DNA from: an uncultured Acholeplasmatales bacterium | GTDB lineage: Bacteria > Bacillota_I > Bacilli_A > Acholeplasmatales > Anaeroplasmataceae | Assembly: GCA_944323055.1 (NCBI GenBank) | Contig: CALUQZ010000004.1 | Location: 1 to 64,000 of the forward strand | DNA length: 64,000 nt | Direction: 5' to 3' | Shown here: positions 1 to 64,000 of the stretch, one piece after another | Layout of the letters: each line of letters begins with the position of its first letter | How positions within the stretch are numbered: position 1 is the first letter of the stretch | Position numbers and translations under genes: made by a program | The notes under the pieces: model-generated | What the model was told of the DNA's origin: nothing | The model's database searches: none | What the model saw: the letters and a program-made list of their open reading frames with translations, nothing else

Positions 1-100
1 TGCTCAATTTCCTTATCGAAATTGTTATTTAATTTCGACACGCTTCGTCATATATAGTTTTCAAAGATTAATTGTTGGCTTCTCAAATCAGCCGTTGTTT
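1..100 (-). other. Leader of an rRNA operon (16S gene lies off the left edge)
   Basis: Read on the minus strand, this stretch follows a strong promoter and carries the CTTTGAAAACT-type tract typical of Bacilli rRNA leaders and spacers. A small inverted repeat at 5-24 (CAATTTC, 6-nt loop, GAAATTG) could be part of a pre-16S processing stem. No mature rRNA sequence is inside the window, so the rRNA call is inferred from promoter strength, leader type and the neighbouring tRNA. Confidence 0.6.
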
Positions 101-129
101 AGTATAACACAACACAGACTTAGTGTCAA
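101..129 (-). promoter_or_regulatory. Strong sigma-A promoter, probably of an rRNA operon
   Basis: On the minus strand TTGACA (124-129) and TATACT (101-106) are separated by exactly 17 nt, a near-consensus match. Transcription would start near 94 and run off the left edge into the predicted rRNA leader. It lies just downstream of tRNA-Tyr with no hairpin in between, so tRNA transcripts may read through into it. Confidence 0.8.
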
Positions 130-150
130 CAATAATTTTTATTTTTTTAG

Positions 151-235
151 TGGTGGTTGGGGACGGTTTCGAACCGCCGAACCCTTAGGGAGCAGATTTA
201 CAGTCTGCCGCGTTTAGCCTCTTCGCTACCCAACC
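151..235 (-). tRNA. tRNA-Tyr (anticodon GTA)
   Basis: The minus strand folds as a tRNA with a long variable arm. The acceptor stem GGTTGGG pairs with CCCAACC, followed by discriminator A and an encoded CCA (151-153). The anticodon loop reads CTGTAAA, so the anticodon is GTA, decoding tyrosine; the T loop GGTTCGAAACC is canonical. The long variable arm (TCCCTAAGGG region) is what is expected for bacterial tRNA-Tyr. The closest layout is the Bacillus tRNA-Tyr. It lies directly upstream of the predicted rRNA promoter. Confidence 0.97.
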
Positions 236-270
236 ATTTTAAAATATTGCTCTCGCTTGAGTGCTTTTTA

Positions 271-299
271 ATTCTACTACATTAACATACTAATTGCAA
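271..299 (-). promoter_or_regulatory. Promoter of tRNA-Tyr
   Basis: Minus-strand TTGCAA (294-299) and TAGAAT (271-276) are spaced by 17 nt. The start would fall near 264, giving a leader of about 29 nt before the tRNA. The rest of 236-422 is AT-rich and shows nothing else. Confidence 0.7.
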
Positions 300-391
300 G
301 CATAATTTTTAATTTTTTAATATTTTTTTCTAACCTATTTAAATTCTCATAAAAACTATTTTTTTAATGCATATATATTATATATAAAGAT

Positions 392-424
392 AGAGAAGCA
401 CTCTACAAACCAAAGCGCTTCTCT
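392..424 (-). terminator. Intrinsic terminator of the mnmG-rsmG-DUF951 operon
   Basis: The stem AGAGAAGC / GCTTCTCT (417-424 and 392-399), extendable by a wobble pair and two further pairs, closes a loop of about 13 nt. The first bases of the stem are part of the DUF951 stop codon. The following U-tract is weak (ATCTTTATATA). Confidence 0.65.
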
Positions 425-638
425 AAACTTCTTTATTAATTTCTTCTAAATAAGCTAATTCTTTCTTACTTAATATCGGTTTAACTTTTTTATCTAACTC
501 AAAAGATGACAACATTATAACGCGTCCACAACCTAAACACTCTAATTTAATGTCAACACCTACTCTAATAACCTTCCATTTATTAGAACCACATACATGA
601 TTTTTCTTTGTAAACACAATTTGATTAAGTTTATACAT
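423..638 (-). CDS. DUF951 family protein (YyzM-like)
   Basis: This 71-residue protein matches the DUF951 family (B. subtilis YyzM), with the family pattern HVCGSNKWKVIRVGVDIKL followed by ECLGCG. Cys16 together with the CLGC pair around residues 34-37 suggests a small metal- or nucleic-acid-binding fold; function is unknown. The first codon is preceded by AAAAGGAGAAAC, a good ribosome binding site. It is the last gene after mnmG and rsmG, 11 nt downstream of rsmG, and its stop codon lies inside the terminator stem. Confidence 0.88.
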   Translation of the reverse strand: MYKLNQIVFTKKNHVCGSNKWKVIRVGVDIKLECLGCGRVIMLSSFELDKKVKPILSKKELAYLEEINKEV

Positions 639-649
639 TGTTTCTCCTT

Positions 650-1339
650 TTATAACGGATTAGCTTTAATTTTAGCAAAACTACGAGGATATTTATTGTT
701 ACACTCTTTTACTTTTTTAAATAAATATATATGTCTTTTCCCCATTTCATTTGGCAAATCAAAACTATAAGTTTTTACTAAACTAGCACCTAATATATCT
801 AAAGCCTTATTAGCTTCTTTTAATTCTTCTTCATTACTACCTTTTAAAGCTATAAAATACCCACCAACTTTAACTAAAGGCAAGCAAAGTTCTGCTAATA
901 CATTTAATTTAGCAACTGCCCTAGCCGTCACTACATCAAAACTTGAACGTTTAGTTTTAACATATTCTTCTGCTCTAATATGATAAGCTAAAACATTATT
1001 TAAATCTAATTCTTTAATTACATCATTCAAAAAATTAATTCTTTTTTGTAAAGCATCAATAATACTAACTTTAGCATTAGTAAAAATAGCTAGCGGAATG
1101 CCTGGAAAACCAGCTCCTGAACCAACATCACAAAGAGTTTCATTATTAATATCTAAAACTTTAGTCAATAATAAAGAATCATAAAAATGTTTAATATAAA
1201 CCTCATCATATTCTGTTATACTAGTCAAATTCATAACTTCATTATATTTTATTAAAAGTTCATAATATTTATCTAATTTAACAAAATCATCACTACTAGC
1301 ATTAGGAAATAAATCTAATATAAAATCTTTACTTGCCAT
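650..1339 (-). CDS. rsmG: 16S rRNA (guanine-527-N7) methyltransferase
   Basis: RsmG (GidB) methylates N7 of G527 in 16S rRNA using SAM. The 229-residue product has the family signatures NLTSI (37-41), HFYDSL (51-56) and the SAM-binding motif DVGSGAGFPG (71-80). Length is normal. The start is supported by AGAGG seven nt upstream. The first 11 nt overlap the end of mnmG, indicating translational coupling; the gidA-gidB pair is usually found near the chromosome origin, although no DnaA-box cluster is visible here. Confidence 0.96.
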   Translation of the reverse strand: MASKDFILDLFPNASSDDFVKLDKYYELLIKYNEVMNLTSITEYDEVYIKHFYDSLLLTKVLDINNETLCDVGSGAGFPGIPLAIFTNAKVSIIDALQKRINFLNDVIKELDLNNVLAYHIRAEEYVKTKRSSFDVVTARAVAKLNVLAELCLPLVKVGGYFIALKGSNEEELKEANKALDILGASLVKTYSFDLPNEMGKRHIYLFKKVKECNNKYPRSFAKIKANPL

Positions 1340-3206
1340 AATATGCCTCTAAATAAATAATTAAAACTGTTATATCAGCCGGATTAACTCCACTAATACG
1401 TGTCGCTTGCCCAATCGTTTGTGGTCTTACTTTTTTTAACTTTTCCCTAGCTTCTAATGCTAAATTTTGAATTTTATCATAATCAATTTCTAAAGGAATA
1501 ACTTTATTTTCATAAATACGCATCTTTTCAGCTTGCGCTAATGTTTTAGCTATATAACCTTCATATTTAATACTTATTTCTATTTGTTCTAACACATCTT
1601 CTGCTACATCATTTAAATCTTCATAAATATTATTAGCTTTACAAATATTTAAAATATCTATGATACTTAAATCTGGTCTTTTTAATAGATTATAAATAGT
1701 TGTTGATTCTTTAACTTGTTCTATTCCTTTTTTAACAAAATAATTATTTAAAAAATTAACTTTAATCTTATCTACTTTAAATCTATCATAATAAAAAGCT
1801 ATTTTTTCTTTCTTAACAATAAATCTACTATATTGAGCATCATCTATTAAACCATAATATCTACCATATTCTCTTAATCTTAAATCAGCATTATCATGTC
1901 TTAATAAAAGACGATATTCAGCTCTAGAAGTTAATAAACGATAAGGTTCATTAGTCCCCTTAGTAACTAAATCATCAATCATAACGCCAATATAAGCTTC
2001 ATCTCTTTTTAAAATTAATGGCTTCTTGCCTAAAATACTACTAGCTGCGTTAATACCAGCTATAAGTCCTTGACCTGCCGCTTCTTCATAGCCAGATGTT
2101 CCATTAATTTGACCAGCTGTATATAAACCTTTGACAAATTTAGTCTCTAATGTCGGATAAATATTTAATGGGTTAATCGCATCATATTCAATAGCATAAG
2201 CATATCTTTTGACTCTTGCATTTTCTAAACCTTTTAACATATGAATCATCTTATCCTGAACTTCTACTGACATCGAAGTAGAAAATCCTTGAATATATGT
2301 TTCATCAAGTTCTAAACTTTCAGGTTCAAAAAAGATTTGATGTCTGTCTTTATCTTTAAATCTAACTATTTTATCTTCAATAGATGGGCAATAACGAGGA
2401 CCAATTCCTTTAGCTACTCCACCATACATAGCACTATCATTTAAATGTTCTAAAATATAATTGTGAAGTTCTTTATCAGTATAAGTTAAATAACAAGGTA
2501 CATTAACACCTAAAATACTCTCATAACCAGGATCAAAAGAAAAATGTCTAGTTTTAGCATCACCGGCTTCTAATTTAGTTTTACTAAAATCAATAGAATC
2601 AGTATAAATACGAGCGGGAGTTCCTGTTTTAAGTCTCTGTATTTCAAAACCTAATTCTTTTAATTGTTTAGATATACCATAACTAGTTCTTTGACTATCT
2701 GGTCCCTCATCTAAAGTGACTTTACCTCTTAAAATACGACTATTTAAATAAGTACCAGTTGTTAAAATAACTTTCTTACATTCTATATTTTTACCATCTT
2801 CTAAAACAATACCACATACCTTATTATCTGCGACATTTAATCCCATAACTATAGCTTCTAAAAGGTCTAAATTAGGTGTTTTTTCTAAATGCTCACGCAT
2901 CTCTTTAACATATAACAATTTATCTTCTTGAAAACGTAAAGCCCAAACAGCTGGACCTTTTGAACTATTTAAAAGTTTAGTTTGAATTTGACATAAATCA
3001 GCATTTTTGCCCATATATCCACCAAGGGCATCAATTTCTCTGACAACTACTCCTTTAGCTGGCCCACCAATTGAAGGATTACAAGGCATAGAACCACACA
3101 TATCTAAATTACCTGTAACAAGTAATGTCTTAAGTCCCATCTTTGCACAAGCTAAAGCAGCTTCACAACCAGCATGACCAGCTCCGACAACTACAATATC
3201 ATACAT
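1329..3206 (-). CDS. mnmG: tRNA uridine-5-carboxymethylaminomethyl modification enzyme MnmG
   Basis: MnmG (GidA) is the FAD-binding partner of MnmE that modifies the wobble uridine U34 of several tRNAs. The N-terminus has the dinucleotide-binding motif VVGAGHAGCEAA, then PCNPSIGGPAKG with the conserved cysteine, GTYLNSRILRG, and AGQINGTSGYEEA for the second FAD contact. I chose the ATG at 3206, not the GTG at 3215, because AGGTG lies six nt before it; the protein is then 625 residues, the normal length. It starts nine nt after the aminopeptidase stop. Confidence 0.96.
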   Translation of the reverse strand: MYDIVVVGAGHAGCEAALACAKMGLKTLLVTGNLDMCGSMPCNPSIGGPAKGVVVREIDALGGYMGKNADLCQIQTKLLNSSKGPAVWALRFQEDKLLYVKEMREHLEKTPNLDLLEAIVMGLNVADNKVCGIVLEDGKNIECKKVILTTGTYLNSRILRGKVTLDEGPDSQRTSYGISKQLKELGFEIQRLKTGTPARIYTDSIDFSKTKLEAGDAKTRHFSFDPGYESILGVNVPCYLTYTDKELHNYILEHLNDSAMYGGVAKGIGPRYCPSIEDKIVRFKDKDRHQIFFEPESLELDETYIQGFSTSMSVEVQDKMIHMLKGLENARVKRYAYAIEYDAINPLNIYPTLETKFVKGLYTAGQINGTSGYEEAAGQGLIAGINAASSILGKKPLILKRDEAYIGVMIDDLVTKGTNEPYRLLTSRAEYRLLLRHDNADLRLREYGRYYGLIDDAQYSRFIVKKEKIAFYYDRFKVDKIKVNFLNNYFVKKGIEQVKESTTIYNLLKRPDLSIIDILNICKANNIYEDLNDVAEDVLEQIEISIKYEGYIAKTLAQAEKMRIYENKVIPLEIDYDKIQNLALEAREKLKKVRPQTIGQATRISGVNPADITVLIIYLEAYYGK

Positions 3207-3215
3207 ACTTAACAC

Positions 3216-4241
3216 CTATTTCGTCAAATATAAAACTAATAATTTCATAGTTTCATATATCGCATCTAAATGTGTTCTTTCCATTCCATGACTTGCAGCA
3301 ACACCAGGACCTATTAAAGCCCCTTGACAATCAACACCTGCATGCCAAGCTGCCCCGACATCAGAGCCATAAAATGGGAAAATATCAACGACATAATTTA
3401 AATTATTTTCTTTAGCTAATTTAATAAGTTTAGTAGTAAGTTCATAACTATAAGGTCCACCACTATCTTTAGCCGCAATACTAACTGCATATTCATTACC
3501 AGCTAAATCAAGCCCTACACACCCCATATCACAAGTAACAAATTCACTAATTTCTTTAGCTAAGGCACTAGCGCCATGACCAACTTCTTCTTGATGGACA
3601 AAGTAAAAATAAGTCGTAAAATTAGGAGTTATATTTTTTTCTTTTAATTCTTTTAAAACTCCTAACAATAAACAAACAGATGCTTTATCATCAATAAAAC
3701 GAGACTTTAAAAAATTAGATTTAGTAATAGTTGTTTTTGGCTCAATAAAGACATAATCACCATTATTTATTCCTAATTTTAAAACATCTTCTTTCGTTTT
3801 AACAACCTCATCTATTCTTACAACTAAATGATCAAAATCACGAGGCATAGTTTTACTATCAGGATAAACGTGAACAGATGGACTCTTAGCTAAAATAGTA
3901 CCAGTATAAATTTGTGAAAACCTAGTAGCTATTTTACAGTATTCTCCATCTAAAGTCGGAGCTAGAGGCCCACCAATATTTGTAACATTTAAAGTACCAT
4001 CACTATTAATACTTCTAACCATTAAACCTAAAGTATCGGCATGAGCTGAAGTAGCTACTACTTTAGAAAGATCTTTTCCTATAACTTTTACTAAAATAGT
4101 ATTTTTATGTAATATTTCATAATTATAACCTAACTCTTTTAAAATATTAGTAATAACATCATTAACATTTTTATCATATCCACTTGGTGAATCAGTTAAA
4201 AAGATATCAGGTATAATTTTTTTAATAAATTCTTCTTGCAT
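3216..4241 (-). CDS. M42 family metallo-aminopeptidase (glutamyl aminopeptidase-like)
   Basis: A cytoplasmic dinuclear-zinc aminopeptidase of family M42 that trims peptides. Visible signatures are SAHADTLG (first metal His-Asp), HQEEVGHG (catalytic and metal Glu), and the C-terminal FYGSDVGAA, IGPGVAASHG and ERTH motifs. The start at 4241 (341 residues) is preceded by AGAAAGGA at good spacing; a longer open frame to 4313 would begin inside the glnS terminator. It may process peptides brought in by the Opp system at the other end of the window. It lies between glnS and mnmG in one direction. Confidence 0.92.
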   Translation of the reverse strand: MQEEFIKKIIPDIFLTDSPSGYDKNVNDVITNILKELGYNYEILHKNTILVKVIGKDLSKVVATSAHADTLGLMVRSINSDGTLNVTNIGGPLAPTLDGEYCKIATRFSQIYTGTILAKSPSVHVYPDSKTMPRDFDHLVVRIDEVVKTKEDVLKLGINNGDYVFIEPKTTITKSNFLKSRFIDDKASVCLLLGVLKELKEKNITPNFTTYFYFVHQEEVGHGASALAKEISEFVTCDMGCVGLDLAGNEYAVSIAAKDSGGPYSYELTTKLIKLAKENNLNYVVDIFPFYGSDVGAAWHAGVDCQGALIGPGVAASHGMERTHLDAIYETMKLLVLYLTK

Positions 4242-4262
4242 AAACATTTCCTTTCTAAATAA

Positions 4263-4286
4263 AATAAGTGGAGGAATCCACTTATT
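4263..4286 (-). terminator. Intrinsic terminator of glnS
   Basis: A perfect 9-bp stem, AATAAGTGG / CCACTTATT with a 6-nt loop, is followed on the minus strand by TTATTTTATTT. The stem overlaps the glnS stop codon (4285-4287) and ends only about 20 nt before the aminopeptidase start. Confidence 0.8.
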
Positions 4287-5928
4287 ATAATTTGAATGAC
4301 GACTTAAGTTCACAGCTTCTATTAAATACTAAATTAGAATCTGTGCTATCTTTATCTAAAATATAATAACCATTACGAACAAATTGATAATGTGTGCCAA
4401 TTTGGTCATCTTTAAATGATTCTTCTACATACCCTTCATAAACATGTAATGAATTAGGATTTAACTTTTCCATAAAATCTAAATCTTTATTCTCAGCTGT
4501 TTCATCTAACATAAGTGGTTCAAATTGTCTAAATGTAGCCTTTAAAGCTGTCGTAGCTTCTACAAAATGAATATTACCATTAGGTTTTCTACCTTCAAAG
4601 CCCGTACCTGATTTAGTTTCCGGGTCATATGTACAATGAATCTCTACAATATTACCATTTTCATCTTTAACAACACTATTACATTTAACAAAATAAGCAT
4701 GCATAAATCTAACTTCTACATCTTTAGCAAGTCTTTTCCATTTCTTATTAGGCTTTTCTTCTAAGAAATCTTCTTGTTCAATGTAACAATATTTAGAAAA
4801 GGCAATCTTTCTACTTCCTAATTCTTCATTTTCTGAATTATTAGGACAATCTAAATATTCAATTTGCCCTTCAGGATAATTATCAATAACAACCTTTAAT
4901 GGGTGAACAATCGCATGTTTACGCATAGCTTTTAACTTTAAATCTTCTCTTAAAGCTTCATCAAGCTGAGAACTATCAACCGTACTATTAACTCTTGATA
5001 AACCTGTACTTAAAATAAAGTTTTTAATAGCTTCTGGCGTAAACCCTCTTCTTTTTAAACCCACTAAAGTAGGCATTCTTGGGTCATCATAACCACTAAC
5101 TTTTTTACTATCAACTAATTGTTTAATATAACGTTTAGACATAATAGTATTAGTAATATTTAAACGACCAAATTCATATTGATGAGGAACATGTTCCATT
5201 TCACACTTCTCAATAAACCAATCATATAAAATACGATGGTTATCATATTCTAGTGAACATAAAGAGTGAGTAATACCTTCAAAACTATCTTGAAGTGGAT
5301 GAGCAAAATCATACATTGGAAAAATACACCATTTATTACCTTGACGATGGTGATTAATGTGCATAATACGGTACATTGCTGGATCACGCATATTCATATT
5401 AGGATGAGCCATATCAATTTTAGCTCTTAAAGTCTTTTCACCATCTTTGTATTTGCCTTGACGCATTTCTTCAAATAACTTTAAATTTTCTTCAACACTA
5501 CGATCACGGCAAGGTGAATTAGTACCTGGAGTAGTTAAGGTACCACGCATTCTAGACATTTCTTCTTGTGATAAATCATCAACATAAGCTAAACCTTTTT
5601 TTATCAAAAGAATAGCTTTCTCATAAGTTTTTTCAAAATAATCTGAGCCATAGAAGACATTTTTAGGAGTATAACCTAGCCATTTTAAATCGGCAATTAT
5701 ACCATCAACAAATTCCTGTCCTTCCTTAGCTGGATTTGTATCATCAAATCTTAAATTAGTATATCCATTAAAAGCTTTAGCCAACTCAAAGTTAGTAATA
5801 ATAGCTCTTGCATGACCAATATGTAAATAAGCATTAGGTTCTGGTGGAAACCGAGTAATTATTTCATTTACACGTCCTTCTTTAAGATCATCTTCCATAA
5901 TAGTTTTAATAAAATTATTAATTTCCAT
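4285..5928 (-). CDS. glnS: Glutaminyl-tRNA synthetase
   Basis: A class Ic aminoacyl-tRNA synthetase that charges tRNA-Gln directly. It has the ATP-binding HIGH motif (FPPEPNAYLHIGHARA, near residues 27-42) and the second motif TIMSKRYI. The 547-residue length is typical of bacterial GlnRS, including the C-terminal anticodon-binding beta-barrels. Most Bacilli lack GlnRS and use Glu-tRNA(Gln) amidotransferase, so its presence is a useful phylogenetic mark and may reflect old transfer. It has its own promoter and a terminator at the stop codon. Confidence 0.96.
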   Translation of the reverse strand: MEINNFIKTIMEDDLKEGRVNEIITRFPPEPNAYLHIGHARAIITNFELAKAFNGYTNLRFDDTNPAKEGQEFVDGIIADLKWLGYTPKNVFYGSDYFEKTYEKAILLIKKGLAYVDDLSQEEMSRMRGTLTTPGTNSPCRDRSVEENLKLFEEMRQGKYKDGEKTLRAKIDMAHPNMNMRDPAMYRIMHINHHRQGNKWCIFPMYDFAHPLQDSFEGITHSLCSLEYDNHRILYDWFIEKCEMEHVPHQYEFGRLNITNTIMSKRYIKQLVDSKKVSGYDDPRMPTLVGLKRRGFTPEAIKNFILSTGLSRVNSTVDSSQLDEALREDLKLKAMRKHAIVHPLKVVIDNYPEGQIEYLDCPNNSENEELGSRKIAFSKYCYIEQEDFLEEKPNKKWKRLAKDVEVRFMHAYFVKCNSVVKDENGNIVEIHCTYDPETKSGTGFEGRKPNGNIHFVEATTALKATFRQFEPLMLDETAENKDLDFMEKLNPNSLHVYEGYVEESFKDDQIGTHYQFVRNGYYILDKDSTDSNLVFNRSCELKSSFKL

Positions 5929-5945
5929 AAAAAATCACCATTTCT

Positions 5946-5974
5946 ATTATACTATTTTTTCTTTTATTAGGCAA
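5946..5974 (-). promoter_or_regulatory. Promoter of glnS
   Basis: Minus-strand TTGCCT (5969-5974) and TATAAT (5946-5951) are 17 nt apart, 18 nt before the start codon region. The 5' leader would be very short (about 11 nt), which leaves no room for a T-box. Confidence 0.6.
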
Positions 5975-6018
5975 AATAAATTACTGATTTTTATAGCATT
6001 TTCGCCATAAAATCAAAG

Positions 6019-6055
6019 AAAAAGGGAATTATGCCTTGACATAACCCCCCTTTTT
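6019..6055 (-). terminator. Intrinsic terminator of the sigma/lipoprotein operon
   Basis: On the minus strand AAAAAGGGGGGTTATG pairs with CATAATTCCCTTTTT (two G-U pairs and one bulge) around a 6-nt loop, and U-rich sequence follows. It sits 22 nt after the stop of the large lipoprotein. Confidence 0.8.
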
Positions 6056-6076
6056 CTAGGAGAAATATTTAAATAA

Positions 6077-9000
6077 TTAATAATTACTAGCAAATTTTAA
6101 TGTTGGATAATTAGCTAAATCATCTAAATTCCATATATCTTCAGCAAAGCCAAGTTCTATCCAGAATTCTTTATCCATAATTTGGTCTTTACTAGCTAAA
6201 TAAATATTATTGAGTTCATCTACATATTGCTCATCTAGCGTGTAACAATTAGTTGTCTTTGCTCTACTGTGTGTCACATCATTAATTGAAACTGAATTAG
6301 ATAAGTAGAAATTAACGTTAACATATCCAATTATACCAATATTGCTGCTGATATTTCCTAAATTTATTAGATTGCTACCATAGGCAGCCCCTGTATTAGT
6401 TGAACCAATGATACCAGCATTAGTACCAACACTTGAAACATCTCCATAGTTGATACAATCATTTATATTTAAAATATCCGTAGTTCCACCAATAATGCCA
6501 CCAATTTCATTTTCTATACCTATAATATTACCGTAGTTAACTAATTGGGCAACACTTATACTAAACCATGCTGTACCAATAATACCACCTACATGTGATT
6601 TACCAGAGATTGTAGCGTGGTTAATTATTCTAACTATATTATCTCCTTCTCCACTTAAAGCAGTTAAACCACCAACATGATCCAAACCAGTTATTGAACC
6701 AGAAATCGTAACATTAGAAATAGAATTAGAAGATATTAGACGACCAACTAGACCACCAGCTGAAGATGAACTTTCAATAACGGCATTTTCTATAACCACA
6801 TTATTTACTACACCATTTATAATGGCACCAGCAAATACCCCAGCATAAGCTTCTGTTACATCTTCAATAATGATATACGGATTGACAAAAGTAATGTTTT
6901 CTACATACCCTGTAAATCTACTAAATAAACCATAATCTATAATATTATTAGTAGATAAACGGCTTTGTAGAGAGAAGTTCAATAATTTATGATTATCACC
7001 AATAATAACACCATTAAATTCTTTGTTAAATAAATTGCCATTTACACTTGAGAAGTCGATATCTTTAGTTATGACATAAACATGATAATTTTCTAGATTT
7101 GCAAAATCACTAGCTTCATCAATTACTAATAATTCATCACTATCGACAACATATAAATTTGCTGTTAAATTATAACTTTGAATCGTAGAGTTACCCTCTA
7201 AAGAATATTCAACATTTTTCAAAGTAATAGCCGAAGTATTATCATTAGAACTAATTCTAACTTCACTGTCACTAATTACTTCTATTTCTTCTTTAGTATA
7301 CGTTTTTTGACTTGTCTCAATACTTTCAATTTGATAGCCTTTAGTACCATCAAATTTTAAGCTAATTTCCTTTTGACCCTTAACAGCAAAAGGTAAATCA
7401 CGTGATGAACCAAAATAAGATACACCTAAATCACCTAAAACAAATACTTCATTAACATAATCAGTAAATAGATTTTCTTTAAGTTCAATCTTATCATCAC
7501 CTACTGAAATTAAATAGCTATAACCTGTTAAGACAACATCATAACTACCACCTAAAGTTTCTGGAACAAATCTAATTATTATAGAATCTCCATCAACACC
7601 AAATTGAGCAGCATCAAAACGAACGTCATTAATATATAAGGCCGTTAAATTTAAGTTATTAGGATTATCTAACTTAACTCTTATATGAATTTCCTTACCA
7701 ACCAATAAAGAATCACTATTAATAACTTCAAAACCTATTACATTAACTTTAGCACCTGAAGTCCCGTATTCTTGAGTTATTTGATCCTCTGTAACAACTC
7801 CGCTGCCATCATTTAAATTATAAGTGTAAGTTGTAACAATCCGGTAGAATTGACTGCCTGTCAAACCTACAAATTTTCGAACAGACAAATCTTCCAAAGT
7901 TTGAACAACTTCACCTTTCATATCTAACAATTCAATATTAATAATAGTTAATGTATTGCTGTCATCCTTAATAATGTAATCAAAGAAGATTTCACTATCT
8001 GTACAAGATAAATCAGTATAAGTTAAAGAAATATCATATTTTTTAGTATTTACATCGAGAGTAACTATATTATATTGCACACCTAAGCCATCATTTAAAT
8101 CATAAGAATATGTACAAACGAAGTTATAGGTATTATTACTATAAAGACCTGATGCGTTCAAATCTTCTAAAGTCAACTGTTTAGTTTCCTTATTATTTAT
8201 ATATAGAATACCTGATTCAAAATTAAATATATGATCTAAATCAATTAATTCATATTTTAAAGTAAATGAATCATATGTTGCTTCTACAATAGAGAAATTA
8301 ATTGTTGGAGTTATCAAGGCTTTAGTAGTAATCTCATGTTCTACTGCTTTAATTTGTTTACCTTTTAAATCACCTAAATCATATTCATAAGTTAAAACTA
8401 CACGATAAGTATTATTTGAATATAAATTATCAAATGTCGCAGCCATACCTTCAGAAACTAGTTCATCCCCAAGGTATAACTTAATGTTTTTAATAAGACC
8501 AGCTGTATGGATATCAGAAATAACTGGACTAGCAACTATAGTAGTCTTTGTAGCATCTAAATTAAAGTCCACTTCAGGCATCAATTTAGCTGTAGTAATT
8601 TCTTGTTCATAAACAATTTCATGTGAACCAGTACCATCATCTAAATCATAATTATAATAAATCTTAATAATATAGTTAGTATTAGGATTTAAACTATCAA
8701 AACTAAATGAATTAGCTACTGTTACTTGTTTTAAGAAATTATTATCATCATCAAACAATCTAATAGCTGATATTTCCCCAATAACATTCGGATCTGTTTC
8801 TATTATGTCATAGCCTATTGAGTTTTCAGTTATAGAGTATGGTGAAATCTTAAGAGTTGGTACTTGTTTAGCTGTACTAAAAGATATACTTAACTCTTCT
8901 TCTTGAATACCATTACCCTCATTTAAATCATAAGAATAAATAACATTAATTTGATACTTCGCGTTTGATTTTAAATCTTTTATTTCTTTAACATAATTAA

Positions 9001-10435
9001 TATCATCTGATACTTCAATAATATTACCTTCCTCATCACATAATTCATAATATTTAAAATTAAATATATTATATTCATCTATGACATTAAGCTCTCCCAC
9101 AAAGTTAAGATCATAAATATTATATTTAAGTGATAAAGTTGGTGCATCTATTTTAGAAGTTTTAATAGTAATTTCTTTACTTGTATTTTGTATACCATTA
9201 CCATCATTTAAATCATAGTAAATAGATAATACTAAGCGATATTCGGTATTACTTAATAAATTTATAAGCTCTTCATCTTGTTTTACTAATTCATCTCCTT
9301 TATATAAAGAAACACTTTGACTATTAACTAAATTATTTAAATCATTTATTTGACTTTCATAAGTGATTGAATTATTAGTAGCTGTAGCTGCTAATTTAGT
9401 AATTGTAGGAACTTCATAAGCTAGAGTGCTTACACTATTATAAATATGATAGGTTTCATCTTGATAAGAAAATACTAATTCTATTTGATAAGTACTATTA
9501 GATAAAAGACTACTAACATTAGTATTATCTTTAATATTTATTACATTACCATTATTATCAATTAAACTAATAGTAGAAATTGTTGCATTATCAACATTAT
9601 TAATTATTTCATAATTAAAACTATCATAACTTACATCATTAATTTTAATATCTACTGGAGCCGCTGTTCTAAAATCACCTTCAGCTAAAATATAAGTTTT
9701 AGAACCATTACCATCTAAAATATCTAAATTTAAAGCTATAACATAATGATAATTAGCGCCTGTCCTTAAACTATCTACTGTTATTATATTTTCTTCTAAC
9801 ACTTGACTAAAAACAATTAAATCATCTTGGTCAAATACATAAAATCTAAGATTTGAATTAGCTAAAATATTATCATTATCAACTATTTGTAACATGGCAT
9901 TAAAAGTTGTATAAGTAACTGACATATCATACATACTAACAGTTGGTAAATCTTGATAAGTAATACCAACATCAACACTTTTATTACCATTAGACATATC
10001 AACATCTTTAATGGCTTGTTTATCTATATATTTAATATTATCAACATAATAATTAAACACGCCTGGTTCACTAGGTGCTGTTACACTTAAGATGATATTT
10101 TCACTATTTGAACCATCAACAAACTCAAATGTTTGATATTTAATTTCATTAATAGTTATAGATAAAATTTCAAATTGACTAGGGTTAGTTAAATGTATTA
10201 CTAAATTAAATTTTTCATTTGGCTTTACAAAATAACTTAACCCAGAATCAACATTAATATCAGGTACAGCATGTTTCATATTTTTACTAGTTTCAGTAGT
10301 ACTAGAATTAGTAACTACATTAACACCTTGATATATTGGCACTATTTTTTCTTCTGTTACCGTCTCTGTGCCATTACACGCAGATATTATAAATAACATT
10401 ATTAATGCAATAAAAGATAATAAATATTTTTTCAT
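6077..10435 (-). CDS. Large surface lipoprotein with repeated Ig/Fn3-like domains and GLUG-type C-terminus
   Basis: A 1452-residue exported protein of unknown function. The N-terminus is a lipoprotein signal (MKKYLLSFIALIMLFIISAC), so it should be anchored outside the membrane. The middle consists of about ten beta-sandwich-like repeats of roughly 90-95 residues, seven of which contain a recognisable loop such as YDLNDGNGIQ, an acidic D-x-N-D-G-x-G pattern that could bind calcium. From about residue 1155 to 1400 there are GLUG-like repeats (GGLVGRL, GGIIGT, NYGNI) common in surface proteins. It overlaps the upstream membrane gene by ATGA and has GGAGG before its start. Its N-terminal half is paralogous to that membrane protein. 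Confidence 0.85.
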   Translation of the reverse strand: MKKYLLSFIALIMLFIISACNGTETVTEEKIVPIYQGVNVVTNSSTTETSKNMKHAVPDINVDSGLSYFVKPNEKFNLVIHLTNPSQFEILSITINEIKYQTFEFVDGSNSENIILSVTAPSEPGVFNYYVDNIKYIDKQAIKDVDMSNGNKSVDVGITYQDLPTVSMYDMSVTYTTFNAMLQIVDNDNILANSNLRFYVFDQDDLIVFSQVLEENIITVDSLRTGANYHYVIALNLDILDGNGSKTYILAEGDFRTAAPVDIKINDVSYDSFNYEIINNVDNATISTISLIDNNGNVINIKDNTNVSSLLSNSTYQIELVFSYQDETYHIYNSVSTLAYEVPTITKLAATATNNSITYESQINDLNNLVNSQSVSLYKGDELVKQDEELINLLSNTEYRLVLSIYYDLNDGNGIQNTSKEITIKTSKIDAPTLSLKYNIYDLNFVGELNVIDEYNIFNFKYYELCDEEGNIIEVSDDINYVKEIKDLKSNAKYQINVIYSYDLNEGNGIQEEELSISFSTAKQVPTLKISPYSITENSIGYDIIETDPNVIGEISAIRLFDDDNNFLKQVTVANSFSFDSLNPNTNYIIKIYYNYDLDDGTGSHEIVYEQEITTAKLMPEVDFNLDATKTTIVASPVISDIHTAGLIKNIKLYLGDELVSEGMAATFDNLYSNNTYRVVLTYEYDLGDLKGKQIKAVEHEITTKALITPTINFSIVEATYDSFTLKYELIDLDHIFNFESGILYINNKETKQLTLEDLNASGLYSNNTYNFVCTYSYDLNDGLGVQYNIVTLDVNTKKYDISLTYTDLSCTDSEIFFDYIIKDDSNTLTIINIELLDMKGEVVQTLEDLSVRKFVGLTGSQFYRIVTTYTYNLNDGSGVVTEDQITQEYGTSGAKVNVIGFEVINSDSLLVGKEIHIRVKLDNPNNLNLTALYINDVRFDAAQFGVDGDSIIIRFVPETLGGSYDVVLTGYSYLISVGDDKIELKENLFTDYVNEVFVLGDLGVSYFGSSRDLPFAVKGQKEISLKFDGTKGYQIESIETSQKTYTKEEIEVISDSEVRISSNDNTSAITLKNVEYSLEGNSTIQSYNLTANLYVVDSDELLVIDEASDFANLENYHVYVITKDIDFSSVNGNLFNKEFNGVIIGDNHKLLNFSLQSRLSTNNIIDYGLFSRFTGYVENITFVNPYIIIEDVTEAYAGVFAGAIINGVVNNVVIENAVIESSSSAGGLVGRLISSNSISNVTISGSITGLDHVGGLTALSGEGDNIVRIINHATISGKSHVGGIIGTAWFSISVAQLVNYGNIIGIENEIGGIIGGTTDILNINDCINYGDVSSVGTNAGIIGSTNTGAAYGSNLINLGNISSNIGIIGYVNVNFYLSNSVSINDVTHSRAKTTNCYTLDEQYVDELNNIYLASKDQIMDKEFWIELGFAEDIWNLDDLANYPTLKFASNY

Positions 10436-11300
10436 AATTTTCCTCCAAGCCCATGTTTTAATACTATTATTCTTTCACCATTACCATCAAATAAATCATA
10501 AGTAATTGTTATTCTCAATTCAATATTGCTATATTCATTATCTAAAATCAACATTCCACTATTAGCTATATCATTAAATAATAAATTATTATCGGCATAA
10601 ATAGCTATTGTATAGTCTTTAATTAAATTGTTCTCATCGATTAAAGAAACATTATAATATAATTTATTTTCTGAAATTAATAAATATGTTTCATTTGTAT
10701 CAAGCGTAGGTTCTTGATATTCTTTAGTTTTAATTACTAATTCTTTTACTATATATTGTTTGCCATTGCCATCAAGTAAATCATATTCAACTACTAACAA
10801 CAATTTATATTCACAATTGCTAAATAAATCAACAAAATCGCCATTTTCTTGTATTAATTGTTCTCCTAAATATAGATTAACGCTCTTATTGGTAATAACA
10901 TTATCTATATCTTCTAATTTGTAATCATAAGTAATTGTTCTTGGGGTAGAACTAGCATTAAAATCTAATATTTTAGGTGCTTGTAGTTGTTTTGTTTCAA
11001 AATTAAAGGAAAATGAATCTGTATATATTTTATCTAATAATAAATATTCATAACTTACTTCTACTAAATATGTTTTATTAGTTAATAAATTATTAAATAA
11101 AACATTTAAACCATTTTGTTCACTAATAAGTTCATCATTATAATATAACTTAGTAATAACTTTAGTTACATCATCTTTAGCTGTATAGTCAACTGTTAAA
11201 CTAGTATCATCTACCTTTGTTGTATAACTTATACCTACATCAGTTGTAAAATTACTTTCATATAACTGCTGTTTTGTTATTCCCATACCATTTAAAATAT
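7800..11300 (-). repeat. Coding repeats shared by the lipoprotein and the membrane protein
   Basis: Repeat units of about 260-290 nt recur near 7808, 8085, 8375, 8632, 8922 and 9205, with another loop near 9710 and further copies in the upstream gene near 10478, 10765 and 11286. The most conserved part codes for the YDLNDGNG-type loop and reads on the plus strand as variants of CCATCATTTAAATCATA. The copies are diverged, so they are old duplications. Confidence 0.7.
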
Positions 11301-12111
11301 CTATTTCTACATATATAACTAACTTATATGTAGTGTTTTTTAATAAATTATTAAACTTAATAGATTCTTGTTTAATATCTACTATTAAAGAATCAACAAC
11401 TTCATTATTTAAATATAGTAAAACATTTAAATTATTTACAATTCCATAATAATCAAATAAATCATAATCTAAAACATATGATTTATCATCATATTCTTCT
11501 TTTATAACTTTAATTTCTGGCAATTTGTCATATTCTTTAGCTATAAGAATACTTCTATCACCTGCAAATTTAGCATTTTCGATCTTATCTTTATCTATAT
11601 ATCGTAATTCATCAATATAAAGAGTTTCAATACCAGGATTACTATCTAAATACATAATTATATAAATAGTATCATTAGTGGAATAATCAGCAAAATTAAA
11701 ACTTGAGTATCTTGTGTCATTTATAACTAAAGAAACAATTTCAAAATCATCAGGATTATCGAGGTAGATAGCTACAACTAATCTTTCATTGACTTTAGCA
11801 TAATAATCTATGTCACTATCTTTTATATCTTCACTTTTAACCATATAATTTAACGAAATATTTGTAGGAGCATCTACTACTTCCATTCCTAAATAAGTAG
11901 GAATGGTTCTAGTATCAATAAATAAAAATAAACATATAACTATTACTGTTATAGCTAAAATAAATGAAGATGTAATAGCTAATCTTAATTTAATTCTTCT
12001 TTTCGGTTTTGATTCATTAAAATTTAAACTCTTTTTGACATTAATTAAATCATATTTAGCCTTATCTTCTTTTAAAAATTCTTTTTTATATCTTTTTTTA
12101 ATCTTTAACAT
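10432..12111 (-). CDS. Single-pass membrane protein with extracellular repeat domains, in anti-sigma position
   Basis: A 559-residue protein. Residues 1-42 are very basic and would be cytoplasmic, residues about 43-65 form one membrane helix, and the rest is predicted outside. The outer part begins with an IPTYLGMEV segment paralogous to VPIYQGVNV at the same place in the downstream lipoprotein, and contains at least three D-x-x-D-G-x-G repeat loops (IDILNGMG, YDLLDGNG, YDLFDGNG). It starts 10 nt after the ECF sigma gene. I see no zinc-binding anti-sigma domain, so an anti-sigma role is inferred only from position and topology. It ends with TGA overlapping the lipoprotein start. Confidence 0.8.
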   Translation of the reverse strand: MLKIKKRYKKEFLKEDKAKYDLINVKKSLNFNESKPKRRIKLRLAITSSFILAITVIVICLFLFIDTRTIPTYLGMEVVDAPTNISLNYMVKSEDIKDSDIDYYAKVNERLVVAIYLDNPDDFEIVSLVINDTRYSSFNFADYSTNDTIYIIMYLDSNPGIETLYIDELRYIDKDKIENAKFAGDRSILIAKEYDKLPEIKVIKEEYDDKSYVLDYDLFDYYGIVNNLNVLLYLNNEVVDSLIVDIKQESIKFNNLLKNTTYKLVIYVEIDILNGMGITKQQLYESNFTTDVGISYTTKVDDTSLTVDYTAKDDVTKVITKLYYNDELISEQNGLNVLFNNLLTNKTYLVEVSYEYLLLDKIYTDSFSFNFETKQLQAPKILDFNASSTPRTITYDYKLEDIDNVITNKSVNLYLGEQLIQENGDFVDLFSNCEYKLLLVVEYDLLDGNGKQYIVKELVIKTKEYQEPTLDTNETYLLISENKLYYNVSLIDENNLIKDYTIAIYADNNLLFNDIANSGMLILDNEYSNIELRITITYDLFDGNGERIIVLKHGLGGKL

Positions 12112-12121
12112 CTACCATCAC

Positions 12122-12622
12122 CTACAATTCTTGTCTCAATTTAGCTAAGGCTTTTTTATAAATTCTATGAATCTCTGATTTTGAAATATCATGTAATTGC
12201 CCTATCTCAACAAAAGTCATATTAAACACAACGTGAAGGTTTAAGATATCATATTCAAGTGGTGTTAAAATAGCTTTACATAAATCTAATAAATGCGTTT
12301 TATCATAATCAGGAATCTTGTTAATGTATTCAGAATTAATATAGGCTCTTTTGTTTTTATTATCTCTTAAATATCTTTTAGCATTATTTTTAGCTATCGT
12401 AATTAACCAATATTTAAAAGATTTATTAACATCATGTTGTTCTATATGATTATATAAATCAACAAAAGTATCTGATGTTAATTCATTAGCAGTTTCATAA
12501 TCATTAACTATCTGATTTATTACATAAAAAACTAATTTGTAATATTCTTTATAAATGATATCAAAAGCTTTTTCATTTTTCAGTTTTAATTCCCTAATTA
12601 ATTTACTCTCATCTTTTAGCAT
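12122..12622 (-). CDS. ECF-type RNA polymerase sigma factor
   Basis: A 166-residue sigma-70 family protein of the extracytoplasmic-function type. The region 2 helix carries AFDIIYKEYYKLVFYV and TANELTSDTFVDLY; region 4 has TPLEYDILNLHVVFNMTFVE followed by the HTH ISKSEIHRIYKKALAKLRQ. The start at 12622 is chosen because AGAGGTGG precedes it; upstream codons in the open frame look like leader sequence. It is first in an operon with a membrane protein and a lipoprotein, suggesting that it senses surface events and may control this operon and others. Confidence 0.93.
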   Translation of the reverse strand: MLKDESKLIRELKLKNEKAFDIIYKEYYKLVFYVINQIVNDYETANELTSDTFVDLYNHIEQHDVNKSFKYWLITIAKNNAKRYLRDNKNKRAYINSEYINKIPDYDKTHLLDLCKAILTPLEYDILNLHVVFNMTFVEIGQLHDISKSEIHRIYKKALAKLRQEL

Positions 12623-12702
12623 AAAGCCACCTCTAATGATCTTTTCAGAATATAAGATACAAAAAACTACAATTTTTCCCAAATAATTATGTTATTTTTT
12701 TA

Positions 12703-12731
12703 ATTATATAATATTTTTTACTTTACATTAA
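12703..12731 (-). promoter_or_regulatory. Possible promoter of the sigma-factor operon
   Basis: Minus-strand TTAATG (12726-12731) and TATAAT (12703-12708) are 17 nt apart. The -35 is weak and the region is very AT-rich. A TTTGGGAAAAAT element closer to the gene could instead belong to an ECF-type promoter, but no clear ECF -10 is seen. Confidence 0.35.
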
Positions 12732-12745
12732 ACAGCTTTTAAACA

Positions 12746-14077
12746 TTACCTTATATCATTAATAAATCTCTTTAATAAAAAAGTTAAAAAATAAGGAAAA
12801 GTATAAAATTTACCATTAAATCCGATGTTTTTTTCGCACAGTTTAATGCCATATTTTACATAACTATATTTCGGATTATCAATCAATTTATTTAACGAAA
12901 TAGTAGAGCTATCTTTAGCTTTAACTTCAATTGGAATAATACTATCTGTATCTCTAATTATAAAGTCAATTTTAATTGTTGACTTGTCATTTTTATAATA
13001 GTAAAGAGGAACTCCTGCCTTCACTAGCATATCCGCAACTATATTTTCATAAATACCACCTTTATAAGTATTAAAATTTTTATTAAATCTTAAATCTTTG
13101 TTTGATTCTTCATCTAAAGAAGCTACTAAAAGGCCTGTATCCATAAAATAAACTTTATAATTATTTAAATCATAATTTCCTTTTAATGGTAATTCTAAAT
13201 TTTTTGATAAATAACAAATATTTATAATACCAGAATCATTAATCCAATCTATAATGCCTATATATTCTCGATTTCTAGCATTTGAATCAATTTTTGTTAT
13301 TTGATATTTTTTATTATCTTTACCTAAAAAATAGCTATATTACGATAAAATCTAGCAATTTTAGCTTGATCTAATCCTCTTGCATATTTTCTAATATCTT
13401 CTTCATATGCTCTTATAATTTGTTGTTGAATTTGATATGTTCCCCCATAATTTTTGTTTTCAACAAAAAGAGATACCACTTGTGGCATTCCACCGAGCAC
13501 CATATATTCATGAAAAGCCTCTAAAAAAACCGACATCTGCGTATTTGATAAAGGTTCTAGCCTAATCATCTTTTTATATAAATCTTCAATTTGTTCTTCA
13601 TGATAACCTAATGCCCATAAATATTCTTCAAAATCTAAGGAATACATAGTTACTTCTTCTTTGTATCCAACACTAACCGAATCAATCTCTTTATAATTTA
13701 ATCCCATCATACTACCTGAACATATAACATCATATCTACCATCTAAGTAAAAAAAATTTCAAAGATGTGACACAATTAGGGCATTCTTGCATTTCGTCAA
13801 AAAATATTAAAGTTTCATTAGGCTTAAATATTAAGTTTGGATTTCTAAGTGTTATATTTTGTAATATTTTATTAACATCATATCCATCAGAAAATATATC
13901 TTTTTATTCCGGATTATTAACAAAATTAATATTTATAAAATACTTATAATTACTCTTACCAAAATAACTAATTGAATATGTTTTGCCAATTTGTCTAGCC
14001 CCTCTAATAATTAAAGGATATCTATTATCTTTACTTTTCCAATTTAATAAAAATTTTTCCATCTTTCTTTTTAACAT
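12746..14077 (-). pseudogene. Decayed AAA ATPase / DUF4143 gene (three lesions)
   Basis: Joined across frames, this is one gene of the ATP-binding protein family with an N-terminal AAA domain and C-terminal DUF4143. From the ATG at 14077 it encodes the P-loop IIRGARQIGKT, then an in-frame TAA at 13904-13906; reading on gives the Walker B segment LIFFDEMQECP. A one-base excess in a run of eight T (13749-13756) breaks the frame before YLDGRYDVICSGSMMGL. A one-base loss in a T6 run (13326-13331) separates FYRNIAIF from LGKDNKKYQI. The last part has a PD-(D/E)XK-like pattern, KIDFII ... IPIEVKA. No fragment is likely to be functional alone. Confidence 0.85.
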
Positions 14078-14098
14078 TTTATCACCAAAAATAGTTTA

Positions 14099-14176
14099 TC
14101 GCATTTTTCCTGATGTTTCTATATGTATTTTTCACATTTTTCCGGCATTATATGCATTAAAAAATCACATTTTCCC
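14099..14176 (-). repeat. Three 12-bp repeats at exact 33-bp spacing
   Basis: Minus-strand copies of GGAAAAATGYGA end the units that begin at plus positions 14099 (TCGCATTTTTCC), 14132 (TCACATTTTTCC) and 14165 (TCACATTTTCCC). The spacing is 33 nt both times, about three helical turns. The stretches between share only an ATATGYATT core. They lie just upstream of the DUF4143 pseudogene and could be regulator-binding sites. Confidence 0.6.
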
Positions 14177-14220
14177 AAATCTTTTGACTTTAAGATATAA
14201 TTGAACAGCGATTTCATATA

Positions 14221-14259
14221 AAATCAAAGCTTAGCAATTTTACTACTAAGCTTTGATTT
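14221..14259. terminator. Bidirectional intrinsic terminator
   Basis: A perfect 14-bp stem, AAATCAAAGCTTAG / CTAAGCTTTGATTT, with an 11-nt loop lies 3 nt after the stop of the DUF4177 gene. T-rich flanks are present on both strands, but only the minus-strand gene reads into it. Confidence 0.85.
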
Positions 14260-14262
14260 CTA

Positions 14263-14445
14263 TTAATATTCAATTTCTTTTTCAAAAACTACTACACATG
14301 CCCCTAGCCAATCTGAAAAATCAAATTTAACTAAACGCCAACCTTCATTAGCTTTTTCATCTAATATTTCTTGTAACTTAACAGTTAAAGTCTTCTTACT
14401 AAAACTATATCCTAATGTAACTGTTTCATATTTATATTTTTTCAT
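14263..14445 (-). CDS. DUF4177 domain protein
   Basis: A 60-residue protein matching DUF4177: an N-terminal strand KYKYETVTL, a helix LQEILDEKANEGWRLV and a closing strand VVVFEKE. The GWxLV pattern is the family hallmark. Function is unknown. AAGGTGA precedes the start, and the gene follows the aldo/keto reductase by 27 nt, so the two are probably cotranscribed and end at the strong hairpin just downstream. Confidence 0.8.
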   Translation of the reverse strand: MKKYKYETVTLGYSFSKKTLTVKLQEILDEKANEGWRLVKFDFSDWLGACVVVFEKEIEY

Positions 14446-14472
14446 TATTCACCTTGTATAATATATTTAAAT

Positions 14473-15306
14473 TTAATACCAATCATGCTTTTCATTTTTA
14501 TCTAGTAAAGCAATTTCTGCCATATCTTTGTCATTAAGCTTAAAATCAAATATTTGTAAATTTTCCTGTATATGATAAGGATTACTAGAACCAGGTATAG
14601 CTATAACATTTCTTTGTAAATGCCATCTCAATATAATTTGGACAGGTGTTTTATTATATTTTTGGGCTAATTTAACAATAGTCTTATCATTTAATATATT
14701 ATTAGTATAACCTCTACCACCAAAAGGATACCAAGCTTGCATGACAATACCTAAGTTTTGAATATGAGGAACTACTTCTTTTTCTTGATAATAAATGTGT
14801 ATTTCATTTTGAACTAGGGCAGGTTTAATATTTACTTTTTTAATAAAGGGATCGATCTCTTTAATATAATAATTAGAAAGACCTAAAGAATGAATAAGCC
14901 CTTTATTAACGTATTTTTCCATAGTTAGATAAGCTTTGATGTCGTTTACATCTGGGTGATGTAATAACATCATATCAACGTAAGAAATATTTAATCTCTT
15001 TAAACATCCTTCAATAGCTTTTTCAGGATTAGCCATTTCCGCACCTGGATATATTTTCGTAATTACAAAAAGCTCTTCTCTTTTAATTAAACCATCTCTA
15101 ATAGCTTGTCTAATAAATTCACCAATTTCAATTTCATTTTGATAAAATGATGCTGTATCTATTAATCTAATTCCCATATCTAAAGCCGATTTTAAAGTTC
15201 TTTTTAGTTTGTCACCACAAATAGAATAAACACCTAAACCTAGTACTGGCATCTTATTTCCATCATTTAAATCTACAAGTGGAATTTTCTCATTTAAATT
15301 TATCAT
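14473..15306 (-). CDS. Aldo/keto reductase
   Basis: An NADPH-dependent oxidoreductase of the aldo/keto reductase superfamily, 277 residues, cytoplasmic. The catalytic tetrad is visible: Asp50 and Tyr55 in LIDTASFYQNE, Lys84 in VITKIYP and His116 in LLHHPD. The cofactor loop GSSNPYHIQEN near the C-terminus is present. The substrate cannot be deduced; close relatives are annotated as 2,5-diketo-gluconate reductase or methylglyoxal reductase. TAGGAGAT precedes the start. It sits between pyk and a DUF4177 gene, both in the same direction. Confidence 0.92.
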   Translation of the reverse strand: MINLNEKIPLVDLNDGNKMPVLGLGVYSICGDKLKRTLKSALDMGIRLIDTASFYQNEIEIGEFIRQAIRDGLIKREELFVITKIYPGAEMANPEKAIEGCLKRLNISYVDMMLLHHPDVNDIKAYLTMEKYVNKGLIHSLGLSNYYIKEIDPFIKKVNIKPALVQNEIHIYYQEKEVVPHIQNLGIVMQAWYPFGGRGYTNNILNDKTIVKLAQKYNKTPVQIILRWHLQRNVIAIPGSSNPYHIQENLQIFDFKLNDKDMAEIALLDKNEKHDWY

Positions 15307-15436
15307 TTACATATCTCCTACTTAATTTAATATAGCCTTATTTTACATCATTTATAATTAACTAATAAAATACTTAAAAAGTATATTAAATTATGTCTAT
15401 TTTAAATAATTTATTTAGATTTAATGCGTAAAAAAG

Positions 15437-15456
15437 GCTCATACTTAAGTATGAGC
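15437..15456 (-). terminator. Intrinsic terminator of pfkA-pyk
   Basis: A perfect palindrome GCTCATACTTAAGTATGAGC followed on the minus strand by CTTTTTTA, 8 nt after the pyk stop. The effective loop is the central TTAA. Confidence 0.88.
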
Positions 15457-15464
15457 ACTAATAA

Positions 15465-16844
15465 TTATAATGTAATAATTTCAAATGTTGTAGAAGTTAC
15501 TTTAACTACTTTATCGCCTTCATGTAAATCTAAAGCTTCTTTAGCAGCTTCTAAAGCAGTTTTAACATTACCAACTAAACCTTGAACACCCCATAAAATT
15601 GATAATGTACGACAATCTCTATCGTTATCAACTGCAAAGAAGATATCAGCAGCAGGACGATAAGTTGATAAAGCCATAGCAAAGTCAACATCACCTTCAG
15701 CTACGATAGCTTTAACTTCAAAATTAGCACATACAGTAGCAGCTGATAAACCTACAACAAAATCATCAGATACTTCTTCACTAACAGCTAAAACATTATC
15801 AATCATTAATTCATGATCAATAGCTTCTTCAGCTTTTTCATCAATTTTAGCCATATATGAAACTGATTCATAAGGATAATCACCTTGAGCTGATTCACCT
15901 GATAACATTGTACAACCTGTACCATCTAATACAGCATTATAAACATCACTTACTTCAGCTCTTGTAGGACGTGGATTTTGTTGCATTGAATCTAACATTT
16001 GAGTTGCTGTAATAATAATCTTACCTTGTGATTGAGCTAAGAAAATCATTTCTTTTTGATATTCAGGAACATCCCAAGCATCAACACCAACACCTAAATC
16101 ACCACGAGCAACCATTACACCATCAGATAATGATACAATTTCAGCCATATTATCAATACCTTCTTGGTTTTCAATCTTAGAAATAATTTTAATATGATCA
16201 TTACCTTTAGCTGCTAAAATATTTCTAATATCCTTAATATCTTGAGGACGACGAACAAATGAAGCTGCAATGAAATCTAAATCTTGATCACATGCAAATT
16301 CAATATCAGCTTTATCTTTAGGTGAAATATAATCCATATTTAAGATTACACCAGGAACATTACAATTACGTTTATTTTTTAATTTACGATCGTTTTCAAC
16401 ACGACAAACTAATTCTTTATTAGCTTCATCTTTTTCGATAACTGTAAATGTTAAGTTACCATCTTCAATTAAGATTTGACCACCAACATGGATATCATCA
16501 TATAAACCACTATAAGAAATAGCTACTTTATCTTTATTACCTAAATATGAATAATCCATAGTTACTCTAATGATGTCACCTTTATGTAACATAACAGGTT
16601 CATCATTTTCTAAATAACCTGTTCTAATTTCAGGCCCTTTAGTATCTAACATCATACCAACATGCCAATTATTTTCAGCATTTAATTCTTTAACATTTTT
16701 AATTCTGAAGCCCTGTTCTTCATAATCACCATGAGAAAAATTCATTCTCATTACATTCATGCCTGCTTCACCAATTAATTTTCTTAAAGATTCTTTTTGT
16801 TCACTAGCAGGTCCAATTGTACATACAATTTTTGTTTTTTTCAT
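15465..16844 (-). CDS. pyk: Pyruvate kinase
   Basis: Catalyses phosphoenolpyruvate plus ADP to pyruvate plus ATP, the last step of glycolysis. Conserved segments include TKIVCTIGPAS, MRMNFSHG, IISKIENQEG (active-site Lys and metal Glu), VARGDLGVG and ITATQMLDSM. At 459 residues it has the A, B and C domains but lacks the extra C-terminal PEP-utiliser-like domain of the Bacillus enzyme. AAGGAG precedes the start. It follows pfkA by 17 nt, so the two enzymes at the irreversible steps are made from one transcript. Confidence 0.97.
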   Translation of the reverse strand: MKKTKIVCTIGPASEQKESLRKLIGEAGMNVMRMNFSHGDYEEQGFRIKNVKELNAENNWHVGMMLDTKGPEIRTGYLENDEPVMLHKGDIIRVTMDYSYLGNKDKVAISYSGLYDDIHVGGQILIEDGNLTFTVIEKDEANKELVCRVENDRKLKNKRNCNVPGVILNMDYISPKDKADIEFACDQDLDFIAASFVRRPQDIKDIRNILAAKGNDHIKIISKIENQEGIDNMAEIVSLSDGVMVARGDLGVGVDAWDVPEYQKEMIFLAQSQGKIIITATQMLDSMQQNPRPTRAEVSDVYNAVLDGTGCTMLSGESAQGDYPYESVSYMAKIDEKAEEAIDHELMIDNVLAVSEEVSDDFVVGLSAATVCANFEVKAIVAEGDVDFAMALSTYRPAADIFFAVDNDRDCRTLSILWGVQGLVGNVKTALEAAKEALDLHEGDKVVKVTSTTFEIITL

Positions 16845-16861
16845 TTTTTTCTCCTTGTCAT

Positions 16862-17815
16862 TTACTGTGTTTTAGTTAACATATTTTCTAAACTTATATC
16901 TCTATTACTTGTCATATTTAGCGCCTCATCTAGCTTAGTGTAGGTCAAACTATTTTTCATTATCCCTACTGCCACGCCATAAATATCTTCATGTATAAGA
17001 TCAATTGCGTATGAACCTAATCTAGAAGCTAATAATCTATCTTCTGGAGTAGGTGTACCACCGCGCTGAATATAACCTAAAATTGTAGCTCGACATTCAT
17101 AACCAGAGTATTCTTCAACTTCTTTAGCAAGTTGATAAACATCTGTTAAATTTTCAGATATTACCACTATTGCATGTCTTCTACCTTGTAATCTATTCTT
17201 TTTTAAATCATTAAGTAATTTTTCTTTATCTAAGCCTGTTTGGCTTGTAATAATATATTCAGCCCCACAACATATACCAGAGTATAAGGCTAAATCCGGG
17301 CAATGTCTTCCCATTACTTCAATAATAGAACACCTTTGGTGTGATGAAGAAGTATCTCTAAGCTTATCAATTGCGTCACACGCTGTATTTAAAGCCGTTG
17401 AGAAACCTATAGTGAAATCACTAGAAGCAATATCATTATCAATAGTACCTGGAATACCTACACATTTAATTCCCATTTCTGTAAGTCTTAAAGCTCCAGT
17501 ATAAGTACCATCCCCACCAATGCAAATCAAGGCGTCAATGTCATGCTTTTTAAGTTGCTTAATAGCTAGTTCTCTAACTTGCGGATAAGCAAATTCTGGC
17601 AATCTAGCAGTTCCTAAAATAGTACCGCCACGATTTAAAATTTCACTGACATCTTTGCGGTCAAACTCTACTATTTTTCCTTCTATAAGACCCTTATAGC
17701 CATCATAAACACCAAATATTTGATCGCCATACGACAAAGCTGTTCTAACAACAGCTCTAATAGCCGCATTCATGCCGGGAGCATCACCACCTGATGTTAA
17801 AACACCAATTCTCAT
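16862..17815 (-). CDS. pfkA: ATP-dependent 6-phosphofructokinase
   Basis: Phosphorylates fructose 6-phosphate with ATP. The ATP type is indicated by GGDGTYTGA (Gly at the position that is Asp in PPi enzymes) and PGTIDND (Gly instead of Lys). The N-terminus GVLTSGGDAPGMNAAIR is canonical, and the catalytic TIDND Asp is present. Length 317 residues is close to the 319-320 of Bacillus PfkA. It leads the pfkA-pyk operon from a good promoter. A second, PPi-type enzyme is encoded about 2.5 kb away on the opposite strand. Confidence 0.97.
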   Translation of the reverse strand: MRIGVLTSGGDAPGMNAAIRAVVRTALSYGDQIFGVYDGYKGLIEGKIVEFDRKDVSEILNRGGTILGTARLPEFAYPQVRELAIKQLKKHDIDALICIGGDGTYTGALRLTEMGIKCVGIPGTIDNDIASSDFTIGFSTALNTACDAIDKLRDTSSSHQRCSIIEVMGRHCPDLALYSGICCGAEYIITSQTGLDKEKLLNDLKKNRLQGRRHAIVVISENLTDVYQLAKEVEEYSGYECRATILGYIQRGGTPTPEDRLLASRLGSYAIDLIHEDIYGVAVGIMKNSLTYTKLDEALNMTSNRDISLENMLTKTQ

Positions 17816-17834
17816 TTAAATCACTCCGAAGTAA

Positions 17835-17863
17835 ATTATAACAATATTTCTTATTTCATTCAA
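17835..17863 (-). promoter_or_regulatory. Promoter of pfkA-pyk
   Basis: Minus-strand TTGAAT (17858-17863) and TATAAT (17835-17840) are 17 nt apart. CGGAG follows just before the pfkA start. No cre-like site is seen here. Confidence 0.75.
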
Positions 17864-17895
17864 GTATAATAATACATTCAAGATCAAAATAAATA

Positions 17896-18945
17896 CTAGG
17901 GTTTATGATTAAAATTGTGTTTAAAAAATGATATGGTTTTGAAAATAGTAATTATTAAAATGACTGATAGGATTACATATGGTCCAAATAAAAATGAATA
18001 ATCATTATTAATACAAATATTCGTATCTCTATAATAAGTTACAAAATTAATTATAAAAAAGGGTTCAAGAATCTTTTCTTGATAAATTTCACCTGTATCA
18101 TAACCTAAAAAAATCAATATAAATAGTTGAATACTTAACAAAAAAAGTATAAATGAAATAATAATATCACTTATGTTCCTTCTAGAATAAGTTGTTAAAG
18201 TAAAAATAACCAATAAAATGTTAATATAAAAAATTTCTAATAAATTTAAATTATTTAAATATAACAACAAATAACTACTAAAAGCCATAAATATCAAAAT
18301 AATACTATAAGTGTAATAATAACTCCTCTTTTTTTGATTAAATTTATTAAAATTACTATTTGTTAAATCATTTTGTAACCCTTCTAAATTACTATAACCT
18401 AAATTATTTATTTTTAAATAATATTTTAAATTTTTTGAACTTAAGATTTTATTCCGTTTAATTTCTAATAATCCTAATACTAGTTCACAACAACCTAATA
18501 TACCTATAATTATACACATGATAATTACAAAAATATCATTATTAAAAATTAAACAACATATACTTGTTATTAATATTAATAATATAGACAAAAAATTAAG
18601 TGATAATATACTCTTAGAATTTAAAAATAATAATATTAAGGATGCAAGTATAAAGATATAAAAGAAAGAACTGTAATTAAAAGAAAAATAAAATACACTA
18701 GTAACTACTACAAAGAAAAAAGATAAAATAATTGTATAATAATAGCGATTTTTATTTAATGGATTTAATGATAATATACTATTTTCTAATTCATATTCAT
18801 TCTTATATTGATTATTCTTATGTTTATTGATAATTAATTCATAATTTCTATATGTATATAATGAATATTTTTTTAAATAATATATTGTTTTACTTTGGAC
18901 TAAGGAAAAGTCATTGTTTTCTTTTACAATTGTAGATTGTCTCAT
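17896..18945 (-). CDS. Multi-pass membrane protein of unknown function
   Basis: I do not recognise this 349-residue protein. It has a polar N-terminal segment of about 65 residues rich in Tyr, Asn and Lys, then two hydrophobic blocks (about residues 68-160 with four to five helices, and 210-345 with five or so) separated by a basic linker. Two halves of similar layout may reflect internal duplication. It overlaps the end of the papain-like gene by 35 nt, so it is probably translated with it and may work with that exported protein. GGTGGTGAT precedes the start. Confidence 0.6.
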   Translation of the reverse strand: MRQSTIVKENNDFSLVQSKTIYYLKKYSLYTYRNYELIINKHKNNQYKNEYELENSILSLNPLNKNRYYYTIILSFFFVVVTSVFYFSFNYSSFFYIFILASLILLFLNSKSILSLNFLSILLILITSICCLIFNNDIFVIIMCIIIGILGCCELVLGLLEIKRNKILSSKNLKYYLKINNLGYSNLEGLQNDLTNSNFNKFNQKKRSYYYTYSIILIFMAFSSYLLLYLNNLNLLEIFYINILLVIFTLTTYSRRNISDIIISFILFLLSIQLFILIFLGYDTGEIYQEKILEPFFIINFVTYYRDTNICINNDYSFLFGPYVILSVILIITIFKTISFFKHNFNHKP

Positions 18946-20178
18946 CTATATCACCACCGATTGTTTTTCTAGAATATAAACATTTAGTACAAAACTTATT
19001 AAATTTATCTATCTTGAATTTATGAGCCTCTATATAATATTGACCACATGAACAATAAGCTTTATGTGTTTGAGAATCAATTTTAATATAACTAAATGAG
19101 TGTTGATGCTTGTTTAATATAACACCGCACGAACAATATCCCACCTCTTCTTGAGTATAATCATCATATCCATAAAAGTTCATACTATGTTCATGTTCCC
19201 CTATAAAGTTTATTGCCATAAAATCATAAATATAAGATTCATTTAAATATACTTTATTATATTCATCATTTTGTGAATTCCAACCCATATGGACTATAAA
19301 TGTATCATCCTTATACCCATATGCTATAACATTATGGGCATTAGCTAAAATAGAATTACTAGAATTTAGGTTAGTAGGCTTTACTGTATAATCATAATTA
19401 ATAATCGTCAATAAAACTGGAATTCCCATATCAATTAACTTTTTAATAGCATTTACATCATTAAGTAAGGACTTATCATAATGTTTTGTATAACCTTTAA
19501 GATTATAGGCATTGTCCGTTAAATAAGCATATAATACTTCCTCAATATTAGATGCGGTCATAGGATAACCATTATCAACTAAATCATAAATCCAATTTAA
19601 GCCAAATAAAGTAACTAAAAATTTATCAAATAAATAATCATGAAAAGCCTGAGTTGTACCAGGCATCTCACTTTGACTGGTATAATCAAATTTTGAATTA
19701 GTATAATTCTCTACATATACTCTATTAAAAACATCAACATTTTGATTAATTGCAATCAAATTATCATTATTATCGTATATTTCCTCAGAGTATTGCAAAC
19801 TTTGAGGAATATATGAATCATCATAAAAAGTATCATAATACCCTAATAAAATAGACAATGCTACTAATCCACAAGTACCTTTATAATTAATAGGAAAGTT
19901 ATTTAAATGCTGAAAATAATAACTATTATTAATCACTTTATATCCATTAGCATCTACAAAAGATTGCTCATTAACATCAGATGCCATATCTAAAACCATT
20001 GTAGAACTAATATTAGAGGTATTAAATTCGGAAGAAATTGCTGCAGATTGTAAATCATTATTTAAACTAATAATATTATTTTCTTCTGCATCATATCTTA
20101 ATATTATAAAAGTAATAATACAACAAATAATTAAAGCACAAGTAAAAAATATCTTGTTTTATGTACTCCTGTTAACAT
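18911..20178 (-). pseudogene. Exported papain-like (C39-type) protein gene, frameshifted in its signal peptide
   Basis: The body, open from 20158 to 18911, shows a papain-fold cysteine peptidase pattern: GTCGLVALSILLGYYD with the nucleophile Cys, NAHNVIAYGY with His, and MGWN with Asn. The C-terminus has repeated CSCG/H motifs (YCSCGVILNKHQH, YCSCGQYY, FCTKC) that may bind zinc. In the same frame upstream lies a hydrophobic signal segment (IFFTCALIICCIITFIIL) but no start codon. An ATG at 20178 with GGGGTGG before it reads MLTGVHKTRYF and would join this frame if the T6 run at 20144-20149 had one more T. Without slippage only an unexported form from 19999 could be made. Confidence 0.7.
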
Positions 20179-20202
20179 AAATATCCACCCCTTCATGTAA
20201 AC

Positions 20203-20231
20203 ATTATAGCAAAAATATTTGATATAGTAAA
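20203..20231 (-). promoter_or_regulatory. Promoter of the papain-like gene
   Basis: Minus-strand TTTACT (20226-20231) and TATAAT (20203-20208) are 17 nt apart, placing the start near 20196, about 18 nt before the proposed ATG at 20178. This supports 20178 as the original start. Confidence 0.65.
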
Positions 20232-20249
20232 TAACTTTAAAAATAGCTT

Positions 20250-20263
20250 TGTAAGCGTTTTAA
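20250..20263 (+). promoter_or_regulatory. cre-like site upstream of the PPi-phosphofructokinase promoter
   Basis: TGTAAGCGTTTTAA matches the CcpA cre consensus except that A replaces the C near its 3' end. Its centre is about 52 nt before the predicted start, upstream of the -35, the position typical of CcpA activation in Bacilli. Confidence 0.45.
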
Positions 20264-20273
20264 CTATTTGATA

Positions 20274-20302
20274 TTGACAAAAAACAGAATAATTATTACA
20301 AT
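20274..20302 (+). promoter_or_regulatory. Promoter of the PPi-phosphofructokinase gene
   Basis: A perfect TTGACA (20274-20279) and TACAAT (20297-20302) are 17 nt apart; AAGGAG at 20321 precedes the start codon. Confidence 0.85.
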
Positions 20303-20335
20303 TTAAATAAACAAAAGATTAAGGAGAATAGAATA

Positions 20336-21592
20336 ATGAAAAAATTAATTGGGGCGGCTATTCTAGGCCAATCAGGTGGTCCAACATCTGTAATTAATGC
20401 ATCTGCAGCTGGTGTATTTATTGAAGCGCTTAAACAAAATGAATGTATTACACAAGTTTATGGGGCTAAACATGGTATAAGAGGGATATTAAATGAAGAA
20501 TTCTATGATATTAATGCTGAAGATATCAAAGAATTAAATCTATTAAAAACAACACCATCATCTGAAATTGGTTCTGTAAGATATAAATTAAAACCATTAG
20601 AACAAGATGATTCTGAATATCAGAGATTACTTGAAGTATTTAAAAAATATAATATTAGATACTTCTTCTACAATGGTGGTAACGATTCAATGGATACTTG
20701 TAATAAAGTTTCTAAATTCTTTAAAGATTCTGGCTATGAATGCCGTTGTATCGGGGTACCTAAGACTATTGATAACGATTTATGCGTAACAGATCACTGT
20801 CCTGGTTACGCTAGTGCTGCTAGATATGTAGCAACAACATTAATGGAATTATCAAAGGATGCTAATGTTTATGATACTCCAATGATTACGGTAGTTGAAA
20901 TTATGGGACGTAATGCCGGTTGGTTAACTGCAGCCGCATCTCTTGCAAGTTATAAAGGTGCAGGTCCTGATTTAATTTACTTACCCGAAGAAGTATTTGA
21001 TATGGACTTATTCTTCAAAGAAGTTGAACAAGTATTAGCTAAACGAAATGGCAAATGTTTAATTTGTATTTCAGAAGGTGTCAAAGATAAAAATGGCAAA
21101 TATATTCCTGAAATTTTCCAAGAACTTGAAAAAGACTCTTTCGGTCACTCTCAACTTGGTGGTAGTGCTACTATTTTAGCTAATGAATTAAAGAAAAAAT
21201 TTGGCACTAAAGTTAGAGGAATTGAGTTTAGTTTAATGCAAAGAAGTGCTCAACATTTAACTAGTAAAGTCGATGTAACTGAAGCATTTACAGCTGGTGT
21301 TAAAGCCGTTAAAGCTGCTGTAAGTGGCAAAACTGATTATATGGTTGGTTTTGAAAGAAAATATGATGATAATGGTAACTACAAATGTAATTACATCCTA
21401 ATCCCACTTGAATTAGTAGCTAATGGAGAAAAGAAAGTACCATTAGAATGGATTAAAAAAGACCACACAGGTATGACTGATGATTATATCAAATATGCCC
21501 TACCTTTAATTCAAGGAGACTGTAAAGCCCCTCTAGAAGATGGCCTTCCAAGATTTGCTAAATTAAAGAAAATATTAGTAGATAAAAAATAA
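20336..21592 (+). CDS. pfp: PPi-type 6-phosphofructokinase
   Basis: A 418-residue phosphofructokinase, longer than the ATP enzyme. Lys in GVPKTIDNDL and Asp in YNGGNDSMDT are the residues that select pyrophosphate as phosphoryl donor, so it probably catalyses the reversible PPi-dependent reaction between fructose 6-phosphate and fructose 1,6-bisphosphate. The residue before that Asp is Asn instead of the usual Asp. EIMGRNAGWLTAAASL, the substrate-binding segment, is intact. It is monocistronic, with a strong promoter, a cre-like site and a hairpin after the stop. Donor specificity is inferred from residues only. Confidence 0.88.
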   Translation: MKKLIGAAILGQSGGPTSVINASAAGVFIEALKQNECITQVYGAKHGIRGILNEEFYDINAEDIKELNLLKTTPSSEIGSVRYKLKPLEQDDSEYQRLLEVFKKYNIRYFFYNGGNDSMDTCNKVSKFFKDSGYECRCIGVPKTIDNDLCVTDHCPGYASAARYVATTLMELSKDANVYDTPMITVVEIMGRNAGWLTAAASLASYKGAGPDLIYLPEEVFDMDLFFKEVEQVLAKRNGKCLICISEGVKDKNGKYIPEIFQELEKDSFGHSQLGGSATILANELKKKFGTKVRGIEFSLMQRSAQHLTSKVDVTEAFTAGVKAVKAAVSGKTDYMVGFERKYDDNGNYKCNYILIPLELVANGEKKVPLEWIKKDHTGMTDDYIKYALPLIQGDCKAPLEDGLPRFAKLKKILVDKK

Positions 21593-21624
21593 TCCTAATT
21601 AATCATTTTAAATCTCTAATTATA

Positions 21625-21648
21625 AAAAGACGCCATTTGGCGCCTTTT
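21625..21648. terminator. Bidirectional terminator between pfp and the CBS gene
   Basis: AAAAGACGCC pairs with GGCGCCTTTT around ATTT with one A-C mismatch; T-rich sequence follows on the plus strand and on the minus strand. It serves two converging genes and its right arm reaches the stop codon of the CBS gene. Confidence 0.85.
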
Positions 21649-22057
21649 ATTTTTTATTGTTCTTGTTTAACTCTAAATAATACTTAATTATTTCTTTTCT
21701 TTTAACAATACCTATAAAAACATTTCTATCATCAACAATAGGTATAAAATTTTGATTTGTTGCTTCTTCTAAAATTTCACCGATATTAGCATCTATTGAT
21801 AAAGCTTTATATGGTCTATATAAATTAATTTCTTTAAAATACCTACTCTCAGCTACTTCTTTATCAAAATTACACTCATATATAAATCTTAAAATATCGC
21901 CATCTGAAACTGTAGCTTTATAAGTGCCATCTTGTCCTAAAACAGGTATTACACTAAATCTATGTACCTGCATCTTCTCAATAACTTGTCTAACTGTATC
22001 ATCATCATAAACAAAATCAACATCTTTTTTAGGTGTTAATAAAAATAAAACATTCAT
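21647..22057 (-). CDS. CBS-domain protein
   Basis: A 136-residue protein made of two CBS domains: the first covers about residues 10-70 (VRQVIEKMQVHRFSVIPVLG, VSDGDILRFI) and the second about 80-130 (IGEILEEATNQNFIPIVDD, GIVKRKEIIKYY). Such stand-alone pairs usually bind adenosine nucleotides and sense energy state. No output domain is present. The gene follows DUF5131 by 10 nt with AGAGGT before its start and is likely cotranscribed; its stop lies in the terminator stem. Confidence 0.9.
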   Translation of the reverse strand: MNVLFLLTPKKDVDFVYDDDTVRQVIEKMQVHRFSVIPVLGQDGTYKATVSDGDILRFIYECNFDKEVAESRYFKEINLYRPYKALSIDANIGEILEEATNQNFIPIVDDRNVFIGIVKRKEIIKYYLELNKNNKK

Positions 22058-22067
22058 AAATTTACCT

Positions 22068-22784
22068 CTAATTATGTGATATATTTGCTAAAAAAGCTTG
22101 TGTATACCTTTTCTCATAAGGTATATAATATTTTTTATTATCTTTAATTACATAAGTTCCTGTATCAAAAAAATAAAAAGGAATACCTAATTTTAAACTA
22201 TCTTCACTAATTTTTTTGGCATAATCAAAATATAAGGGGCGAGCTCCTTTACCATTTTCTCCACCACAGTTTATATATTCGATTTGTTTATTATCCTTTA
22301 ATAATTTAGTTATATCAATCTCATCTAATAAAGGAGATATCATAATTGTTTTAGATTTAGCTTTTAATTTTAACAAATCACTAATTCGCCTTTCAAAACT
22401 AATTTGGTCTTCACAACTAACAGTAAAAGTTACATTATTATAACCATCTTCCCAATCACTAGGCAAATTAGTAAAAGCTCTATCTATTCTTTTTGTCAAT
22501 AAAATAAAATGTAAATCCTTCCTTTCTTTAATCATTTTAAAAACATCAGGTCGCCATAAATCCGCTTCTTCAATAAAAAAATCACTTTTCTCACAGATGA
22601 TAACATCCTGACCACCGCGTATTAAATAATCGCCATACTTATTTTTCTTTATTAAGATATCAAAATTTTTATTTTTAATAATATTATTAGTATCAAACTT
22701 AACATTATCATAAGAAAATAAATAACAATTTTGACATCCGCTACTTAGCTTATGACAACCTAGCCAAGGGTTATAAGTGAACAT
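22068..22784 (-). CDS. DUF5131 family protein (radical-SAM-like)
   Basis: A 238-residue protein of the DUF5131 (phage Gp37/Gp68-like) family. The N-terminus MFTYNPWLGCHKLSSGCQNC has the family arrangement NPW-GC-S-GC-NCY with three cysteines that could hold an iron-sulfur cluster, and FILLTKRIDR, VSCEDQ and NCGGENGKGARPL follow as in the family. The reaction is not known. I chose the ATG at 22784 because AGAGAGGTG precedes it and the promoter -10 is at 22810-22815; a longer open frame runs through the promoter. Confidence 0.85.
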   Translation of the reverse strand: MFTYNPWLGCHKLSSGCQNCYLFSYDNVKFDTNNIIKNKNFDILIKKNKYGDYLIRGGQDVIICEKSDFFIEEADLWRPDVFKMIKERKDLHFILLTKRIDRAFTNLPSDWEDGYNNVTFTVSCEDQISFERRISDLLKLKAKSKTIMISPLLDEIDITKLLKDNKQIEYINCGGENGKGARPLYFDYAKKISEDSLKLGIPFYFFDTGTYVIKDNKKYYIPYEKRYTQAFLANISHN

Positions 22785-22809
22785 AATTTTCACCTCTCTT
22801 GCTACTTTT

Positions 22810-22838
22810 ATTATATGGTAATTTATTAATTTTGACAA
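22810..22838 (-). promoter_or_regulatory. Promoter of the DUF5131-CBS pair
   Basis: Minus-strand TTGTCA (22833-22838) and TATAAT (22810-22815) are 17 nt apart, about 26 nt before the chosen start. Confidence 0.8.
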
Positions 22839-22845
22839 GAAAAAA

Positions 22846-22864
22846 AGTAGTCAATCAGACTACT
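22846..22864 (-). terminator. Intrinsic terminator after truA
   Basis: A 7-bp stem AGTAGTC / GACTACT with a 5-nt loop is followed on the minus strand by TTTTTTTC. The first stem base is shared with the truA stop codon, and the DUF5131 promoter -35 starts 8 nt beyond. Confidence 0.85.
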
Positions 22865-23601
22865 CAATAATATACTTTATATAAATATAAACCTTTTCCT
22901 GGGGCAATGTACTGACAAGCTCTAGGATCTTTTTTTAATAAAATATCATTAATATATGATGCCTCATATTTGCCTTTACCTATCTCAATTAAAAGCCCCA
23001 TCATTCTTCTAACTTGATATTTTAAAAAACCATTACCTATAAATTTAAAAACAATAAAATTGTCTTTTAATTCAATATCTATACTATAGATTTCTCGATT
23101 AAAATCTTTCAAACTATTAGTATGAATGCTAGAAAAAGACCTAAAATTATGTTTACCAACTAAATACTTTATAGCCTTTTTTATAGTCTCTAAATCTAAA
23201 TTATAACAATATGTAGTATATCGTTCATTAAAAACATCTAAATCTTTAGTATTGATAACATAATGATACTCTTTTTTTATAGCACTAAACCTAGCATGAA
23301 AAGACATATCTACTTTTTTAACATCTAACACTTTAATATCATTAAGCAAAAAACTATTTAAAGCTTTTTTTATAGCTAAAGGATTAATATCTTTAGTCAA
23401 ATCAAAATGAATAACTTGGCCTAAAGCATGAACAAACCTATCAGTTCTACCAGAACCTACAATTTTTACATTTTCTTTTAACCAATTATAAAAGGCGTTG
23501 TTTAAAGCTAATTCTATGGTTGGTAATTCATTTTGTCTTTCAAATCCATAATAGTTAGCTCCATCATAAGCAAGTGTTGCCATAAATCTATAATAAGACA
23601 T
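22864..23601 (-). CDS. truA: tRNA pseudouridine(38-40) synthase
   Basis: TruA converts uridines 38-40 of the anticodon arm to pseudouridine. The 245-residue protein has the N-terminal YDGANYYGFERQ segment, catalytic Asp in GSGRTDRFVHALGQ and the C-terminal FLKYQVRRMMGLLIEIG. The motif is normally GRTDAGVHA or GRTDSGVHA; here AG is replaced by RF, which is unusual although the catalytic Asp and Arg remain. It overlaps ecfT by 14 nt and closes the standard ecfA1-ecfA2-ecfT-truA cluster. Confidence 0.95.
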   Translation of the reverse strand: MSYYRFMATLAYDGANYYGFERQNELPTIELALNNAFYNWLKENVKIVGSGRTDRFVHALGQVIHFDLTKDINPLAIKKALNSFLLNDIKVLDVKKVDMSFHARFSAIKKEYHYVINTKDLDVFNERYTTYCYNLDLETIKKAIKYLVGKHNFRSFSSIHTNSLKDFNREIYSIDIELKDNFIVFKFIGNGFLKYQVRRMMGLLIEIGKGKYEASYINDILLKKDPRACQYIAPGKGLYLYKVYY

Positions 23602-24553
23602 TTAAACAAATAGCTCCTGCAAATAATAATATAGTAAACACTACAGCAATATAATCGAAATATTTAAGTTTTAACTCATCATACCTACTTCTTTTAGCCC
23701 CTACAATATAACCTCTAGTTTCCATAGCATTAGCTAAATCTTCAGCTTTACTAAATGATATGACAAACATAGGTATTAATAAAGAGACAATTTGGATTAC
23801 TTTTTCTTTTAAACTACCTTCACTAAAATCAACACCTCTTGAAGCTTGTGCTCTAATAATTTTATTAGTTTCATCAAATAATAAAGGGATGAAACGAAGC
23901 GTCAAAGAAAAAACCATAGATATAGATCCTACAGGTACCTTTATTTTAGCTAATGGTGATAACAATGACTGTAATCCATTGTTAATATCAGTAGACATAG
24001 TTGAAAAAGTAAGTAAGCTAGTTATTCCTATCATCAGTACTATTCTTAAAAATATAAACGCCCCTTGAATTAAACCACCATCAAAAATATCTACTGTATA
24101 ATCGACAAAAATCAAATTATTAAAATCAATTATTTGTACAGCAAAACAAGCTACAAAAGCAATTAATAAATATAAGAATTTAAAAGGTATATACTTACTA
24201 GTTAAAAAATAAATAACAATAATGCCTATAATCATTAATAAATGATACAAGCCAAAATGAAAATGAAAAGTGTATAATAAAGTTCCACTACGCGTATATA
24301 AAATCTGTAAGATAAAAGTAAATGTTAATAGGAATAAAACAGGTTTTATCCCTTTAATTACCCTTATAATTGGTAATCTAGTAGAGAAGAATAAGATTAA
24401 ATATAAAGCTAATAACCCTAACATAAAATAAATATTAGGAATTAAAAAAATAATTACTATCCAAATAATAGTTAGCAACATCTTCACCCTTGGGTCTAAT
24501 TTATGTAACCAACTATCACCCGGAATATATTGTCCGATTGTTATTCCATTCAT
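23588..24553 (-). CDS. ecfT: Energy-coupling factor transporter transmembrane protein EcfT
   Basis: The membrane scaffold of the group II ECF vitamin transporter that links the two ATPases to exchangeable substrate-binding S proteins. Several helices cover residues 30-180 and one closes the C-terminus. Two ARG-type coupling motifs are visible: QASRGVDFSEG and METRGYIVGAKRSRY. Length 321 residues is somewhat above the usual 265 because of extra hydrophobic sequence in the middle. It overlaps ecfA2 by ATGA with AAAGGGAG before the start. No S component is in the window. Confidence 0.93.
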   Translation of the reverse strand: MNGITIGQYIPGDSWLHKLDPRVKMLLTIIWIVIIFLIPNIYFMLGLLALYLILFFSTRLPIIRVIKGIKPVLFLLTFTFILQILYTRSGTLLYTFHFHFGLYHLLMIIGIIVIYFLTSKYIPFKFLYLLIAFVACFAVQIIDFNNLIFVDYTVDIFDGGLIQGAFIFLRIVLMIGITSLLTFSTMSTDINNGLQSLLSPLAKIKVPVGSISMVFSLTLRFIPLLFDETNKIIRAQASRGVDFSEGSLKEKVIQIVSLLIPMFVISFSKAEDLANAMETRGYIVGAKRSRYDELKLKYFDYIAVVFTILLFAGAICLNVLL

Positions 24554-25410
24554 AGACTGACTCCCTTTAATCTAACAAGTAATTCTTCTTCATTTTTAAC
24601 ATTATAATCTAAGTCTAGATTAAGACTAGTATTTAGATAATCAACTAAATCTAAAATATCTGGTTTAACTAAATTACACTTTTTATATGTATCATCTTTA
24701 AATAAATCAATACTTTTACCATCAAAAAATATCTTACCATCTTTCATAGCTATTACTCTAGTAGCATATTCATAAACTAAATTCATATCATGAGTAATCA
24801 TTACTATTGTTTTATGGTATTCTTTATTAATTTTAGCAAATATTTTCATAACCTCTATAGCTGTCTTAGGATCAAGGCCTCTAGTAGGTTCATCTAATAA
24901 TAATATATCCGGATTATAAGCTAAAATACCAGCAATTGCTACTTTACGCATTTGACCACCTGATAAAGCAAAAGGTGATTTTTCTAATAAATCTTTATCT
25001 ATTCCTAACAATTTACAAGCCTCTAATGCTCGCGTTTTAGCTTCTTCTTCACTAAAACCAAAATTTTTAGGGGCAAACATGATATCTTTTAAAACAGTTT
25101 CTTCAAATAGTTGATATTCTGGAAATTGAAAAACAAAACCTATTCTCTTTCTAATTTCTTTTAGTTTAGGATTTTTTCTTTTTTTAGGAGTGATGACATA
25201 ATCAAATATTTTAATATTTCCTTTAGTAGGTAATATTAAAGCATTCATATGACTAACTAAAGTTGATTTACCAGAACCAGTTTTCCCAACCACAGCTATA
25301 AATTCATCTTTAGACTCAATATTTAAATTAATATCAAACAAAGCTTTAACGTCATCTTTTTTACGAAGACCACTATAATCATGGTCTACTTCATGAAATG
25401 ATATTGCCAT
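24550..25410 (-). CDS. ecfA2: Energy-coupling factor transporter ATPase EcfA2
   Basis: One of two ATPases driving vitamin uptake through the ECF module. Walker A is GKTGSGKST, the Q-loop FVFQFPEYQLFEE, the signature LSGGQMRKVAIAGIL, Walker B ILLLDEPTRGLD and the switch His is in MITHDM. The N-terminal ISFHEVDHDY and the PEYQLFEE stretch are typical of EcfA2. Length is 286 residues. A GGAGGAGG site before the start lies in the end of ecfA1, with 25 nt of overlap, which suggests coupled synthesis of the two ATPases. Confidence 0.95.
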   Translation of the reverse strand: MAISFHEVDHDYSGLRKKDDVKALFDINLNIESKDEFIAVVGKTGSGKSTLVSHMNALILPTKGNIKIFDYVITPKKRKNPKLKEIRKRIGFVFQFPEYQLFEETVLKDIMFAPKNFGFSEEEAKTRALEACKLLGIDKDLLEKSPFALSGGQMRKVAIAGILAYNPDILLLDEPTRGLDPKTAIEVMKIFAKINKEYHKTIVMITHDMNLVYEYATRVIAMKDGKIFFDGKSIDLFKDDTYKKCNLVKPDILDLVDYLNTSLNLDLDYNVKNEEELLVRLKGVSL

Positions 25411-26210
25411 AATGCCTCCTCCAATCTTTTGTTTTTACTTAAGATAGGATCATTTAATACTTCCGTATAAAAACGTAGTCTAAATGGCATATCTAAATTA
25501 GAACTTTGTAACAATTCTCTTTGTTTAAATATCTCATCTGGTTTACCTTCACCTATAATACTACCTTCTTTTAATACAATAACTCTATCAGCAAGTTTAG
25601 CAATGTCTAAATCATGTGTAATAGTTATTATAGTTTTATGATAAGTATTTTTTAAAGTGACAATTAAATTAGTAATATCGATAACTCCTTCAGGGTCTAA
25701 CATTGATGTAGCCTCATCAAGAATAATAACATCACAATTTAAAGCTAGAATACCAGCAATCGCTACTCGCTGTTTTTGACCGCCAGATAAAGTATTAGGC
25801 TCTCTATCTAAATAGTCATACATGCCAACCTCTTTAGTCCATTTTTCAACTAATTCATGCATTAAAGGTCTTGGAGTATTCCTATTCTCAAGCCCAAAAG
25901 CCACATCATATTTAACATTTACCCCGACAAATTGATTATCCGGGTTTTGAAAAACAATTCCAACTTTTTGTCTAATTTGTTTAATATTTTCTTCGTTTAA
26001 TAAGATGCCATCATAAGAAATAGTTCCTTTAATAGGTCCTTCTAATAATCCAACTAATAGTTTTGATAAAGTAGATTTACCACTACCATTATGACCTAAA
26101 ATAGCTAACCATTCATTATCATAAATAGTTAAATTAATATTATTTAAAGCTCTATCTGTTTGTTTATCAGATTTATCATAACTATAGCATAAATCTTTAA
26201 CTTCAATCAT
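25386..26210 (-). CDS. ecfA1: Energy-coupling factor transporter ATPase EcfA1
   Basis: The second ECF ATPase. Walker A is GHNGSGKST, the Q-loop IVFQNPDNQFVG is diagnostic of EcfA1, the signature is LSGGQKQRVAIAGIL, Walker B VIILDEATSMLD and the switch His is in ITHDLD. Length is 274 residues. GGAGTTGAT precedes the start. It is the first of the ecf genes, 16 nt after rlmI, and the block exoA-degV-rlmI-ecfA1-ecfA2-ecfT-truA runs without a visible terminator. Confidence 0.95.
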   Translation of the reverse strand: MIEVKDLCYSYDKSDKQTDRALNNINLTIYDNEWLAILGHNGSGKSTLSKLLVGLLEGPIKGTISYDGILLNEENIKQIRQKVGIVFQNPDNQFVGVNVKYDVAFGLENRNTPRPLMHELVEKWTKEVGMYDYLDREPNTLSGGQKQRVAIAGILALNCDVIILDEATSMLDPEGVIDITNLIVTLKNTYHKTIITITHDLDIAKLADRVIVLKEGSIIGEGKPDEIFKQRELLQSSNLDMPFRLRFYTEVLNDPILSKNKRLEEALWQYHFMK

Positions 26211-26226
26211 TTTATCAACTCCACTA

Positions 26227-27387
26227 TTATAAAACCCGTAATATTACACATTTTAAATATAATTCTAATCCATTAAGTAAAGTCAAATGATCAGGACTTT
26301 GAATTCTAAAATCAACCATCTGACAAATTCTCTTACTATCTTTAACAGCTTCATTAAGCATATCAAAAAATAAGTTTATATTCATATGTTGTGAACATGA
26401 AAAAGTTATTAAGTAACCACCTTTTTTTAAAGCTTTTAATGCGCAAAGATTAATATCTTTATAACCTTTATAAGCTTTTTTAACTGTATCTTTACTTTTC
26501 GTAAAAGCTGGTGGATCTAAAATAATAACATCATATTTATCTATGATATCATTACTATGTAAATACTCAAAAGCATCACAGCACAATGTTTTAATATTAT
26601 TAAAATTATTAAGTTTAGCATTAGCTAAAATTGTATCACAAGCTAGTTGTGATATATCTAAAGCAACTACTTCTAATGCTTTATTTTTAGCAGCATTTAA
26701 GGCAAAGCCTCCTGTATGAGAAAAACAATCTAATACAACTTTATCTTTAACATAATATTTCAAATTATCTCTATTTAGTTTTTGATCTAAAAAATAGCCT
26801 GTTTTTTGTCCATTACAAACATCAACATAAAATGAAATATCATTTTCTGTCACTTTCACTAAAGTATCAAATTCATTATATAAGAAACCTTTTTCTAAAG
26901 GAATTCCTTCTTTAACATTAATATTTATATCATTACGATAATAAATACCTCGTGGGGATAAAAGTTCTACTAAAATATTTTTTATATCTTCTCTAATATT
27001 ATACATGCCTAAACATGTGAATTGTACAACTAAAATATCAGCATACTTATCAACTACAAGTCCTGGCAATAAATCAGCTTCACTAAAGATTAGCCGCATA
27101 CAATTAGAAAAGTTTAAAACTTCTCTATGTGCTAAGGCTTGTTTAATTCTTTCTTTAAAAAAATTATAATTAATTTCTTCATCTTTTAAAGTTAAAACTC
27201 TAATCATAATTTTACTAGCAGAATTAAAAAAACCATATCCTAAAAACTTATTGTCAAAACTCATAATTTGACAAACTGTTCCCGTTTTAATTTCTCCACT
27301 AAATTTAGTAACTTCATTATTATAAATAAAAGGGATAAAGCTAGTTAATTTTAAACTAGCTTCTTTCGTTAAATAAATTTTAAACAT
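26227..27387 (-). CDS. Class I rRNA (cytosine-5) methyltransferase, RlmI-like
   Basis: A SAM-dependent methyltransferase of the RlmI (YccW) family, which methylates C1962 of 23S rRNA. The N-terminus is PUA-like (residues 1-85). The catalytic part has DKYADILVVQF, GQKTGYFLDQKLNR, the SAM loop DCFSHTGGFALNAA and DPPAFTKSK, then FSCSQHM with the nucleophilic Cys. The length, 386 residues, is normal. It starts 2 nt after the degV stop without a clear ribosome binding site, so translation is probably coupled. Exact target site is inferred from family. Confidence 0.88.
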   Translation of the reverse strand: MFKIYLTKEASLKLTSFIPFIYNNEVTKFSGEIKTGTVCQIMSFDNKFLGYGFFNSASKIMIRVLTLKDEEINYNFFKERIKQALAHREVLNFSNCMRLIFSEADLLPGLVVDKYADILVVQFTCLGMYNIREDIKNILVELLSPRGIYYRNDININVKEGIPLEKGFLYNEFDTLVKVTENDISFYVDVCNGQKTGYFLDQKLNRDNLKYYVKDKVVLDCFSHTGGFALNAAKNKALEVVALDISQLACDTILANAKLNNFNNIKTLCCDAFEYLHSNDIIDKYDVIILDPPAFTKSKDTVKKAYKGYKDINLCALKALKKGGYLITFSCSQHMNINLFFDMLNEAVKDSKRICQMVDFRIQSPDHLTLLNGLELYLKCVILRVL

Positions 27388-27389
27388 AA

Positions 27390-28214
27390 TTATCTAAATG
27401 AAACGATAATGCCACCTTTATTAGCATAAAAGGTCGTCAAACCTCTCGTAGGGGATAAAGTGACATTGACATCCTTATATTTATTTTTAATTTTTAAAGC
27501 TAAATTATTAGCTATATCATAATTATCACAATATGTGATAACTACATCGCTAAAAGTAGCTTTTAAATTAGGCATTTCATCAACTAAACTATCTAAAGCT
27601 TTAGTGATAGTTCTAATTTTCTTAACTAATGTTATTTCCCCATCACAAGCACAAAATAAAGGTCTAATAGAAAATAACGAAGCTACAATTCCAGTAAATT
27701 TATTCATTCTACCATTTTTAACTAAATTGTCAAAAGATGATAAAACAAATAATAATTCATATTTTGTCTCTTTTATTTTAGCTACAATATCAGCAAAAGA
27801 TAGACCTTCTTTTAAATACTTTAAAATATCTAAAGCCATTAAACGTTCAACCCCAGCAACTGCTTTTGAATCAAAAACTTCAACATTGTAGCCATCATTT
27901 TTAACGATATCACGAGCTAAAAGTGCCGCATTATATGTTCCAGATAATTTTTGGCTTATAGTAATACAAAATGTATAATCTGCCTCTTTAAATAAATTAA
28001 TAAAAGTATCCGGACTAGGACATGATGTAGTTTGTTTTTCTTTTGATAAAGACATCTCTTCTAATAATTTTTTAGGATCTAAATTTTCGTCATCAACAAA
28101 ATCTGCATGCCCGATTTTAATTACTAATGGGGCAATCTTAACTTGACATAAATCGTTATCTAATTCGCTTGCAAGAATATCTGATGCGCTATCAAGTACA
28201 ATTTGATATGTCAT
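27390..28214 (-). CDS. DegV family fatty-acid-binding protein
   Basis: A 274-residue member of the DegV family, whose Firmicutes members (FakB) hold a fatty acid for phosphorylation by FakA. Visible landmarks are the N-terminal YQIVLDSASDI, the TTSCPSPDTF segment, the acyl-binding ITISQKLSGTYNAA motif, and GRMNKFTGIVASL. No fakA is seen here, and membership of the specific FakB type cannot be proved. It is in the same direction as exoA, two nt downstream. Confidence 0.9.
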   Translation of the reverse strand: MTYQIVLDSASDILASELDNDLCQVKIAPLVIKIGHADFVDDENLDPKKLLEEMSLSKEKQTTSCPSPDTFINLFKEADYTFCITISQKLSGTYNAALLARDIVKNDGYNVEVFDSKAVAGVERLMALDILKYLKEGLSFADIVAKIKETKYELLFVLSSFDNLVKNGRMNKFTGIVASLFSIRPLFCACDGEITLVKKIRTITKALDSLVDEMPNLKATFSDVVITYCDNYDIANNLALKIKNKYKDVNVTLSPTRGLTTFYANKGGIIVSFR

Positions 28215-28216
28215 AA

Positions 28217-28966
28217 TTAAACCTCCTTAAGTTCTAAAATAATAGGTGCGTGATCACTACCTAATATTTCATCTTTTATGTCAGCTACTTCAATTAAATC
28301 TTTAAGTTTATCAGAAACTAAAAAATAATCAATTCGCCAACCAATTCCTTTTTCTCTAGCTTGTAATTTATAACTCCACCACGAATATTTAACTAAATCT
28401 TGATGTAAATATCTAAAAGTATCAATATACCCATCTTCTAATAATCTAGAAAAGGCCGTTCTTTCTTCAATTGTAAAACCGGTATTTTTCACATTTGATT
28501 TAGGATTTTTAATATCAATTTCTTCATGTGCTACATTTAAATCTCCACAAATGATGACTTCTTTATTCAAAGTTTTTAAATAAGCCTTTAAATCCTTTTC
28601 AAACTCTAATCTATAATCTAATCTCTTTAATAAATTTTGACTATTAGGACTATAAATAGTAATAAAGTAAAAGTTTTCAAATTCTAATGTTATAACCCTT
28701 CCTTCATCATTATATTTTCCATCTATTAAGCCATAATTTACATTAATTGGTTTATTTTTAGTGTAAATTAAAGTGCCACTATATCCTTTTTTTAAAGCAC
28801 TATTAATATAATAATTATAACCAGGTATCGCTAAATCAATTTGCCCTTCTTGCAACTTAATTTCTTGAATAGCAAAAATATCAGCATCCATCTCATTAAA
28901 AAAATCTAAAAACCCTTTATTTATACAAGCTCTTAAACCATTGACATTCCAACTAACTAATCGCAT
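28217..28966 (-). CDS. Exodeoxyribonuclease III (AP endonuclease)
   Basis: A DNA-repair enzyme of the ExoIII/APE1 family that cuts at abasic sites and degrades from 3' ends. Motifs: RLVSWNVNGLRA, AIQEIKLQ (metal Glu), YSPNSQ, CGDLNVAHEEIDIKNP, GWRIDYFLVS and the catalytic GSDHAPI. The 249-residue length is usual (ExoA of Bacillus is 252). AAAGAGGT precedes the start. The gene begins only 21 nt beyond the serS terminator, so it relies on read-through or a promoter inside serS. Confidence 0.95.
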   Translation of the reverse strand: MRLVSWNVNGLRACINKGFLDFFNEMDADIFAIQEIKLQEGQIDLAIPGYNYYINSALKKGYSGTLIYTKNKPINVNYGLIDGKYNDEGRVITLEFENFYFITIYSPNSQNLLKRLDYRLEFEKDLKAYLKTLNKEVIICGDLNVAHEEIDIKNPKSNVKNTGFTIEERTAFSRLLEDGYIDTFRYLHQDLVKYSWWSYKLQAREKGIGWRIDYFLVSDKLKDLIEVADIKDEILGSDHAPIILELKEV

Positions 28967-28986
28967 TTTTTTACCTCTTTAAAGAC

Positions 28987-29014
28987 AAATAAGACAGTTA
29001 AGACTGTCTTATTT
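28987..29014 (-). terminator. Intrinsic terminator of serS
   Basis: A perfect 12-bp stem AAATAAGACAGT / ACTGTCTTATTT with a 4-nt loop overlaps the serS stop codon (29009-29011). The U-tract (TTTGTCTTT) is poor, so partial read-through into exoA is plausible. Confidence 0.7.
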
Positions 29015-30295
29015 AACAGGTTCTAACTTTTTAGTCCCGCCCATATATGGCCATAATACTTCTGGAATATCTACACTACCATCAGCATGTAAGTGGTTTT
29101 CTAATAAAGCTATTAACATTCTAGGTGGAGCTACTACTGTATTATTTAATGTATGTGCAAAATAATTTCCTTTTTCTCCTTTAATTCTAATACCTAAACG
29201 TCTAGCTTGAGCATCACCTAAATTTGAACATGAACCAACTTCAAAATATTTCTTTTGACGTGGTGAATAAGCTTCAACATCGATAGATTTAACCTTTAAA
29301 TCAGCTAAATCACCACTACAACATTCTAAAGTTCGACAAGGAATACCCATAGAAACAAATAATTCAACTGTATAATTATACATCTTTTCAAACCATTTCA
29401 TAGAGTCTTCTGGTTCACATACAACAATCATTTCTTGTTTTTCAAATTGATGAATACGATATATTCCTCTTTCTTCTAAACCATGAGCCCCTTTTTCTTT
29501 TCTAAAACAAGGACTATAAGAAGTATAAGTATATGGTAAATTAGACTTATCTAAAATTTGACCTATAAATTTACCTATCATTGAATGTTCACTAGTACCA
29601 ATTAAATAAAGATCTTCACCTTCAATTTTGTACATCATTTGATCCATTTCCGCAAAAGACATAACACCATCAACAACGTTAGATCTAATCATATATGGTG
29701 GAATAACATAAGTAAATCCTTTATTAATCATAAAATCTCTAGCATAAGCTAAAACAGCACTATGTAAACGCGCAATATTACCAATTAAATAATAAAAGCC
29801 ATTACCTGCTACTCTTCTAGCAGAGTCAAGATCAATACCACCTAATTTTTCAATGATATCTAAATGATAAGGAACTTCAAAATCATAGTTAGTAGGTTCT
29901 AAAAAGCGTTGTCTTTCAACATTTTCTGAATCATTTTTCCCAATAGGTACTGATTTATCAATAATATTAGGTATGATCATCATACGATGTTTTAATTCAC
30001 TTTCTAGATTAGCAAGTTCTAGATCATAAGCTTCAATTAAAGCATTAATTTTATTTACTTCTTCTTTCTTTTTATTAGCTTCTTCTACTTCTTTATTGCG
30101 CATAAATTGACCAATTTCTTGACTCAATTTATTACGTAAAGCTCTATTACTTTCAACATTACCCTTAATTTTTCTGATTTTAGCATCTAATTCAATTACT
30201 TCATCAACTAAAGGTAATTTTTCATCTTGAAATTTATTTTTAATATTTTGTTTAACAATATCCGGATTTTCCCTTAAAAATTTAATATCAATCAT
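29009..30295 (-). CDS. serS: Seryl-tRNA synthetase
   Basis: A class II synthetase charging tRNA-Ser. Residues 1-110 form the tRNA-binding helical arm. Motif 2 is PCFRKEKGAHGLEERGIYR with HQFEKQEM, and motif 3 is NNTVVAPPRMLIALLENH. FEVGSCSNLGDAQARR is the serine-site region. Length 428 residues is normal. The motif 2 wording (KEKGAHG, EERGIYR) differs from the Bacillus-like EAGSAGRDTRGL, placing it in another SerRS branch. It begins 4 nt after the AbiEi-like gene, with no T-box before it. Confidence 0.96.
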   Translation of the reverse strand: MIDIKFLRENPDIVKQNIKNKFQDEKLPLVDEVIELDAKIRKIKGNVESNRALRNKLSQEIGQFMRNKEVEEANKKKEEVNKINALIEAYDLELANLESELKHRMMIIPNIIDKSVPIGKNDSENVERQRFLEPTNYDFEVPYHLDIIEKLGGIDLDSARRVAGNGFYYLIGNIARLHSAVLAYARDFMINKGFTYVIPPYMIRSNVVDGVMSFAEMDQMMYKIEGEDLYLIGTSEHSMIGKFIGQILDKSNLPYTYTSYSPCFRKEKGAHGLEERGIYRIHQFEKQEMIVVCEPEDSMKWFEKMYNYTVELFVSMGIPCRTLECCSGDLADLKVKSIDVEAYSPRQKKYFEVGSCSNLGDAQARRLGIRIKGEKGNYFAHTLNNTVVAPPRMLIALLENHLHADGSVDIPEVLWPYMGGTKKLEPVK

Positions 30296-30299
30296 AAGA

Positions 30300-30998
30300 C
30301 TACTCCAATTCTAAGGCTTTTGTTATATGTTTAGGAATATAATATTTACTAGCTCTATTTAGCATTTTGTAAATAGTACTACTTACGCCAAATTTTTCTA
30401 ATATTAATAAAACTGCTGCTAAAACTCTTTTCTTATAGCCTCTTAATAAAATAACTTTTAATAAAGCAGCTTGATTAAATTTTGAAGCAAAATTACTAAA
30501 ATAATTATATAAATTATTGTAATTTACCGTTTCGCATTCATCTATATGTTCAATCAATTCTAAACATTCTAATGTATTTTGATAACTATCATTACGATAG
30601 TCAACATCTAAATAAAAAATTGATAAATCATTTATCTTACGAATACTTTTAATAGGTAAAATATTAGTAAAAACATAATGGAAATTAACACTGCCATTAA
30701 CTATGCCATAATTAGCGTATCTATTACCACCAACTTCACAGCCATTACGACCTTTGTTAGTTAAAAAGTCAACTATATCTTTTTCAGAAGGCGCTCTTTC
30801 AAAATCATTTGTATATGGTTTATAATAAAGGCCTTTAGACACATTCTTAATTGTTTGTTCTTTACACAAACGAGCTAATAATTGATAAAATGTATTTTCT
30901 TGCATATCTTCAAAATAATCAGCATATGTTTGTTTAGCAAAGAACAATTCACCATCTTTTAACATATCTATCCAATTTCTTATATTTTTTGTAAACAT
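30300..30998 (-). CDS. Winged-helix protein resembling AbiEi/DUF6088 antitoxins, without partner toxin
   Basis: A 232-residue protein. Residues about 15-62 look like the winged helix of AbiEi-type antitoxins and DUF6088 proteins (FFAKQTYADYF, YQLLARLCKEQTIKNVSKGL, then YYKP), followed by a middle section with RAPSEKDIVDFL and NRYANYGIVN as in those families. The C-terminal 80 residues are helical. No AbiEii-type nucleotidyltransferase toxin adjoins it; neighbours are serS and a small membrane protein. It may be a solitary transcriptional regulator. Confidence 0.6.
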   Translation of the reverse strand: MFTKNIRNWIDMLKDGELFFAKQTYADYFEDMQENTFYQLLARLCKEQTIKNVSKGLYYKPYTNDFERAPSEKDIVDFLTNKGRNGCEVGGNRYANYGIVNGSVNFHYVFTNILPIKSIRKINDLSIFYLDVDYRNDSYQNTLECLELIEHIDECETVNYNNLYNYFSNFASKFNQAALLKVILLRGYKKRVLAAVLLILEKFGVSSTIYKMLNRASKYYIPKHITKALELE

Positions 30999-30999
30999 G

Positions 31000-31233
31000 T
31001 TATTCCTCCATTTTCTTATGCATATTTTTTTTATGATTTATCCATAAGTAAAACACAACAAACCCTAAAATGATAAAGCCTACAAAAACTAATACAGCAA
31101 CATAAAAAATATTTAAGGCAACAATTACCCAATAAGAATAAACAATAGCTGCCACAAAAGAATAGCAAGTAGTTAATAATAACTCATAATGATTTTCTTT
31201 AAAATCTTTTTTTTCTAATTTATTAAATGTCAC
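31000..31233 (-). CDS. Small two-helix membrane protein
   Basis: A 77-residue protein with two hydrophobic helices (about residues 19-37 and 40-65) and charged ends, the last being KKNMHKKMEE. Unrecognised. It lies between tkt and the AbiEi-like gene, one nt before the latter, and ends within the ribosome binding region of that gene, so it belongs to the same transcript. Confidence 0.6.
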   Translation of the reverse strand: MTFNKLEKKDFKENHYELLLTTCYSFVAAIVYSYWVIVALNIFYVAVLVFVGFIILGFVVFYLWINHKKNMHKKMEE

Positions 31234-31244
31234 AGTATCATCCC

Positions 31245-33185
31245 TTACATTTCTTTTACCATTTTACAAATATTAGAAACTGTAAACCCAAATCTCTCAT
31301 AAACATCTTTAATTGGCATTGATTCACCAAAAGTATCTATACCAAGAACAACATCAGCATAACGATACCACGGCATTGTTGACCCCATTTCAACAGCTAG
31401 AGTCTTAATTCCTTTTGGTAATATTTTGTCTTGATATACTTTAGATTGACGATTAAATTTAAACATTGAAGGCATACTAACCACACGGCAATTAATGTTT
31501 TCTAACGCCAATTTATGAGCAGCCTCTAAACACAAACTCAATTCTGTACCACAAGATAATAAAATATAATCTACTTTACTAGGCTCATAAACTATATATG
31601 CACCTTTAGTAAAATTGTCATTAGTTTCTTCTAAAACCAGAACATCTTGTCTAGATGTTGTAATAACAGTTGGATAATCATTATTCCCTAAAGCTTCTAT
31701 AATAGCAAAAGTTGTTTCTTTAGCATCAGCAGGTCTAACTACATTTAAATTAGGAATAGCTCTTAAACCGGCTAATTGTTCAATAGGTTGATGAGTTGGT
31801 CCGTCTTCTCCTACACAAACACTATCATGTGAAAAGATAAACAAGCTTGGTATATGCATGATAGCAGCTTCTCTAATTGAATCTTTTAAGTAATCAGAAA
31901 AAACAAAGAATCCAGCTGATATTCCCCTTAGGTTGCTTAAAACTAAACCGTTCGTAATACTTCCCATCGCGTGTTCTCTAACGCCATAACAAATATTGCG
32001 AGCACTATAGTTATCTTTGCTAAAATCGCCATCATTTCCTTTTATCATAGTTGAACTTGCTAAATCAGCTGAACCAGCTAAAATAGCTTTATTTTGTTCA
32101 CTAAAATAAGTAACTAATTTACCAGCAACTTTTCTAGTAGATATTTTATCTGTAAATAAAGGACAATCCTTTAAATCATATTTAAAATCTTTATTTAAAA
32201 TAGAATTAAGTTCTAAATATAAATCATTATAGTGTTCTTTATAATATGACATGTTAGCTAAGTATTTAGAATACTTATCTTGTCCTCTTTTAATAACTGT
32301 ATTTTTATACAATTCATACACTTCATTAGGCACAGTAAAACTAGGATAAGAAAATCCTAAATTATCCTTTAATTTAGCCAATTGTTCTTCAGTTAACGGT
32401 TTGCCATGAACAGCACTAGTACCGGCTGTTTCTGCTCCATAACCAATAATTGTCTTAATTTCAATAAGAGTAGGTTTGTCATTATTTAAAGCTTTTAAAA
32501 TAGCTTTATTAACACTATCAATATCATTGCCTGAATCTACAAAATCATATGTAAAATTCATTGCTTCAAACTTCATTTTAATATTGTCTTTAGTAGCTTT
32601 ATAAGTAGGGCCATCTAATTGAATATCGTTAGAATCAAATAAAATAATTAAATTATCTAATCCTAAAGTTCCGGCAATAGAACATGCCTCTAATGCAAGT
32701 CCTTCTTGTAAATCGCCATCACCACATAAAACAAATGTTTTATAATCAAATAAAGTACAATCTTCTTTATTATATTTATTAGCTAAATATTTTTCTGCAA
32801 TCGCAAACCCAACAGCTGTAGCTAAGCCTTGTCCTAAAGGTCCTGTAGTAACCTCAACTCCTGGCGTATGTAAATACTCAGGATGTCCTGGTGTTTTGCT
32901 TCCTTTTTGTCTAAAGGCTTTAAGATCGTCTACACTAATATCAAAACCACATAAATGTAGTAAAGTATAAAGCATAGCTGAACCATGTCCTGCACTTAAA
33001 ACAAATCTATCTCTATTTGGCCAATCTACTACTTGTGGATTTAAATTTAAATAATTAGTAAATAAAGTATGTACAATTGGAGCACTACCTAAACAAATCC
33101 CTGGGTGTCCACTTTTAGCTTTAGTAATCATTTCACTACTAATGACTCTTAGGGTATTAATAGCTAAATTGTCGTTTTTATTCAT
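31245..33185 (-). CDS. tkt: Transketolase
   Basis: A thiamine-diphosphate enzyme of the non-oxidative pentose phosphate pathway that transfers two-carbon units between sugar phosphates. It has SGHPGICLGSAP, HGSAMLYTLLHL, GPLGQGLATAVG, the TPP motif GDGDLQEG continuing to FDSNDIQLDG, and the pyrimidine-domain segment SVCVGEDGPTHQP. I chose 33185 because GCGGAAG precedes this ATG; the protein is 646 residues. The start overlaps the end of the upstream membrane gene by 8 nt. Confidence 0.96.
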   Translation of the reverse strand: MNKNDNLAINTLRVISSEMITKAKSGHPGICLGSAPIVHTLFTNYLNLNPQVVDWPNRDRFVLSAGHGSAMLYTLLHLCGFDISVDDLKAFRQKGSKTPGHPEYLHTPGVEVTTGPLGQGLATAVGFAIAEKYLANKYNKEDCTLFDYKTFVLCGDGDLQEGLALEACSIAGTLGLDNLIILFDSNDIQLDGPTYKATKDNIKMKFEAMNFTYDFVDSGNDIDSVNKAILKALNNDKPTLIEIKTIIGYGAETAGTSAVHGKPLTEEQLAKLKDNLGFSYPSFTVPNEVYELYKNTVIKRGQDKYSKYLANMSYYKEHYNDLYLELNSILNKDFKYDLKDCPLFTDKISTRKVAGKLVTYFSEQNKAILAGSADLASSTMIKGNDGDFSKDNYSARNICYGVREHAMGSITNGLVLSNLRGISAGFFVFSDYLKDSIREAAIMHIPSLFIFSHDSVCVGEDGPTHQPIEQLAGLRAIPNLNVVRPADAKETTFAIIEALGNNDYPTVITTSRQDVLVLEETNDNFTKGAYIVYEPSKVDYILLSCGTELSLCLEAAHKLALENINCRVVSMPSMFKFNRQSKVYQDKILPKGIKTLAVEMGSTMPWYRYADVVLGIDTFGESMPIKDVYERFGFTVSNICKMVKEM

Positions 33186-33930
33186 GATTATCTTCCGCTT
33201 TTTCTTCTGATTCAAGAGTATTAACTGCCGTATTTAAAGTGTCAACAGTTACTTTATCTTCTACTTCACTATTAGTTTCTTCTTTATCTTCATCTATATA
33301 AGCCACTTCACCTTTATCAGCAGCTTCTTCACGAGCTATTTCTTCATCTATTTCTCTTTGTTTTTCTTCAAAGAAACGATCAGTATAATCTTTTTGTTTT
33401 TGAATAACTCTTTCAAAACCTTCTACTGTTAATTCTTGCTTAATTAAATCAACACTTTCATGATTAAATTGATTCATCTTATTCTTAGTAACTTTTTGAA
33501 TAACGAACATACCAATAATAAATAGGACAAATACGCCAATTTGAGGATAAATTGCCCATGAACTTATTCCCGGAATAAATGAAAAAATTAAGTAAATACA
33601 CAAACAAACAATAGCTAAAGGAATCATAACTCTATAGTTATATTTCTTAGTTGTATCATCACATCTATCCCAAAAATCTAACCATATTTTATTAATAGGT
33701 TGACTATATAATTCCTTTACTTCGTTATAAAAACCTTTTTCAATAAATAAACGATAATTAGTACCATCAGCACTAGACCAAACTACAAACTTTCCTTTAG
33801 GTACATTTTGTTCATACACTTGAGGAAATTCATCTAACTCAAAAAGTTCAACTAATCTGCCATCAAACTCTTGTCTTTCAAATGGTTCATAACCTTCCGC
33901 AAGAGCATATATTTTTGGATTTATACGCAT
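33178..33930 (-). CDS. Membrane protein with acidic C-terminal tail
   Basis: An unrecognised protein of 250 residues from the ATG at 33930. Two membrane helices lie at about residues 100-125 and 130-148 (counted from this start), with a soluble N-terminal domain of about 95 residues and a long, very acidic C-terminal tail with coiled-coil character (EEIAREEAADKGEV, DEDKEETNSEVED). An ATG at 33957 is possible but lies upstream of the start expected from a TATAAT at 33961-33966. It is cotranscribed with tkt, whose start overlaps its stop. Confidence 0.6.
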   Translation of the reverse strand: MRINPKIYALAEGYEPFERQEFDGRLVELFELDEFPQVYEQNVPKGKFVVWSSADGTNYRLFIEKGFYNEVKELYSQPINKIWLDFWDRCDDTTKKYNYRVMIPLAIVCLCIYLIFSFIPGISSWAIYPQIGVFVLFIIGMFVIQKVTKNKMNQFNHESVDLIKQELTVEGFERVIQKQKDYTDRFFEEKQREIDEEIAREEAADKGEVAYIDEDKEETNSEVEDKVTVDTLNTAVNTLESEEKAEDNHE

Positions 33931-34377
33931 ATAAGCATCACTTTCCTTTCTACTCATAACATTATACCAAATAATACTTTAACTTTAAAGCAAAAAAATA
34001 ATAAAATATAGATTACAACAAAAAAGACCTTTTATTTTTTAATTTGCTTATTAACTATTTTACATTTTAATTTTTTATATTAAATTAATTTAACTTTAAA
34101 ATAACTTTAAATAATGAAATAAAGAAATATAACAGCCTTAAAATGTTCAAATAAAGGGAAAATTTATATAAATAAATAGTCTTTGTCTATTTTAAGTCAT
34201 TAAATTATATTCTCTTGATTTATTTTTATAATAACCATAATATAAAATGATTAATTAATAGCTAATGTAAAGTATATCAAACATTTGTTAATAAAATCTT
34301 TTATTAATAAATACTTATTTAATATCTATAGAAAAAATGATAAAATAAGGTTACTTATAAAAAATCAGGTGATTTAG
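33931..34377. other. AT-rich divergent intergenic region
   Basis: About 420 nt separate the tkt operon from the two-component genes. It contains a TATAAT on the minus strand (33961-33966) with a poor -35, and a plus-strand promoter next to the response regulator. No tRNA, riboswitch or open frame with a ribosome binding site was found; short A/T-rich inverted repeats (AAATAG ... CTATTT near 34170) are likely chance. Confidence 0.55.
34318..34346 (+). promoter_or_regulatory. Promoter of the two-component genes
   Basis: TTTAAT (34318-34323) and TAAAAT (34341-34346) are 17 nt apart, with TG one base before the -10 (extended -10). AGGTGA precedes the regulator start. Confidence 0.5.
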
Positions 34378-35067
34378 ATGAAAAAATATAATATTTTAAT
34401 AGTTGAAGATGAAACTAATATATTAAGAATAATAAGTAACTACTTTAAAAAAGCTAACTATGAAGTTTATGAAGCTAGTGATGGTGAAGAAGCTTTAAAT
34501 GTCTTTTATAATACTAATCTTGATATCATAATATTAGATATTATGTTACCAAAAATTGATGGCTTTGAAGTAGCTAGAAGAATCCGTTCTTCTTCTAATA
34601 TTCCTCTTATAGCTATGACTGCTTTAGGGCAAGAACAAGATATGATTAAAGGATATAGCTTAAAATTTGATGATTATGTAGTTAAACCATTACGTCCTAA
34701 AATATTAGTTATGAAAGTAAATAATCTTTTAGCAAGACTAAATAAACCAGAAGATATGAAACAAAGTTATCAAATTAAAAATATCACTTTAGATTTTGGC
34801 AATATTAAAGCTTACTTAGATAATAAAGATTTAAATCTATCAAAAACAGAATTTAAATTATTAGCTTATTTAATTAATAATAAAAATAGAGCCTGCTCAA
34901 GAAATCTTTTACTAGATGAAGTTTGGGGTATGGAAGTTTATGTAGACAGCCGAATAGTAGATACATATATTAAAAACTTACGTAAAGCTTTAAAACCATA
35001 TAACTACATTAAAACTGTATTTGGGTTAGGTTATATGTTTAGTGAGGAAGAAAATGAACAAAGCTAA
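34378..35067 (+). CDS. OmpR/PhoB-family response regulator
   Basis: A 229-residue two-component regulator. The receiver domain (1-118) has the acidic pocket IVEDE, the phosphorylation Asp in IIILDIMLPKIDG, Thr in AMTALG and Lys in VVKPLRP. The C-terminal winged helix (about 130-225) shows LSKTEFKLLAYLINN and VDSRIVDTYIKNLRKAL. The gene overlaps the start of the kinase gene, so it and the kinase form one pair. No target operon adjoins it, so the signal is unknown. Confidence 0.95.
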   Translation: MKKYNILIVEDETNILRIISNYFKKANYEVYEASDGEEALNVFYNTNLDIIILDIMLPKIDGFEVARRIRSSSNIPLIAMTALGQEQDMIKGYSLKFDDYVVKPLRPKILVMKVNNLLARLNKPEDMKQSYQIKNITLDFGNIKAYLDNKDLNLSKTEFKLLAYLINNKNRACSRNLLLDEVWGMEVYVDSRIVDTYIKNLRKALKPYNYIKTVFGLGYMFSEEENEQS

Positions 35068-36115
35068 AGGACTAACTGTTTTAATTATTTATTTTATCAT
35101 TATGTCAATAGTAACAATATTAATTAATTTGTTATTAGCTACCTTTGCTTATCTTTATATTATAGATATCATTTTATTAATCTTAACCTTTGTTATTACT
35201 ATTTATCTTATCTATAACCTTTACAGTAAACCACTGACTAATTTAAACACTTTAGCTAAACATTATAATGATTATAATTTTGCGTATAAAGTATATATCA
35301 ATCCTAGTAAAGATATAACAGAACTAGCTAAAAACATCGACGATTTAGCTTATAAATTAAAAAACATAAATCAAAAATATCATGAAATCAAAAGTGAAAA
35401 TCAAAAATATTACGAACAATATCAATTAGATTTAGAAAATAAAAAACAATTAGTAGCAAGTATCTCTCATGAAATTAAGACTCCTTTAGCTGTTATTGAA
35501 GCTACTGCTTCTGCTTTATATGATGATATATTTCCGGCTGAAAGTTTTAAAGATGAATTAAATAACATAATTAAAGAATGTGATAAAACTAGTGAAATGA
35601 TTCAAGAAATAGTTAATATCTATAAATTAGATAATATCAACTATGAACTAGAAGCTACAAATGTAAATATAGCTACTATAATTGAAGAAGTTATTAATGA
35701 TTATGCTAATTTAATTAATAAATATCAAAAACAAATCATTATTTCTAATAATCTTAACTTTTCATATGAATTAAATTATAATCAATTTAAAAAAGCTATT
35801 GAAAATATTATGTTAAATGCTATTATCTACTCCCCTTTAAATGAAACTATTACAATCACTTTAAAAGATGAAACAACCTATAAAGTTTTAGAAATAATAA
35901 ATTATGGCGTTACAATTGATAAAAAAGCTATCCGTAAAATATTTGAACCATTTTATAGAATTGATGAGGCTAGGACAAAAGGTGAAGATTACGGAAATGG
36001 TTTAGGTTTATACATAGTTAAAGAAATATTAGAAAAACACCATCTAGACTATGGCATAACTAATGTCTTAAATGGTGTTAAATTCTATATTATTTTTAAG
36101 CAAGTTCTAAATTAG
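35054..36115 (+). CDS. Sensor histidine kinase
   Basis: A 353-residue membrane kinase partner of the regulator. Two closely spaced helices (about residues 6-30 and 33-55) leave almost no extracellular loop, so the sensor may act within the membrane, as in intramembrane-sensing kinases. A linker with coiled coil follows. The phosphoacceptor motif is SISHEIKTPLAVIE, and the ATP domain has ENIMLNAIIYSP (N box) and YGNGLGLYIVKEIL (G box). I chose 35054 because GAGGAAG precedes it. Its last 20 nt overlap the end of tsaD on the other strand. Confidence 0.93.
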   Translation: MNKAKGLTVLIIYFIIMSIVTILINLLLATFAYLYIIDIILLILTFVITIYLIYNLYSKPLTNLNTLAKHYNDYNFAYKVYINPSKDITELAKNIDDLAYKLKNINQKYHEIKSENQKYYEQYQLDLENKKQLVASISHEIKTPLAVIEATASALYDDIFPAESFKDELNNIIKECDKTSEMIQEIVNIYKLDNINYELEATNVNIATIIEEVINDYANLINKYQKQIIISNNLNFSYELNYNQFKKAIENIMLNAIIYSPLNETITITLKDETTYKVLEIINYGVTIDKKAIRKIFEPFYRIDEARTKGEDYGNGLGLYIVKEILEKHHLDYGITNVLNGVKFYIIFKQVLN

Positions 36116-37088
36116 AATAAGCATTTAAAGAAAGATCACTAAAATCTTTCTTTTTTTTGAGCTTATAATAAGCCGCAACTGCTATCATAGCTGCATTATC
36201 TGTACAATATTTAATGCTTGGAATAGCTATATTATAATTATAAATATTTTCTTTATTAAAACGTTCTTTTAAACCACTATTAGCTGATACACCACCAGCT
36301 ACAATAATATTTTTTACATTATATTCTAAACAAGCTTTAAATGTCTTATCAACTAATACTTTTGTTACAACTTCTTGAAAACTACAAGCTAAATCTGCTT
36401 TTCTAATTTCATTTCCTCTTTGCATTTCATTATGAACCAAATTAATTACTGCACTCTTTAAACCAGAAAAACTAAAATTATAGCCATCAACATGCGGAAT
36501 CGGCAATTTATAAGTATCTTTACCCTCTCTAGCTAATTTATCAACAACAGGACCACCCGGATAGCTTAAACCTAATACTCTAGCTACTTTATCATATGAT
36601 TCACCAACTGCATCATCATAAGTTTCACCAATTATCATAAAATCATAATTATCTTTCATATAAACTAATTCCGTATTTCCACCTGAAACAATTAATGCTA
36701 AAGCCGGGAAAACCATATCGTGTTCAATGGCATTAGCATAAATATGCCCAGCTAAATGATGAACAGCTACGATTGGTTTGTTATATAACATCGCAAATGT
36801 TTTAGCAGCTGTAAGACCAACTAATAAAGAACCTATTAATCCTGGGGCATATGTTACTGCTACTACATCAATATCTTGAGGCTCTACACAAGCTTTACTA
36901 AAAGCTTCCTTAAAAACTACTGAAACTTGATAAACGTGATTTCTTGAAGCTACTTCCGGAACTACTCCTCCAAATTTTTTATGAATGTCAATTTGGGATA
37001 AAACGACATTAGATAATACTTCTTTACCATCTTTAACTATAGCTACACTAGTTTCATCACAACTAGATTCTACCCCTAAAACTAACAA
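36096..37088 (-). CDS. tsaD: tRNA N6-adenosine threonylcarbamoyltransferase
   Basis: TsaD transfers the threonylcarbamoyl group to A37 of ANN-decoding tRNAs together with TsaB and TsaE. It has ESSCDETSVA at the N-terminus, the iron-binding HHLAGHIYA motif, LIVSGGNTELV, GPVVDKLAREG and VAGGVSANSGL. At 330 residues it is normal. It follows rimI with 7 nt of overlap in the order tsaE-tsaB-rimI-tsaD. Confidence 0.97.
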   Translation of the reverse strand: MLVLGVESSCDETSVAIVKDGKEVLSNVVLSQIDIHKKFGGVVPEVASRNHVYQVSVVFKEAFSKACVEPQDIDVVAVTYAPGLIGSLLVGLTAAKTFAMLYNKPIVAVHHLAGHIYANAIEHDMVFPALALIVSGGNTELVYMKDNYDFMIIGETYDDAVGESYDKVARVLGLSYPGGPVVDKLAREGKDTYKLPIPHVDGYNFSFSGLKSAVINLVHNEMQRGNEIRKADLACSFQEVVTKVLVDKTFKACLEYNVKNIIVAGGVSANSGLKERFNKENIYNYNIAIPSIKYCTDNAAMIAVAAYYKLKKKKDFSDLSLNAYSNLELA

Positions 37089-37462
37089 TTCTCATCACTC
37101 CATTTCATTAAAAGTGCTGTATCTTTATTATTATAATATTTTTCTCTTTTACCATAGACTGTAAATCCTTCTTTAAGATACAACTTATAAGCACTTATAT
37201 TTTTTTCATTAACTTCTAAAAAAATAGTTTTTGCTACTTGTTTTAATCTTAATAGTAACTTAGTAGCTATTTTACATCTTCTATTTTCTTCTTTTACAAA
37301 TAAACTTATTATTTCCGCTTCATCACATACAATTGAATAAATTAAATAACCTTTAAGTGATATATCATCTTCATAAAAAACTTTAATATTATCCGTAAAA
37401 TGTAATGATGAATTAAAATAACGTTCTTCTAACTTTATTATCTCTGATAAATAATTATTCAT
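37082..37462 (-). CDS. rimI: Ribosomal-protein-alanine acetyltransferase-like GNAT protein
   Basis: A 126-residue GNAT acetyltransferase. Strand and acetyl-CoA loop appear in AEIISLFVKEENRRCKIATK, followed by FLEVNEKNISAYKLYLKEGF and GKREKYY. The acetyl-CoA loop R-R-x-K-I-A replaces the more usual Q/R-x-x-G-x-G/A. Position between tsaB and tsaD is the standard location of rimI, the N-terminal acetyltransferase of ribosomal protein S18. Substrate is inferred from this context. Overlaps both neighbours by 7-8 nt. Confidence 0.85.
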   Translation of the reverse strand: MNNYLSEIIKLEERYFNSSLHFTDNIKVFYEDDISLKGYLIYSIVCDEAEIISLFVKEENRRCKIATKLLLRLKQVAKTIFLEVNEKNISAYKLYLKEGFTVYGKREKYYNNKDTALLMKWSDENC

Positions 37463-38027
37463 GTAAATTACGTTCCGCTTCTGTATCTCTTAAATAATTT
37501 GGAACTAATAAATCAGGATTTAAAACTAATGTAGCATTTGCTATTACATTTAATGGTGATACTTTAAAATTATCAGGTGTAATAACAGTATCATGTTCTT
37601 GTTTTTCTAATTCAACAAGTGGTAAAAAACTATCTACATACAAAGCCTTGCCATTTAAATATACCCCACCAAAAACATTGCCATTTCGCGCATCAATATA
37701 ACATAAAACTTTACCTTCTTGTTTACTAGCCATTAAAGATAAAGTAGATATTTGATAAATTTTAGTTTTACTAAAAGCCCCAAACATTTTAGCTACTGTA
37801 ACAGCCATTCTAACCCCTGTATAAGAACCTGGTCCAATTCCACAAATAAACTTGTCAACTTCTAAAGGCTTAATATGGTACTTAACTAACATTTCATAAA
37901 TGCCTGCTACAATATTAACACTATGATTTTTACCATCATCATAATATCTTTCTTCTTTAACTTTATCATCAATAACTAAAGCCATATATAAAACTTTCGT
38001 AGCTGAATCACAAATTAAACTAACCAT
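37455..38027 (-). CDS. tsaB: t6A biosynthesis protein TsaB
   Basis: TsaB is the non-catalytic partner that binds TsaD in making t6A37. It shares the ASKHA-type N-terminus (SLICDSATKVLYMAL) and the conserved CGIGPGSYTGVRMAVT segment. At 190 residues it is shorter than the usual 220-230, with the C-terminal part reduced. It overlaps tsaE by 13 nt and rimI by 8 nt. Confidence 0.92.
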   Translation of the reverse strand: MVSLICDSATKVLYMALVIDDKVKEERYYDDGKNHSVNIVAGIYEMLVKYHIKPLEVDKFICGIGPGSYTGVRMAVTVAKMFGAFSKTKIYQISTLSLMASKQEGKVLCYIDARNGNVFGGVYLNGKALYVDSFLPLVELEKQEHDTVITPDNFKVSPLNVIANATLVLNPDLLVPNYLRDTEAERNLHE

Positions 38028-38464
38028 TTTAAAATCCTTCCTTCATAATGCTTACCAACTTCTTTAAGCGTTATTTCCCTTTTGTCGTTACCTAAATCTT
38101 CTAAATTAATTAATAAATACTCTTTAGGTAATAATTCTAAAACATTATGTGGCCATTCAATCACACAAATACTATTAGGCGTAAAATATTCTTCTAAATC
38201 AAAATCATTATTCAACCCATTTAAACGATATAAATCAAAATGATTTAAAATTATATTACTCCCTTCATAGCTTTTAACTATATTAAAAGTAGGAGAATTA
38301 ATAATTCTTTTAACACCTAATCCCTTACCTATTCCCTTAGTAATAGTCGTTTTACCACCAGATAAGTCACCTGTTAATAAAACGACATCTCCAGGTTGTA
38401 AATAATTTGCTAACTTTTGACCTAACTCCATTGTTTCTAACGCACTATTTGTAATAATTTGCAT
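38015..38464 (-). CDS. tsaE: t6A biosynthesis ATPase TsaE
   Basis: A small ATPase required for cycling of the TsaBD complex. Walker A is LTGDLSGGKTTITKGIG, followed by the switch region INSPTFNIVKSY and HFDLYRL, and the Walker B-like ICVIEWP. The start at 38464 is preceded by AGGGGTG and gives 149 residues, the usual size. It is the first gene of the t6A operon, with an extended -10 about 25 nt upstream. Confidence 0.95.
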   Translation of the reverse strand: MQIITNSALETMELGQKLANYLQPGDVVLLTGDLSGGKTTITKGIGKGLGVKRIINSPTFNIVKSYEGSNIILNHFDLYRLNGLNNDFDLEEYFTPNSICVIEWPHNVLELLPKEYLLINLEDLGNDKREITLKEVGKHYEGRILKWLV

Positions 38465-38485
38465 ATGAACACCCCTAACTTTTAG

Positions 38486-38491
38486 ATTATA
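38486..38491 (-). promoter_or_regulatory. Extended -10 of the tsaE-tsaB-rimI-tsaD operon
   Basis: Minus-strand TGCTATAAT is an extended -10 with TATAAT at 38486-38491. No good -35 is seen at 17 nt (TAAACA). Confidence 0.6.
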
Positions 38492-38523
38492 GCACAAAAT
38501 TTAAGAGTTGTTTAATAAAACAC

Positions 38524-40254
38524 TTAATTAAGTTTATAATTTTCTTTTTGAAGGTTAAAAAGCCTGCTATACATACTATTTTTTTTCATCAAATTTTCAT
38601 GCGTATCAAAATCTTTAATCTTACCATCATCTAATACTAAAATTTTATCACAGAAAATAGCTGAAGCTAAACGATGAGATATGTAAATAGCTGTTCTATT
38701 AATAGCCAATTCTTTAAAATTAGCATATATATCAGCCTCAGCAATCGGGTCAAGGGCACTTGTCGGTTCATCTAAAAGCAAAAATTGACTTTCTTTAGCT
38801 AAAGCTCTCGCAATCGCAATTTTTTGAGTTTCTCCACCACTTAATAAAACGCCATCTTTATTATATTCTTTTGAATACATTGTTTTAATTTTATGTGGCA
38901 ATTTATCAATAACTTTATCTAATCCTAATTCATTAATTATCTTATTAATATCTTTTTGTTTATCTATTAAAATATTATCTTCTATACTAACCGCAAATAT
39001 TTTATAATCTTGAAAAACAGCACTTATAACATCATAATAACTATCTAAACTATATTCTAAAATATTACGATCATTAACTAATATTTCACCACTTGAAACA
39101 TCATATAACCTACATATAAGTTTAACAATAGTAGATTTACCTGCCCCATTTAAACCAACTAGAGCTATCTTATCACCTTTATTAATTACAAAGCTAACAT
39201 TATCTAAAACTAATTTTTCACTATTAGGATATTTAAATGAAACGTTTCTAAACTCTATTTTTTGAAAATCAGACAATTTAACTCCTTTATTATAATCTAC
39301 TTTTTCTAAACCTAGTGCTTCAATTAAAGGTTTTAAGTAATTATAATATCTATTATATTCCACAACATCACTAGTAATTTGATTTAAATTAGTATATAAA
39401 TTAGTAGCTAAAGAAACATTTAAAGTAAAGACACTAACCATTAAATCATTAACAATAGTTTGATATGCAACTAAAATATAAATAGCTCCTAACTCTAAAT
39501 AATTAAGTATAGCATTTACTACTTTTAAGACTGCCGTTTTAAAACTAAATTTAGTTATTTCTTCAACAGTAGTATCAGAAAACTTATCATATTGTTGTAA
39601 CATTAAGCCAGCTAAATTATTTAACCTCAAATCTTTTTGATAATTAGGTAATAATAAAGTATCTGTATAATAGCCATATTTACGATTAATCGGTACTAAT
39701 CTTAAGAAAAATCTAATATTAAATTTATAAGTTAAAATATAAATAATCAAACTTAATATAAAACAAACTAACACAATTAAGACAACATAAGGAGACAAAA
39801 CAATTAATGAAGTAGTAATACTAATTATAGTTATAATTCTAGTAACTAAATCACAAATACTATTAAATATACTATAAATAGAGGACATATTCCTTACTCC
39901 ATATTTAATATTTTGAATCAATTCTTGATAATGAGAAGTTTCGATATTTTTATATGATACATAAGTCATATGTAATAAGGCTTCTTTGTAAATACCACTG
40001 TTTAAAGATATTAATTCATATTCAATAAATTTATTTAAATATCTTAATAAAATATTAGTCATTATATCTAATAAGATTAAAAATATAATATTTATTATGA
40101 TATCATTAAAAGATTGTTCAATAACTAAATCTAAAATATAAGAAATATAAAATGAATTAAATAATACTATAAAAGCTTGCAACAAAGCCTTAAATATAAT
40201 GATGAAGAAAAAGCTTTTTTCTGTTTTATAAGCTAATTTAAAAATCTTTTTCAT
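38524..40254 (-). CDS. ABC exporter, fused permease-ATPase (second of a pair)
   Basis: A 576-residue type I exporter half. Five to six helices fill residues 15-320; the ATPase follows with Walker A VGLNGAGKST, signature LLSGGETQKIAIARAL, Walker B LLLDEPTSALD and ISHRLAS. Catalytic Glu and switch His are present, so it looks active. It is homologous to the neighbouring exporter and overlaps it by 17 nt, consistent with a heterodimer. No C39 peptidase domain is present. Substrate is unknown; an antimicrobial peptide or lipid is possible. Confidence 0.88.
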   Translation of the reverse strand: MKKIFKLAYKTEKSFFFIIIFKALLQAFIVLFNSFYISYILDLVIEQSFNDIIINIIFLILLDIMTNILLRYLNKFIEYELISLNSGIYKEALLHMTYVSYKNIETSHYQELIQNIKYGVRNMSSIYSIFNSICDLVTRIITIISITTSLIVLSPYVVLIVLVCFILSLIIYILTYKFNIRFFLRLVPINRKYGYYTDTLLLPNYQKDLRLNNLAGLMLQQYDKFSDTTVEEITKFSFKTAVLKVVNAILNYLELGAIYILVAYQTIVNDLMVSVFTLNVSLATNLYTNLNQITSDVVEYNRYYNYLKPLIEALGLEKVDYNKGVKLSDFQKIEFRNVSFKYPNSEKLVLDNVSFVINKGDKIALVGLNGAGKSTIVKLICRLYDVSSGEILVNDRNILEYSLDSYYDVISAVFQDYKIFAVSIEDNILIDKQKDINKIINELGLDKVIDKLPHKIKTMYSKEYNKDGVLLSGGETQKIAIARALAKESQFLLLDEPTSALDPIAEADIYANFKELAINRTAIYISHRLASAIFCDKILVLDDGKIKDFDTHENLMKKNSMYSRLFNLQKENYKLN

Positions 40255-42031
40255 TTAAACCCTCCTCATAATACTTACCTTGTATAGTATATAAATTATA
40301 ATATTTACCTTTTAAAGCCATCAAACTTTCATGTGTGCCATATTCCTCTAAACCATCTTTAGAAAATAAGGCAATATGATCACAAAACTTAGTTGAAGAT
40401 AACCTATGAGAAATATAAATAGCTGTTTTACCCTCTACTAATTTAGAAAAATCATTATATATATCAGCTTCCGCCATCGCATCAAGGGCACTAGTTGGTT
40501 CATCTAAGATAACTAAATTACCACCTTTATACAAAGCTCTCGCAATAGCTAATTTTTGAGCTTCTCCACCACTTAATTCTACTCCTTCTTCTTCGGTAAC
40601 TTTAAGTAATGGTTGTTCATATTTTAAAGGTAGTTCATTTATTTTCTTTTCTAATTTCATCTGTTTTAAAGCTTTAATAGCCCGTTCTTTATCATTGCTA
40701 GTACCCATAATATTATCTAAAATAGTACCGCTATATAAATTAACATCTTGAAAGACACAAGCTATAGCTTTTAAATATTTATCTTTATCATAATCTAATA
40801 TATTTATACCATTTACTAAAAGAGTTCCACTAGTAACTTTATAAAGGCCACATATAAGTTTAATAATAGTCGATTTGCCTGCCCCATTTTCCCCAACAAT
40901 AGCCAATTTTTCTGAGGCATGAATCTTTAAATTTAAATTATTTAAAACATAATTATTAGAATTAGGATATTTAAATGATACATTTTTAAATTCTATTTCT
41001 AATGGCTTATCTAAAGAAATTTCTTTAGTCCCCCATTTAGAAAATAAATTATATTTATCAATAAAACTATAGTAATCCGCTGTCATTTTAACATTTTTAA
41101 TTAAATCAACTAAAACATTAGCTATCTCTTTAATTACTGTGTTTAATGATACTATAACACTTAAATATAACGCTAATTCTCCTAATGTTATAGAATTGTT
41201 ATAATAACTATTAATAATTAAAAAGAAACTAAAAGAATCTAAAATTAATAAACCTAAGATTTCTAAAAAACTATATAAAAATCTTTTATTAGCTATTTCT
41301 TTAAGTACAGATTTATAATTAATAATACAATTATTATATTTATTAGTTATATATTTTTGCATATTATATATCTTAATATCTTTAGCATAATGATAATCAG
41401 CTAAAATCTTTTCAAAATAATCAATTTGATGAAAACTAGCATTACGTCTATCTTTAGTTTTATCTTGAAAGCGATATACTAAATAATTAACTAAAATACC
41501 TAATGATGCACTTACTAAAACAGCTAATAAAATAAATGGATTAACTAATATTAGTATGATAGCTAACACCAAGGCACTTAAAAAATAAGGTAATAAATTA
41601 AATATATTATAAAATGTTCCTTCATAACCTGTATTGTCACTATCATATGTTTGTACAGCATATGAAAATTCTTCTTGGAATTTATCATCTTCTATATATT
41701 CATAATCAATTTTTTGATAAAATTTAATTATTTCTTTTAATTTATTCATTCTAACTTTAATAAATATATTGTCAGTAAAAGATTCACAAATTGCACAAAT
41801 AACACCAGATATCAATAAAATTCCTACTAATATTAAAATGTTATTCTTTACTAAATTAAAATCATTAAAAGCTAAATCATCTATAACAATACGCAACAAA
41901 AATAAGCTAATAATAGTTAGAATTGTTTTAAATATCATTTGAAATAAACAAATAATAATTACTAAACACTTATCTTTAGTATCAATTTCTTTAAATTGCT
42001 TGTGTAATGTTTTTAAGACTGTATATTTCAT
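40238..42031 (-). CDS. ABC exporter, fused permease-ATPase (first of a pair)
   Basis: A 597-residue paralogue of the adjacent exporter. It has an N-terminal membrane part with about six helices, then Walker A VGENGAGKST, signature ELSGGEAQKLAIARAL, Walker B VILDEPTSALD and ISHRLSS. Both proteins retain the Walker B Glu, so the pair is not of the degenerate-site type. It starts 9 nt after a DUF4097 gene in an operon led by a DUF2089 regulator, suggesting an envelope-stress or peptide-export role. Confidence 0.88.
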   Translation of the reverse strand: MKYTVLKTLHKQFKEIDTKDKCLVIIICLFQMIFKTILTIISLFLLRIVIDDLAFNDFNLVKNNILILVGILLISGVICAICESFTDNIFIKVRMNKLKEIIKFYQKIDYEYIEDDKFQEEFSYAVQTYDSDNTGYEGTFYNIFNLLPYFLSALVLAIILILVNPFILLAVLVSASLGILVNYLVYRFQDKTKDRRNASFHQIDYFEKILADYHYAKDIKIYNMQKYITNKYNNCIINYKSVLKEIANKRFLYSFLEILGLLILDSFSFFLIINSYYNNSITLGELALYLSVIVSLNTVIKEIANVLVDLIKNVKMTADYYSFIDKYNLFSKWGTKEISLDKPLEIEFKNVSFKYPNSNNYVLNNLNLKIHASEKLAIVGENGAGKSTIIKLICGLYKVTSGTLLVNGINILDYDKDKYLKAIACVFQDVNLYSGTILDNIMGTSNDKERAIKALKQMKLEKKINELPLKYEQPLLKVTEEEGVELSGGEAQKLAIARALYKGGNLVILDEPTSALDAMAEADIYNDFSKLVEGKTAIYISHRLSSTKFCDHIALFSKDGLEEYGTHESLMALKGKYYNLYTIQGKYYEEGLNEKDF

Positions 42032-42040
42032 AAAAGCCTC

Positions 42041-42823
42041 CTAAAACATCTTTTTTAAACTTCTTTTTAAATTTGTTAAAACATTATCTTTATTTTGTTT
42101 ATTAATATTAATACTACCAGAAATACTGTTTACTTTGATTTTATCATTATCATAATTATTTATTGTTACATTACCACTAATAGTATCTATTTTATTATCT
42201 TCTGTTAATTTAGTATCTTTAATTTCTATATCTCCAGATATAGTACTTATTTTTAAAGAAGAAATATCGCTTCTTTTTATTAAAATATCACCACTAACTA
42301 AATTTAATTGTAAACAATTAATATCATTATTTACAACTTCTACATTACCACTAATGCCATCAATTTTAATAATATTAGCTTTTAAATTAGTTAAATTTAT
42401 TTTAGTTTGTGTCATATTAATCTTTAATTTTTCTAAGTAAATATCACTACCTACATTGATAGTTAAAGTATAATCATCATTTTTATTTAATTTAACTTTT
42501 TCTTTAATAGTTAAAGAATTAGATGATTCTTTAACCTCTAAACAATTAGATGTTGTAAAATAGCTTACTCCTATACTTGGCGTTTTATTAATTATTACTT
42601 CCCTACATTTAATAATTTCTAATAAAACATTATAGGAAACATTAGCTTTTTGATATTTAATTATTAATTCATCAATTGTAGGCAATCTTTTAATTATATC
42701 ATCTTCTTTAATACCTGCTTCTTGATAAAGACTTATTTCATCATTTAATTCTTGTAAAATATCATTTAAATTTTCATTGTCTACAAAAGTTTTTTTAACT
42801 TCTTCTAAATAATACTCTAACAT
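42041..42823 (-). CDS. DUF4097-type protein with N-terminal helical domain
   Basis: A 260-residue protein. Residues 1-60 are a helical segment like the HAAS/DUF1700 domain (EEVKKTFVDNENLNDILQEL). Residues 90-250 form a repetitive beta-solenoid of DUF4097 type with ISG repeats: VSGDILIKRS, ISGDIEIKD, ISGNVTINN, ISGSININ. No signal peptide or membrane helix is visible, unlike some relatives. Proteins of this sort are linked to envelope-stress operons (YvlB-like). It lies 2 nt after the DUF2089 gene. Confidence 0.82.
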   Translation of the reverse strand: MLEYYLEEVKKTFVDNENLNDILQELNDEISLYQEAGIKEDDIIKRLPTIDELIIKYQKANVSYNVLLEIIKCREVIINKTPSIGVSYFTTSNCLEVKESSNSLTIKEKVKLNKNDDYTLTINVGSDIYLEKLKINMTQTKINLTNLKANIIKIDGISGNVEVVNNDINCLQLNLVSGDILIKRSDISSLKISTISGDIEIKDTKLTEDNKIDTISGNVTINNYDNDKIKVNSISGSININKQNKDNVLTNLKRSLKKMF

Positions 42824-42825
42824 AA

Positions 42826-43209
42826 CTATCCCTCTATATCTTTTAAAAGTTCTTTTGCTTCTTCATAAGTAATTTTTTCTTCTTTTAAAGCTGTTAAGAC
42901 ATCTTTACGTGATTCATAATTAGATTTAGTCTCATTTTCTTTAACTTGAAAGCCTAATGCTTTTATAACATCTTCTAAATTCTTTTTAACTGTTGGATAT
43001 GATATATTTAACTCTTTTTCAATTAATTTAATATTTCCTGCATTCTTTATAAAAATTAAGACAAACTCTAATTGCTCATTTGATAAATAATTTAGTTTTG
43101 ATAAATAAAAATCACCCTTTATTACCGAATGACAATTTTTACATTCTAACTTTTTAATTATTAATTCATCCCCACAAATTGGACATTTTGTAATAACTTG
43201 CTTTTTCAT
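42826..43209 (-). CDS. DUF2089-family putative regulator
   Basis: A 127-residue protein with an N-terminal zinc ribbon (Cys9, Cys12, Cys23, Cys26), a middle helix-turn-helix (LSNEQLEFVLIFIKNAGNI, LNISYPTVKKNLEDVI) and a C-terminal short helical hairpin (ALKEEKITYEEAKELLKDI) of the SHOCT type. This is the DUF2089 layout. As the first gene of an operon with DUF4097 and twin exporters, and with repeated sites over its promoter, it probably controls that operon. GGAGG precedes the start. Confidence 0.88.
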   Translation of the reverse strand: MKKQVITKCPICGDELIIKKLECKNCHSVIKGDFYLSKLNYLSNEQLEFVLIFIKNAGNIKLIEKELNISYPTVKKNLEDVIKALGFQVKENETKSNYESRKDVLTALKEEKITYEEAKELLKDIEG

Positions 43210-43226
43210 TTTTTATGACCTCCTAA

Positions 43227-43314
43227 ATTAATTATACTATTAAATTAATTTTAGTCAACAATATAATTAATTTTATTAATTAAAAAATTAATTTTTTTAA
43301 CTTATTAATTAATT
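43227..43314 (-). promoter_or_regulatory. Cluster of ATTAATT sites over the DUF2089 promoter
   Basis: The heptamer ATTAATT occurs at 43227, 43244, 43266, 43275, 43287, 43304 and 43308. The first overlaps the -10, the second lies in the spacer next to the -35 and the others lie upstream. The density is higher than seen in neighbouring AT-rich gaps and suggests an operator, perhaps for DUF2089 autoregulation. Confidence 0.45.
43231..43258 (-). promoter_or_regulatory. Promoter of the DUF2089-DUF4097-exporter operon
   Basis: Minus-strand TTGACT (43253-43258) and TATAAT (43231-43236) are 16 nt apart; TAGGAGG follows before the start codon. Confidence 0.8.
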
Positions 43315-43347
43315 TTCTTAATTTGTTATTGACTATAATAAAAGAAA

Positions 43348-43375
43348 AAAGGATAATTTATACAAACTATCCTTT
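43348..43375 (-). terminator. Intrinsic terminator of pgk-HPr-tpiA
   Basis: An 8-bp stem AAAGGATA / TATCCTTT with a 12-nt loop, followed on the minus strand by TTTTCTTTT. It begins 5 nt after the tpiA stop. Confidence 0.8.
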
Positions 43376-43380
43376 AATTA

Positions 43381-44133
43381 TTATAAACAATCTTTAACCA
43401 ACTCAAGGAACGAATTAGGATCTAAACTAGCTCCTCCGACTAAACCGCCATCAATATTTGGCATTTTTAATAATTCTTTGGCGTTACTTGGTTTCATTGA
43501 ACCACCATATAAAATCCTAATTTCATCAGCAGCAAGAGCATTATATAATTCTTTAATTGCTTCTCTGATGTTTTTGCATTCAACTTCAGCATCATTACTA
43601 GAAGCTGTTTTACCTGTTCCGATTGCCCAAATAGGTTCATAGGCAATAACGACATTGTTGATATCTTTAGAAGGAATTCCTTCTAAGGCATTTTCTAATT
43701 GTTTTCTAATTACACTTGAAGTAATACCTAATTCTCTTTGTTCTAATGTTTCACCAACACAAAGAATAGGAATTAAATTATGTTCTACAGCGGCCTTTAC
43801 TTTTTTGTTAATCATATCATCTGTTTCACCAAAAAGACTACGTCTTTCACTATGTCCTACGATGACATATTCTACTCCTGTTGTTTGTAACATGACAGGA
43901 CTAATTTCACCAGTAAAAGCGCCAAATTCCGCATAATACATGTTTTGTGCACCAATTTTTAAATTGTCGCCTTGTCTTTTTACTAAATCTCTTAACAAAA
44001 TACTAGGTGCACAAATAACTGTATCTACTTTATCGCAAGAAGGAAGATTTTCATTAATTGCATAAATAAAAGCAAGTGCATCATCACGGGTTTTATTCAT
44101 CTTCCAGTTTGCGACCATCATTGGTTTTCTCAT
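43381..44133 (-). CDS. tpiA: Triosephosphate isomerase
   Basis: Interconverts dihydroxyacetone phosphate and glyceraldehyde 3-phosphate. Substrate residues are in ANWKMNK (Asn, Lys), the catalytic His in VGHSERR, the catalytic Glu in AYEPIWAIGTGKTA (also the flexible loop), and the phosphate site in YGGSMKPSN and GGLVGGASL. The length, 250 residues, is normal. It is the third gene of pgk-HPr-tpiA, 17 nt after the HPr gene. Confidence 0.97.
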   Translation of the reverse strand: MRKPMMVANWKMNKTRDDALAFIYAINENLPSCDKVDTVICAPSILLRDLVKRQGDNLKIGAQNMYYAEFGAFTGEISPVMLQTTGVEYVIVGHSERRSLFGETDDMINKKVKAAVEHNLIPILCVGETLEQRELGITSSVIRKQLENALEGIPSKDINNVVIAYEPIWAIGTGKTASSNDAEVECKNIREAIKELYNALAADEIRILYGGSMKPSNAKELLKMPNIDGGLVGGASLDPNSFLELVKDCL

Positions 44134-44150
44134 TTAAAATTACACCTTTT

Positions 44151-44399
44151 CTACTTTGATAATATGCTAGCAATATCGTTAATTGCTTCTTCAGCTTGAT
44201 CGCCAGTAGCTTCAATAACTACATTTTCTCCACTAGGGATAGCTAAAGACATTAAACCTAAAATTGATTTAACATCAATAGTTTTATCGTTATAAATTAA
44301 ATTAATATCTACATTGTATTTAGACGCAGCTTGTACTACTTTAGCTGCAAGTGAAGCATGTAGACCAACTGTACTTTTAACAACAACTGATTTTGTCAT
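44151..44399 (-). CDS. HPr-like phosphocarrier with altered active-site motif
   Basis: An 82-residue HPr fold. The active-site His is present (His14), but the invariant Arg-Pro after HA is replaced by Ser16-Leu17 (GLHASLAAK). Ser45 in DVKSILGLMSL, equivalent to regulatory Ser46, is kept with its surroundings. Arg17 normally stabilises phospho-His, so transfer from enzyme I may be weak; the serine-phosphorylated form could still act with CcpA, like Crh, which keeps Ser46 but lacks His15. Location between pgk and tpiA, away from any enzyme I gene, is unusual. Another, canonical ptsH may exist elsewhere. Confidence 0.88.
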   Translation of the reverse strand: MTKSVVVKSTVGLHASLAAKVVQAASKYNVDINLIYNDKTIDVKSILGLMSLAIPSGENVVIEATGDQAEEAINDIASILSK

Positions 44400-44411
44400 A
44401 AAATTAACTCC

Positions 44412-45602
44412 TTATTTTTCAGATAGGCAAGCAATACCAGGTAATACTTTACCTTCTAAATATTCAAGTGAAGCACCACCACCAGTAGAAACATGACTAA
44501 ATTTATCAGCATAACCTAATTTTTCTACTGCTGCAACACTATCACCACCACCAACAATAGTAGTAGCACCATCAAGATGAGCAATTGCTTCACAAACCCC
44601 AAGTGTACCAGCTGCGAAATTTTTCATTTCAAATACACCCATAGGTCCATTCCATACTACTGTCTTAGCGTTCTTTAATTCTTCTGTAAATAATTCAAGT
44701 GTCTTAGGACCAATATCAAGACCCATATCATCACTTGCTATATCATTTACATCTTTAACTTCGCCTTTTACATCAGCAAATTCTTTTGCACAAACTGTAT
44801 CAACAGGTAAAACAATTTTACCATCAGCTTCTTGTAATAATTCTTTAGCTAAGTCTAATTTATCATCTTCACATAAAGATTTACCGATATTATGTCCTAA
44901 AGCTTTTAAGAAAGTGAACATCATACCGCCACCAATTAAAATCTTATCAGCTTTTTTAATTAATTCAGAAATAACACCGATTTTATCAGAAACTTTAGCT
45001 CCACCTAAAATAGCTACATAAGGATGAACCGGATTATCAACAGCCCCACCAATAAATTTAATTTCTTTTTCTAATAAGAAACCAGCAGCACTTTCAGGCA
45101 TATTAGATGCAATACCAACATTAGAAGCATGAGCTCTATGTGCTGTACCAAATGCATCATTAACAAATACATCACCAAGACTAGCCCAATATGCACCAAG
45201 TTCTGGATCGTTAGAAGATTCTTTTTTACCTTCTAAATCTTCATAACGTGTATTTTGGAACATAACAACTTCGCCATCTTTCATCTTATTGATAGCTTCT
45301 TCTAGTTCTTTTCCTCTAGTAGCATTAACAAATACTACTTTATGTCCTAATAATTCTTCAAAATGTTTAGCAACTGGTGCCATATCGCCTTTTGCTAAAT
45401 CTTCTGCTTTTTTAATACGTCCTAAATGAGAGAAAACAATGGCTTTACCACCTTGTTCTAATACGTATTTTACTGTAGGTAATGCAGCTCTAATACGTGT
45501 ATCATCAGTAATTTGACCATCTTTCATAGGTACGTTAAAATCAACTCTGATTAAAACCTTTTTATCTTTTAAATTTAAATCAGAAACAACTTTTTTAGCC
45601 AT
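44412..45602 (-). CDS. pgk: Phosphoglycerate kinase
   Basis: Converts 1,3-bisphosphoglycerate and ADP to 3-phosphoglycerate and ATP. Landmarks are [59 protein letters not shown] and [13 protein letters not shown]. At 396 residues the length is normal. It is the first gene of pgk-HPr-tpiA, with GGAGG before the start, an extended -10 promoter and a cre-like site upstream. Confidence 0.97.
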
Positions 45603-45639
45603 ATAATAATTACCTCCATTACAGCTAAGTTCTATTTGT

Positions 45640-45645
45640 ATTATA
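45640..45645 (-). promoter_or_regulatory. Extended -10 of the pgk operon
   Basis: Minus-strand TGCTATAAT with TATAAT at 45640-45645; a weak TTTAAT lies 17 nt upstream. The start would be near 45633. Confidence 0.65.
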
Positions 45646-45679
45646 GCAATAATTTAACTTAAATTAAAGTATTTAAATA

Positions 45680-45693
45680 TGTAAACGTTTAAA
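45680..45693 (-). promoter_or_regulatory. cre-like site upstream of the pgk promoter
   Basis: TGTAAACGTTTAAA fits the cre consensus except for one position (A instead of C). Its centre is about 54 nt upstream of the predicted pgk start, a distance typical of CcpA activation. It touches the msmX terminator. Confidence 0.4.
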
Positions 45694-45713
45694 GAAGGCC
45701 TTAAAAGCCTTCT
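45693..45713 (-). terminator. Intrinsic terminator of the MsmX-type ATPase gene
   Basis: A 7-bp stem AGAAGGC / GCCTTCT with a 7-nt loop starts 1 nt after the stop codon; the U-tract is short (TTTAAA). Confidence 0.65.
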
Positions 45714-45714
45714 A

Positions 45715-46821
45715 TTATTTTATTACTAATTCAGTTTCAGCATCAAAGAAATGACACTTATTCATATCTAAAGCAAGTTTTACTTTACTACCAATGACTA
45801 AATCATCTCTAGCATCAACAGAAGCAGTTACAGGATAACCATCCATTGTAGCGTAAATGTTAGTATCAGCACCTAATAATTCTGATACATCAACTGTAAG
45901 CTCTACAATAGCATCTGGATAAGCTTCAAAAACAACTTCTTCATCATGAATATCTTCAGGTCTTATACCTAAAATAACTTCTTTACCAATATAACCTTTT
46001 GCCTTTAATACTTCTACTTTACCTGCAGGTACACTAACTTTATAATTACCACCTAATGTAGTAAATACACCTTTTTCATCAATTGTACCATGAATAAAGT
46101 TCATAGGCGGAGTACCTATAAAGCCACCAACAAAGACATTACTTGGATTAGTATAAATTTCTTCTGGTGTACCAACTTGTTGAATACGTCCATCACACAT
46201 AACAACAATTCTAGATGCCATTGTCATAGCTTCTGTTTGGTCATGAGTAACATAAATTGTAGTTGAACCAATTCTTCTATGTAATTTAGTGATTTCTGTA
46301 CGCATTGTTACTCTTAGTTTAGCATCTAGGTTAGATAATGGTTCATCCATTAAGAATACTTTAGCATCTCTAACAATAGCTCTACCTAATGCAACTCTTT
46401 GTCTTTGACCACCTGATAAAGCTTTAGGTTTTCTCTTTAAATATGGTGTTAAACCTAAAATTTCTGCAGCTTCTTTTACTCTTCTTTGAATTTCATCTCT
46501 AGGAACTCTTCTTAAAACAAGACCGAAAGCCATATTATCATAAACAGTCATATGTGGATATAAGGCATATGATTGGAATACCATGGCAATTCCTCTATCT
46601 TTTGCAGAAACATCATTCATTAATTCGCCATCAATATATAATTCACCAGATGAAATTTCTTCAAGTCCGGCAACCATTCTTAATGTTGTTGATTTCCCGC
46701 ATCCTGATGGACCTACGAAAACAATAAATTCTTTATCAGCTATTTCAAGATTAAAATCAAAAACAGCTTGTACGCCATTAGGATAAATTTTATTAATATT
46801 TCTTAAACTTAATGTAGACAT
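45715..46821 (-). CDS. Multi-sugar ABC importer ATPase (MsmX/UgpC type)
   Basis: A 368-residue ATPase that energises carbohydrate importers, with Walker A VGPSGCGKST, Q-loop MVFQSYALYPHMTV, signature LSGGQRQRVALGRAI, Walker B VFLMDEPLSNLDA and YVTHDQTEAM. The C-terminal 130 residues form the regulatory OB-type domain (ILGIRPEDI). Stand-alone location without permeases is characteristic of MsmX, which serves several importers. AGGAGG precedes the start, and a cre-like site overlaps the promoter. Confidence 0.93.
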   Translation of the reverse strand: MSTLSLRNINKIYPNGVQAVFDFNLEIADKEFIVFVGPSGCGKSTTLRMVAGLEEISSGELYIDGELMNDVSAKDRGIAMVFQSYALYPHMTVYDNMAFGLVLRRVPRDEIQRRVKEAAEILGLTPYLKRKPKALSGGQRQRVALGRAIVRDAKVFLMDEPLSNLDAKLRVTMRTEITKLHRRIGSTTIYVTHDQTEAMTMASRIVVMCDGRIQQVGTPEEIYTNPSNVFVGGFIGTPPMNFIHGTIDEKGVFTTLGGNYKVSVPAGKVEVLKAKGYIGKEVILGIRPEDIHDEEVVFEAYPDAIVELTVDVSELLGADTNIYATMDGYPVTASVDARDDLVIGSKVKLALDMNKCHFFDAETELVIK

Positions 46822-46845
46822 AAGTACCTCCTAAAATCTAAGTAA

Positions 46846-46874
46846 ATTATACTATTTATGAAAGCGTTAAAATA
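46846..46874 (-). promoter_or_regulatory. Promoter of the MsmX-type gene with overlapping cre-like site
   Basis: Minus-strand TATTTT (46869-46874) and TATAAT (46846-46851) are 17 nt apart. TGAAAGCGTTAAAA at 46859-46872 has a perfect cre left half and a poor right half, and overlaps the -35 and spacer, so binding would repress. Confidence 0.45.
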
Positions 46875-46893
46875 TAGACAAAATGTACAAAAT

Positions 46894-47583
46894 TTAAAAA
46901 TTTATAGACATTAATAAATTTTCTAACTCCATAAAAAATAAAGCATTATTAACAGTTTCATAATATGATAAAAGATTTTTATAAGTATTATCTAAAACAT
47001 AATTTCTTTCAATATTTCTGATGATAACCCCATTAGAAAAATCTAAATTAGGCATATTTAAATCACCACTAACTTTTAATTCTGTCACCTCTTCATTAGT
47101 AAAAATAGCACTAACATCAAAAACAACATCACCTAACATACTATTAGTAATACGATATTTAAATGTTAGTACATTATCAGTAAAATTATAATCATACATA
47201 TCATCTAATGTATCACTTTCTATATCATCATCACCCATAATAAATGTTCTATAACCATCTAATGAACTACCAAACCCTATTTGATCACCAAGAAATATAC
47301 TATTTTCCCCTTCTTCAAGGTAACAAAAATATAAATTATGTCCTAATGATTCAACAAGTCCAAAATCAAGAACTAGAAAGTCATCTGTTTTAGCTAAAGT
47401 AAATAATTTATTTGATGACGTTGTTCCTGAAGCATTAGTTTCTAAATATATATCACATTTTAAATTATCATCAAATAAATCTTCTACTTTATCTTTTGCT
47501 TCTTCTAATGTAAATTCATTATTACAACTACAAAACATAATTAAACCTAGAATAGTGAATAAAAAATATAATATTTTTTTCAT
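46894..47583 (-). CDS. Putative lipoprotein
   Basis: A 229-residue exported protein with a lipoprotein signal (LYFLFTILGLIMFCSC), the lipid-bearing Cys probably being residue 20. The mature part is acidic and predicted mostly beta, with the pattern LTFKYRITNSMLGDVVFDVSAIF in two neighbouring strands. I do not recognise the family. Strong GGAGG and a TATAAT (47606-47611) lie upstream, so it is likely monocistronic. Confidence 0.7.
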   Translation of the reverse strand: MKKILYFLFTILGLIMFCSCNNEFTLEEAKDKVEDLFDDNLKCDIYLETNASGTTSSNKLFTLAKTDDFLVLDFGLVESLGHNLYFCYLEEGENSIFLGDQIGFGSSLDGYRTFIMGDDDIESDTLDDMYDYNFTDNVLTFKYRITNSMLGDVVFDVSAIFTNEEVTELKVSGDLNMPNLDFSNGVIIRNIERNYVLDNTYKNLLSYYETVNNALFFMELENLLMSINF

Positions 47584-47632
47584 ATTGAACGTTCCTCCTA
47601 AAATGATTATATCACTTGCTATATAAAAATAA

Positions 47633-47664
47633 TAGTTATTCTAAAATAAAACTTAGAATAACTA
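47633..47664 (-). terminator. Intrinsic terminator of the PucR-type gene
   Basis: A perfect 12-bp stem TAGTTATTCTAA / TTAGAATAACTA with an 8-nt loop lies directly next to the stop codon at 47665, followed on the minus strand by TTATTTTTATA. Confidence 0.85.
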
Positions 47665-48198
47665 TTAGTCATAATATATATATAATAAGGAGGCGTCTTT
47701 AAAGTTCTTTAAATTAAAACCAGTATGTTCATAAAAACTATTAATCTTATAAAGTAAAGTATTTCTATGCATATATAAAGATGTTGCTGATAATAAAACA
47801 TTTAAATTATTAGTAAAATAGGTATCTAATAATAATTTAAAACTATGGTCATTATAATAATTAGCAAGTAAAATCTTTAAAGCACTTATTTTATCACTAG
47901 CTATTTTTAAAATAGCTGGTGGTAAATTTAAACCTTTATCTAATTTTAATATATAATTTAAGGCTAAATTTAATTCATCATCTAATTTGTTTTTATTACC
48001 ACTAACATATATTCGATCATTTATTAATAGATCTAATGCTAAAGCTTTAATTGTAGATATAACATCATCTATATTAGTATTATCTATATATAAGACAACC
48101 ATATTATCAATAACTTTATTCTTTTTAATGCTAAAAAAATTCTTAATTGGTTCTAATAATAAGCTATTTTTATTATCTATTAATATAAATCTTGTCAT
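47665..48198 (-). CDS. PucR-type helix-turn-helix regulator (short)
   Basis: A 177-residue protein whose C-terminus (about 115-177) is the PucR family HTH_30: LLDTYFTNNLNVLLSATSL, then MHRNTLLYKINSF. The upstream 115 residues show no recognised purine-catabolism or GGDEF-like domain and could be a shortened sensor. Such proteins activate or repress metabolic genes. It lies alone between a lipoprotein and a small membrane protein gene, with its own extended -10 and terminator; targets are unknown. Confidence 0.82.
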   Translation of the reverse strand: MTRFILIDNKNSLLLEPIKNFFSIKKNKVIDNMVVLYIDNTNIDDVISTIKALALDLLINDRIYVSGNKNKLDDELNLALNYILKLDKGLNLPPAILKIASDKISALKILLANYYNDHSFKLLLDTYFTNNLNVLLSATSLYMHRNTLLYKINSFYEHTGFNLKNFKDASLLYIYYD

Positions 48199-48221
48199 AT
48201 TAGCACTTCCTTAATGCCAAT

Positions 48222-48227
48222 ATTATA
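48222..48227 (-). promoter_or_regulatory. Extended -10 of the PucR-type gene
   Basis: Minus-strand TGTTATAAT, with TATAAT at 48222-48227, about 24 nt before the start; no good -35. Confidence 0.5.
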
Positions 48228-48314
48228 ACAAATAATAAGTGTTAAATAAATTATAAATATTAAATATAATTTTAGCTAATATACATATTTAAAGAATTGT
48301 TTATGTTATAAAAT

Positions 48315-48521
48315 CTACTTATTGTCTTTTTTTAAATTAATTATTTCAATAATTATAATAACTAAATAAACTATAATTGTTATGATACTAACAAATGTAC
48401 CAATATACAAAACAGCATCAGCATAATTATTATTAAATTGATAAGCTATAACCCCAAATCCAACTAATAATATTCCTGCAAAAAATAAATCTTTTATAAA
48501 TCCTTTAATTATTTTTAACAT
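48315..48521 (-). CDS. Small two-helix membrane protein
   Basis: A 68-residue protein with two hydrophobic helices (about 12-29 and 37-60) and basic ends. Unrecognised. It is divergent from the EF-G paralogue gene, 93 nt away, and upstream of the PucR-type gene in the same direction. A real gene is supported only by coding-like composition and position. Confidence 0.45.
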   Translation of the reverse strand: MLKIIKGFIKDLFFAGILLVGFGVIAYQFNNNYADAVLYIGTFVSIITIIVYLVIIIIEIINLKKDNK

Positions 48522-48545
48522 ATTCTTTTACCACAAACAATTTTA

Positions 48546-48574
48546 TTTAATATTTAATTAATGTATGGTATAAT
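48546..48574 (+). promoter_or_regulatory. Promoter of the EF-G paralogue operon
   Basis: TTTAAT (48546-48551) and TATAAT (48569-48574) are 17 nt apart, with TGG before the -10 (extended). The start would be near 48581. Confidence 0.7.
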
Positions 48575-48582
48575 GTTTGTGT

Positions 48583-48596
48583 TGATAACGTTTTCA
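48583..48596 (+). promoter_or_regulatory. cre site in the leader of the EF-G paralogue gene
   Basis: TGATAACGTTTTCA matches the CcpA cre consensus at every position. It lies just downstream of the predicted start of transcription and 18 nt before the start codon, where bound CcpA would block elongation. Confidence 0.65.
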
Positions 48597-48614
48597 ATAG
48601 AAAGAAGGTATAAA

Positions 48615-50669
48615 ATGATTTATAATGCAGAAAACATTCGTGACATAGCTATCTTAGGTCATTTAGGTAGTGGCAAAACTACTTTAGTAGAGGCCTTTGC
48701 GTATGCTACAAATTTAATCAAACAAAAAGGAGAAATAGAAAGAAAAAATACAATTAGTGATTATACTGATGAAGAACATAATAGATTATCTAGTATTAAT
48801 GCTAGTGTCGTTCCTGTTTATTATGATAATCATAAATTAAATCTAATTGATTTACCTGGCAATGATGATTTTGTTGGGGAAATCTTAAGTGTAACTCGTT
48901 TAGTTAAAGGAGCTATCCTAGTAATTGATGCTTCTAGTGGTGTTCAAGTAGGAACTATTAAACATTGGCATACTTTAAGACGTAGAAATATTCCTACTAT
49001 TATTTATGTCAATAAAATGGATAAAGAAAATGTTGACTTTGAAAAAATTTTAGCTGAAATCAGAGAAAAATTAGGCAAAAATGCTGTTCCATTTACATAT
49101 CCTATTGGCCATGTTGAGAATTTTGATGGGTTTGTTAATGTTGTCGATTTAAAAGCAAGAAAATACAACGGTGAATATTGCGTTGATGATGAAATTTACC
49201 CTGATAAAAGAGCTAAAGTATTTGAATTACATAATACAATTTGTGAAGCTGTAGCTTCTACAAATGAAGAACTATTAGAAAAATTCTTTGCTGGAGAAGA
49301 ATTGACAAGAGATGAAATTCATAAAGGGTTAAGAGAAGGTGTATTAAACGGCGAACTAATTCCTGTTATTGTTGGTTCTGCAACTAAAAATATCGGTATT
49401 CACACTCTTTTAAGTATGATGGTTGATTATCTTCCTTCTCCTTGTGATTTAAAACCATATTTAGTAGAAACTAAAGATGGTCAAATGGTAGAAAGAAAAA
49501 CAAATGATAGTGAACCTTTCTCAGCCTATGTTTTTAAAACTATTGTAGACCCTTATGCTGGTGTAATAAATATTTTTAAAGTTAATTCTGGTGTTTTAAA
49601 ATTAGGTGATGAAGTTTATATTCCACAAACTGATAAAACAGAAAAAATTACTACTTTGTTCACATTATGTGGTAAAACGCAAACTAATGTTACAGAAGTA
49701 CATGCTGGAGATATTTGTGCTACTAGTAAATTAAATAACGTAAAATCTAGTTATACAATGTGTTCTCCAAAAAATATTGTGACATATAAACCTGTAAAAT
49801 ATCCTACAGCTGTCATCTTTTTAGCACTTGTTCCTAAAAATAAAGCTGATGAAGATAAACTATCACAAGTTCTACAAAAAATAATGATTGAAGATCCTAC
49901 TATTGAAGTAAGACGTAATCAAGAAACTAAACAACTACTTCTTGGTGGAGCTGGTTTATCTCATTTATCATACATTTTAGAAAAAATGAAAAATGTCTAT
50001 AAAGTTGAAGTTACAACTGAAGAACCTAAGATTGTCTATCGTGAAACAATCACTAAAGAAGCTATTGGTGATGGTAGATATGTAAAACAATCTGGTGGGG
50101 CAGGGTATTATGGTATTGTTCAAATGAAATTTGGACCTGCTGATAAAACCGAGTTCACTGAAGAAGTCTTTGGTGGGGCTGTTCCTAAAAACTACTTCCC
50201 TGCTGTTGAAAAAGGTTTCCTTGAAGCGATGCAACAAGGTCTACTAGCTGGCTTCCCTGTAATTAATGTTAAAGCAACTTTATTAGATGGTAAATACCAT
50301 TCTGTCGATTCTAACGAAATGGCCTTCAAAATGGCAGCCATTCTAGCCTTTAAAGATGCTTATATGAAAGCTTCTCCTATCATTCTAGAACCTATTTATA
50401 AAATTAAAGTAAATGTAGCTAACCAATATTTAGGTGATGTTTTATCTGACTTAAATCAAAAACGAGCTAAAGTAATTGAAATGAATGATCAAGGTAATGG
50501 TAATCAAGAAATTGTAGCTACCGTCCCAGAAGCTGAAATTTTAAATTATGCTCAAGAACTAAAAGCTATTACTCAATCTAATGCTTATTTTAACCGTGAA
50601 TTCTTAGATTATGAGGAAGTTCCGGCTTACTTAAAAGATAAAGTAATAGAACAAAATAAACTTAACTGA
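48615..50669 (+). CDS. Elongation factor G paralogue (EF-G-2 type)
   Basis: A 684-residue translational GTPase with all EF-G domains. The P-loop is GHLGSGKTT (15-23) and NKMD (132-135) is normal, but the G3 motif is DLPGND (79-84) instead of DTPGHVD, so the catalytic His is Asn, and the RGITI switch I is absent. These are traits of EF-G-2-type paralogues, not the main translocase. The start at 48615 is preceded by AAGG; the earlier ATG at 48561 lies in the promoter. It overlaps the esterase gene by one base and is under a consensus cre site. Confidence 0.88.
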   Translation: MIYNAENIRDIAILGHLGSGKTTLVEAFAYATNLIKQKGEIERKNTISDYTDEEHNRLSSINASVVPVYYDNHKLNLIDLPGNDDFVGEILSVTRLVKGAILVIDASSGVQVGTIKHWHTLRRRNIPTIIYVNKMDKENVDFEKILAEIREKLGKNAVPFTYPIGHVENFDGFVNVVDLKARKYNGEYCVDDEIYPDKRAKVFELHNTICEAVASTNEELLEKFFAGEELTRDEIHKGLREGVLNGELIPVIVGSATKNIGIHTLLSMMVDYLPSPCDLKPYLVETKDGQMVERKTNDSEPFSAYVFKTIVDPYAGVINIFKVNSGVLKLGDEVYIPQTDKTEKITTLFTLCGKTQTNVTEVHAGDICATSKLNNVKSSYTMCSPKNIVTYKPVKYPTAVIFLALVPKNKADEDKLSQVLQKIMIEDPTIEVRRNQETKQLLLGGAGLSHLSYILEKMKNVYKVEVTTEEPKIVYRETITKEAIGDGRYVKQSGGAGYYGIVQMKFGPADKTEFTEEVFGGAVPKNYFPAVEKGFLEAMQQGLLAGFPVINVKATLLDGKYHSVDSNEMAFKMAAILAFKDAYMKASPIILEPIYKIKVNVANQYLGDVLSDLNQKRAKVIEMNDQGNGNQEIVATVPEAEILNYAQELKAITQSNAYFNREFLDYEEVPAYLKDKVIEQNKLN

Positions 50670-51367
50670 TGAACTTAAAATCTAGTTATAAAGATTATAC
50701 ATACCAAATTGATATAAAAACTCATCTAAAAAACAAAAACATTAAATATGCTTTCTATTTTTTAGATGGCCAAAATGCCTTTAGTGATAAATTTGCAACC
50801 TATCATAAAAGTCTTAAAGCTAAAAAAGTTCTAAATAAATTAGGAAAACCATATATAGCTATAGCTATTTATAGTCCTAATGATATAGCGAGATTTAGTA
50901 TGTATACTCCGTTTATTTTAAAAGACTACAATAATGATTTAACTTTTTATGAAGCTTTTAAAAAAGACTTTAGCAACATAATCATTCCTACTTGCGAAAA
51001 AGGATTAAAAATAACTAAAAGATTTTTAATATCTTCTTCTTTAGCTTGTTTAACTGCTATTACAATTAGTGAACATTTTAAAGCTATTGCTTTATTCTCA
51101 AACGCTTTTTTCCTTGACTATGAATCTATAAATAATTTAATAAAACCAAACGAAACCTTTAATTTTATTGCTTGTGGAGGACACGAGTTTTCTGATGACA
51201 AATACAATTCAAATGATTATTTAGAAAGTAGTCAATGGTATTATTATCTATTAAAAAAACATCATATTTCCGCTAAATTATACATAGATTTATTAGGGGA
51301 ACATGATGAAATATCTTGGCGTAAATATTTAACCTTATTTATAAAACATATAAAAAATAATTATTAA
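50669..51367 (+). CDS. Putative esterase (esterase D/Fes-like alpha/beta hydrolase)
   Basis: A 232-residue alpha/beta hydrolase resembling the putative esterase family. It has YFLDGQNAF (usually HDGQNLF), the nucleophile region ISSSLACLTAI, where GxSxG has decayed to SSSLA, and a C-terminal LLGEHDEISWRKYL containing the expected His. Substrate unknown, and the altered nucleophile elbow leaves activity uncertain. Its ATG overlaps the stop of the EF-G paralogue (TGATG), so translation is coupled. Confidence 0.78.
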   Translation: MNLKSSYKDYTYQIDIKTHLKNKNIKYAFYFLDGQNAFSDKFATYHKSLKAKKVLNKLGKPYIAIAIYSPNDIARFSMYTPFILKDYNNDLTFYEAFKKDFSNIIIPTCEKGLKITKRFLISSSLACLTAITISEHFKAIALFSNAFFLDYESINNLIKPNETFNFIACGGHEFSDDKYNSNDYLESSQWYYYLLKKHHISAKLYIDLLGEHDEISWRKYLTLFIKHIKNNY

Positions 51368-51371
51368 TTTT

Positions 51372-51404
51372 AAAAGATGATTTTAATATGCAAAATCATC
51401 TTTT
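51372..51404 (+). terminator. Intrinsic terminator of the EF-G paralogue/esterase operon
   Basis: A 13-bp perfect stem AAAAGATGATTTT / AAAATCATCTTTT with a 7-nt loop, followed by TT and T-rich sequence, starts 4 nt after the esterase stop. Confidence 0.9.
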
Positions 51405-51433
51405 TTCTAAATATTATTAGCAAAAACATTATA

Positions 51434-51802
51434 ATGAAATTATGGGGAAGTCTTATAACATTATATTTAAGTTACCTTATATTAGCACTTTCATTACTAT
51501 TATCACCTATTAAAAATATATTAATTAAGTCTAGAATAGTAACTATTTTATATATTTTTGTTCTACTAACTTTATTTTTATTAAATACATATCATGGTAA
51601 TTTTGCCATTCATATAGTAATTGAATTAATACTTTTAGCTTCAATGTTTTTCTCTTTTTTCGCTATGTTTCCTATGGCTTTTTTTAACGAAAATTGGCCA
51701 ATTATATGTTCAATAATTAAACTAATATTATCGTTACTTTCAATTATTTATGATTATTATGCTATGAAAAAAGGGAATAAATATGTATATTTAAAATCAT
51801 AA
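51434..51802 (+). CDS. Possible small membrane protein
   Basis: From the ATG at 51434 an open frame of 122 codons encodes a hydrophobic protein with about four helices. An earlier ATG at 51377 lies inside the terminator hairpin and is not credible. No ribosome binding site precedes 51434, and a TATAAT (51430-51435) overlaps the ATG, so the true start is unclear. Composition looks protein-coding, and a terminator follows, but this could be a remnant. Confidence 0.4.
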   Translation: MKLWGSLITLYLSYLILALSLLLSPIKNILIKSRIVTILYIFVLLTLFLLNTYHGNFAIHIVIELILLASMFFSFFAMFPMAFFNENWPIICSIIKLILSLLSIIYDYYAMKKGNKYVYLKS

Positions 51803-51808
51803 TACACT

Positions 51809-51857
51809 AAAAAATGGTGTTTGTTTCATATATAACATGAACAAACACCATTTTTTT
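51809..51857. terminator. Strong bidirectional terminator
   Basis: AAAAAATGGTGTTTGTTTCAT pairs with ATGAACAAACACCATTTTTT with one bulged T, about 20 bp in all. It separates a plus-strand frame from the end of the long minus-strand protease operon and includes the stop codon region of the lipoprotein gene. Confidence 0.92.
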
Positions 51858-52434
51858 AATAACTATAATTTGCTTCTATTTCAATGGAATTACCATTTGA
51901 ACTAGTATAACTAAAATGATAATAAGTTATCTTATCTTCGCTATAATTTATTGTAACATTTAAATCTGAACTATTATTAACAGTTGTCTTTAAAACATTA
52001 CTTACTTCACTACTTTTAATTACTCCAGTAATACTATTATTTTCCATACTTATAGAACTAAAGGCATTATAATTAAAACTATAATTAAATAAAGTTTCTG
52101 GTAATTGACCATCGATATAATCTGTTAGAATTTGTTCAACTAAATCAAAATTACTACCTAATGTTTTATTTGTTGTGTTAATAGTCAAACTAACTGTTCC
52201 GTCACTATTTTTAACAATCATAACATCTTTTTCTATCTCTTTTAATAAGACATCACCAGATTTAATAGTAGAATCATATGATATATTAGTACAATTAACT
52301 AAATTCGTATTAATATTTGTTATTAAATTATTAAAAGTCTCTTCTGGAGTTAATTCATTATTTCTATTACCACTACAACTAGTAAAAGTGAACAATAAAA
52401 TTAAAGATATCAATGATAATAAAATTCTTCTCAT
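51856..52434 (-). CDS. Small lipoprotein at the end of the protease operon
   Basis: A 192-residue exported protein with a lipoprotein signal (ISLILLFTFTSC, Cys about 20). The mature part is rich in Asn, Ser and Thr and predicted beta. Family not recognised. It starts 12 nt after the giant protease with AGGAGG, so it is cotranscribed and may help fold, hold or inhibit the protease at the surface; that role is inference from context. Confidence 0.7.
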   Translation of the reverse strand: MRRILLSLISLILLFTFTSCSGNRNNELTPEETFNNLITNINTNLVNCTNISYDSTIKSGDVLLKEIEKDVMIVKNSDGTVSLTINTTNKTLGSNFDLVEQILTDYIDGQLPETLFNYSFNYNAFSSISMENNSITGVIKSSEVSNVLKTTVNNSSDLNVTINYSEDKITYYHFSYTSSNGNSIEIEANYSY

Positions 52435-52446
52435 TTTATTTTCCTC

Positions 52447-55400
52447 CTAAAGTAAACCTTTAAATAATAAAGCTAATGAAATACCAAGCATACTAGTTTG
52501 AGCAACTAAAGCTACTACAGCACTATAATCGAAACCATTAGTTGTAATATTATCAACAACTTCAGCATCAGCTTCAATCATTGCTAAATATTCATTATAT
52601 GAAGCTACTAATTGATTGTATTTTCTTAAATCAAGAATATTTCTTTCATCACGAGATAAACTATTCATTTGACTAGCTATATCTTTCAATTTATTCAAAT
52701 CACTTAATTTAAATGTTGTATCTAAATTATCTAATGAACTTTGAACATTTCTAACAGCACTACTACCTTGATTTCTTAATAATTCATATAGTTTGTATCT
52801 TGCATCTTCTATCTTATTCTTCATAGAAGTAACTTCATCAGCTGTATAGCCAAATTTAGTCAAATCTTGAGTTAAAGCATTTAAGATAGTTACCGCATTT
52901 GTAATTAATTCTTCATCATCTACTGATACACTATCTACACTAGGAATTTGATCAATTATTCCTAAGAAGGCAAGAGTATTATTATCTTTAGCTTCATAAT
53001 CACTTCTTATAGCTTCACTAATATCACCAAAATAGCCTTCATAAATTAATGTATCATAACCAATTAATCCTTCATTAGCTGGTAAAATCAATGTTAGATT
53101 ATTTATTGTTCCTACCCGGTCAACAAATTGATAATATGGATATGGATTAGTAAATAAATGATAAGCATAATTAAATAATTCATAGCCTGGATCACCTATT
53201 TCTATTTCACCATCTTCAATTATATAACTTTCTAATTTAGGAGCTGTAAATGTTCTAAATTCGACAGTTTCTAACTTATCATAATCATAGAAAGCAAAAT
53301 TAGAGATAACTTCTAATGTATCAGGGAATACAAGATTGACAATATTCTTATTCATATTGCCTGCATAAGGTTCTATAACTTTAGTATTATCTAATACTTG
53401 TAATGTTTCAACATTTAAAGCAGCCGGAACTTGACTTAAAGCTAAAGAACCATTTTCTAAATAAGTATATAATACTCCATTAGATAAACGAACATAATCA
53501 TTAACTTCTCCGTCCCTCTTTAATGTTCCGTTATCATCATAATTAAATGTTTCTAATCTAGTTGAACCAAAGAAGACGTTGTGACCAATATGAGTCAATT
53601 TATTTGATATCGTAAATGATGTTAAATTTAGGCAATTACTAAAAGCAGCAGAACCTATATAACTTAAATTTGGTAAACTGATACTAGTCATATCCGTACC
53701 TTGGAAAGCATAATCACCTATATAATTTACTAAATTAGCATTATTGATATTAGTTAAATTAGTATTAGCAAAAGCTCCATAATTAATAGTAGTTGTTTTT
53801 GCTAAATTAACATTAGTTAAATTAGTATCGTTAATAAATGCTCCATCAGCTATTGTAATAATATTTTCTAAATTAATATTAGCTAATTTAGAACAATTAC
53901 TAAAAGCATTTTCCGCTATATAATTTAATGTTGTAGGTAAAACAACTGTAGTTAAAGCTTGACAATTAGCAAAAGCAGATGAACCTAAAGATGTTAATCC
54001 TTCTGGTAAAGTAATACTTTCTAATTTGTTAGCTTCACTAAATGCTCCTGCTTTAATCTCTTTTAAACTTGCACCTAATGTAATTGAGGTAAAAATAGGG
54101 GCTGTTGCTTTACTATCAACTTTAGAAAATGCATAAGAACCAATTACTTCAATAGTTTCTAAATTAACATCTATTAAATTACGACATTCTGCAAAAGCAT
54201 AATCTCCTATTTCAATAGCATTTATTAAATTAGCCTTAGATAAAGACGTATTTTGATAGAATGCATAATTGCCTATTTTGTTGACCGCATTTTCTAAATT
54301 AATGTTAGCTAAACGGTTATTATAAGCAAAAGCATAATCACCAATCGTGTTATTATTACCTAAAACAACTTCAGTTAAACTATAATTAGAACTAAATGCA
54401 TAAGGACTAATAGTAATATTATCACCTAAAGTAACTTTTTCTAATGTTGTACTAGCAAAACTATAATTACCTAAACTTGCATTAATATTTACATCTTTTA
54501 AAGCAGTGTTATAAAAAGCATAATCACCAATTTCAATTGCCTTATCTAAATTGTTAACAGTTATTAATTTAGTATTAGCATAAAAAGCATGATCTAATAT
54601 TTTAATACCAACTGTATCAGGTAAATTAATAGTTGTTAAATTAATACAATTACTAAAAGCATTTTCCCCAATTATTGTGTTAGGATTTGTAATTGTAACT
54701 GATGTTATAGTTTCGTTATTAGCAAAAGCACCTTGAGCTATTTTAGTTACTGTATTTGGTATTGTAAAATCACCTAAATTAGCTTCTTTAGCTATTAAAA
54801 TAATCTCACTTAAATCCTTATTATATAAAACAGCATTATTTTCTGCATCAGTTTGATAATATGCACTACCTGATACAATAAAACTATTTAAATTAGTTTC
54901 AGCAAAAGTATCAATTCCTAGGCTAACAATCTCTGTCAACTCATTAAATGTTAAACTAGTTAATTTAGTTGAACCAGCAAATACTTCATCACCTAAAGTA
55001 AAACTAGAATTTGGTAAAACTAGATTTTCTAAGTTTTTGTTATTTGCAAAAGCTCTATTATAAATATATTCTACTTCTCCATTAAATGTAATGCTATTTA
55101 AATTAGTATTTTCAAAAGCACTCGTACCAATATAAACTAAATCATTTTCAAATGTAACACTAGTTAAAGAGCTACAATTAATAAAACAATTTTCAGGAAT
55201 TATGTTTTGTCCTAAACTAATAGATACTAAACCAGAACCATTAAACATACCACTAGCTAATTTAGTATTAGGACTCATAGTAATATTTGTTAAACTTGTA
55301 CAACCTTTAAATATTTCTTTACCACTACTTCTTAAAGTTGATATATTCACATTATTTAAACTTGTACAATTCTCAAATACATTATAAGAAATTGAATAAA

Positions 55401-58400
55401 CTTCGCTTAAATCAACTGTAGTTAAACTACTACAATTTTTAAAGGCCTCATATTCAATTGTAGTAACATTTTCTAAATTAATTTCTTTTAATTTTGGACA
55501 ATTATAAAATGCCATAGCTTCAATTGTTGTTACTGTAGAAGGTAAAACAACTTTTTCTAAATTAACTAAATTAGCAAAGGCCATTTTACCAATTGTAGTT
55601 ACTCCTTCAGGAATAACAACTGATGTTATTGTTTCATTTATTTGTGGAACTTTATTAGCATCTAAATCATCTTCTGTAACTGGAACATTATAATCAATAT
55701 TATAAAGAGCAAAAGCGTATGGAGCAATTTCCATTAAACCTTCATCATCTGGTATAACAATATCTCCACCAACACCTTTATAATAATTCAATACTCTGTT
55801 TTCAATCACAAAAGGATCCTTAACATTAACAGACAATAGGGCCATCATATTAGATTGTTTACCATCTACACTAATACTTAATCTTATTGTTGTTGTACCT
55901 TCACTAAGAGATGAAACAACACCATCTTGAGTTACCGTAGCAACTCTTTCATTAGTACTAGAATACGTAACTTCATATCTATCGCTTGGTAAATACCATG
56001 GTTCAATATTATAAGCTAATTGTATTTGTTCACCAGGATAAATTGAAACTACAGCTGCCCCTACATTATTCTTAGGTAACGATGAAATTAACGTTCTATT
56101 TACCTCATTACCTAAAACATTGGCCTCTCCGGCAGCTGGATGTCCTTTAATGACATCAAAATAGATAAAGTTAATACTTTCTAATTTAGCATCATCTAAT
56201 GCTTGATTACTTGTTCCATTAACTCTAATTGTAATACTTGCACTTTCAACATTAAAGCTTGGATTAGACACTGTAATTGTTGCCGTTCCAGCCTTCAAGC
56301 CAATAACTTCACCTTTATCAACAATTGCAACTTCTGGATTTGATGAAGTCCATTCTAAATAATCTAAATAATCTTTACCAACTGCAATTTGTGCATCTGT
56401 TGATGTTAAATATTCTGTTAAATCTAGAATTTCCCCAGCTTTAATTATTTGTTGTGTTTTACTTGCACCATCTTGAGTGCCATCTGAAGTAAACTTTAAA
56501 TTACCTTTTGTTCCTGGTAAAGAACATAAATAAATATTTGAATTTAAAGCGTAATCATCAATAACAAAAGCTAAAGTATTAGTAGATACTTCATCAAAAT
56601 AAATACTTTCTAAATAATCAGTAATTTCAAATCTAACAGTTGTCTTTTCCCCTTTATCCCCATATACAGGATATGGATATTGTGATAAAGTTGTATAACT
56701 TGAACCATCTTCAGTAAATAAAATTGGAGTTACAGATTGAACATATTGATTATCGGAAACTGTTAAAGTGACATAATATCTATCTTCTTTTAAAGTCTTA
56801 TCATAAACTTTTTCATATTCAGCGCCTAAAATGATTGGAGCTTCATCATCTAAAGTAAAATTAAAACTATAGTTATTTCTAACATTACTACTTACGCCAC
56901 CATCACCATAATCTAAATATGCTTGCATCTTAAATTCATATTCTCTATTATTCACTAAATTAAGGTCTATAGGGTCTATTTCTAATCTTTCAAAATACGG
57001 AACCTGACCTGCTCCACTATTAGAAAAAGCTTTATTACAGTTATAATCACTAAACTCATAAATTACTTCACCAGTAACTGTATCAACAATAGTATAATCC
57101 ATTTTCATTACATTACGTAATAAACCAGTATAAATACCATTGATTCCATTTATAGTTCCTGTATTACTTGAAATGACAATATGATCTTCTCGTGCTGGGA
57201 TTTGTGTATATTGTGATAAATCCATTTCATATACATATGTACCTAAAGATATAACATAACTATCATAATATGTTCCAAATGGTACTGTTGCATAATAATC
57301 AGCTTTTAATTTATCTTCCTCATCAATAGAATTATCATATGCTTCTGACTCTACTTCATAAAATGTTTTATCAAAAATAGGTGCTTCTGTCCAATCGCCA
57401 TAAAAAGCTAAAAAAGGCACATTTAGAGGAATATCATTATTATCACTTGCTGGTTCTAATTTTACAAACCCCTCTACATACATTCCATGTGGGAAAGAAC
57501 TTTCTATATAATCTTTATCTATATCTGTTAGACTATATGTAATAGTAACAACTGCCGTTGAATTTGGTTTAACAGTAATACTTCTACCACTTACACTTCC
57601 ATTAGTAACACTATTAATATCTAAAGAACCATTTAACATATAGGCTTTTTCAGCAACATAATCATTATCACTTGTTGAAACTGATTCTGTCATACCAGCT
57701 ACCGATAAATCATATACTAAACTTTCAGAAGAAATATTAGTAATGTTAAAGGTCATTTTATAAACGCCTGTTCTATTTTTATCATCACCAAGTTCTAGTT
57801 TAGCTCTATTTCCTGTTTCAACACCTTCATATGCTGTATCAGTAACTGATATATAAGCATTAGTCGTTGTAGCATTTAAAAGACTAGCTAGACCAGCCCC
57901 TTGTTTACGTGGAGAATAAGGATTTCCTTCTTCATTTAAAGCTATTGTAGCTGTTGACATTAATAATTGATATGCTAAATCAGATATTTGTTTAGAAGAA
58001 TAATCTGGATATTTTTCTTTTAAATATTGTCTAATTAAAACGACAATACCACACATATTAGGACATGCCATAGAAGTCCCACTCATCTTGTCATATCCAC
58101 CACCAGGTACAGCAGATACAATGTTACCACCATGAGCTGTAATTTCTGGTTTTAATTTTAAATCAGAAGTCGGACCCCAACTTGAAAAATCTGACATAAA
58201 AGGACCAGCTTCATATTTATCATTAAATGTTAAAATGCCTGTTCTATTTTGCGCTAAAACATCACCAACATCTTTAGTTACTGAAATAGCTGGAAAATCA
58301 GTAACTTTACCAGTCGACATAGTTATATCGCCTGGAACATTGTTATAAATAATAATTCCAATAGCTCCTTCATCTTCAGCAATAGCGCATTTTTCTTCAA

Positions 58401-59943
58401 ATGTGTTATCTCCTCTTTTTACTAAAGCTATTTTACCCTCTACATTTATATTCTGATAATTACTTCTTAAACCATAACCAGGAACTGTTACATATTCTAT
58501 TTCTGTATTTGTTGTACTAGTTATACCTAAATCATCATAAAAATTATTATAATAAATTCCTGTGGCATTTGAACTTGATTCTTCATAGAAGAAAATAAAG
58601 TTATCTGGGCCTACTATATAATTAGATTTAGTGCCACTTATTGAAGCTACTGATAAAGCCCCATAATAAGTAGATGGTGAACCAACAGTTGATGATTCTG
58701 GATTTGTAACTTTATTTGTATTTGATTCTTCACCACCAAAACCAGAACTATAACTATTACTAGCTGCCACTATTAAACTAATTCCTGAATTGTTAATTGA
58801 ATTATAAATGCTATTTAACACTTGATTATCATATTCTCTAGAAAAACCACAAGATGTACCAAGTGACATATTAATAGCATCTACTCCAAGTAAAACCGCA
58901 TCCTCTAATCCAGCTAATAAATCTTCCGTATCAGCACCTTCACTTAAATCAGAGAAAACCTTCATTAATACTAATTGAGTATGTGTAGCAACACCAGTAA
59001 AATTATCATATGTCGAACCATCATTAGTTTCAATAGCCCCATCATACTTTCCACCAATAATTCCAGCTACGTGTGTTCCATGAGTTGATAGTGTTGGTTC
59101 AACATCAAAATCAAAATCAGCATAATCATATGCAAAAGGTACCTTAACATTTTTATAAACATCATCAACAATTAAATCTTTTGTATGTTCATAAGCTACT
59201 GTATCTTCTAATATACTAGCAACATCTTCTTTTACAATAGCCGGGTTAGTTGGATTACTATTTTGAAATACTTCATGAGATATATCAAAACCACTATCTA
59301 ATATAGCAACTGCTGTACCTTCACCATTATATTGTACACTTGAAGAATCAAAGATACCCGTATCATACACATCAACTACATTAGTAACCGCATCACTAGA
59401 AACCGCTGTAGATTGCGGTAAATTATATGTTTCAGACATATAAGTGTTTAATACATGATCAATTTCTCCAATGTTACTTAAATTACCATATGTTGTTTTA
59501 ATTGCAATACCATTTAAAATAGTATTATATTGATATAAAACTGTCTCAACATATCCATTACTCTCTAATTTAGAAATTAAAGCATTTTGTTCTTGTTTTA
59601 ACTTCTTAGCTTTATTTAAGCCTTCATTGCTGTTTATATAATCAATCACATTTTGATATTTATCAGCATAATTAGCATTGTATTCATCAATTAATGAATT
59701 GCTATCTAATTCAATAATTACTGATATTTCATCACTATCTAGATAACCATTATTTTCTTTGATAGCTTCTGCCTTCATCATATTTAAACGAGATTCTTGT
59801 GATACTTCAGCATCAGTTAATAATAATGGTAAATTATTATCAACTGTAGAAACACTATCTGTATTAGAGCTAACACAAGCCTGACAAGCTAAAATTAAAG
59901 AAGCTCCTAATAATGTCATTAATCTTTTAATAAAAACTCTCAT
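52447..59943 (-). CDS. Giant cell-surface subtilisin-like protease with leucine-rich repeats
   Basis: A 2498-residue secreted protease of family S8. After a signal peptide (MRVFIKRLMTLLGASLILAC) and a propeptide-like region, the catalytic triad is Asp216 (ILDSGFD), His288 (HGTHVAG) and Ser624 (MSGTSMACP), with the oxyanion Asn in VAASN. A PA insert occupies about 440-570 (EGKIALVKRG), as in C5a peptidase and lactocepin. Fn3-like and two Big_2-like domains follow (about 650-1375), then LRR_5 repeats (about 1395-2230), a helical segment and a C-terminal hydrophobic anchor (residues 2475-2498). No LPxTG. GGAGG precedes the start; it follows the opp genes. Confidence 0.93.
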   Translation of the reverse strand: MRVFIKRLMTLLGASLILACQACVSSNTDSVSTVDNNLPLLLTDAEVSQESRLNMMKAEAIKENNGYLDSDEISVIIELDSNSLIDEYNANYADKYQNVIDYINSNEGLNKAKKLKQEQNALISKLESNGYVETVLYQYNTILNGIAIKTTYGNLSNIGEIDHVLNTYMSETYNLPQSTAVSSDAVTNVVDVYDTGIFDSSSVQYNGEGTAVAILDSGFDISHEVFQNSNPTNPAIVKEDVASILEDTVAYEHTKDLIVDDVYKNVKVPFAYDYADFDFDVEPTLSTHGTHVAGIIGGKYDGAIETNDGSTYDNFTGVATHTQLVLMKVFSDLSEGADTEDLLAGLEDAVLLGVDAINMSLGTSCGFSREYDNQVLNSIYNSINNSGISLIVAASNSYSSGFGGEESNTNKVTNPESSTVGSPSTYYGALSVASISGTKSNYIVGPDNFIFFYEESSSNATGIYYNNFYDDLGITSTTNTEIEYVTVPGYGLRSNYQNINVEGKIALVKRGDNTFEEKCAIAEDEGAIGIIIYNNVPGDITMSTGKVTDFPAISVTKDVGDVLAQNRTGILTFNDKYEAGPFMSDFSSWGPTSDLKLKPEITAHGGNIVSAVPGGGYDKMSGTSMACPNMCGIVVLIRQYLKEKYPDYSSKQISDLAYQLLMSTATIALNEEGNPYSPRKQGAGLASLLNATTTNAYISVTDTAYEGVETGNRAKLELGDDKNRTGVYKMTFNITNISSESLVYDLSVAGMTESVSTSDNDYVAEKAYMLNGSLDINSVTNGSVSGRSITVKPNSTAVVTITYSLTDIDKDYIESSFPHGMYVEGFVKLEPASDNNDIPLNVPFLAFYGDWTEAPIFDKTFYEVESEAYDNSIDEEDKLKADYYATVPFGTYYDSYVISLGTYVYEMDLSQYTQIPAREDHIVISSNTGTINGINGIYTGLLRNVMKMDYTIVDTVTGEVIYEFSDYNCNKAFSNSGAGQVPYFERLEIDPIDLNLVNNREYEFKMQAYLDYGDGGVSSNVRNNYSFNFTLDDEAPIILGAEYEKVYDKTLKEDRYYVTLTVSDNQYVQSVTPILFTEDGSSYTTLSQYPYPVYGDKGEKTTVRFEITDYLESIYFDEVSTNTLAFVIDDYALNSNIYLCSLPGTKGNLKFTSDGTQDGASKTQQIIKAGEILDLTEYLTSTDAQIAVGKDYLDYLEWTSSNPEVAIVDKGEVIGLKAGTATITVSNPSFNVESASITIRVNGTSNQALDDAKLESINFIYFDVIKGHPAAGEANVLGNEVNRTLISSLPKNNVGAAVVSIYPGEQIQLAYNIEPWYLPSDRYEVTYSSTNERVATVTQDGVVSSLSEGTTTIRLSISVDGKQSNMMALLSVNVKDPFVIENRVLNYYKGVGGDIVIPDDEGLMEIAPYAFALYNIDYNVPVTEDDLDANKVPQINETITSVVIPEGVTTIGKMAFANLVNLEKVVLPSTVTTIEAMAFYNCPKLKEINLENVTTIEYEAFKNCSSLTTVDLSEVYSISYNVFENCTSLNNVNISTLRSSGKEIFKGCTSLTNITMSPNTKLASGMFNGSGLVSISLGQNIIPENCFINCSSLTSVTFENDLVYIGTSAFENTNLNSITFNGEVEYIYNRAFANNKNLENLVLPNSSFTLGDEVFAGSTKLTSLTFNELTEIVSLGIDTFAETNLNSFIVSGSAYYQTDAENNAVLYNKDLSEIILIAKEANLGDFTIPNTVTKIAQGAFANNETITSVTITNPNTIIGENAFSNCINLTTINLPDTVGIKILDHAFYANTKLITVNNLDKAIEIGDYAFYNTALKDVNINASLGNYSFASTTLEKVTLGDNITISPYAFSSNYSLTEVVLGNNNTIGDYAFAYNNRLANINLENAVNKIGNYAFYQNTSLSKANLINAIEIGDYAFAECRNLIDVNLETIEVIGSYAFSKVDSKATAPIFTSITLGASLKEIKAGAFSEANKLESITLPEGLTSLGSSAFANCQALTTVVLPTTLNYIAENAFSNCSKLANINLENIITIADGAFINDTNLTNVNLAKTTTINYGAFANTNLTNINNANLVNYIGDYAFQGTDMTSISLPNLSYIGSAAFSNCLNLTSFTISNKLTHIGHNVFFGSTRLETFNYDDNGTLKRDGEVNDYVRLSNGVLYTYLENGSLALSQVPAALNVETLQVLDNTKVIEPYAGNMNKNIVNLVFPDTLEVISNFAFYDYDKLETVEFRTFTAPKLESYIIEDGEIEIGDPGYELFNYAYHLFTNPYPYYQFVDRVGTINNLTLILPANEGLIGYDTLIYEGYFGDISEAIRSDYEAKDNNTLAFLGIIDQIPSVDSVSVDDEELITNAVTILNALTQDLTKFGYTADEVTSMKNKIEDARYKLYELLRNQGSSAVRNVQSSLDNLDTTFKLSDLNKLKDIASQMNSLSRDERNILDLRKYNQLVASYNEYLAMIEADAEVVDNITTNGFDYSAVVALVAQTSMLGISLALLFKGLL
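53265..55760 (-). repeat. BspA-like LRR_5 repeats inside the protease gene
   Basis: About 35 units of roughly 21-24 codons, with the consensus L-x-x-I-x-L-x-N-x-x-x-I-G-x-x-A-F, for example LVNLEKVVLPSTVTTIEAMAF. Treponema/Bacteroides BspA-type repeats are usually found in adhesins, so the protease may bind host or food proteins through them. Confidence 0.8.
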
Positions 59944-59952
59944 TATATCCTC

Positions 59953-60165
59953 CTATTTAAGCCAAAAATATAATAATAGACAAGTAATAGAAAAAGCTAA
60001 AAGAATCAATAAAAGGCGTGGAAAATAAACAGTAAAAGCCGCCTTAATAATAGCGTGTTTTTCTTTTTTTGTAACTGATAATTTTTCTTTCCTTTCCTTA
60101 TTAAGGCCATCCATACTATATATGGTATGACCATCATCTATATATTTACTCTTTTGCTTTTTCAT
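59953..60165 (-). CDS. Small single-pass membrane protein between oppF and the protease
   Basis: A 70-residue protein with a basic, soluble N-terminal half (EKLSVTKKEKHAIIKAA) and one C-terminal helix (residues 47-68). Unrecognised. It overlaps oppF by 20 nt and ends 9 nt before the protease gene, so it belongs to the operon and could assist the transporter or the secretion of the protease. Confidence 0.6.
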   Translation of the reverse strand: MKKQKSKYIDDGHTIYSMDGLNKERKEKLSVTKKEKHAIIKAAFTVYFPRLLLILLAFSITCLLLYFWLK

Positions 60166-61651
60166 CCTCTATCATACTACTTTCTTCGCTAACTAATTTA
60201 GCTTGTTCTTCTTCATATTTTTCTTCTAATTCTTTTCTTTGTTTTAAAATTTCTTCATCACATAAATGACAACATGCTACATGTTTTTCATTAATTTTAA
60301 TGTGTTTAGGCTCTAAAAACTCACATAGTGTCATAGCCTCTTTACACCGAGTATGAAATTTACACCCTTTAGGTGGATTAGCTGGTGATGGAATATCGCC
60401 ACTTAAAATTATCCTATTCATTTTAGCATCCGGGTCCGGATTAGGAACAGCTGAAAATAATGCCTTAGTATATGGATGCTTAGGATTTTTAAATAATTCT
60501 TCTGTTGCCGCATATTCCATTAAATTACCTAAATACATAACTAATATCTTATTAGTTATATATTTTACAACTGATAAATCATGTGAAATAAATATGTAAG
60601 TCAACCCTAAATCTTTTTGCAATTTTTTAAGCAAGTTAATTATTTGAGCTTGAATTGAAACATCTAGTGCGCTAACAGGTTCATCACAAACAATAAGTTT
60701 AGGTTTAACCGCTAAAGCTCTAGCTATACATATTCTTTGTCTTTGTCCACCTGAAAATTCATGTGGATATCGCTCATAAAATTGTTCTTGAAGACCACAT
60801 TGTTTCATTATGCCAATGACATAATCATAAACTTCGTTTTTCGGAACAATATGATGTACTTTTACAGCTTCAGATATAATACTACCTATGGTCATTCTAG
60901 GTGGTAAAGATGAATAAGGGTCTTGGAAAACTAGTTGAATATCTACTCTTAGCTTTCGCATTTCTTTAGCTTTTAATTTTGCTAAATTAATTCCATTTTC
61001 TTTTTTAGATTCTAATTCATTAAATAAATCTTCTTGTTTACTTTTTATTTCTTCTTTAACTTTATTTATAGAATCTAAAACTAATTCATATTCTTTTTTA
61101 TTATTATCTAATTTTGTTTTAATCTTTGCAATTTGTTCTTCTTTCTGTTCTTTATAACTTAAATCTATAAGTTTAACTTCCATTTTTTTAATAGTCTTAT
61201 ATAAACTAATTTGCTTTAACAACGCCTTTTTTATAGCATTTAAGTCATCAGATAATAACAAGCCGCCTAATACAGAACAATCATTAGAAAAATATTCTTT
61301 ATCTCCTATTTTTATAATTTCAGCATCTTTATATAAAACATCTTTAATTGTTTTATTTAAAGTGACTTTTTTTATTGTATCTACATAATATTTAGGTAAA
61401 AAGTCTTTAACATCTCTACCAAAATATAAAGCTTTACCAGCTGTAGGTTTATATAATTGTAAAATTGTTCTACCTAGTGTTGTTTTACCACAACCAGATT
61501 CACCAACAATACCAATCGTTTCACCCTCATCTAAATTAAAACTAATACCATCAACTGCCTTTAAATTTTGTTTCACTTTACCAAAGATATTTTTTTGAAT
61601 GGGAAAATATAGTTTAATATCTTTTACTTCAAGTATACGTTTACCTTCCAT
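60146..61651 (-). CDS. oppF: Oligopeptide ABC importer ATPase OppF with coiled-coil insertion
   Basis: The second ATPase of the Opp peptide importer. Walker A is VGESGCGKTTLGR, Q-loop QLVFQDPYSSLPPRM, signature FSGGQRQRICIARAL, Walker B IVCDEPVSALD and ISHDLS, then the oligopeptide C-terminal domain with the four-cysteine type site (CKFHTRCKEAMTLC). Between residues about 80 and 220, just after the Walker A helix, lies an extra Lys/Glu-rich coiled-coil insertion of roughly 130 residues, so the protein is 501 residues instead of about 310-330. Mycoplasma OppF also carries large insertions. It overlaps oppD by one base. Confidence 0.94.
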   Translation of the reverse strand: MEGKRILEVKDIKLYFPIQKNIFGKVKQNLKAVDGISFNLDEGETIGIVGESGCGKTTLGRTILQLYKPTAGKALYFGRDVKDFLPKYYVDTIKKVTLNKTIKDVLYKDAEIIKIGDKEYFSNDCSVLGGLLLSDDLNAIKKALLKQISLYKTIKKMEVKLIDLSYKEQKEEQIAKIKTKLDNNKKEYELVLDSINKVKEEIKSKQEDLFNELESKKENGINLAKLKAKEMRKLRVDIQLVFQDPYSSLPPRMTIGSIISEAVKVHHIVPKNEVYDYVIGIMKQCGLQEQFYERYPHEFSGGQRQRICIARALAVKPKLIVCDEPVSALDVSIQAQIINLLKKLQKDLGLTYIFISHDLSVVKYITNKILVMYLGNLMEYAATEELFKNPKHPYTKALFSAVPNPDPDAKMNRIILSGDIPSPANPPKGCKFHTRCKEAMTLCEFLEPKHIKINEKHVACCHLCDEEILKQRKELEEKYEEEQAKLVSEESSMIEDEKAKE

Positions 61652-62817
61652 TATTTTCCCTCCTTATCATATAAATAACATGAAACATAGTGCGTATCAC
61701 TTATTTTATATTCTTGTGGATAAACACTATTACATTTAGCCATACATTTGTTACAACGTGATTTAAAATAACAATGATTTGGCATATTTATAGGGTTAGG
61801 CACTTGACCTGGTATTGAATATAAAGGTTCATTAACATTAGTATTAATTAAAGGCTTAGATTTTTGTAAACCGATTGTATAAGGATGTTTCGGATTATTA
61901 AAAATATCTCTAACTGTTCCGCGTTCAATAACTTTACCGGCGTACATAACAATTACTTCATCAGCCATTTCAGCAATAACACCTAAATCATGAGTAATCA
62001 ACATAATTGAACATTCAATGTCTTTTTGAATACTTTTTAATAAATCTAGTATTTGTGCTTGAATTGTAACATCTAAAGCTGTTGTCGGTTCATCAGCTAT
62101 AATTAAACGTGGCTTACCGGCTAATGCCATTGCTATCATGACTCTTTGACGCATACCACCAGATAATTCATGAGGATATGATTTATAGACTCTTTCTGGC
62201 ATAGAAATACCAACTTTTACAAGCATTTCTAAACTATGTTTTTTTACATCTTCTTTAGTCATATCAGGAGCATGATTAAACATTACTTCATCTAACTGAT
62301 AGCCAATTGTAAAGATTGGGTTTAAAGAGGTCATAGGCTCTTGAAAAATCATTGTTATATCCTTACCTCTTATTTTATACATATCATGAGTTGGCATTTT
62401 AGCAATATCATAACCTAATTTGTTATTATTTTCATCAAATCCTAAATCATCAGTATTATATCTAATTTCCCCTTCTATCACTTGACCTTGAGGAGATTGA
62501 ACTAATTGCATTATAGATAAAGAAGTAACACTTTTTCCACAACCAGATTCTCCAACCACTCCGACAACTTTATTTTTAGGAATATTAAAAGATACACCAT
62601 TTACTGAATTTACTGTTCCATTATCAGTAAAGAAAACAGTATGTAAGTTATCTATTTCAATTATATTATTAGGATCATGCATCTTAATAGTATAATCAAC
62701 AACAGATTTATTAGCTTTTTTTAGTTTTTCATAATATTTCATTTGTTTAATATTATGCTTTATTATTTGTCTACTTTCTCTAAGAGTTAGATAATTTCCT
62801 TTATTCTTTTTCTTCAT
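61651..62817 (-). CDS. oppD: Oligopeptide ABC importer ATPase OppD
   Basis: The first ATPase of the Opp importer. Walker A is VGESGCGKSVTS, Q-loop MIFQEPMTSLNPIF, signature ELSGGMRQRVMIAMAL, Walker B IIADEPTTALD and LITHDLG; the C-terminal oligopeptide domain has cysteine pairs (CYFKSRCNKCMAKC). An N-terminal extension of about 50 residues precedes the ATPase core. I chose 62817 because AGGTG precedes it. It starts 9 nt after oppC. Confidence 0.95.
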   Translation of the reverse strand: MKKKNKGNYLTLRESRQIIKHNIKQMKYYEKLKKANKSVVDYTIKMHDPNNIIEIDNLHTVFFTDNGTVNSVNGVSFNIPKNKVVGVVGESGCGKSVTSLSIMQLVQSPQGQVIEGEIRYNTDDLGFDENNNKLGYDIAKMPTHDMYKIRGKDITMIFQEPMTSLNPIFTIGYQLDEVMFNHAPDMTKEDVKKHSLEMLVKVGISMPERVYKSYPHELSGGMRQRVMIAMALAGKPRLIIADEPTTALDVTIQAQILDLLKSIQKDIECSIMLITHDLGVIAEMADEVIVMYAGKVIERGTVRDIFNNPKHPYTIGLQKSKPLINTNVNEPLYSIPGQVPNPINMPNHCYFKSRCNKCMAKCNSVYPQEYKISDTHYVSCYLYDKEGK

Positions 62818-62826
62818 TAAAATCAC

Positions 62827-63873
62827 CTACTTCTTAGATTTTGGGTCCATGGCATCTCTAAGACCATCACCAACAAAGTTAAACCCTAAAACAGCTAAAA
62901 CGATCATAAAACCAGCAGGTAACCAAATGAATGGATAATTAGCTAAAACAACTGGGTCATTAGAAGCTGATATCATAGTACCCCAAGCGGCATATGGTAA
63001 TTGAACACCTAAGCCTAGAAAGCTTAAAGTTGATTCATATAAAATAACACTGCCTAAACCTAAAGTCATTGATACAATTAATTGAGGCATAACATTAGGA
63101 ATTAAATGTTTAAATATTTTACGCCAAACCGGAAGCCCCATAACTTCAGTAGCCGTAATATATTCTTGTTCTCTTAAACTTAATATTTGGCCTCTAACTA
63201 GCCGCGCTGTCCCAGCCCAACCAAAGACTGTTATAATTATCATCAAATAATATATTCTTAAAGATGGGTCTACATTTCTACCATCTAAAACTGCTGAAGC
63301 TATAAGTAAAATAGGAAGTGTCGGAATACAGTTAAAAACATCAACAATTCGCATTAAAACTTGATCTACCCATTTGCCAAAATAGCCAGCTAATCCGCCA
63401 ATAATGATTCCTACTATCGTCTCTAATATTACAACAATAAAACCGATTGATAAGGAAATTCTACCGCCATACATCAATCTAGCAAATATATCCATACCAT
63501 AATTATCAGTGCCTAAAAAATGTTGTAAGCTAGGACTAGCTTTAGAATTGATTTCCTTAATTATATCAACCTGTTCATAAACCGTAATCATTTCACCTTC
63601 AACTTCAACTTGATAAGATTTTTCAATCACTTCAATTTTAGGTGTATAATCAACTGTAGTTTCTCCCCAAGTTGTATAAATTAAAGGTCCGACGAAACTA
63701 AATAAAAACAATAAAACGATTATTACTAAACCAACAATAGATAGCCTTGACCTAAAGAATCTTCTTAATACTAATTTGATAGGGCTCATTTGTTTATAGT
63801 GAACTTCTTCTTGTCTTTCTGTTTCTAGTTCTTCTTCAACTTTTGTTTCTTCTTCTAATAACTCTTCACTCAT
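62827..63873 (-). CDS. oppC: Oligopeptide ABC importer permease OppC
   Basis: The permease subunit with six helices. An acidic, charged N-terminus (EELLEEETKVEEELETE) precedes the first helix at about residue 45. A soluble loop follows, then the core, with the coupling motif EYITATEVMGLPVWRKIFKHLIPN (EAA loop) near residues 235-260. Length 348 residues includes an extra periplasmic-type loop of about 40 residues after the first helix. It lies 8 nt downstream of oppB. Confidence 0.94.
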   Translation of the reverse strand: MSEELLEEETKVEEELETERQEEVHYKQMSPIKLVLRRFFRSRLSIVGLVIIVLLFLFSFVGPLIYTTWGETTVDYTPKIEVIEKSYQVEVEGEMITVYEQVDIIKEINSKASPSLQHFLGTDNYGMDIFARLMYGGRISLSIGFIVVILETIVGIIIGGLAGYFGKWVDQVLMRIVDVFNCIPTLPILLIASAVLDGRNVDPSLRIYYLMIIITVFGWAGTARLVRGQILSLREQEYITATEVMGLPVWRKIFKHLIPNVMPQLIVSMTLGLGSVILYESTLSFLGLGVQLPYAAWGTMISASNDPVVLANYPFIWLPAGFMIVLAVLGFNFVGDGLRDAMDPKSKK

Positions 63874-63881
63874 AAACTCAC

Positions 63882-64000
63882 CTACTTACTTAAATTAACT
63901 CTAGGGTCAACAATTGAATACATTAAATCTGATAATAATGTACCTATAACTGTCAACACGGCTAAAAACATATTATATCCCATAACAAAAGGCAAATCAC
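63882..64000 (-). CDS. oppB: Oligopeptide ABC importer permease OppB, C-terminal part
   Basis: The last 38 or so codons of a permease running off the right edge, reading on the minus strand LPFVMGYNMFLAVLTVIG and ending SIVDPRVNLSK then TAG at 63882-63884. The LSDLMYSIVDPRV ending is typical of OppB/DppB. It is followed by AGGTG and oppC, giving the standard oppB-oppC-oppD-oppF order. Neither oppA nor the operon promoter is inside the window. Confidence 0.9.
   Translation of the reverse strand, partial: DLPFVMGYNMFLAVLTVIGTLLSDLMYSIVDPRVNLSK

Follow-up and report, generated by a model that had tools for sequence, protein, structure and literature searches.

On its minus strand, the window (the whole stretch of 64,000 nucleotides that was analyzed) carries three genes: one for an ECF sigma factor, one for a membrane protein with a single transmembrane pass and one for a giant lipoprotein. 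The outer parts of the last two proteins are homologous. The reading that we favor, with a probability of roughly 50%, is an auto-regulated ECF sigma/anti-sigma circuit of which the lipoprotein is the output, with probable feedback through its membrane-side twin.

Operon layout and the shared ectodomain

The sigma factor and membrane protein genes are separated by a gap of 10 nt, the membrane protein and lipoprotein genes overlap in ATGA, and the sole terminator-like hairpin within positions 5900–12,900 follows the last gene, exactly as the first-pass annotation of this DNA had laid out the unidirectional unit. Its features are listed below.

6019..6054, minus: terminator-like hairpin with T tail
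6077..10435, minus: giant lipoprotein, 1452 aa (open reading frame, sequence)
6101..7123, minus: beta-helix-like C-terminal part of the lipoprotein, about residues 1105–1445, adhesin-like tip by analogy (model, Foldseek)
7508..7696, minus: second, diverged head of the lipoprotein, residues 914–976 (profile, 1e-8)
7772..9961, minus: eight fibronectin-III-like repeats of the lipoprotein, residues 159–888 (profile)
9983..10240, minus: head domain of the lipoprotein, residues 66–151 (profile, 5.4e-34)
10376..10435, minus: signal peptide and lipobox with Cys20 (IISAC) (sequence, lipobox pattern)
10432..12111, minus: 559-aa membrane protein whose ectodomain is of lipoprotein type, putative anti-sigma factor (open reading frame, homology, model)
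10459..11535, minus: four fibronectin-III-like repeats of the membrane protein, residues 193–551 (profile, Foldseek)
11548..11814, minus: head domain of the membrane protein, residues 100–188 (profile, 7.5e-32; beta fold with pLDDT 83–90)
11914..11970, minus: transmembrane helix, residues 48–66 (hydropathy; model helix 49–64)
11971..12111, minus: cytoplasmic tail, residues 1–47, putative minimal anti-sigma domain with two predicted short helices (tail profile, model)
12122..12622, minus: ECF sigma factor, 166 aa (Pfam Sigma70_r2 and Sigma70_r4, TIGR02937)
12652..12679, minus: putative operon promoter, GGGAAAAA - 15 nt - TCTTAT, sigma-E-like (motif common to the type A operons described below)

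The 166-aa protein is an ECF sigma factor (group 4 sigma-70), as it is short and comprises regions 2 and 4 only. It matches Pfam Sigma70_r2 (3.9e-15) and Sigma70_r4 (2.9e-8), and the TIGR02937 sigma70-ECF profile (3e-23) with 82 bits against a cut-off of 42.9.

The ectodomains of the membrane protein and the lipoprotein align by BLASTP with about 168 bits (E = 1e-48, 30% identity over 473 aa), while the best score after shuffling the ectodomain 100 times is 26.6 bits. The motifs from which their likeness had first been read are also present; D-x-x-D-G-x-G occurs exactly twice in the membrane protein and four times in the lipoprotein, next to near-matches, and lies near the end of the fibronectin-III-like repeats. 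The description of the outer domains as copies of each other holds for the head (about 90 residues) and the repeats, both delimited by profiles built in this analysis, but not from end to end, as the lipoprotein additionally carries more repeats, a second head-like domain and the beta-helix-like C-terminal part. In both proteins the shared module is membrane-proximal: the head starts about 34 residues past the membrane helix in the membrane protein and about 46 residues past the lipid-bearing cysteine in the lipoprotein. The tip of the lipoprotein is missing from the membrane protein.

Structure prediction of the 559- and 1452-residue proteins singly, a check proposed in the first-pass annotation, yielded beta domains and the beta-helix-like C-terminal part. 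Outside the cytoplasm, AlphaFold (run with 6 sequences, mean pLDDT 79) models the membrane protein as the membrane helix followed by a chain of beta domains. In Foldseek, the repeats match fibronectin-III chains of fibronectin, LAR and cytokine receptors (E about 1e-10 to 1e-12), with a low overall TM because the tandem layout is flexible, and the repeats are tandem beta-sandwiches of about 90 aa, which defines the fibronectin type III fold. Pfam fn3 gives sub-threshold matches only, in relatives, and searches of Pfam, NCBIfam and PDB sequences returned nothing above cut-off for the ectodomain or the lipoprotein. The C-terminal part of the lipoprotein, modeled with pLDDT mostly 75–94 and likewise lacking a Pfam match above cut-off, has the beta-helical parts of IgA1-protease-type proteins as its nearest solved structures (7uvk and 3n6z, both at about 1e-5), and may by analogy only be regarded as an adhesin-like tip. 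Relatives of the lipoprotein carry other tips, namely GLUG repeats in one case and BspA-type leucine-rich repeats in another.

The cytoplasmic tail of the membrane protein

Hydropathy gives the membrane protein a single hydrophobic segment near residues 40–66, preceded by a cytoplasmic N-terminus, and none of its 559 residues match a known anti-sigma domain in Pfam or NCBIfam, which bears out its earlier description as a protein with anti-sigma topology but no known anti-sigma domain. The general marks of an anti-sigma factor are all found: a sigma-adjacent gene, a cytoplasmic N-terminus, one membrane helix and an outer domain. A profile built from nine tails was run against 641 ORFs of about 70 sigma loci. 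The nine family members rank first and are followed, ahead of the remaining ORFs, by five further small membrane proteins that are encoded beside sigma genes and differ in their outer parts. Since the tail recurs only in ECF-sigma-adjacent membrane proteins, including those with unrelated outer parts, this stretch of some 40–47 residues is very likely a small anti-sigma domain, and we infer that it binds and inhibits the sigma factor.

It is very unlikely that the membrane protein is instead a second co-expressed surface protein and that the sigma factor is controlled otherwise. The missing Pfam or NCBIfam anti-sigma domain and a tail of only about 47 residues would suit such a role, but conservation of the tail is specific to membrane proteins that adjoin a sigma gene and are otherwise built differently, four of its residues (K5, K9, L22 and K26) are invariant among eight homologues, and both topology and gene position are typical of anti-sigma factors.

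Class I anti-sigma domains (ASDI) exceed 50 aa, comprise four helices and often carry H-x3-C-x2-C (PMC7406223). The tail has about 47 aa, two predicted helices and no Pfam match, and it lacks the HxxxCxxC motif, a zinc motif that alone is not obligatory for ASDI. In size it is nearer to class II (CnrY type), in which the cytoplasmic anti-sigma part is very short and two-helical (PMC7406223) and wraps around the sigma factor; the two helices of the tail (residues 2–14 and 18–28) are predicted with low confidence (pLDDT 30–41).

Distribution, putative promoter and a second twin family

Nine intact sets of sigma factor, membrane protein and lipoprotein were found, eight of them in the genus of the window and the ninth in a different family within the order. 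The genus sets comprise type A (n = 3), with lipoproteins of 1429–1481 aa, and type B (n = 5), in which the head-bearing lipoproteins measure 611 to about 717 aa and contain little beyond the shared module. A second set in the window's own genome, on another contig, is of type B and has the order lipoprotein, sigma factor, membrane protein, lipoprotein. In the ninth set, the lipoprotein frame, open over 4694 codons, comes first and is followed by the sigma factor and then the membrane protein. The first-pass annotation had staked its proposal on the sigma gene staying linked to the other two in relatives; this linkage is kept in all nine intact sets (9/9), and because two gene orders occur among them it does not reflect frozen synteny. 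Between types A and B, the sigma factors and membrane proteins diverge in step, as if the cassette had been duplicated. In the own-genome type B set (L006:6815-6960), the lipobox of a lipoprotein lies upstream of the first ATG, GTG or TTG of its frame, where GAGGAGG is followed by an ATT codon; translation may start at this unusual codon, or the sequence may contain an error.

Incomplete sets occur as well. One genome (G003) retains a decayed type A set (L044:4400-5330) in which the sigma factor is intact, the lipoprotein is absent and the membrane protein is stopped just before the membrane helix. As the stop codon lies between tail and helix, the tail could be produced as a free soluble peptide. 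The anti-sigma ectodomain of this locus gives way to what looks like a piece of an ATPase gene. In the window, two ORFs upstream of the sigma gene (12746-13710, minus) resemble fragments of one broken ATPase gene, and a similar gene also adjoins the decayed set in G003. At one site in another genome (G004), a short lipoprotein is all that is left between the genes that, in G007, enclose a complete type B set.

Lipoproteins with a head plus repeats are widespread in the class without a nearby sigma gene. In family f16 (L091-L107), such sigma-less lipoproteins adjoin a DNA polymerase IV-like gene in most genomes seen, which makes this a conserved neighborhood. The family of surface proteins thus extends beyond the regulatory cassette, and the anti-sigma factor has probably borrowed its module from it. 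In a tree of head domains, the membrane proteins and lipoproteins of types A and B are kept apart, and the anti-sigma factor from the other family (G158) groups with the lipoproteins of its own family. Independent captures of the ectodomain were considered and dropped, as a single origin of the membrane version is not rejected by the AU test (p = 0.26). Concerted evolution of cognate pairs was likewise set aside: cognate heads are no closer to each other than non-cognate heads (32.7 vs. 32.2% identity in type A, 25.5 vs. 25.7% in type B), with no signal that the pairs were matched or had evolved in concert.

The motif GGGAAAAA - 15/16 - TCTTAT precedes the type A operons in the window, L040 and L044; in L038 it takes the form GGGAAATT and lies in front of an additional sigma-like ORF. 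It is thus based on four loci, with a chance expectation of 0.2 per shuffled 64 kb, and was not found upstream of the type B loci. It resembles sigma-E-type ECF promoters. The own genome contains three matches, of which only the copy in the window lies at promoter distance from a gene. A wider regulon was rejected, given that three matches stand against eight for the reversed control and that the other two are off promoter positions. As only the operon's own copy occupies a promoter position, the motif, if it functions as a promoter, suggests auto-regulation and a small regulon. The additional ORF in L038 (3169-3618) encodes 149 aa and overlaps the beginning of the genuine sigma frame in the type A operon of G001.

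A survey of 60 further ECF regions of the order compared the ectodomain of the membrane protein encoded after the sigma factor with the other proteins of the region. A match at E of 1e-3 or better was obtained in eight of the 60, and five lie below 1e-13 (L148, 5e-41; L171, 4e-37; L155, 3e-36; L165, 7e-28; L166, 3e-14). In each of these five, the partner is a lipoprotein encoded beside the sigma/membrane-protein pair; the ectodomain is acidic, beta-rich and unrelated to that of the window, and the lipoprotein consists almost entirely of the twin domain. Merging both ectodomains into one family was rejected, since profile comparison aligns the tail and membrane helix only, a weak match that connects the window's anti-sigma factor to the second anti-sigma family. 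Within one order, two or more unrelated ectodomains are therefore found in the twin arrangement, and the search of gene neighborhoods for ECF sigma factors beside paired proteins, as earlier proposed, has recovered this second family in addition to the nine intact sets.

Two related arrangements were seen alongside. A third ECF operon of the own genome, on contig 16 (L007:5607-7963; sigma factor, membrane protein, lipoprotein), has an unrelated acidic ectodomain and appears to be a diverged twin, with its membrane protein and lipoprotein matching weakly (2e-7, acidic sequence); relatives such as L155, L171 and L165 show the twins more clearly. In family f3 (L139:2284-4513 and similar loci), an ECF sigma factor and an anti-sigma factor with an acidic ectodomain are followed by a lipoprotein, and it is this lipoprotein, not the anti-sigma factor, that carries the RsgI middle domain, RsgI_M (Pfam PF23750, 9.4e-25).

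The broad occurrence of the module bears on an alternative in which sigma and anti-sigma factor form a true pair, a locally available surface module serves as a passive spacer and the lipoprotein is a mere output that exerts no feedback. With head-plus-repeat lipoproteins so common in the class without a sigma gene, the likeness could be mere recruitment of a common module; moreover, the tail is combined with various unrelated outer parts, partners within a cognate pair are no more similar than others, and many sigma loci of the order have no detectable twin. Nevertheless, a twin is present in every intact set of the window's family, and a second, unrelated ectodomain is also twinned, there with a lipoprotein that is nearly all twin domain. 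We consider a passive spacer unlikely.

Proposed circuit, precedents and meaning

In the auto-regulated circuit that we favor, the cytoplasmic tail of the membrane protein would keep the sigma factor inactive until a surface signal leads to cleavage of the membrane protein by a site-1 protease and then by the single site-2 protease, the genome encoding one such enzyme. The freed sigma factor would transcribe its own operon, so that the giant lipoprotein is made, and the amount or assembly state of the lipoprotein would feed back on the anti-sigma factor, either through side-by-side contact that shields it from cleavage or through competition for one surface ligand. Auto-regulation and proteolytic release of the sigma factor are, like its binding by the tail, what we infer; feedback by the lipoprotein is the weakest step, deemed probable because both proteins carry the same head and stalk at a similar distance from the membrane. 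As the tip is missing from the membrane protein, side-by-side contact or a shared ligand at the membrane surface fits better than sensing of the tip's target. A bolder version, in which a twin-ectodomain circuit with a new minimal tail operates throughout the Acholeplasmatales, has evolved at least twice and reports the lipoprotein level by like-with-like contact, strikes us as rather unlikely.

The closest precedent is found in Clostridium thermocellum, where the ectodomain of RsgI6 contains a GH10 module that is 57% identical to Xyn10D, the promoter of which was found to be recognized by SigI6 (PMC4711584). The first-pass annotation knew of no described system with this design, a claim that proves too strong, because RsgI6 carries a near copy of a xylanase that is a target of SigI6 (PMC4711584). 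In both systems the anti-sigma factor spans the membrane once, and its outer domain has a homologue in a secreted protein that the cognate sigma factor controls, provided that the lipoprotein is a target of the operon's sigma factor as Xyn10D is of SigI6, which the operon layout and the promoter motif lead us to presume. For SigI/RsgI, release is described as involving the site-2 protease RseP (PMC12203970). The differences are nonetheless considerable. SigI has no region 4 and ends in a sigma-I C-terminal domain (PMC4711584), whereas the sigma factor of the window has regions 2 and 4; the 559-aa membrane protein has no RsgI domain by Pfam or NCBIfam; its twin part is the membrane-proximal head and stalk rather than a ligand-binding tip; and here the shared part is encoded in the same operon, in a host that is apparently wall-less.

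This precedent also inspires an alternative in which both proteins bind the same external ligand, which the membrane protein reports while the lipoprotein does the actual binding work, the two never touching. RsgI ectodomains indeed bind polysaccharides whose enzymes they control (PMC4711584), and the lipoprotein ends in an adhesin-like tip, in whose place relatives carry GLUG or BspA repeats. However, the common part is head and stalk, the tip as the likeliest ligand binder is absent from the membrane protein, and no carbohydrate-binding family is matched. Sensing of a shared ligand is a strong rival, although we rate it as less likely than the favored circuit.

For the feedback in the favored circuit, the FoxI/FoxR/FoxA system (FecI/FecR type) may serve as a model, since it likewise combines an ECF sigma factor, a single-pass anti-sigma factor and a surface protein, and contact with the surface protein spares the anti-sigma factor from proteolysis (PMC11637429). 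FoxA differs in being an outer-membrane receptor with a distinct signaling domain, while the surface protein here is a homologue of the anti-sigma ectodomain in a cell that has no outer membrane. No FecR-type match was found in the membrane protein by Pfam, and its partner is a lipoprotein, not a TonB-dependent transducer. RsiV, the anti-sigma factor of SigV, is described as binding lysozyme with its large outer domain, upon which regulated proteolysis follows (PMC4183432, PMC5014341). It resembles the membrane protein as a membrane anti-sigma factor of Gram-positive lineage with a large outer domain, but the ectodomains are unrelated and transpeptidase-type wall synthesis was not found in the window's genome. 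We know of no co-operonic lipoprotein twin for RsiV/SigV. A search of the open literature, with most subscription journals outside its scope, turned up no publication describing sigma operons with twin ectodomains in bacteria akin to Acholeplasma.

The own genome (about 96% complete) was searched for a transpeptidase-type penicillin-binding protein and none was found, and the named relatives retrieved by a contig profile search with the lipoprotein alignment are uncultured Acholeplasmatales; the cell surface is therefore likely to be free of peptidoglycan. On the minus strand of the window, positions 52447-59943 encode a lipoprotein of 2498 aa in which a subtilisin-like protease part and BspA-type leucine-rich repeats are recognized by eye, making it a possible site-1 protease candidate.

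Should feedback of the lipoprotein through its twin prove real, wall-less bacteria would have a simple means of gauging a surface protein, with a part of it placed on the anti-sigma factor. The recurrence of the arrangement with two unrelated ectodomains in one order renders this idea testable by comparison. The compact anti-sigma tail, missed by present domain libraries, would also aid the annotation of many orphan ECF sigma loci in this group, which is little studied.

Follow-up and report, generated by a model that had tools for sequence, protein, structure and literature searches.

A short zinc-free cytoplasmic tail on the likely membrane-anchored anti-sigma partner of an ECF sigma factor in an uncultured Acholeplasmatales bacterium

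Several described anti-sigma factors each resemble in part the protein reported here. In the zinc anti-sigma factors such as RsiW and RsrA, the inhibitor gene likewise adjoins that of an ECF sigma factor, but the class I anti-sigma domain (ASD), 101 ± 33 residues in length, is far longer than the 43-residue tail free of Cys and His that we found. The class II protein CnrY, two helices of which embrace sigma2 and sigma4 (CnrH-CnrY, PDB 4CXF), shares with our candidate a cytoplasmic tail of similar length, the lack of a zinc motif, and an ECF sigma partner. However, it belongs to a cobalt/nickel system of Cupriavidus, and its 95-residue chain is too short for an FN3 ectodomain. RsiV, associated with SigV in Bacillus and Clostridioides, also has an ECF partner in Firmicutes. 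It is cut at site 1 beyond the transmembrane (TM) segment, between residues 66 and 67, which implies by our own arithmetic a tail of roughly 40 residues. RsiV differs by its lysozyme-receptor ectodomain, and neither DUF4179 nor DUF3298 matched the candidate in Pfam and NCBIfam scans. Proteins of the RsgI family (SigI/RsgI, Clostridium thermocellum) join a TM segment and a sensor ectodomain to a short domain at the N terminus (residues 1-54 in RsgI6). Their sigma factor is SigI, whereas that of the candidate is of the ECF type, and no RsgI Pfam domain was found in the candidate.

The locus lies in a 64,000-nucleotide stretch of DNA, called here the window, from a bacterium related to the wall-less Acholeplasma (table 1). 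The candidate ORF starts 10 nt downstream of the sigma ORF and is overlapped by 4 nt by the lipoprotein gene. As for its start codon, the first 13 residues align without gaps with the N-termini of its relatives L037 and L038. Of seven homologs identified in the genus, one is encoded in this genome as well, and all likewise lie behind a sigma factor. Neither the candidate nor its near homologs have a Pfam or NCBIfam match above cut-off; the sole Pfam match of the candidate at E ≤ 1 is to an unrelated family (0.85). FN3-like in character, the ectodomain has a paralog in the co-encoded lipoprotein, which aligns with residues 49-546 of the candidate at 32% identity (E = 5e-46). From residue 191 on, the ectodomain is modeled with a block pLDDT of 64-91; Foldseek ranks FN3 tandems highest, at low TM-scores for the whole chain, and two homologs have sub-threshold matches to the Pfam family fn3. 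The TM segment is not shown as a helix in the AlphaFold2 model.

Table 1. Features of the sigma factor locus, in positions of the window
Feature	Positions	Strand	Description and basis
Predicted ECF-type promoter of the operon	12652..12679	-	GGAAAA-N16-TCTTAT; pattern common to same-type cassettes
ECF sigma factor	12122..12622	-	166 aa; Pfam Sigma70_r2 3.9e-15, Sigma70_r4 2.9e-08; NCBIfam TIGR02937 sigma70-ECF above cut-off
Candidate anti-sigma factor	10432..12111	-	ORF of 559 aa, ATG start, single-pass
Cytoplasmic tail, type 1	11983..12111	-	Residues 1-43; profile A4; tail-only searches
Conserved tail core	12019..12048	-	Residues 22-31 (L22-F31), L..VK..L.F; alignment of type-1 tails
Transmembrane segment	11914..11982	-	About residues 44-66; hydropathy, single segment; ends set by eye
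Ectodomain	10435..11913	-	About four FN3-like beta sandwiches, preceded by an N-terminal beta region of low confidence (AlphaFold2)
Co-encoded lipoprotein	6077..10435	-	1452 aa; shares the ectodomain module of the candidate

We consider it likely that the candidate acts as a membrane-anchored anti-sigma factor whose cognate partner is the adjacent ECF sigma factor. At rest, the N-terminal tail would bind the sigma factor and keep it off RNA polymerase. The tail, with its L..IK..L.F core, probably forms two short helices and perhaps embraces a closed sigma2-sigma4 arrangement, like CnrY or NepR. The FN3-like ectodomain would sense the state of the envelope or surface, and a signal would free the sigma factor, most simply through regulated proteolysis by the one site-2 protease (S2P) detected in the genome, its single Peptidase_M50 match. 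The freed sigma factor would then transcribe its own operon, encoding the sigma factor, the anti-sigma factor, and the large surface lipoprotein, from the predicted promoter.

The tail, MLKIKKRYKKEFLKEDKAKYDLINVKKSLNFNESKPKRRIKLR, contains 17 Lys or Arg and 5 Asp or Glu among its 43 residues, and no Cys or His. A sequence-only reading of this DNA had correctly given it about 42 cytoplasmic residues, rich in Lys/Arg and without Cys or His. It has neither the class I zinc motif HxxxCxxC nor the length of a class I domain (about 100 residues, at least 50), and it has the class II trait of a short tail free of zinc motifs. The Lys/Arg stretches highlighted in that reading are real but lie mostly outside the conserved part; the core falls in the stretch that was passed over. 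Among 15 type-1 tails, M1 and K26 are the only invariant columns, the consensus around K26 is L..IK..L.F, and the conserved columns go beyond Lys and Arg. The tail is conserved among homologs, the opposite of what was to count against an anti-sigma role. Across the 72 partner tails surveyed, six contain Cys and 29 His. Tails were assigned to type 1 or type 2 by eye. Of 39 untrained tails, 36 received the same type from the profiles; the exceptions (L108, L054, and L137) are all low-scoring. The two types align in the same register in hhalign, through a weak link (probability 17%, E = 0.0015). In none of the members scanned did the tail match a Pfam or NCBIfam family above cut-off. The tail and CnrY profiles showed no sequence similarity in hhalign (E = 0.8-1), and a relative in the PDB was rejected, as a profile sequence search returned only coiled coils and other chance-level matches, not CnrY. 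The sequence-only interpretation is supported in part: its new short motif holds at the level of the sequence family, with a tail that is conserved and tracks its sigma factor, but short zinc-free anti-sigma tails are an established kind, exemplified by CnrY, RsiV, and RsgI.

Structure models weakly suggest a helical wrap as in CnrY. Helices are predicted in the tail at low pLDDT both in a joined sigma-tail chain (45-56 over the tail block), where the first continues the last helix of the sigma factor, and in the AlphaFold2 model of the candidate (about 23-32). The modeled sigma factor is closed and superposes on those of CnrH-CnrY, RpoE-NepR, and SigW-RsiW with rmsd of 4.2-4.7, whereas superposition over both domains is poorer for the RseA, MucA, RskA, and RsbN complexes (7-12). 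SigG1, from a structure titled without an anti-sigma factor, fits equally well (4.5 over 133), and the closed form may accordingly reflect a bias of the method.

A short-tailed membrane protein is encoded directly behind the sigma gene at 72 of the 74 distinct ECF loci surveyed in the order, with a gap of -71 to +10 nt (70 of 72 after collapsing near-identical sigma factors). Small partners without an ectodomain retain the tail. A scan of named genomes with sigma alignment A3 yielded three MAG contigs already among these loci and four Bacteroidota loci, which were excluded from the counts. As sigma-adjacent proteins supplied the training set for the tail profiles, matches within the order are partly circular. 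Searches with the tail profiles, a check that the sequence-only reading had called for, point back to ECF sigma genes. In 296 genomes, the type-2 profile gave 21 matches at E ≤ 0.001, and every one, including nine from other orders, immediately follows an ECF sigma gene. The two best out-of-order matches of the type-1 profile (2.0e-5 and 8.9e-5) have the same position. They are among seven out-of-order type-1 matches at E ≤ 0.003; of the remaining five, one follows a sigma fragment (profile E = 7.6e-4), and the loci of the other four contain no sigma factor. An enlarged type-1 profile also found G380 (1.4e-4), directly behind an ECF sigma factor, together with G445 (by then in the profile), G554 (a 5-bit sigma match only), and G627 (no sigma factor). 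A profile of eight same-genus tails alone, searched against 2216 locus ORFs, found three proteins from other genera (E = 2e-4, 7e-4, and 5e-3) and one false interior match in a locus without a sigma factor (L182, 4.3e-5); it missed the remaining distant type-1 tails. RsgI_M domains occur on two ECF partners, L197 and L136.

The two exceptions to the pairing bear on a rather unlikely alternative, in which the membrane protein, in the manner of FecR, regulates the sigma factor positively or in both directions, its tail being required for sigma activity once a signal has arrived and not for inhibition alone. G035 encodes an intact sigma factor of the same family with no partner behind it, the best tail match being noise (E = 0.052); in G033, the partner is broken by a stop codon where the TM segment begins, so that an intact sigma factor stands beside a 50-residue tail ORF. 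Both would fit if the free sigma factor were inactive or weak, and the pairing itself fits a positive regulator equally well. Against it, Pfam scans gave no FecR match, FecR-like cytoplasmic domains are longer, at about 80 residues, and a type-1-like tail (E = 1.5e-3) is carried by an RsgI_M protein (4.1e-18) behind a sigma fragment.

The promoter-like site upstream of the operon has the GGAAAA form in three of the four same-type cassettes; when the sixth base is allowed, by eye, to be either A or T so that G034 is included, the pattern extends to all four. These four sites are the only matches of the widened pattern in 431,516 strand-bases of same-genus sequence. By itself the pattern is not rare, with at least one match in 22 of 100 shuffles of the window. 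The whole genome contains three matches, compared with six for a reversed control, so no regulon can be claimed beyond the operon itself. In type-B cassettes the pattern was not found, and L039 has one looser site. The presence of an ECF-like promoter ahead of all four same-type cassettes suggests that the operon is autoregulated by its own sigma factor. Together with the orphan sigma factor of G035, this shared site might also indicate a sigma factor controlled chiefly through its own transcription or by a different protein, the membrane protein serving to modulate or localize it. We regard this as very improbable given the retention of a partner at nearly all ECF loci surveyed in the order. 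Moreover, a canonical anti-sigma factor encoded elsewhere, which the sequence-only reading had named as an outcome against its proposal, was not found: each of the three ECF sigma factors of the genome adjoins its own partner, and zf-HC2, the sole canonical anti-sigma family searched genome-wide, has no match, leading us to reject a zinc anti-sigma factor elsewhere in the genome.

In a tree of 72 sigma-partner pairs, tail type changes once (SH-aLRT 96) and taxonomic family nine times. The nearest-neighbor sigma factors have the same tail type in 19 of 19 and 53 of 53 cases, and sigma distance correlates with tail distance (r = 0.72, matched in none of 2000 permutations). Within type 1, the FN3 ectodomain changes twice on the tree found, although the starred branches alone force only one change, and the clade of the sigma factor studied here is sister to one with small, ectodomain-free partners (support 89). 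With a single change of tail type, and an outer half that differs among type-1 proteins, it is the tail, not the ectodomain, that tracks the sigma factor. Pairing and tree congruence amount to joint inheritance and do not give the sign of the effect. That the tail is a mere positive-inside topology signal in a surface-protein operon, making no sigma contact, is barely credible: its Lys/Arg richness is expected of any N-in membrane protein (70 of the 72 partner tails are net positive) and lipoproteins sharing the ectodomain are co-encoded, but its conserved columns are not just Lys and Arg, its profiles find sigma-adjacent proteins in other orders, it follows the sigma tree while the remainder of the protein varies, and it persists in the ectodomain-free partners.

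More tentatively, the anti-sigma reading might be extended to both tail types. It is possible, though on balance doubtful, that they are one minimal zinc-free anti-sigma domain of about 35-50 residues, unrelated to the described ASD classes. This domain would be the usual ECF regulator in Acholeplasmatales, would extend to neighboring orders, and would be a plug-in for membrane sensors that are small, bare, or of the FN3 or RsgI_M kind, locked to the sigma lineage.

Among the literature matches listed, we found nothing on ECF control in relatives of wall-less bacteria. The tail offers a signature by which to find ECF regulators that, in the members scanned, went unrecognized by Pfam and NCBIfam, and dozens of sigma-partner pairs, with a candidate autoregulated promoter, are now directly testable. 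With its variable outer half, the 43-residue tail is a compact natural unit with which to ask what minimal sequence can hold an ECF sigma factor.

The partner gene lies 10 nt downstream of an ECF sigma gene, whose 166-residue product matches Pfam and TIGR02937 models, and shares a 4-nt overlap with a gene encoding a lipoprotein of 1452 residues. Its product has a single hydrophobic segment after a 43-residue tail. These 43 residues include 17 Lys/Arg, five Asp/Glu, and neither Cys nor His, in agreement with the sequence-only reading, which proposed a candidate new anti-sigma factor with a Lys/Arg-dense tail of about 42 residues devoid of Cys and His. The two Lys/Arg motifs quoted there are real, but the conserved part is the stretch between them. 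Upstream of the sigma gene lies a gene apparently in at least two pieces; the first is a DUF4143 piece and we read the second as belonging to the same gene. Elsewhere in the window, the sequence of a surface protein reads as a subtilisin-type protease with leucine-rich repeats after it.

Coordinates of the genes and ORFs discussed
Feature	Location	Strand	Length (residues)
Partner, candidate anti-sigma factor	window 10432-12111	-	559
ECF sigma	window 12122-12622	-	166
DUF4143 piece	window 12746-13144	-	
Second piece upstream of sigma	window 13324-13710	-	
Surface protein	window 52447-59943	-	2498
Degenerate sigma-like ORF	L002 477-926		
Degenerate sigma-like ORF, G034	L037 4169-4618	+	149
Giant protein with ectodomain module	L043 3014-12235		3073
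Sigma with tail-only ORF	L044 (G033:C9) about 4420-4700		50 (tail ORF)
Sigma with no membrane partner behind	L143 (G035:C6) 2609-3103	-	
Tail-RsgI_M fusion, G194	L197 627-2231		

A profile of the sigma factor found matches in 102 of 160 genomes of the order. From part of the matches listed, 74 distinct ECF loci were readable, or 72 after collapsing sigmas with a common 40-residue stretch; partial or edge copies of a sigma already represented, the degenerate sigma-like ORF of L002, and four Bacteroidota loci (L090-L093) were left out of the 87 survey rows. A membrane protein is encoded directly downstream of the sigma at 72 of the 74 loci (70 of the 72 collapsed), with a gap of -71 to +10 nt, most commonly -4. 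All 72 partners have at least one predicted TM segment, preceded by 36-83 residues (median 50) according to a simple hydropathy rule that, among the smallest proteins, sometimes overlooks the first TM. The exceptions are one genome (G033) where the partner is reduced to a tail-only ORF and one (G035) without a partner.

Two types of tail are distinguishable. Type 1, which includes the window's, has the core L..IK..L.F (profile A4, 15 rows), and type 2 a pattern like KKEL..LIK.KA.EI.IPD.S..IL.KV (profile A5, 18 rows); the two align in identical register with weak support. The strongest single result is the type-2 search of 296 genomes of the class: with a profile built solely from genomes of the order, all 21 matches at E<=0.001 are directly behind an ECF sigma, nine of them outside the order. 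The type-1 search of the 160 genomes of the order gave 19 matches at E<=1.4e-8, each on a sigma-adjacent protein, most being members of the training set or close to them; the next match (4.8e-4) is at a locus without a sigma. Among 395 genomes of the class, seven type-1 matches outside the order were found at E<=0.003: the top two (G445 and G318) are directly behind ECF sigmas, that of G194 has a sigma fragment ahead of it, and the other four lack an adjoining sigma. After enlargement of the profile with G445, G318, and G194, a search of 392 genomes of the phylum yielded an additional sigma-tail pair in G380 (1.4e-4), and the matches in G554 and G627 add none. The G194 protein carries a type-1-like tail fused to an RsgI_M domain, and the end of the ORF ahead of it looks like sigma region 4. 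In G033, the sigma is intact and a stop at the start of the TM segment leaves a 50-residue ORF that still matches type 1 (16.5 bits) and may represent either a naturally soluble anti-sigma or the onset of decay. The partnerless sigma of G035 is intact and of the same family.

In a quick maximum-likelihood phylogeny, the 72 sigmas require one change in tail type (SH-aLRT 96) and nine in taxonomic family. Tail types were labeled by eye, the profiles agreeing for 36 of 39 untrained tails; L063 and L054 form long branches, and the label of L054 is doubtful. Nearest-neighbor sigmas agree in tail type in 19 of 19 and 53 of 53 cases. Sigma and tail distances are correlated (r=0.72, as high in none of 2000 permutations), as joint inheritance by itself would also yield. 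By these sequence comparisons, the tail tracks the sigma. The outer half varies: within type 1, FN3-type partners require two changes, two origins not being forced by the starred branches alone. The window's sigma clade is sister (support 89) to sigmas with membrane partners of 95-119 residues without ectodomain, which we read as 2-TM proteins, the hydropathy rule counting one or two.

Homologues were found in 7 of 55 genomes of the family. Eight cassettes, two in the window's genome and six from the genus (two each in G032 and G034, one each in G031 and G037), share a gene order of sigma, short-tailed single-pass protein, and lipoprotein, and their tails have M1, K9, L22, and K26 in common. 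Among named relatives, the closest sigmas belong to uncultured Acholeplasmatales MAGs, and the window is assigned to that group accordingly. The partner ectodomain is paralogous to the co-encoded lipoprotein. In one shared neighborhood, G031 (L040, C13) has the whole cassette and G032 (L045, C9) a shortened lipoprotein alone, sigma and partner appearing to have been lost. The ectodomain module also occurs on giant proteins (L043, L079, and L085), which reach 3073 residues in L043 and, as open frames in G149 and G076, about 4,690 residues.

The motif GGAAAA-N15-18-TCTTAT is found upstream of three same-type cassettes, with GGAAAT instead in G034, for which the pattern was widened only after its site was seen. 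In its widened form the site precedes the first gene of all four same-type cassettes by 49-88 nt. The 431,516 strand-bases of same-genus sequence contain no other match, a descriptive count since the pattern derives from the sites themselves. The narrow pattern arises by chance in 22 of 100 window shuffles. ECF promoters with GGAA-type -35 elements resemble this site. Its agreement across four divergent upstream regions supports a putative autoregulation of the operon; the promoter-pattern search of the genome allows no further regulon member to be claimed. In G034, a degenerate sigma-like ORF (L037) is located between the shared site and the real sigma.

A joined sigma-tail chain, made by translating across the TAG that separates the two genes in two relatives, was modeled from five sequences, always with the tail attached. 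The block pLDDT is mostly 75-92 for sigma outside the linker and 45-56 for the tail, whose first helix merely continues the last helix of sigma and is followed by a second short one. Structural comparison aligns the modeled sigma with SigW-RsiW (Z 15.7, rmsd 4.6 over 156), CnrH-CnrY (Z 13.9, 4.2 over 151), and RpoE-NepR (Z 11.7, 4.4 over 152), and likewise with SigG1 (Z 12.8, 4.5 over 133), a structure whose title names no anti-sigma. The two-domain fit is poorer for the RseA, MucA, RskA, and RsbN complexes (7-12), and promoter complexes aligned on both domains give about 21-28. This predicted likeness to anti-sigma-bound sigmas is suggestive only. The model of the window partner shows tandem FN3-like domains outside, the tail and TM segment not being resolved.

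Sigma70_r2 matches at six places in the genome: three are ECFs, each with its own partner, two are likely SigA and a SigH-type factor, and the sixth is a weak match. The zf-HC2 family, the sole anti-sigma family searched genome-wide, has no match at E<=1. A short zinc-free tail is of a kind already known from CnrY, RsiV, and RsgI6. According to the literature, the mean length of class I anti-sigma domains is 101 +/- 33 residues and the class II CnrY wraps its sigma with two helices (PMC7406223, PMC4598750, PMC8103513), RsiV is cleaved at residues 66/67, after the TM segment (PMC6066255), and the N-terminal domain of RsgI6 spans residues 1-54 (PMC12203970). Judged by Pfam and NCBIfam scans and the listings of literature searches, neither the tail sequence family nor its host group seems to have been described.

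The N-in single-pass topology, sigma-linked tail, outer sensor, ECF-like promoter, and a site-2 protease encoded in the genome fit the standard anti-sigma scheme. The tail would directly inhibit the ECF sigma, and a putative signal would lead to release of the sigma by proteolysis. More speculatively, the paralogy between ectodomain and lipoprotein hints at a common ligand or assembly state, to which both the sensor and the surface lipoprotein under its control may respond.
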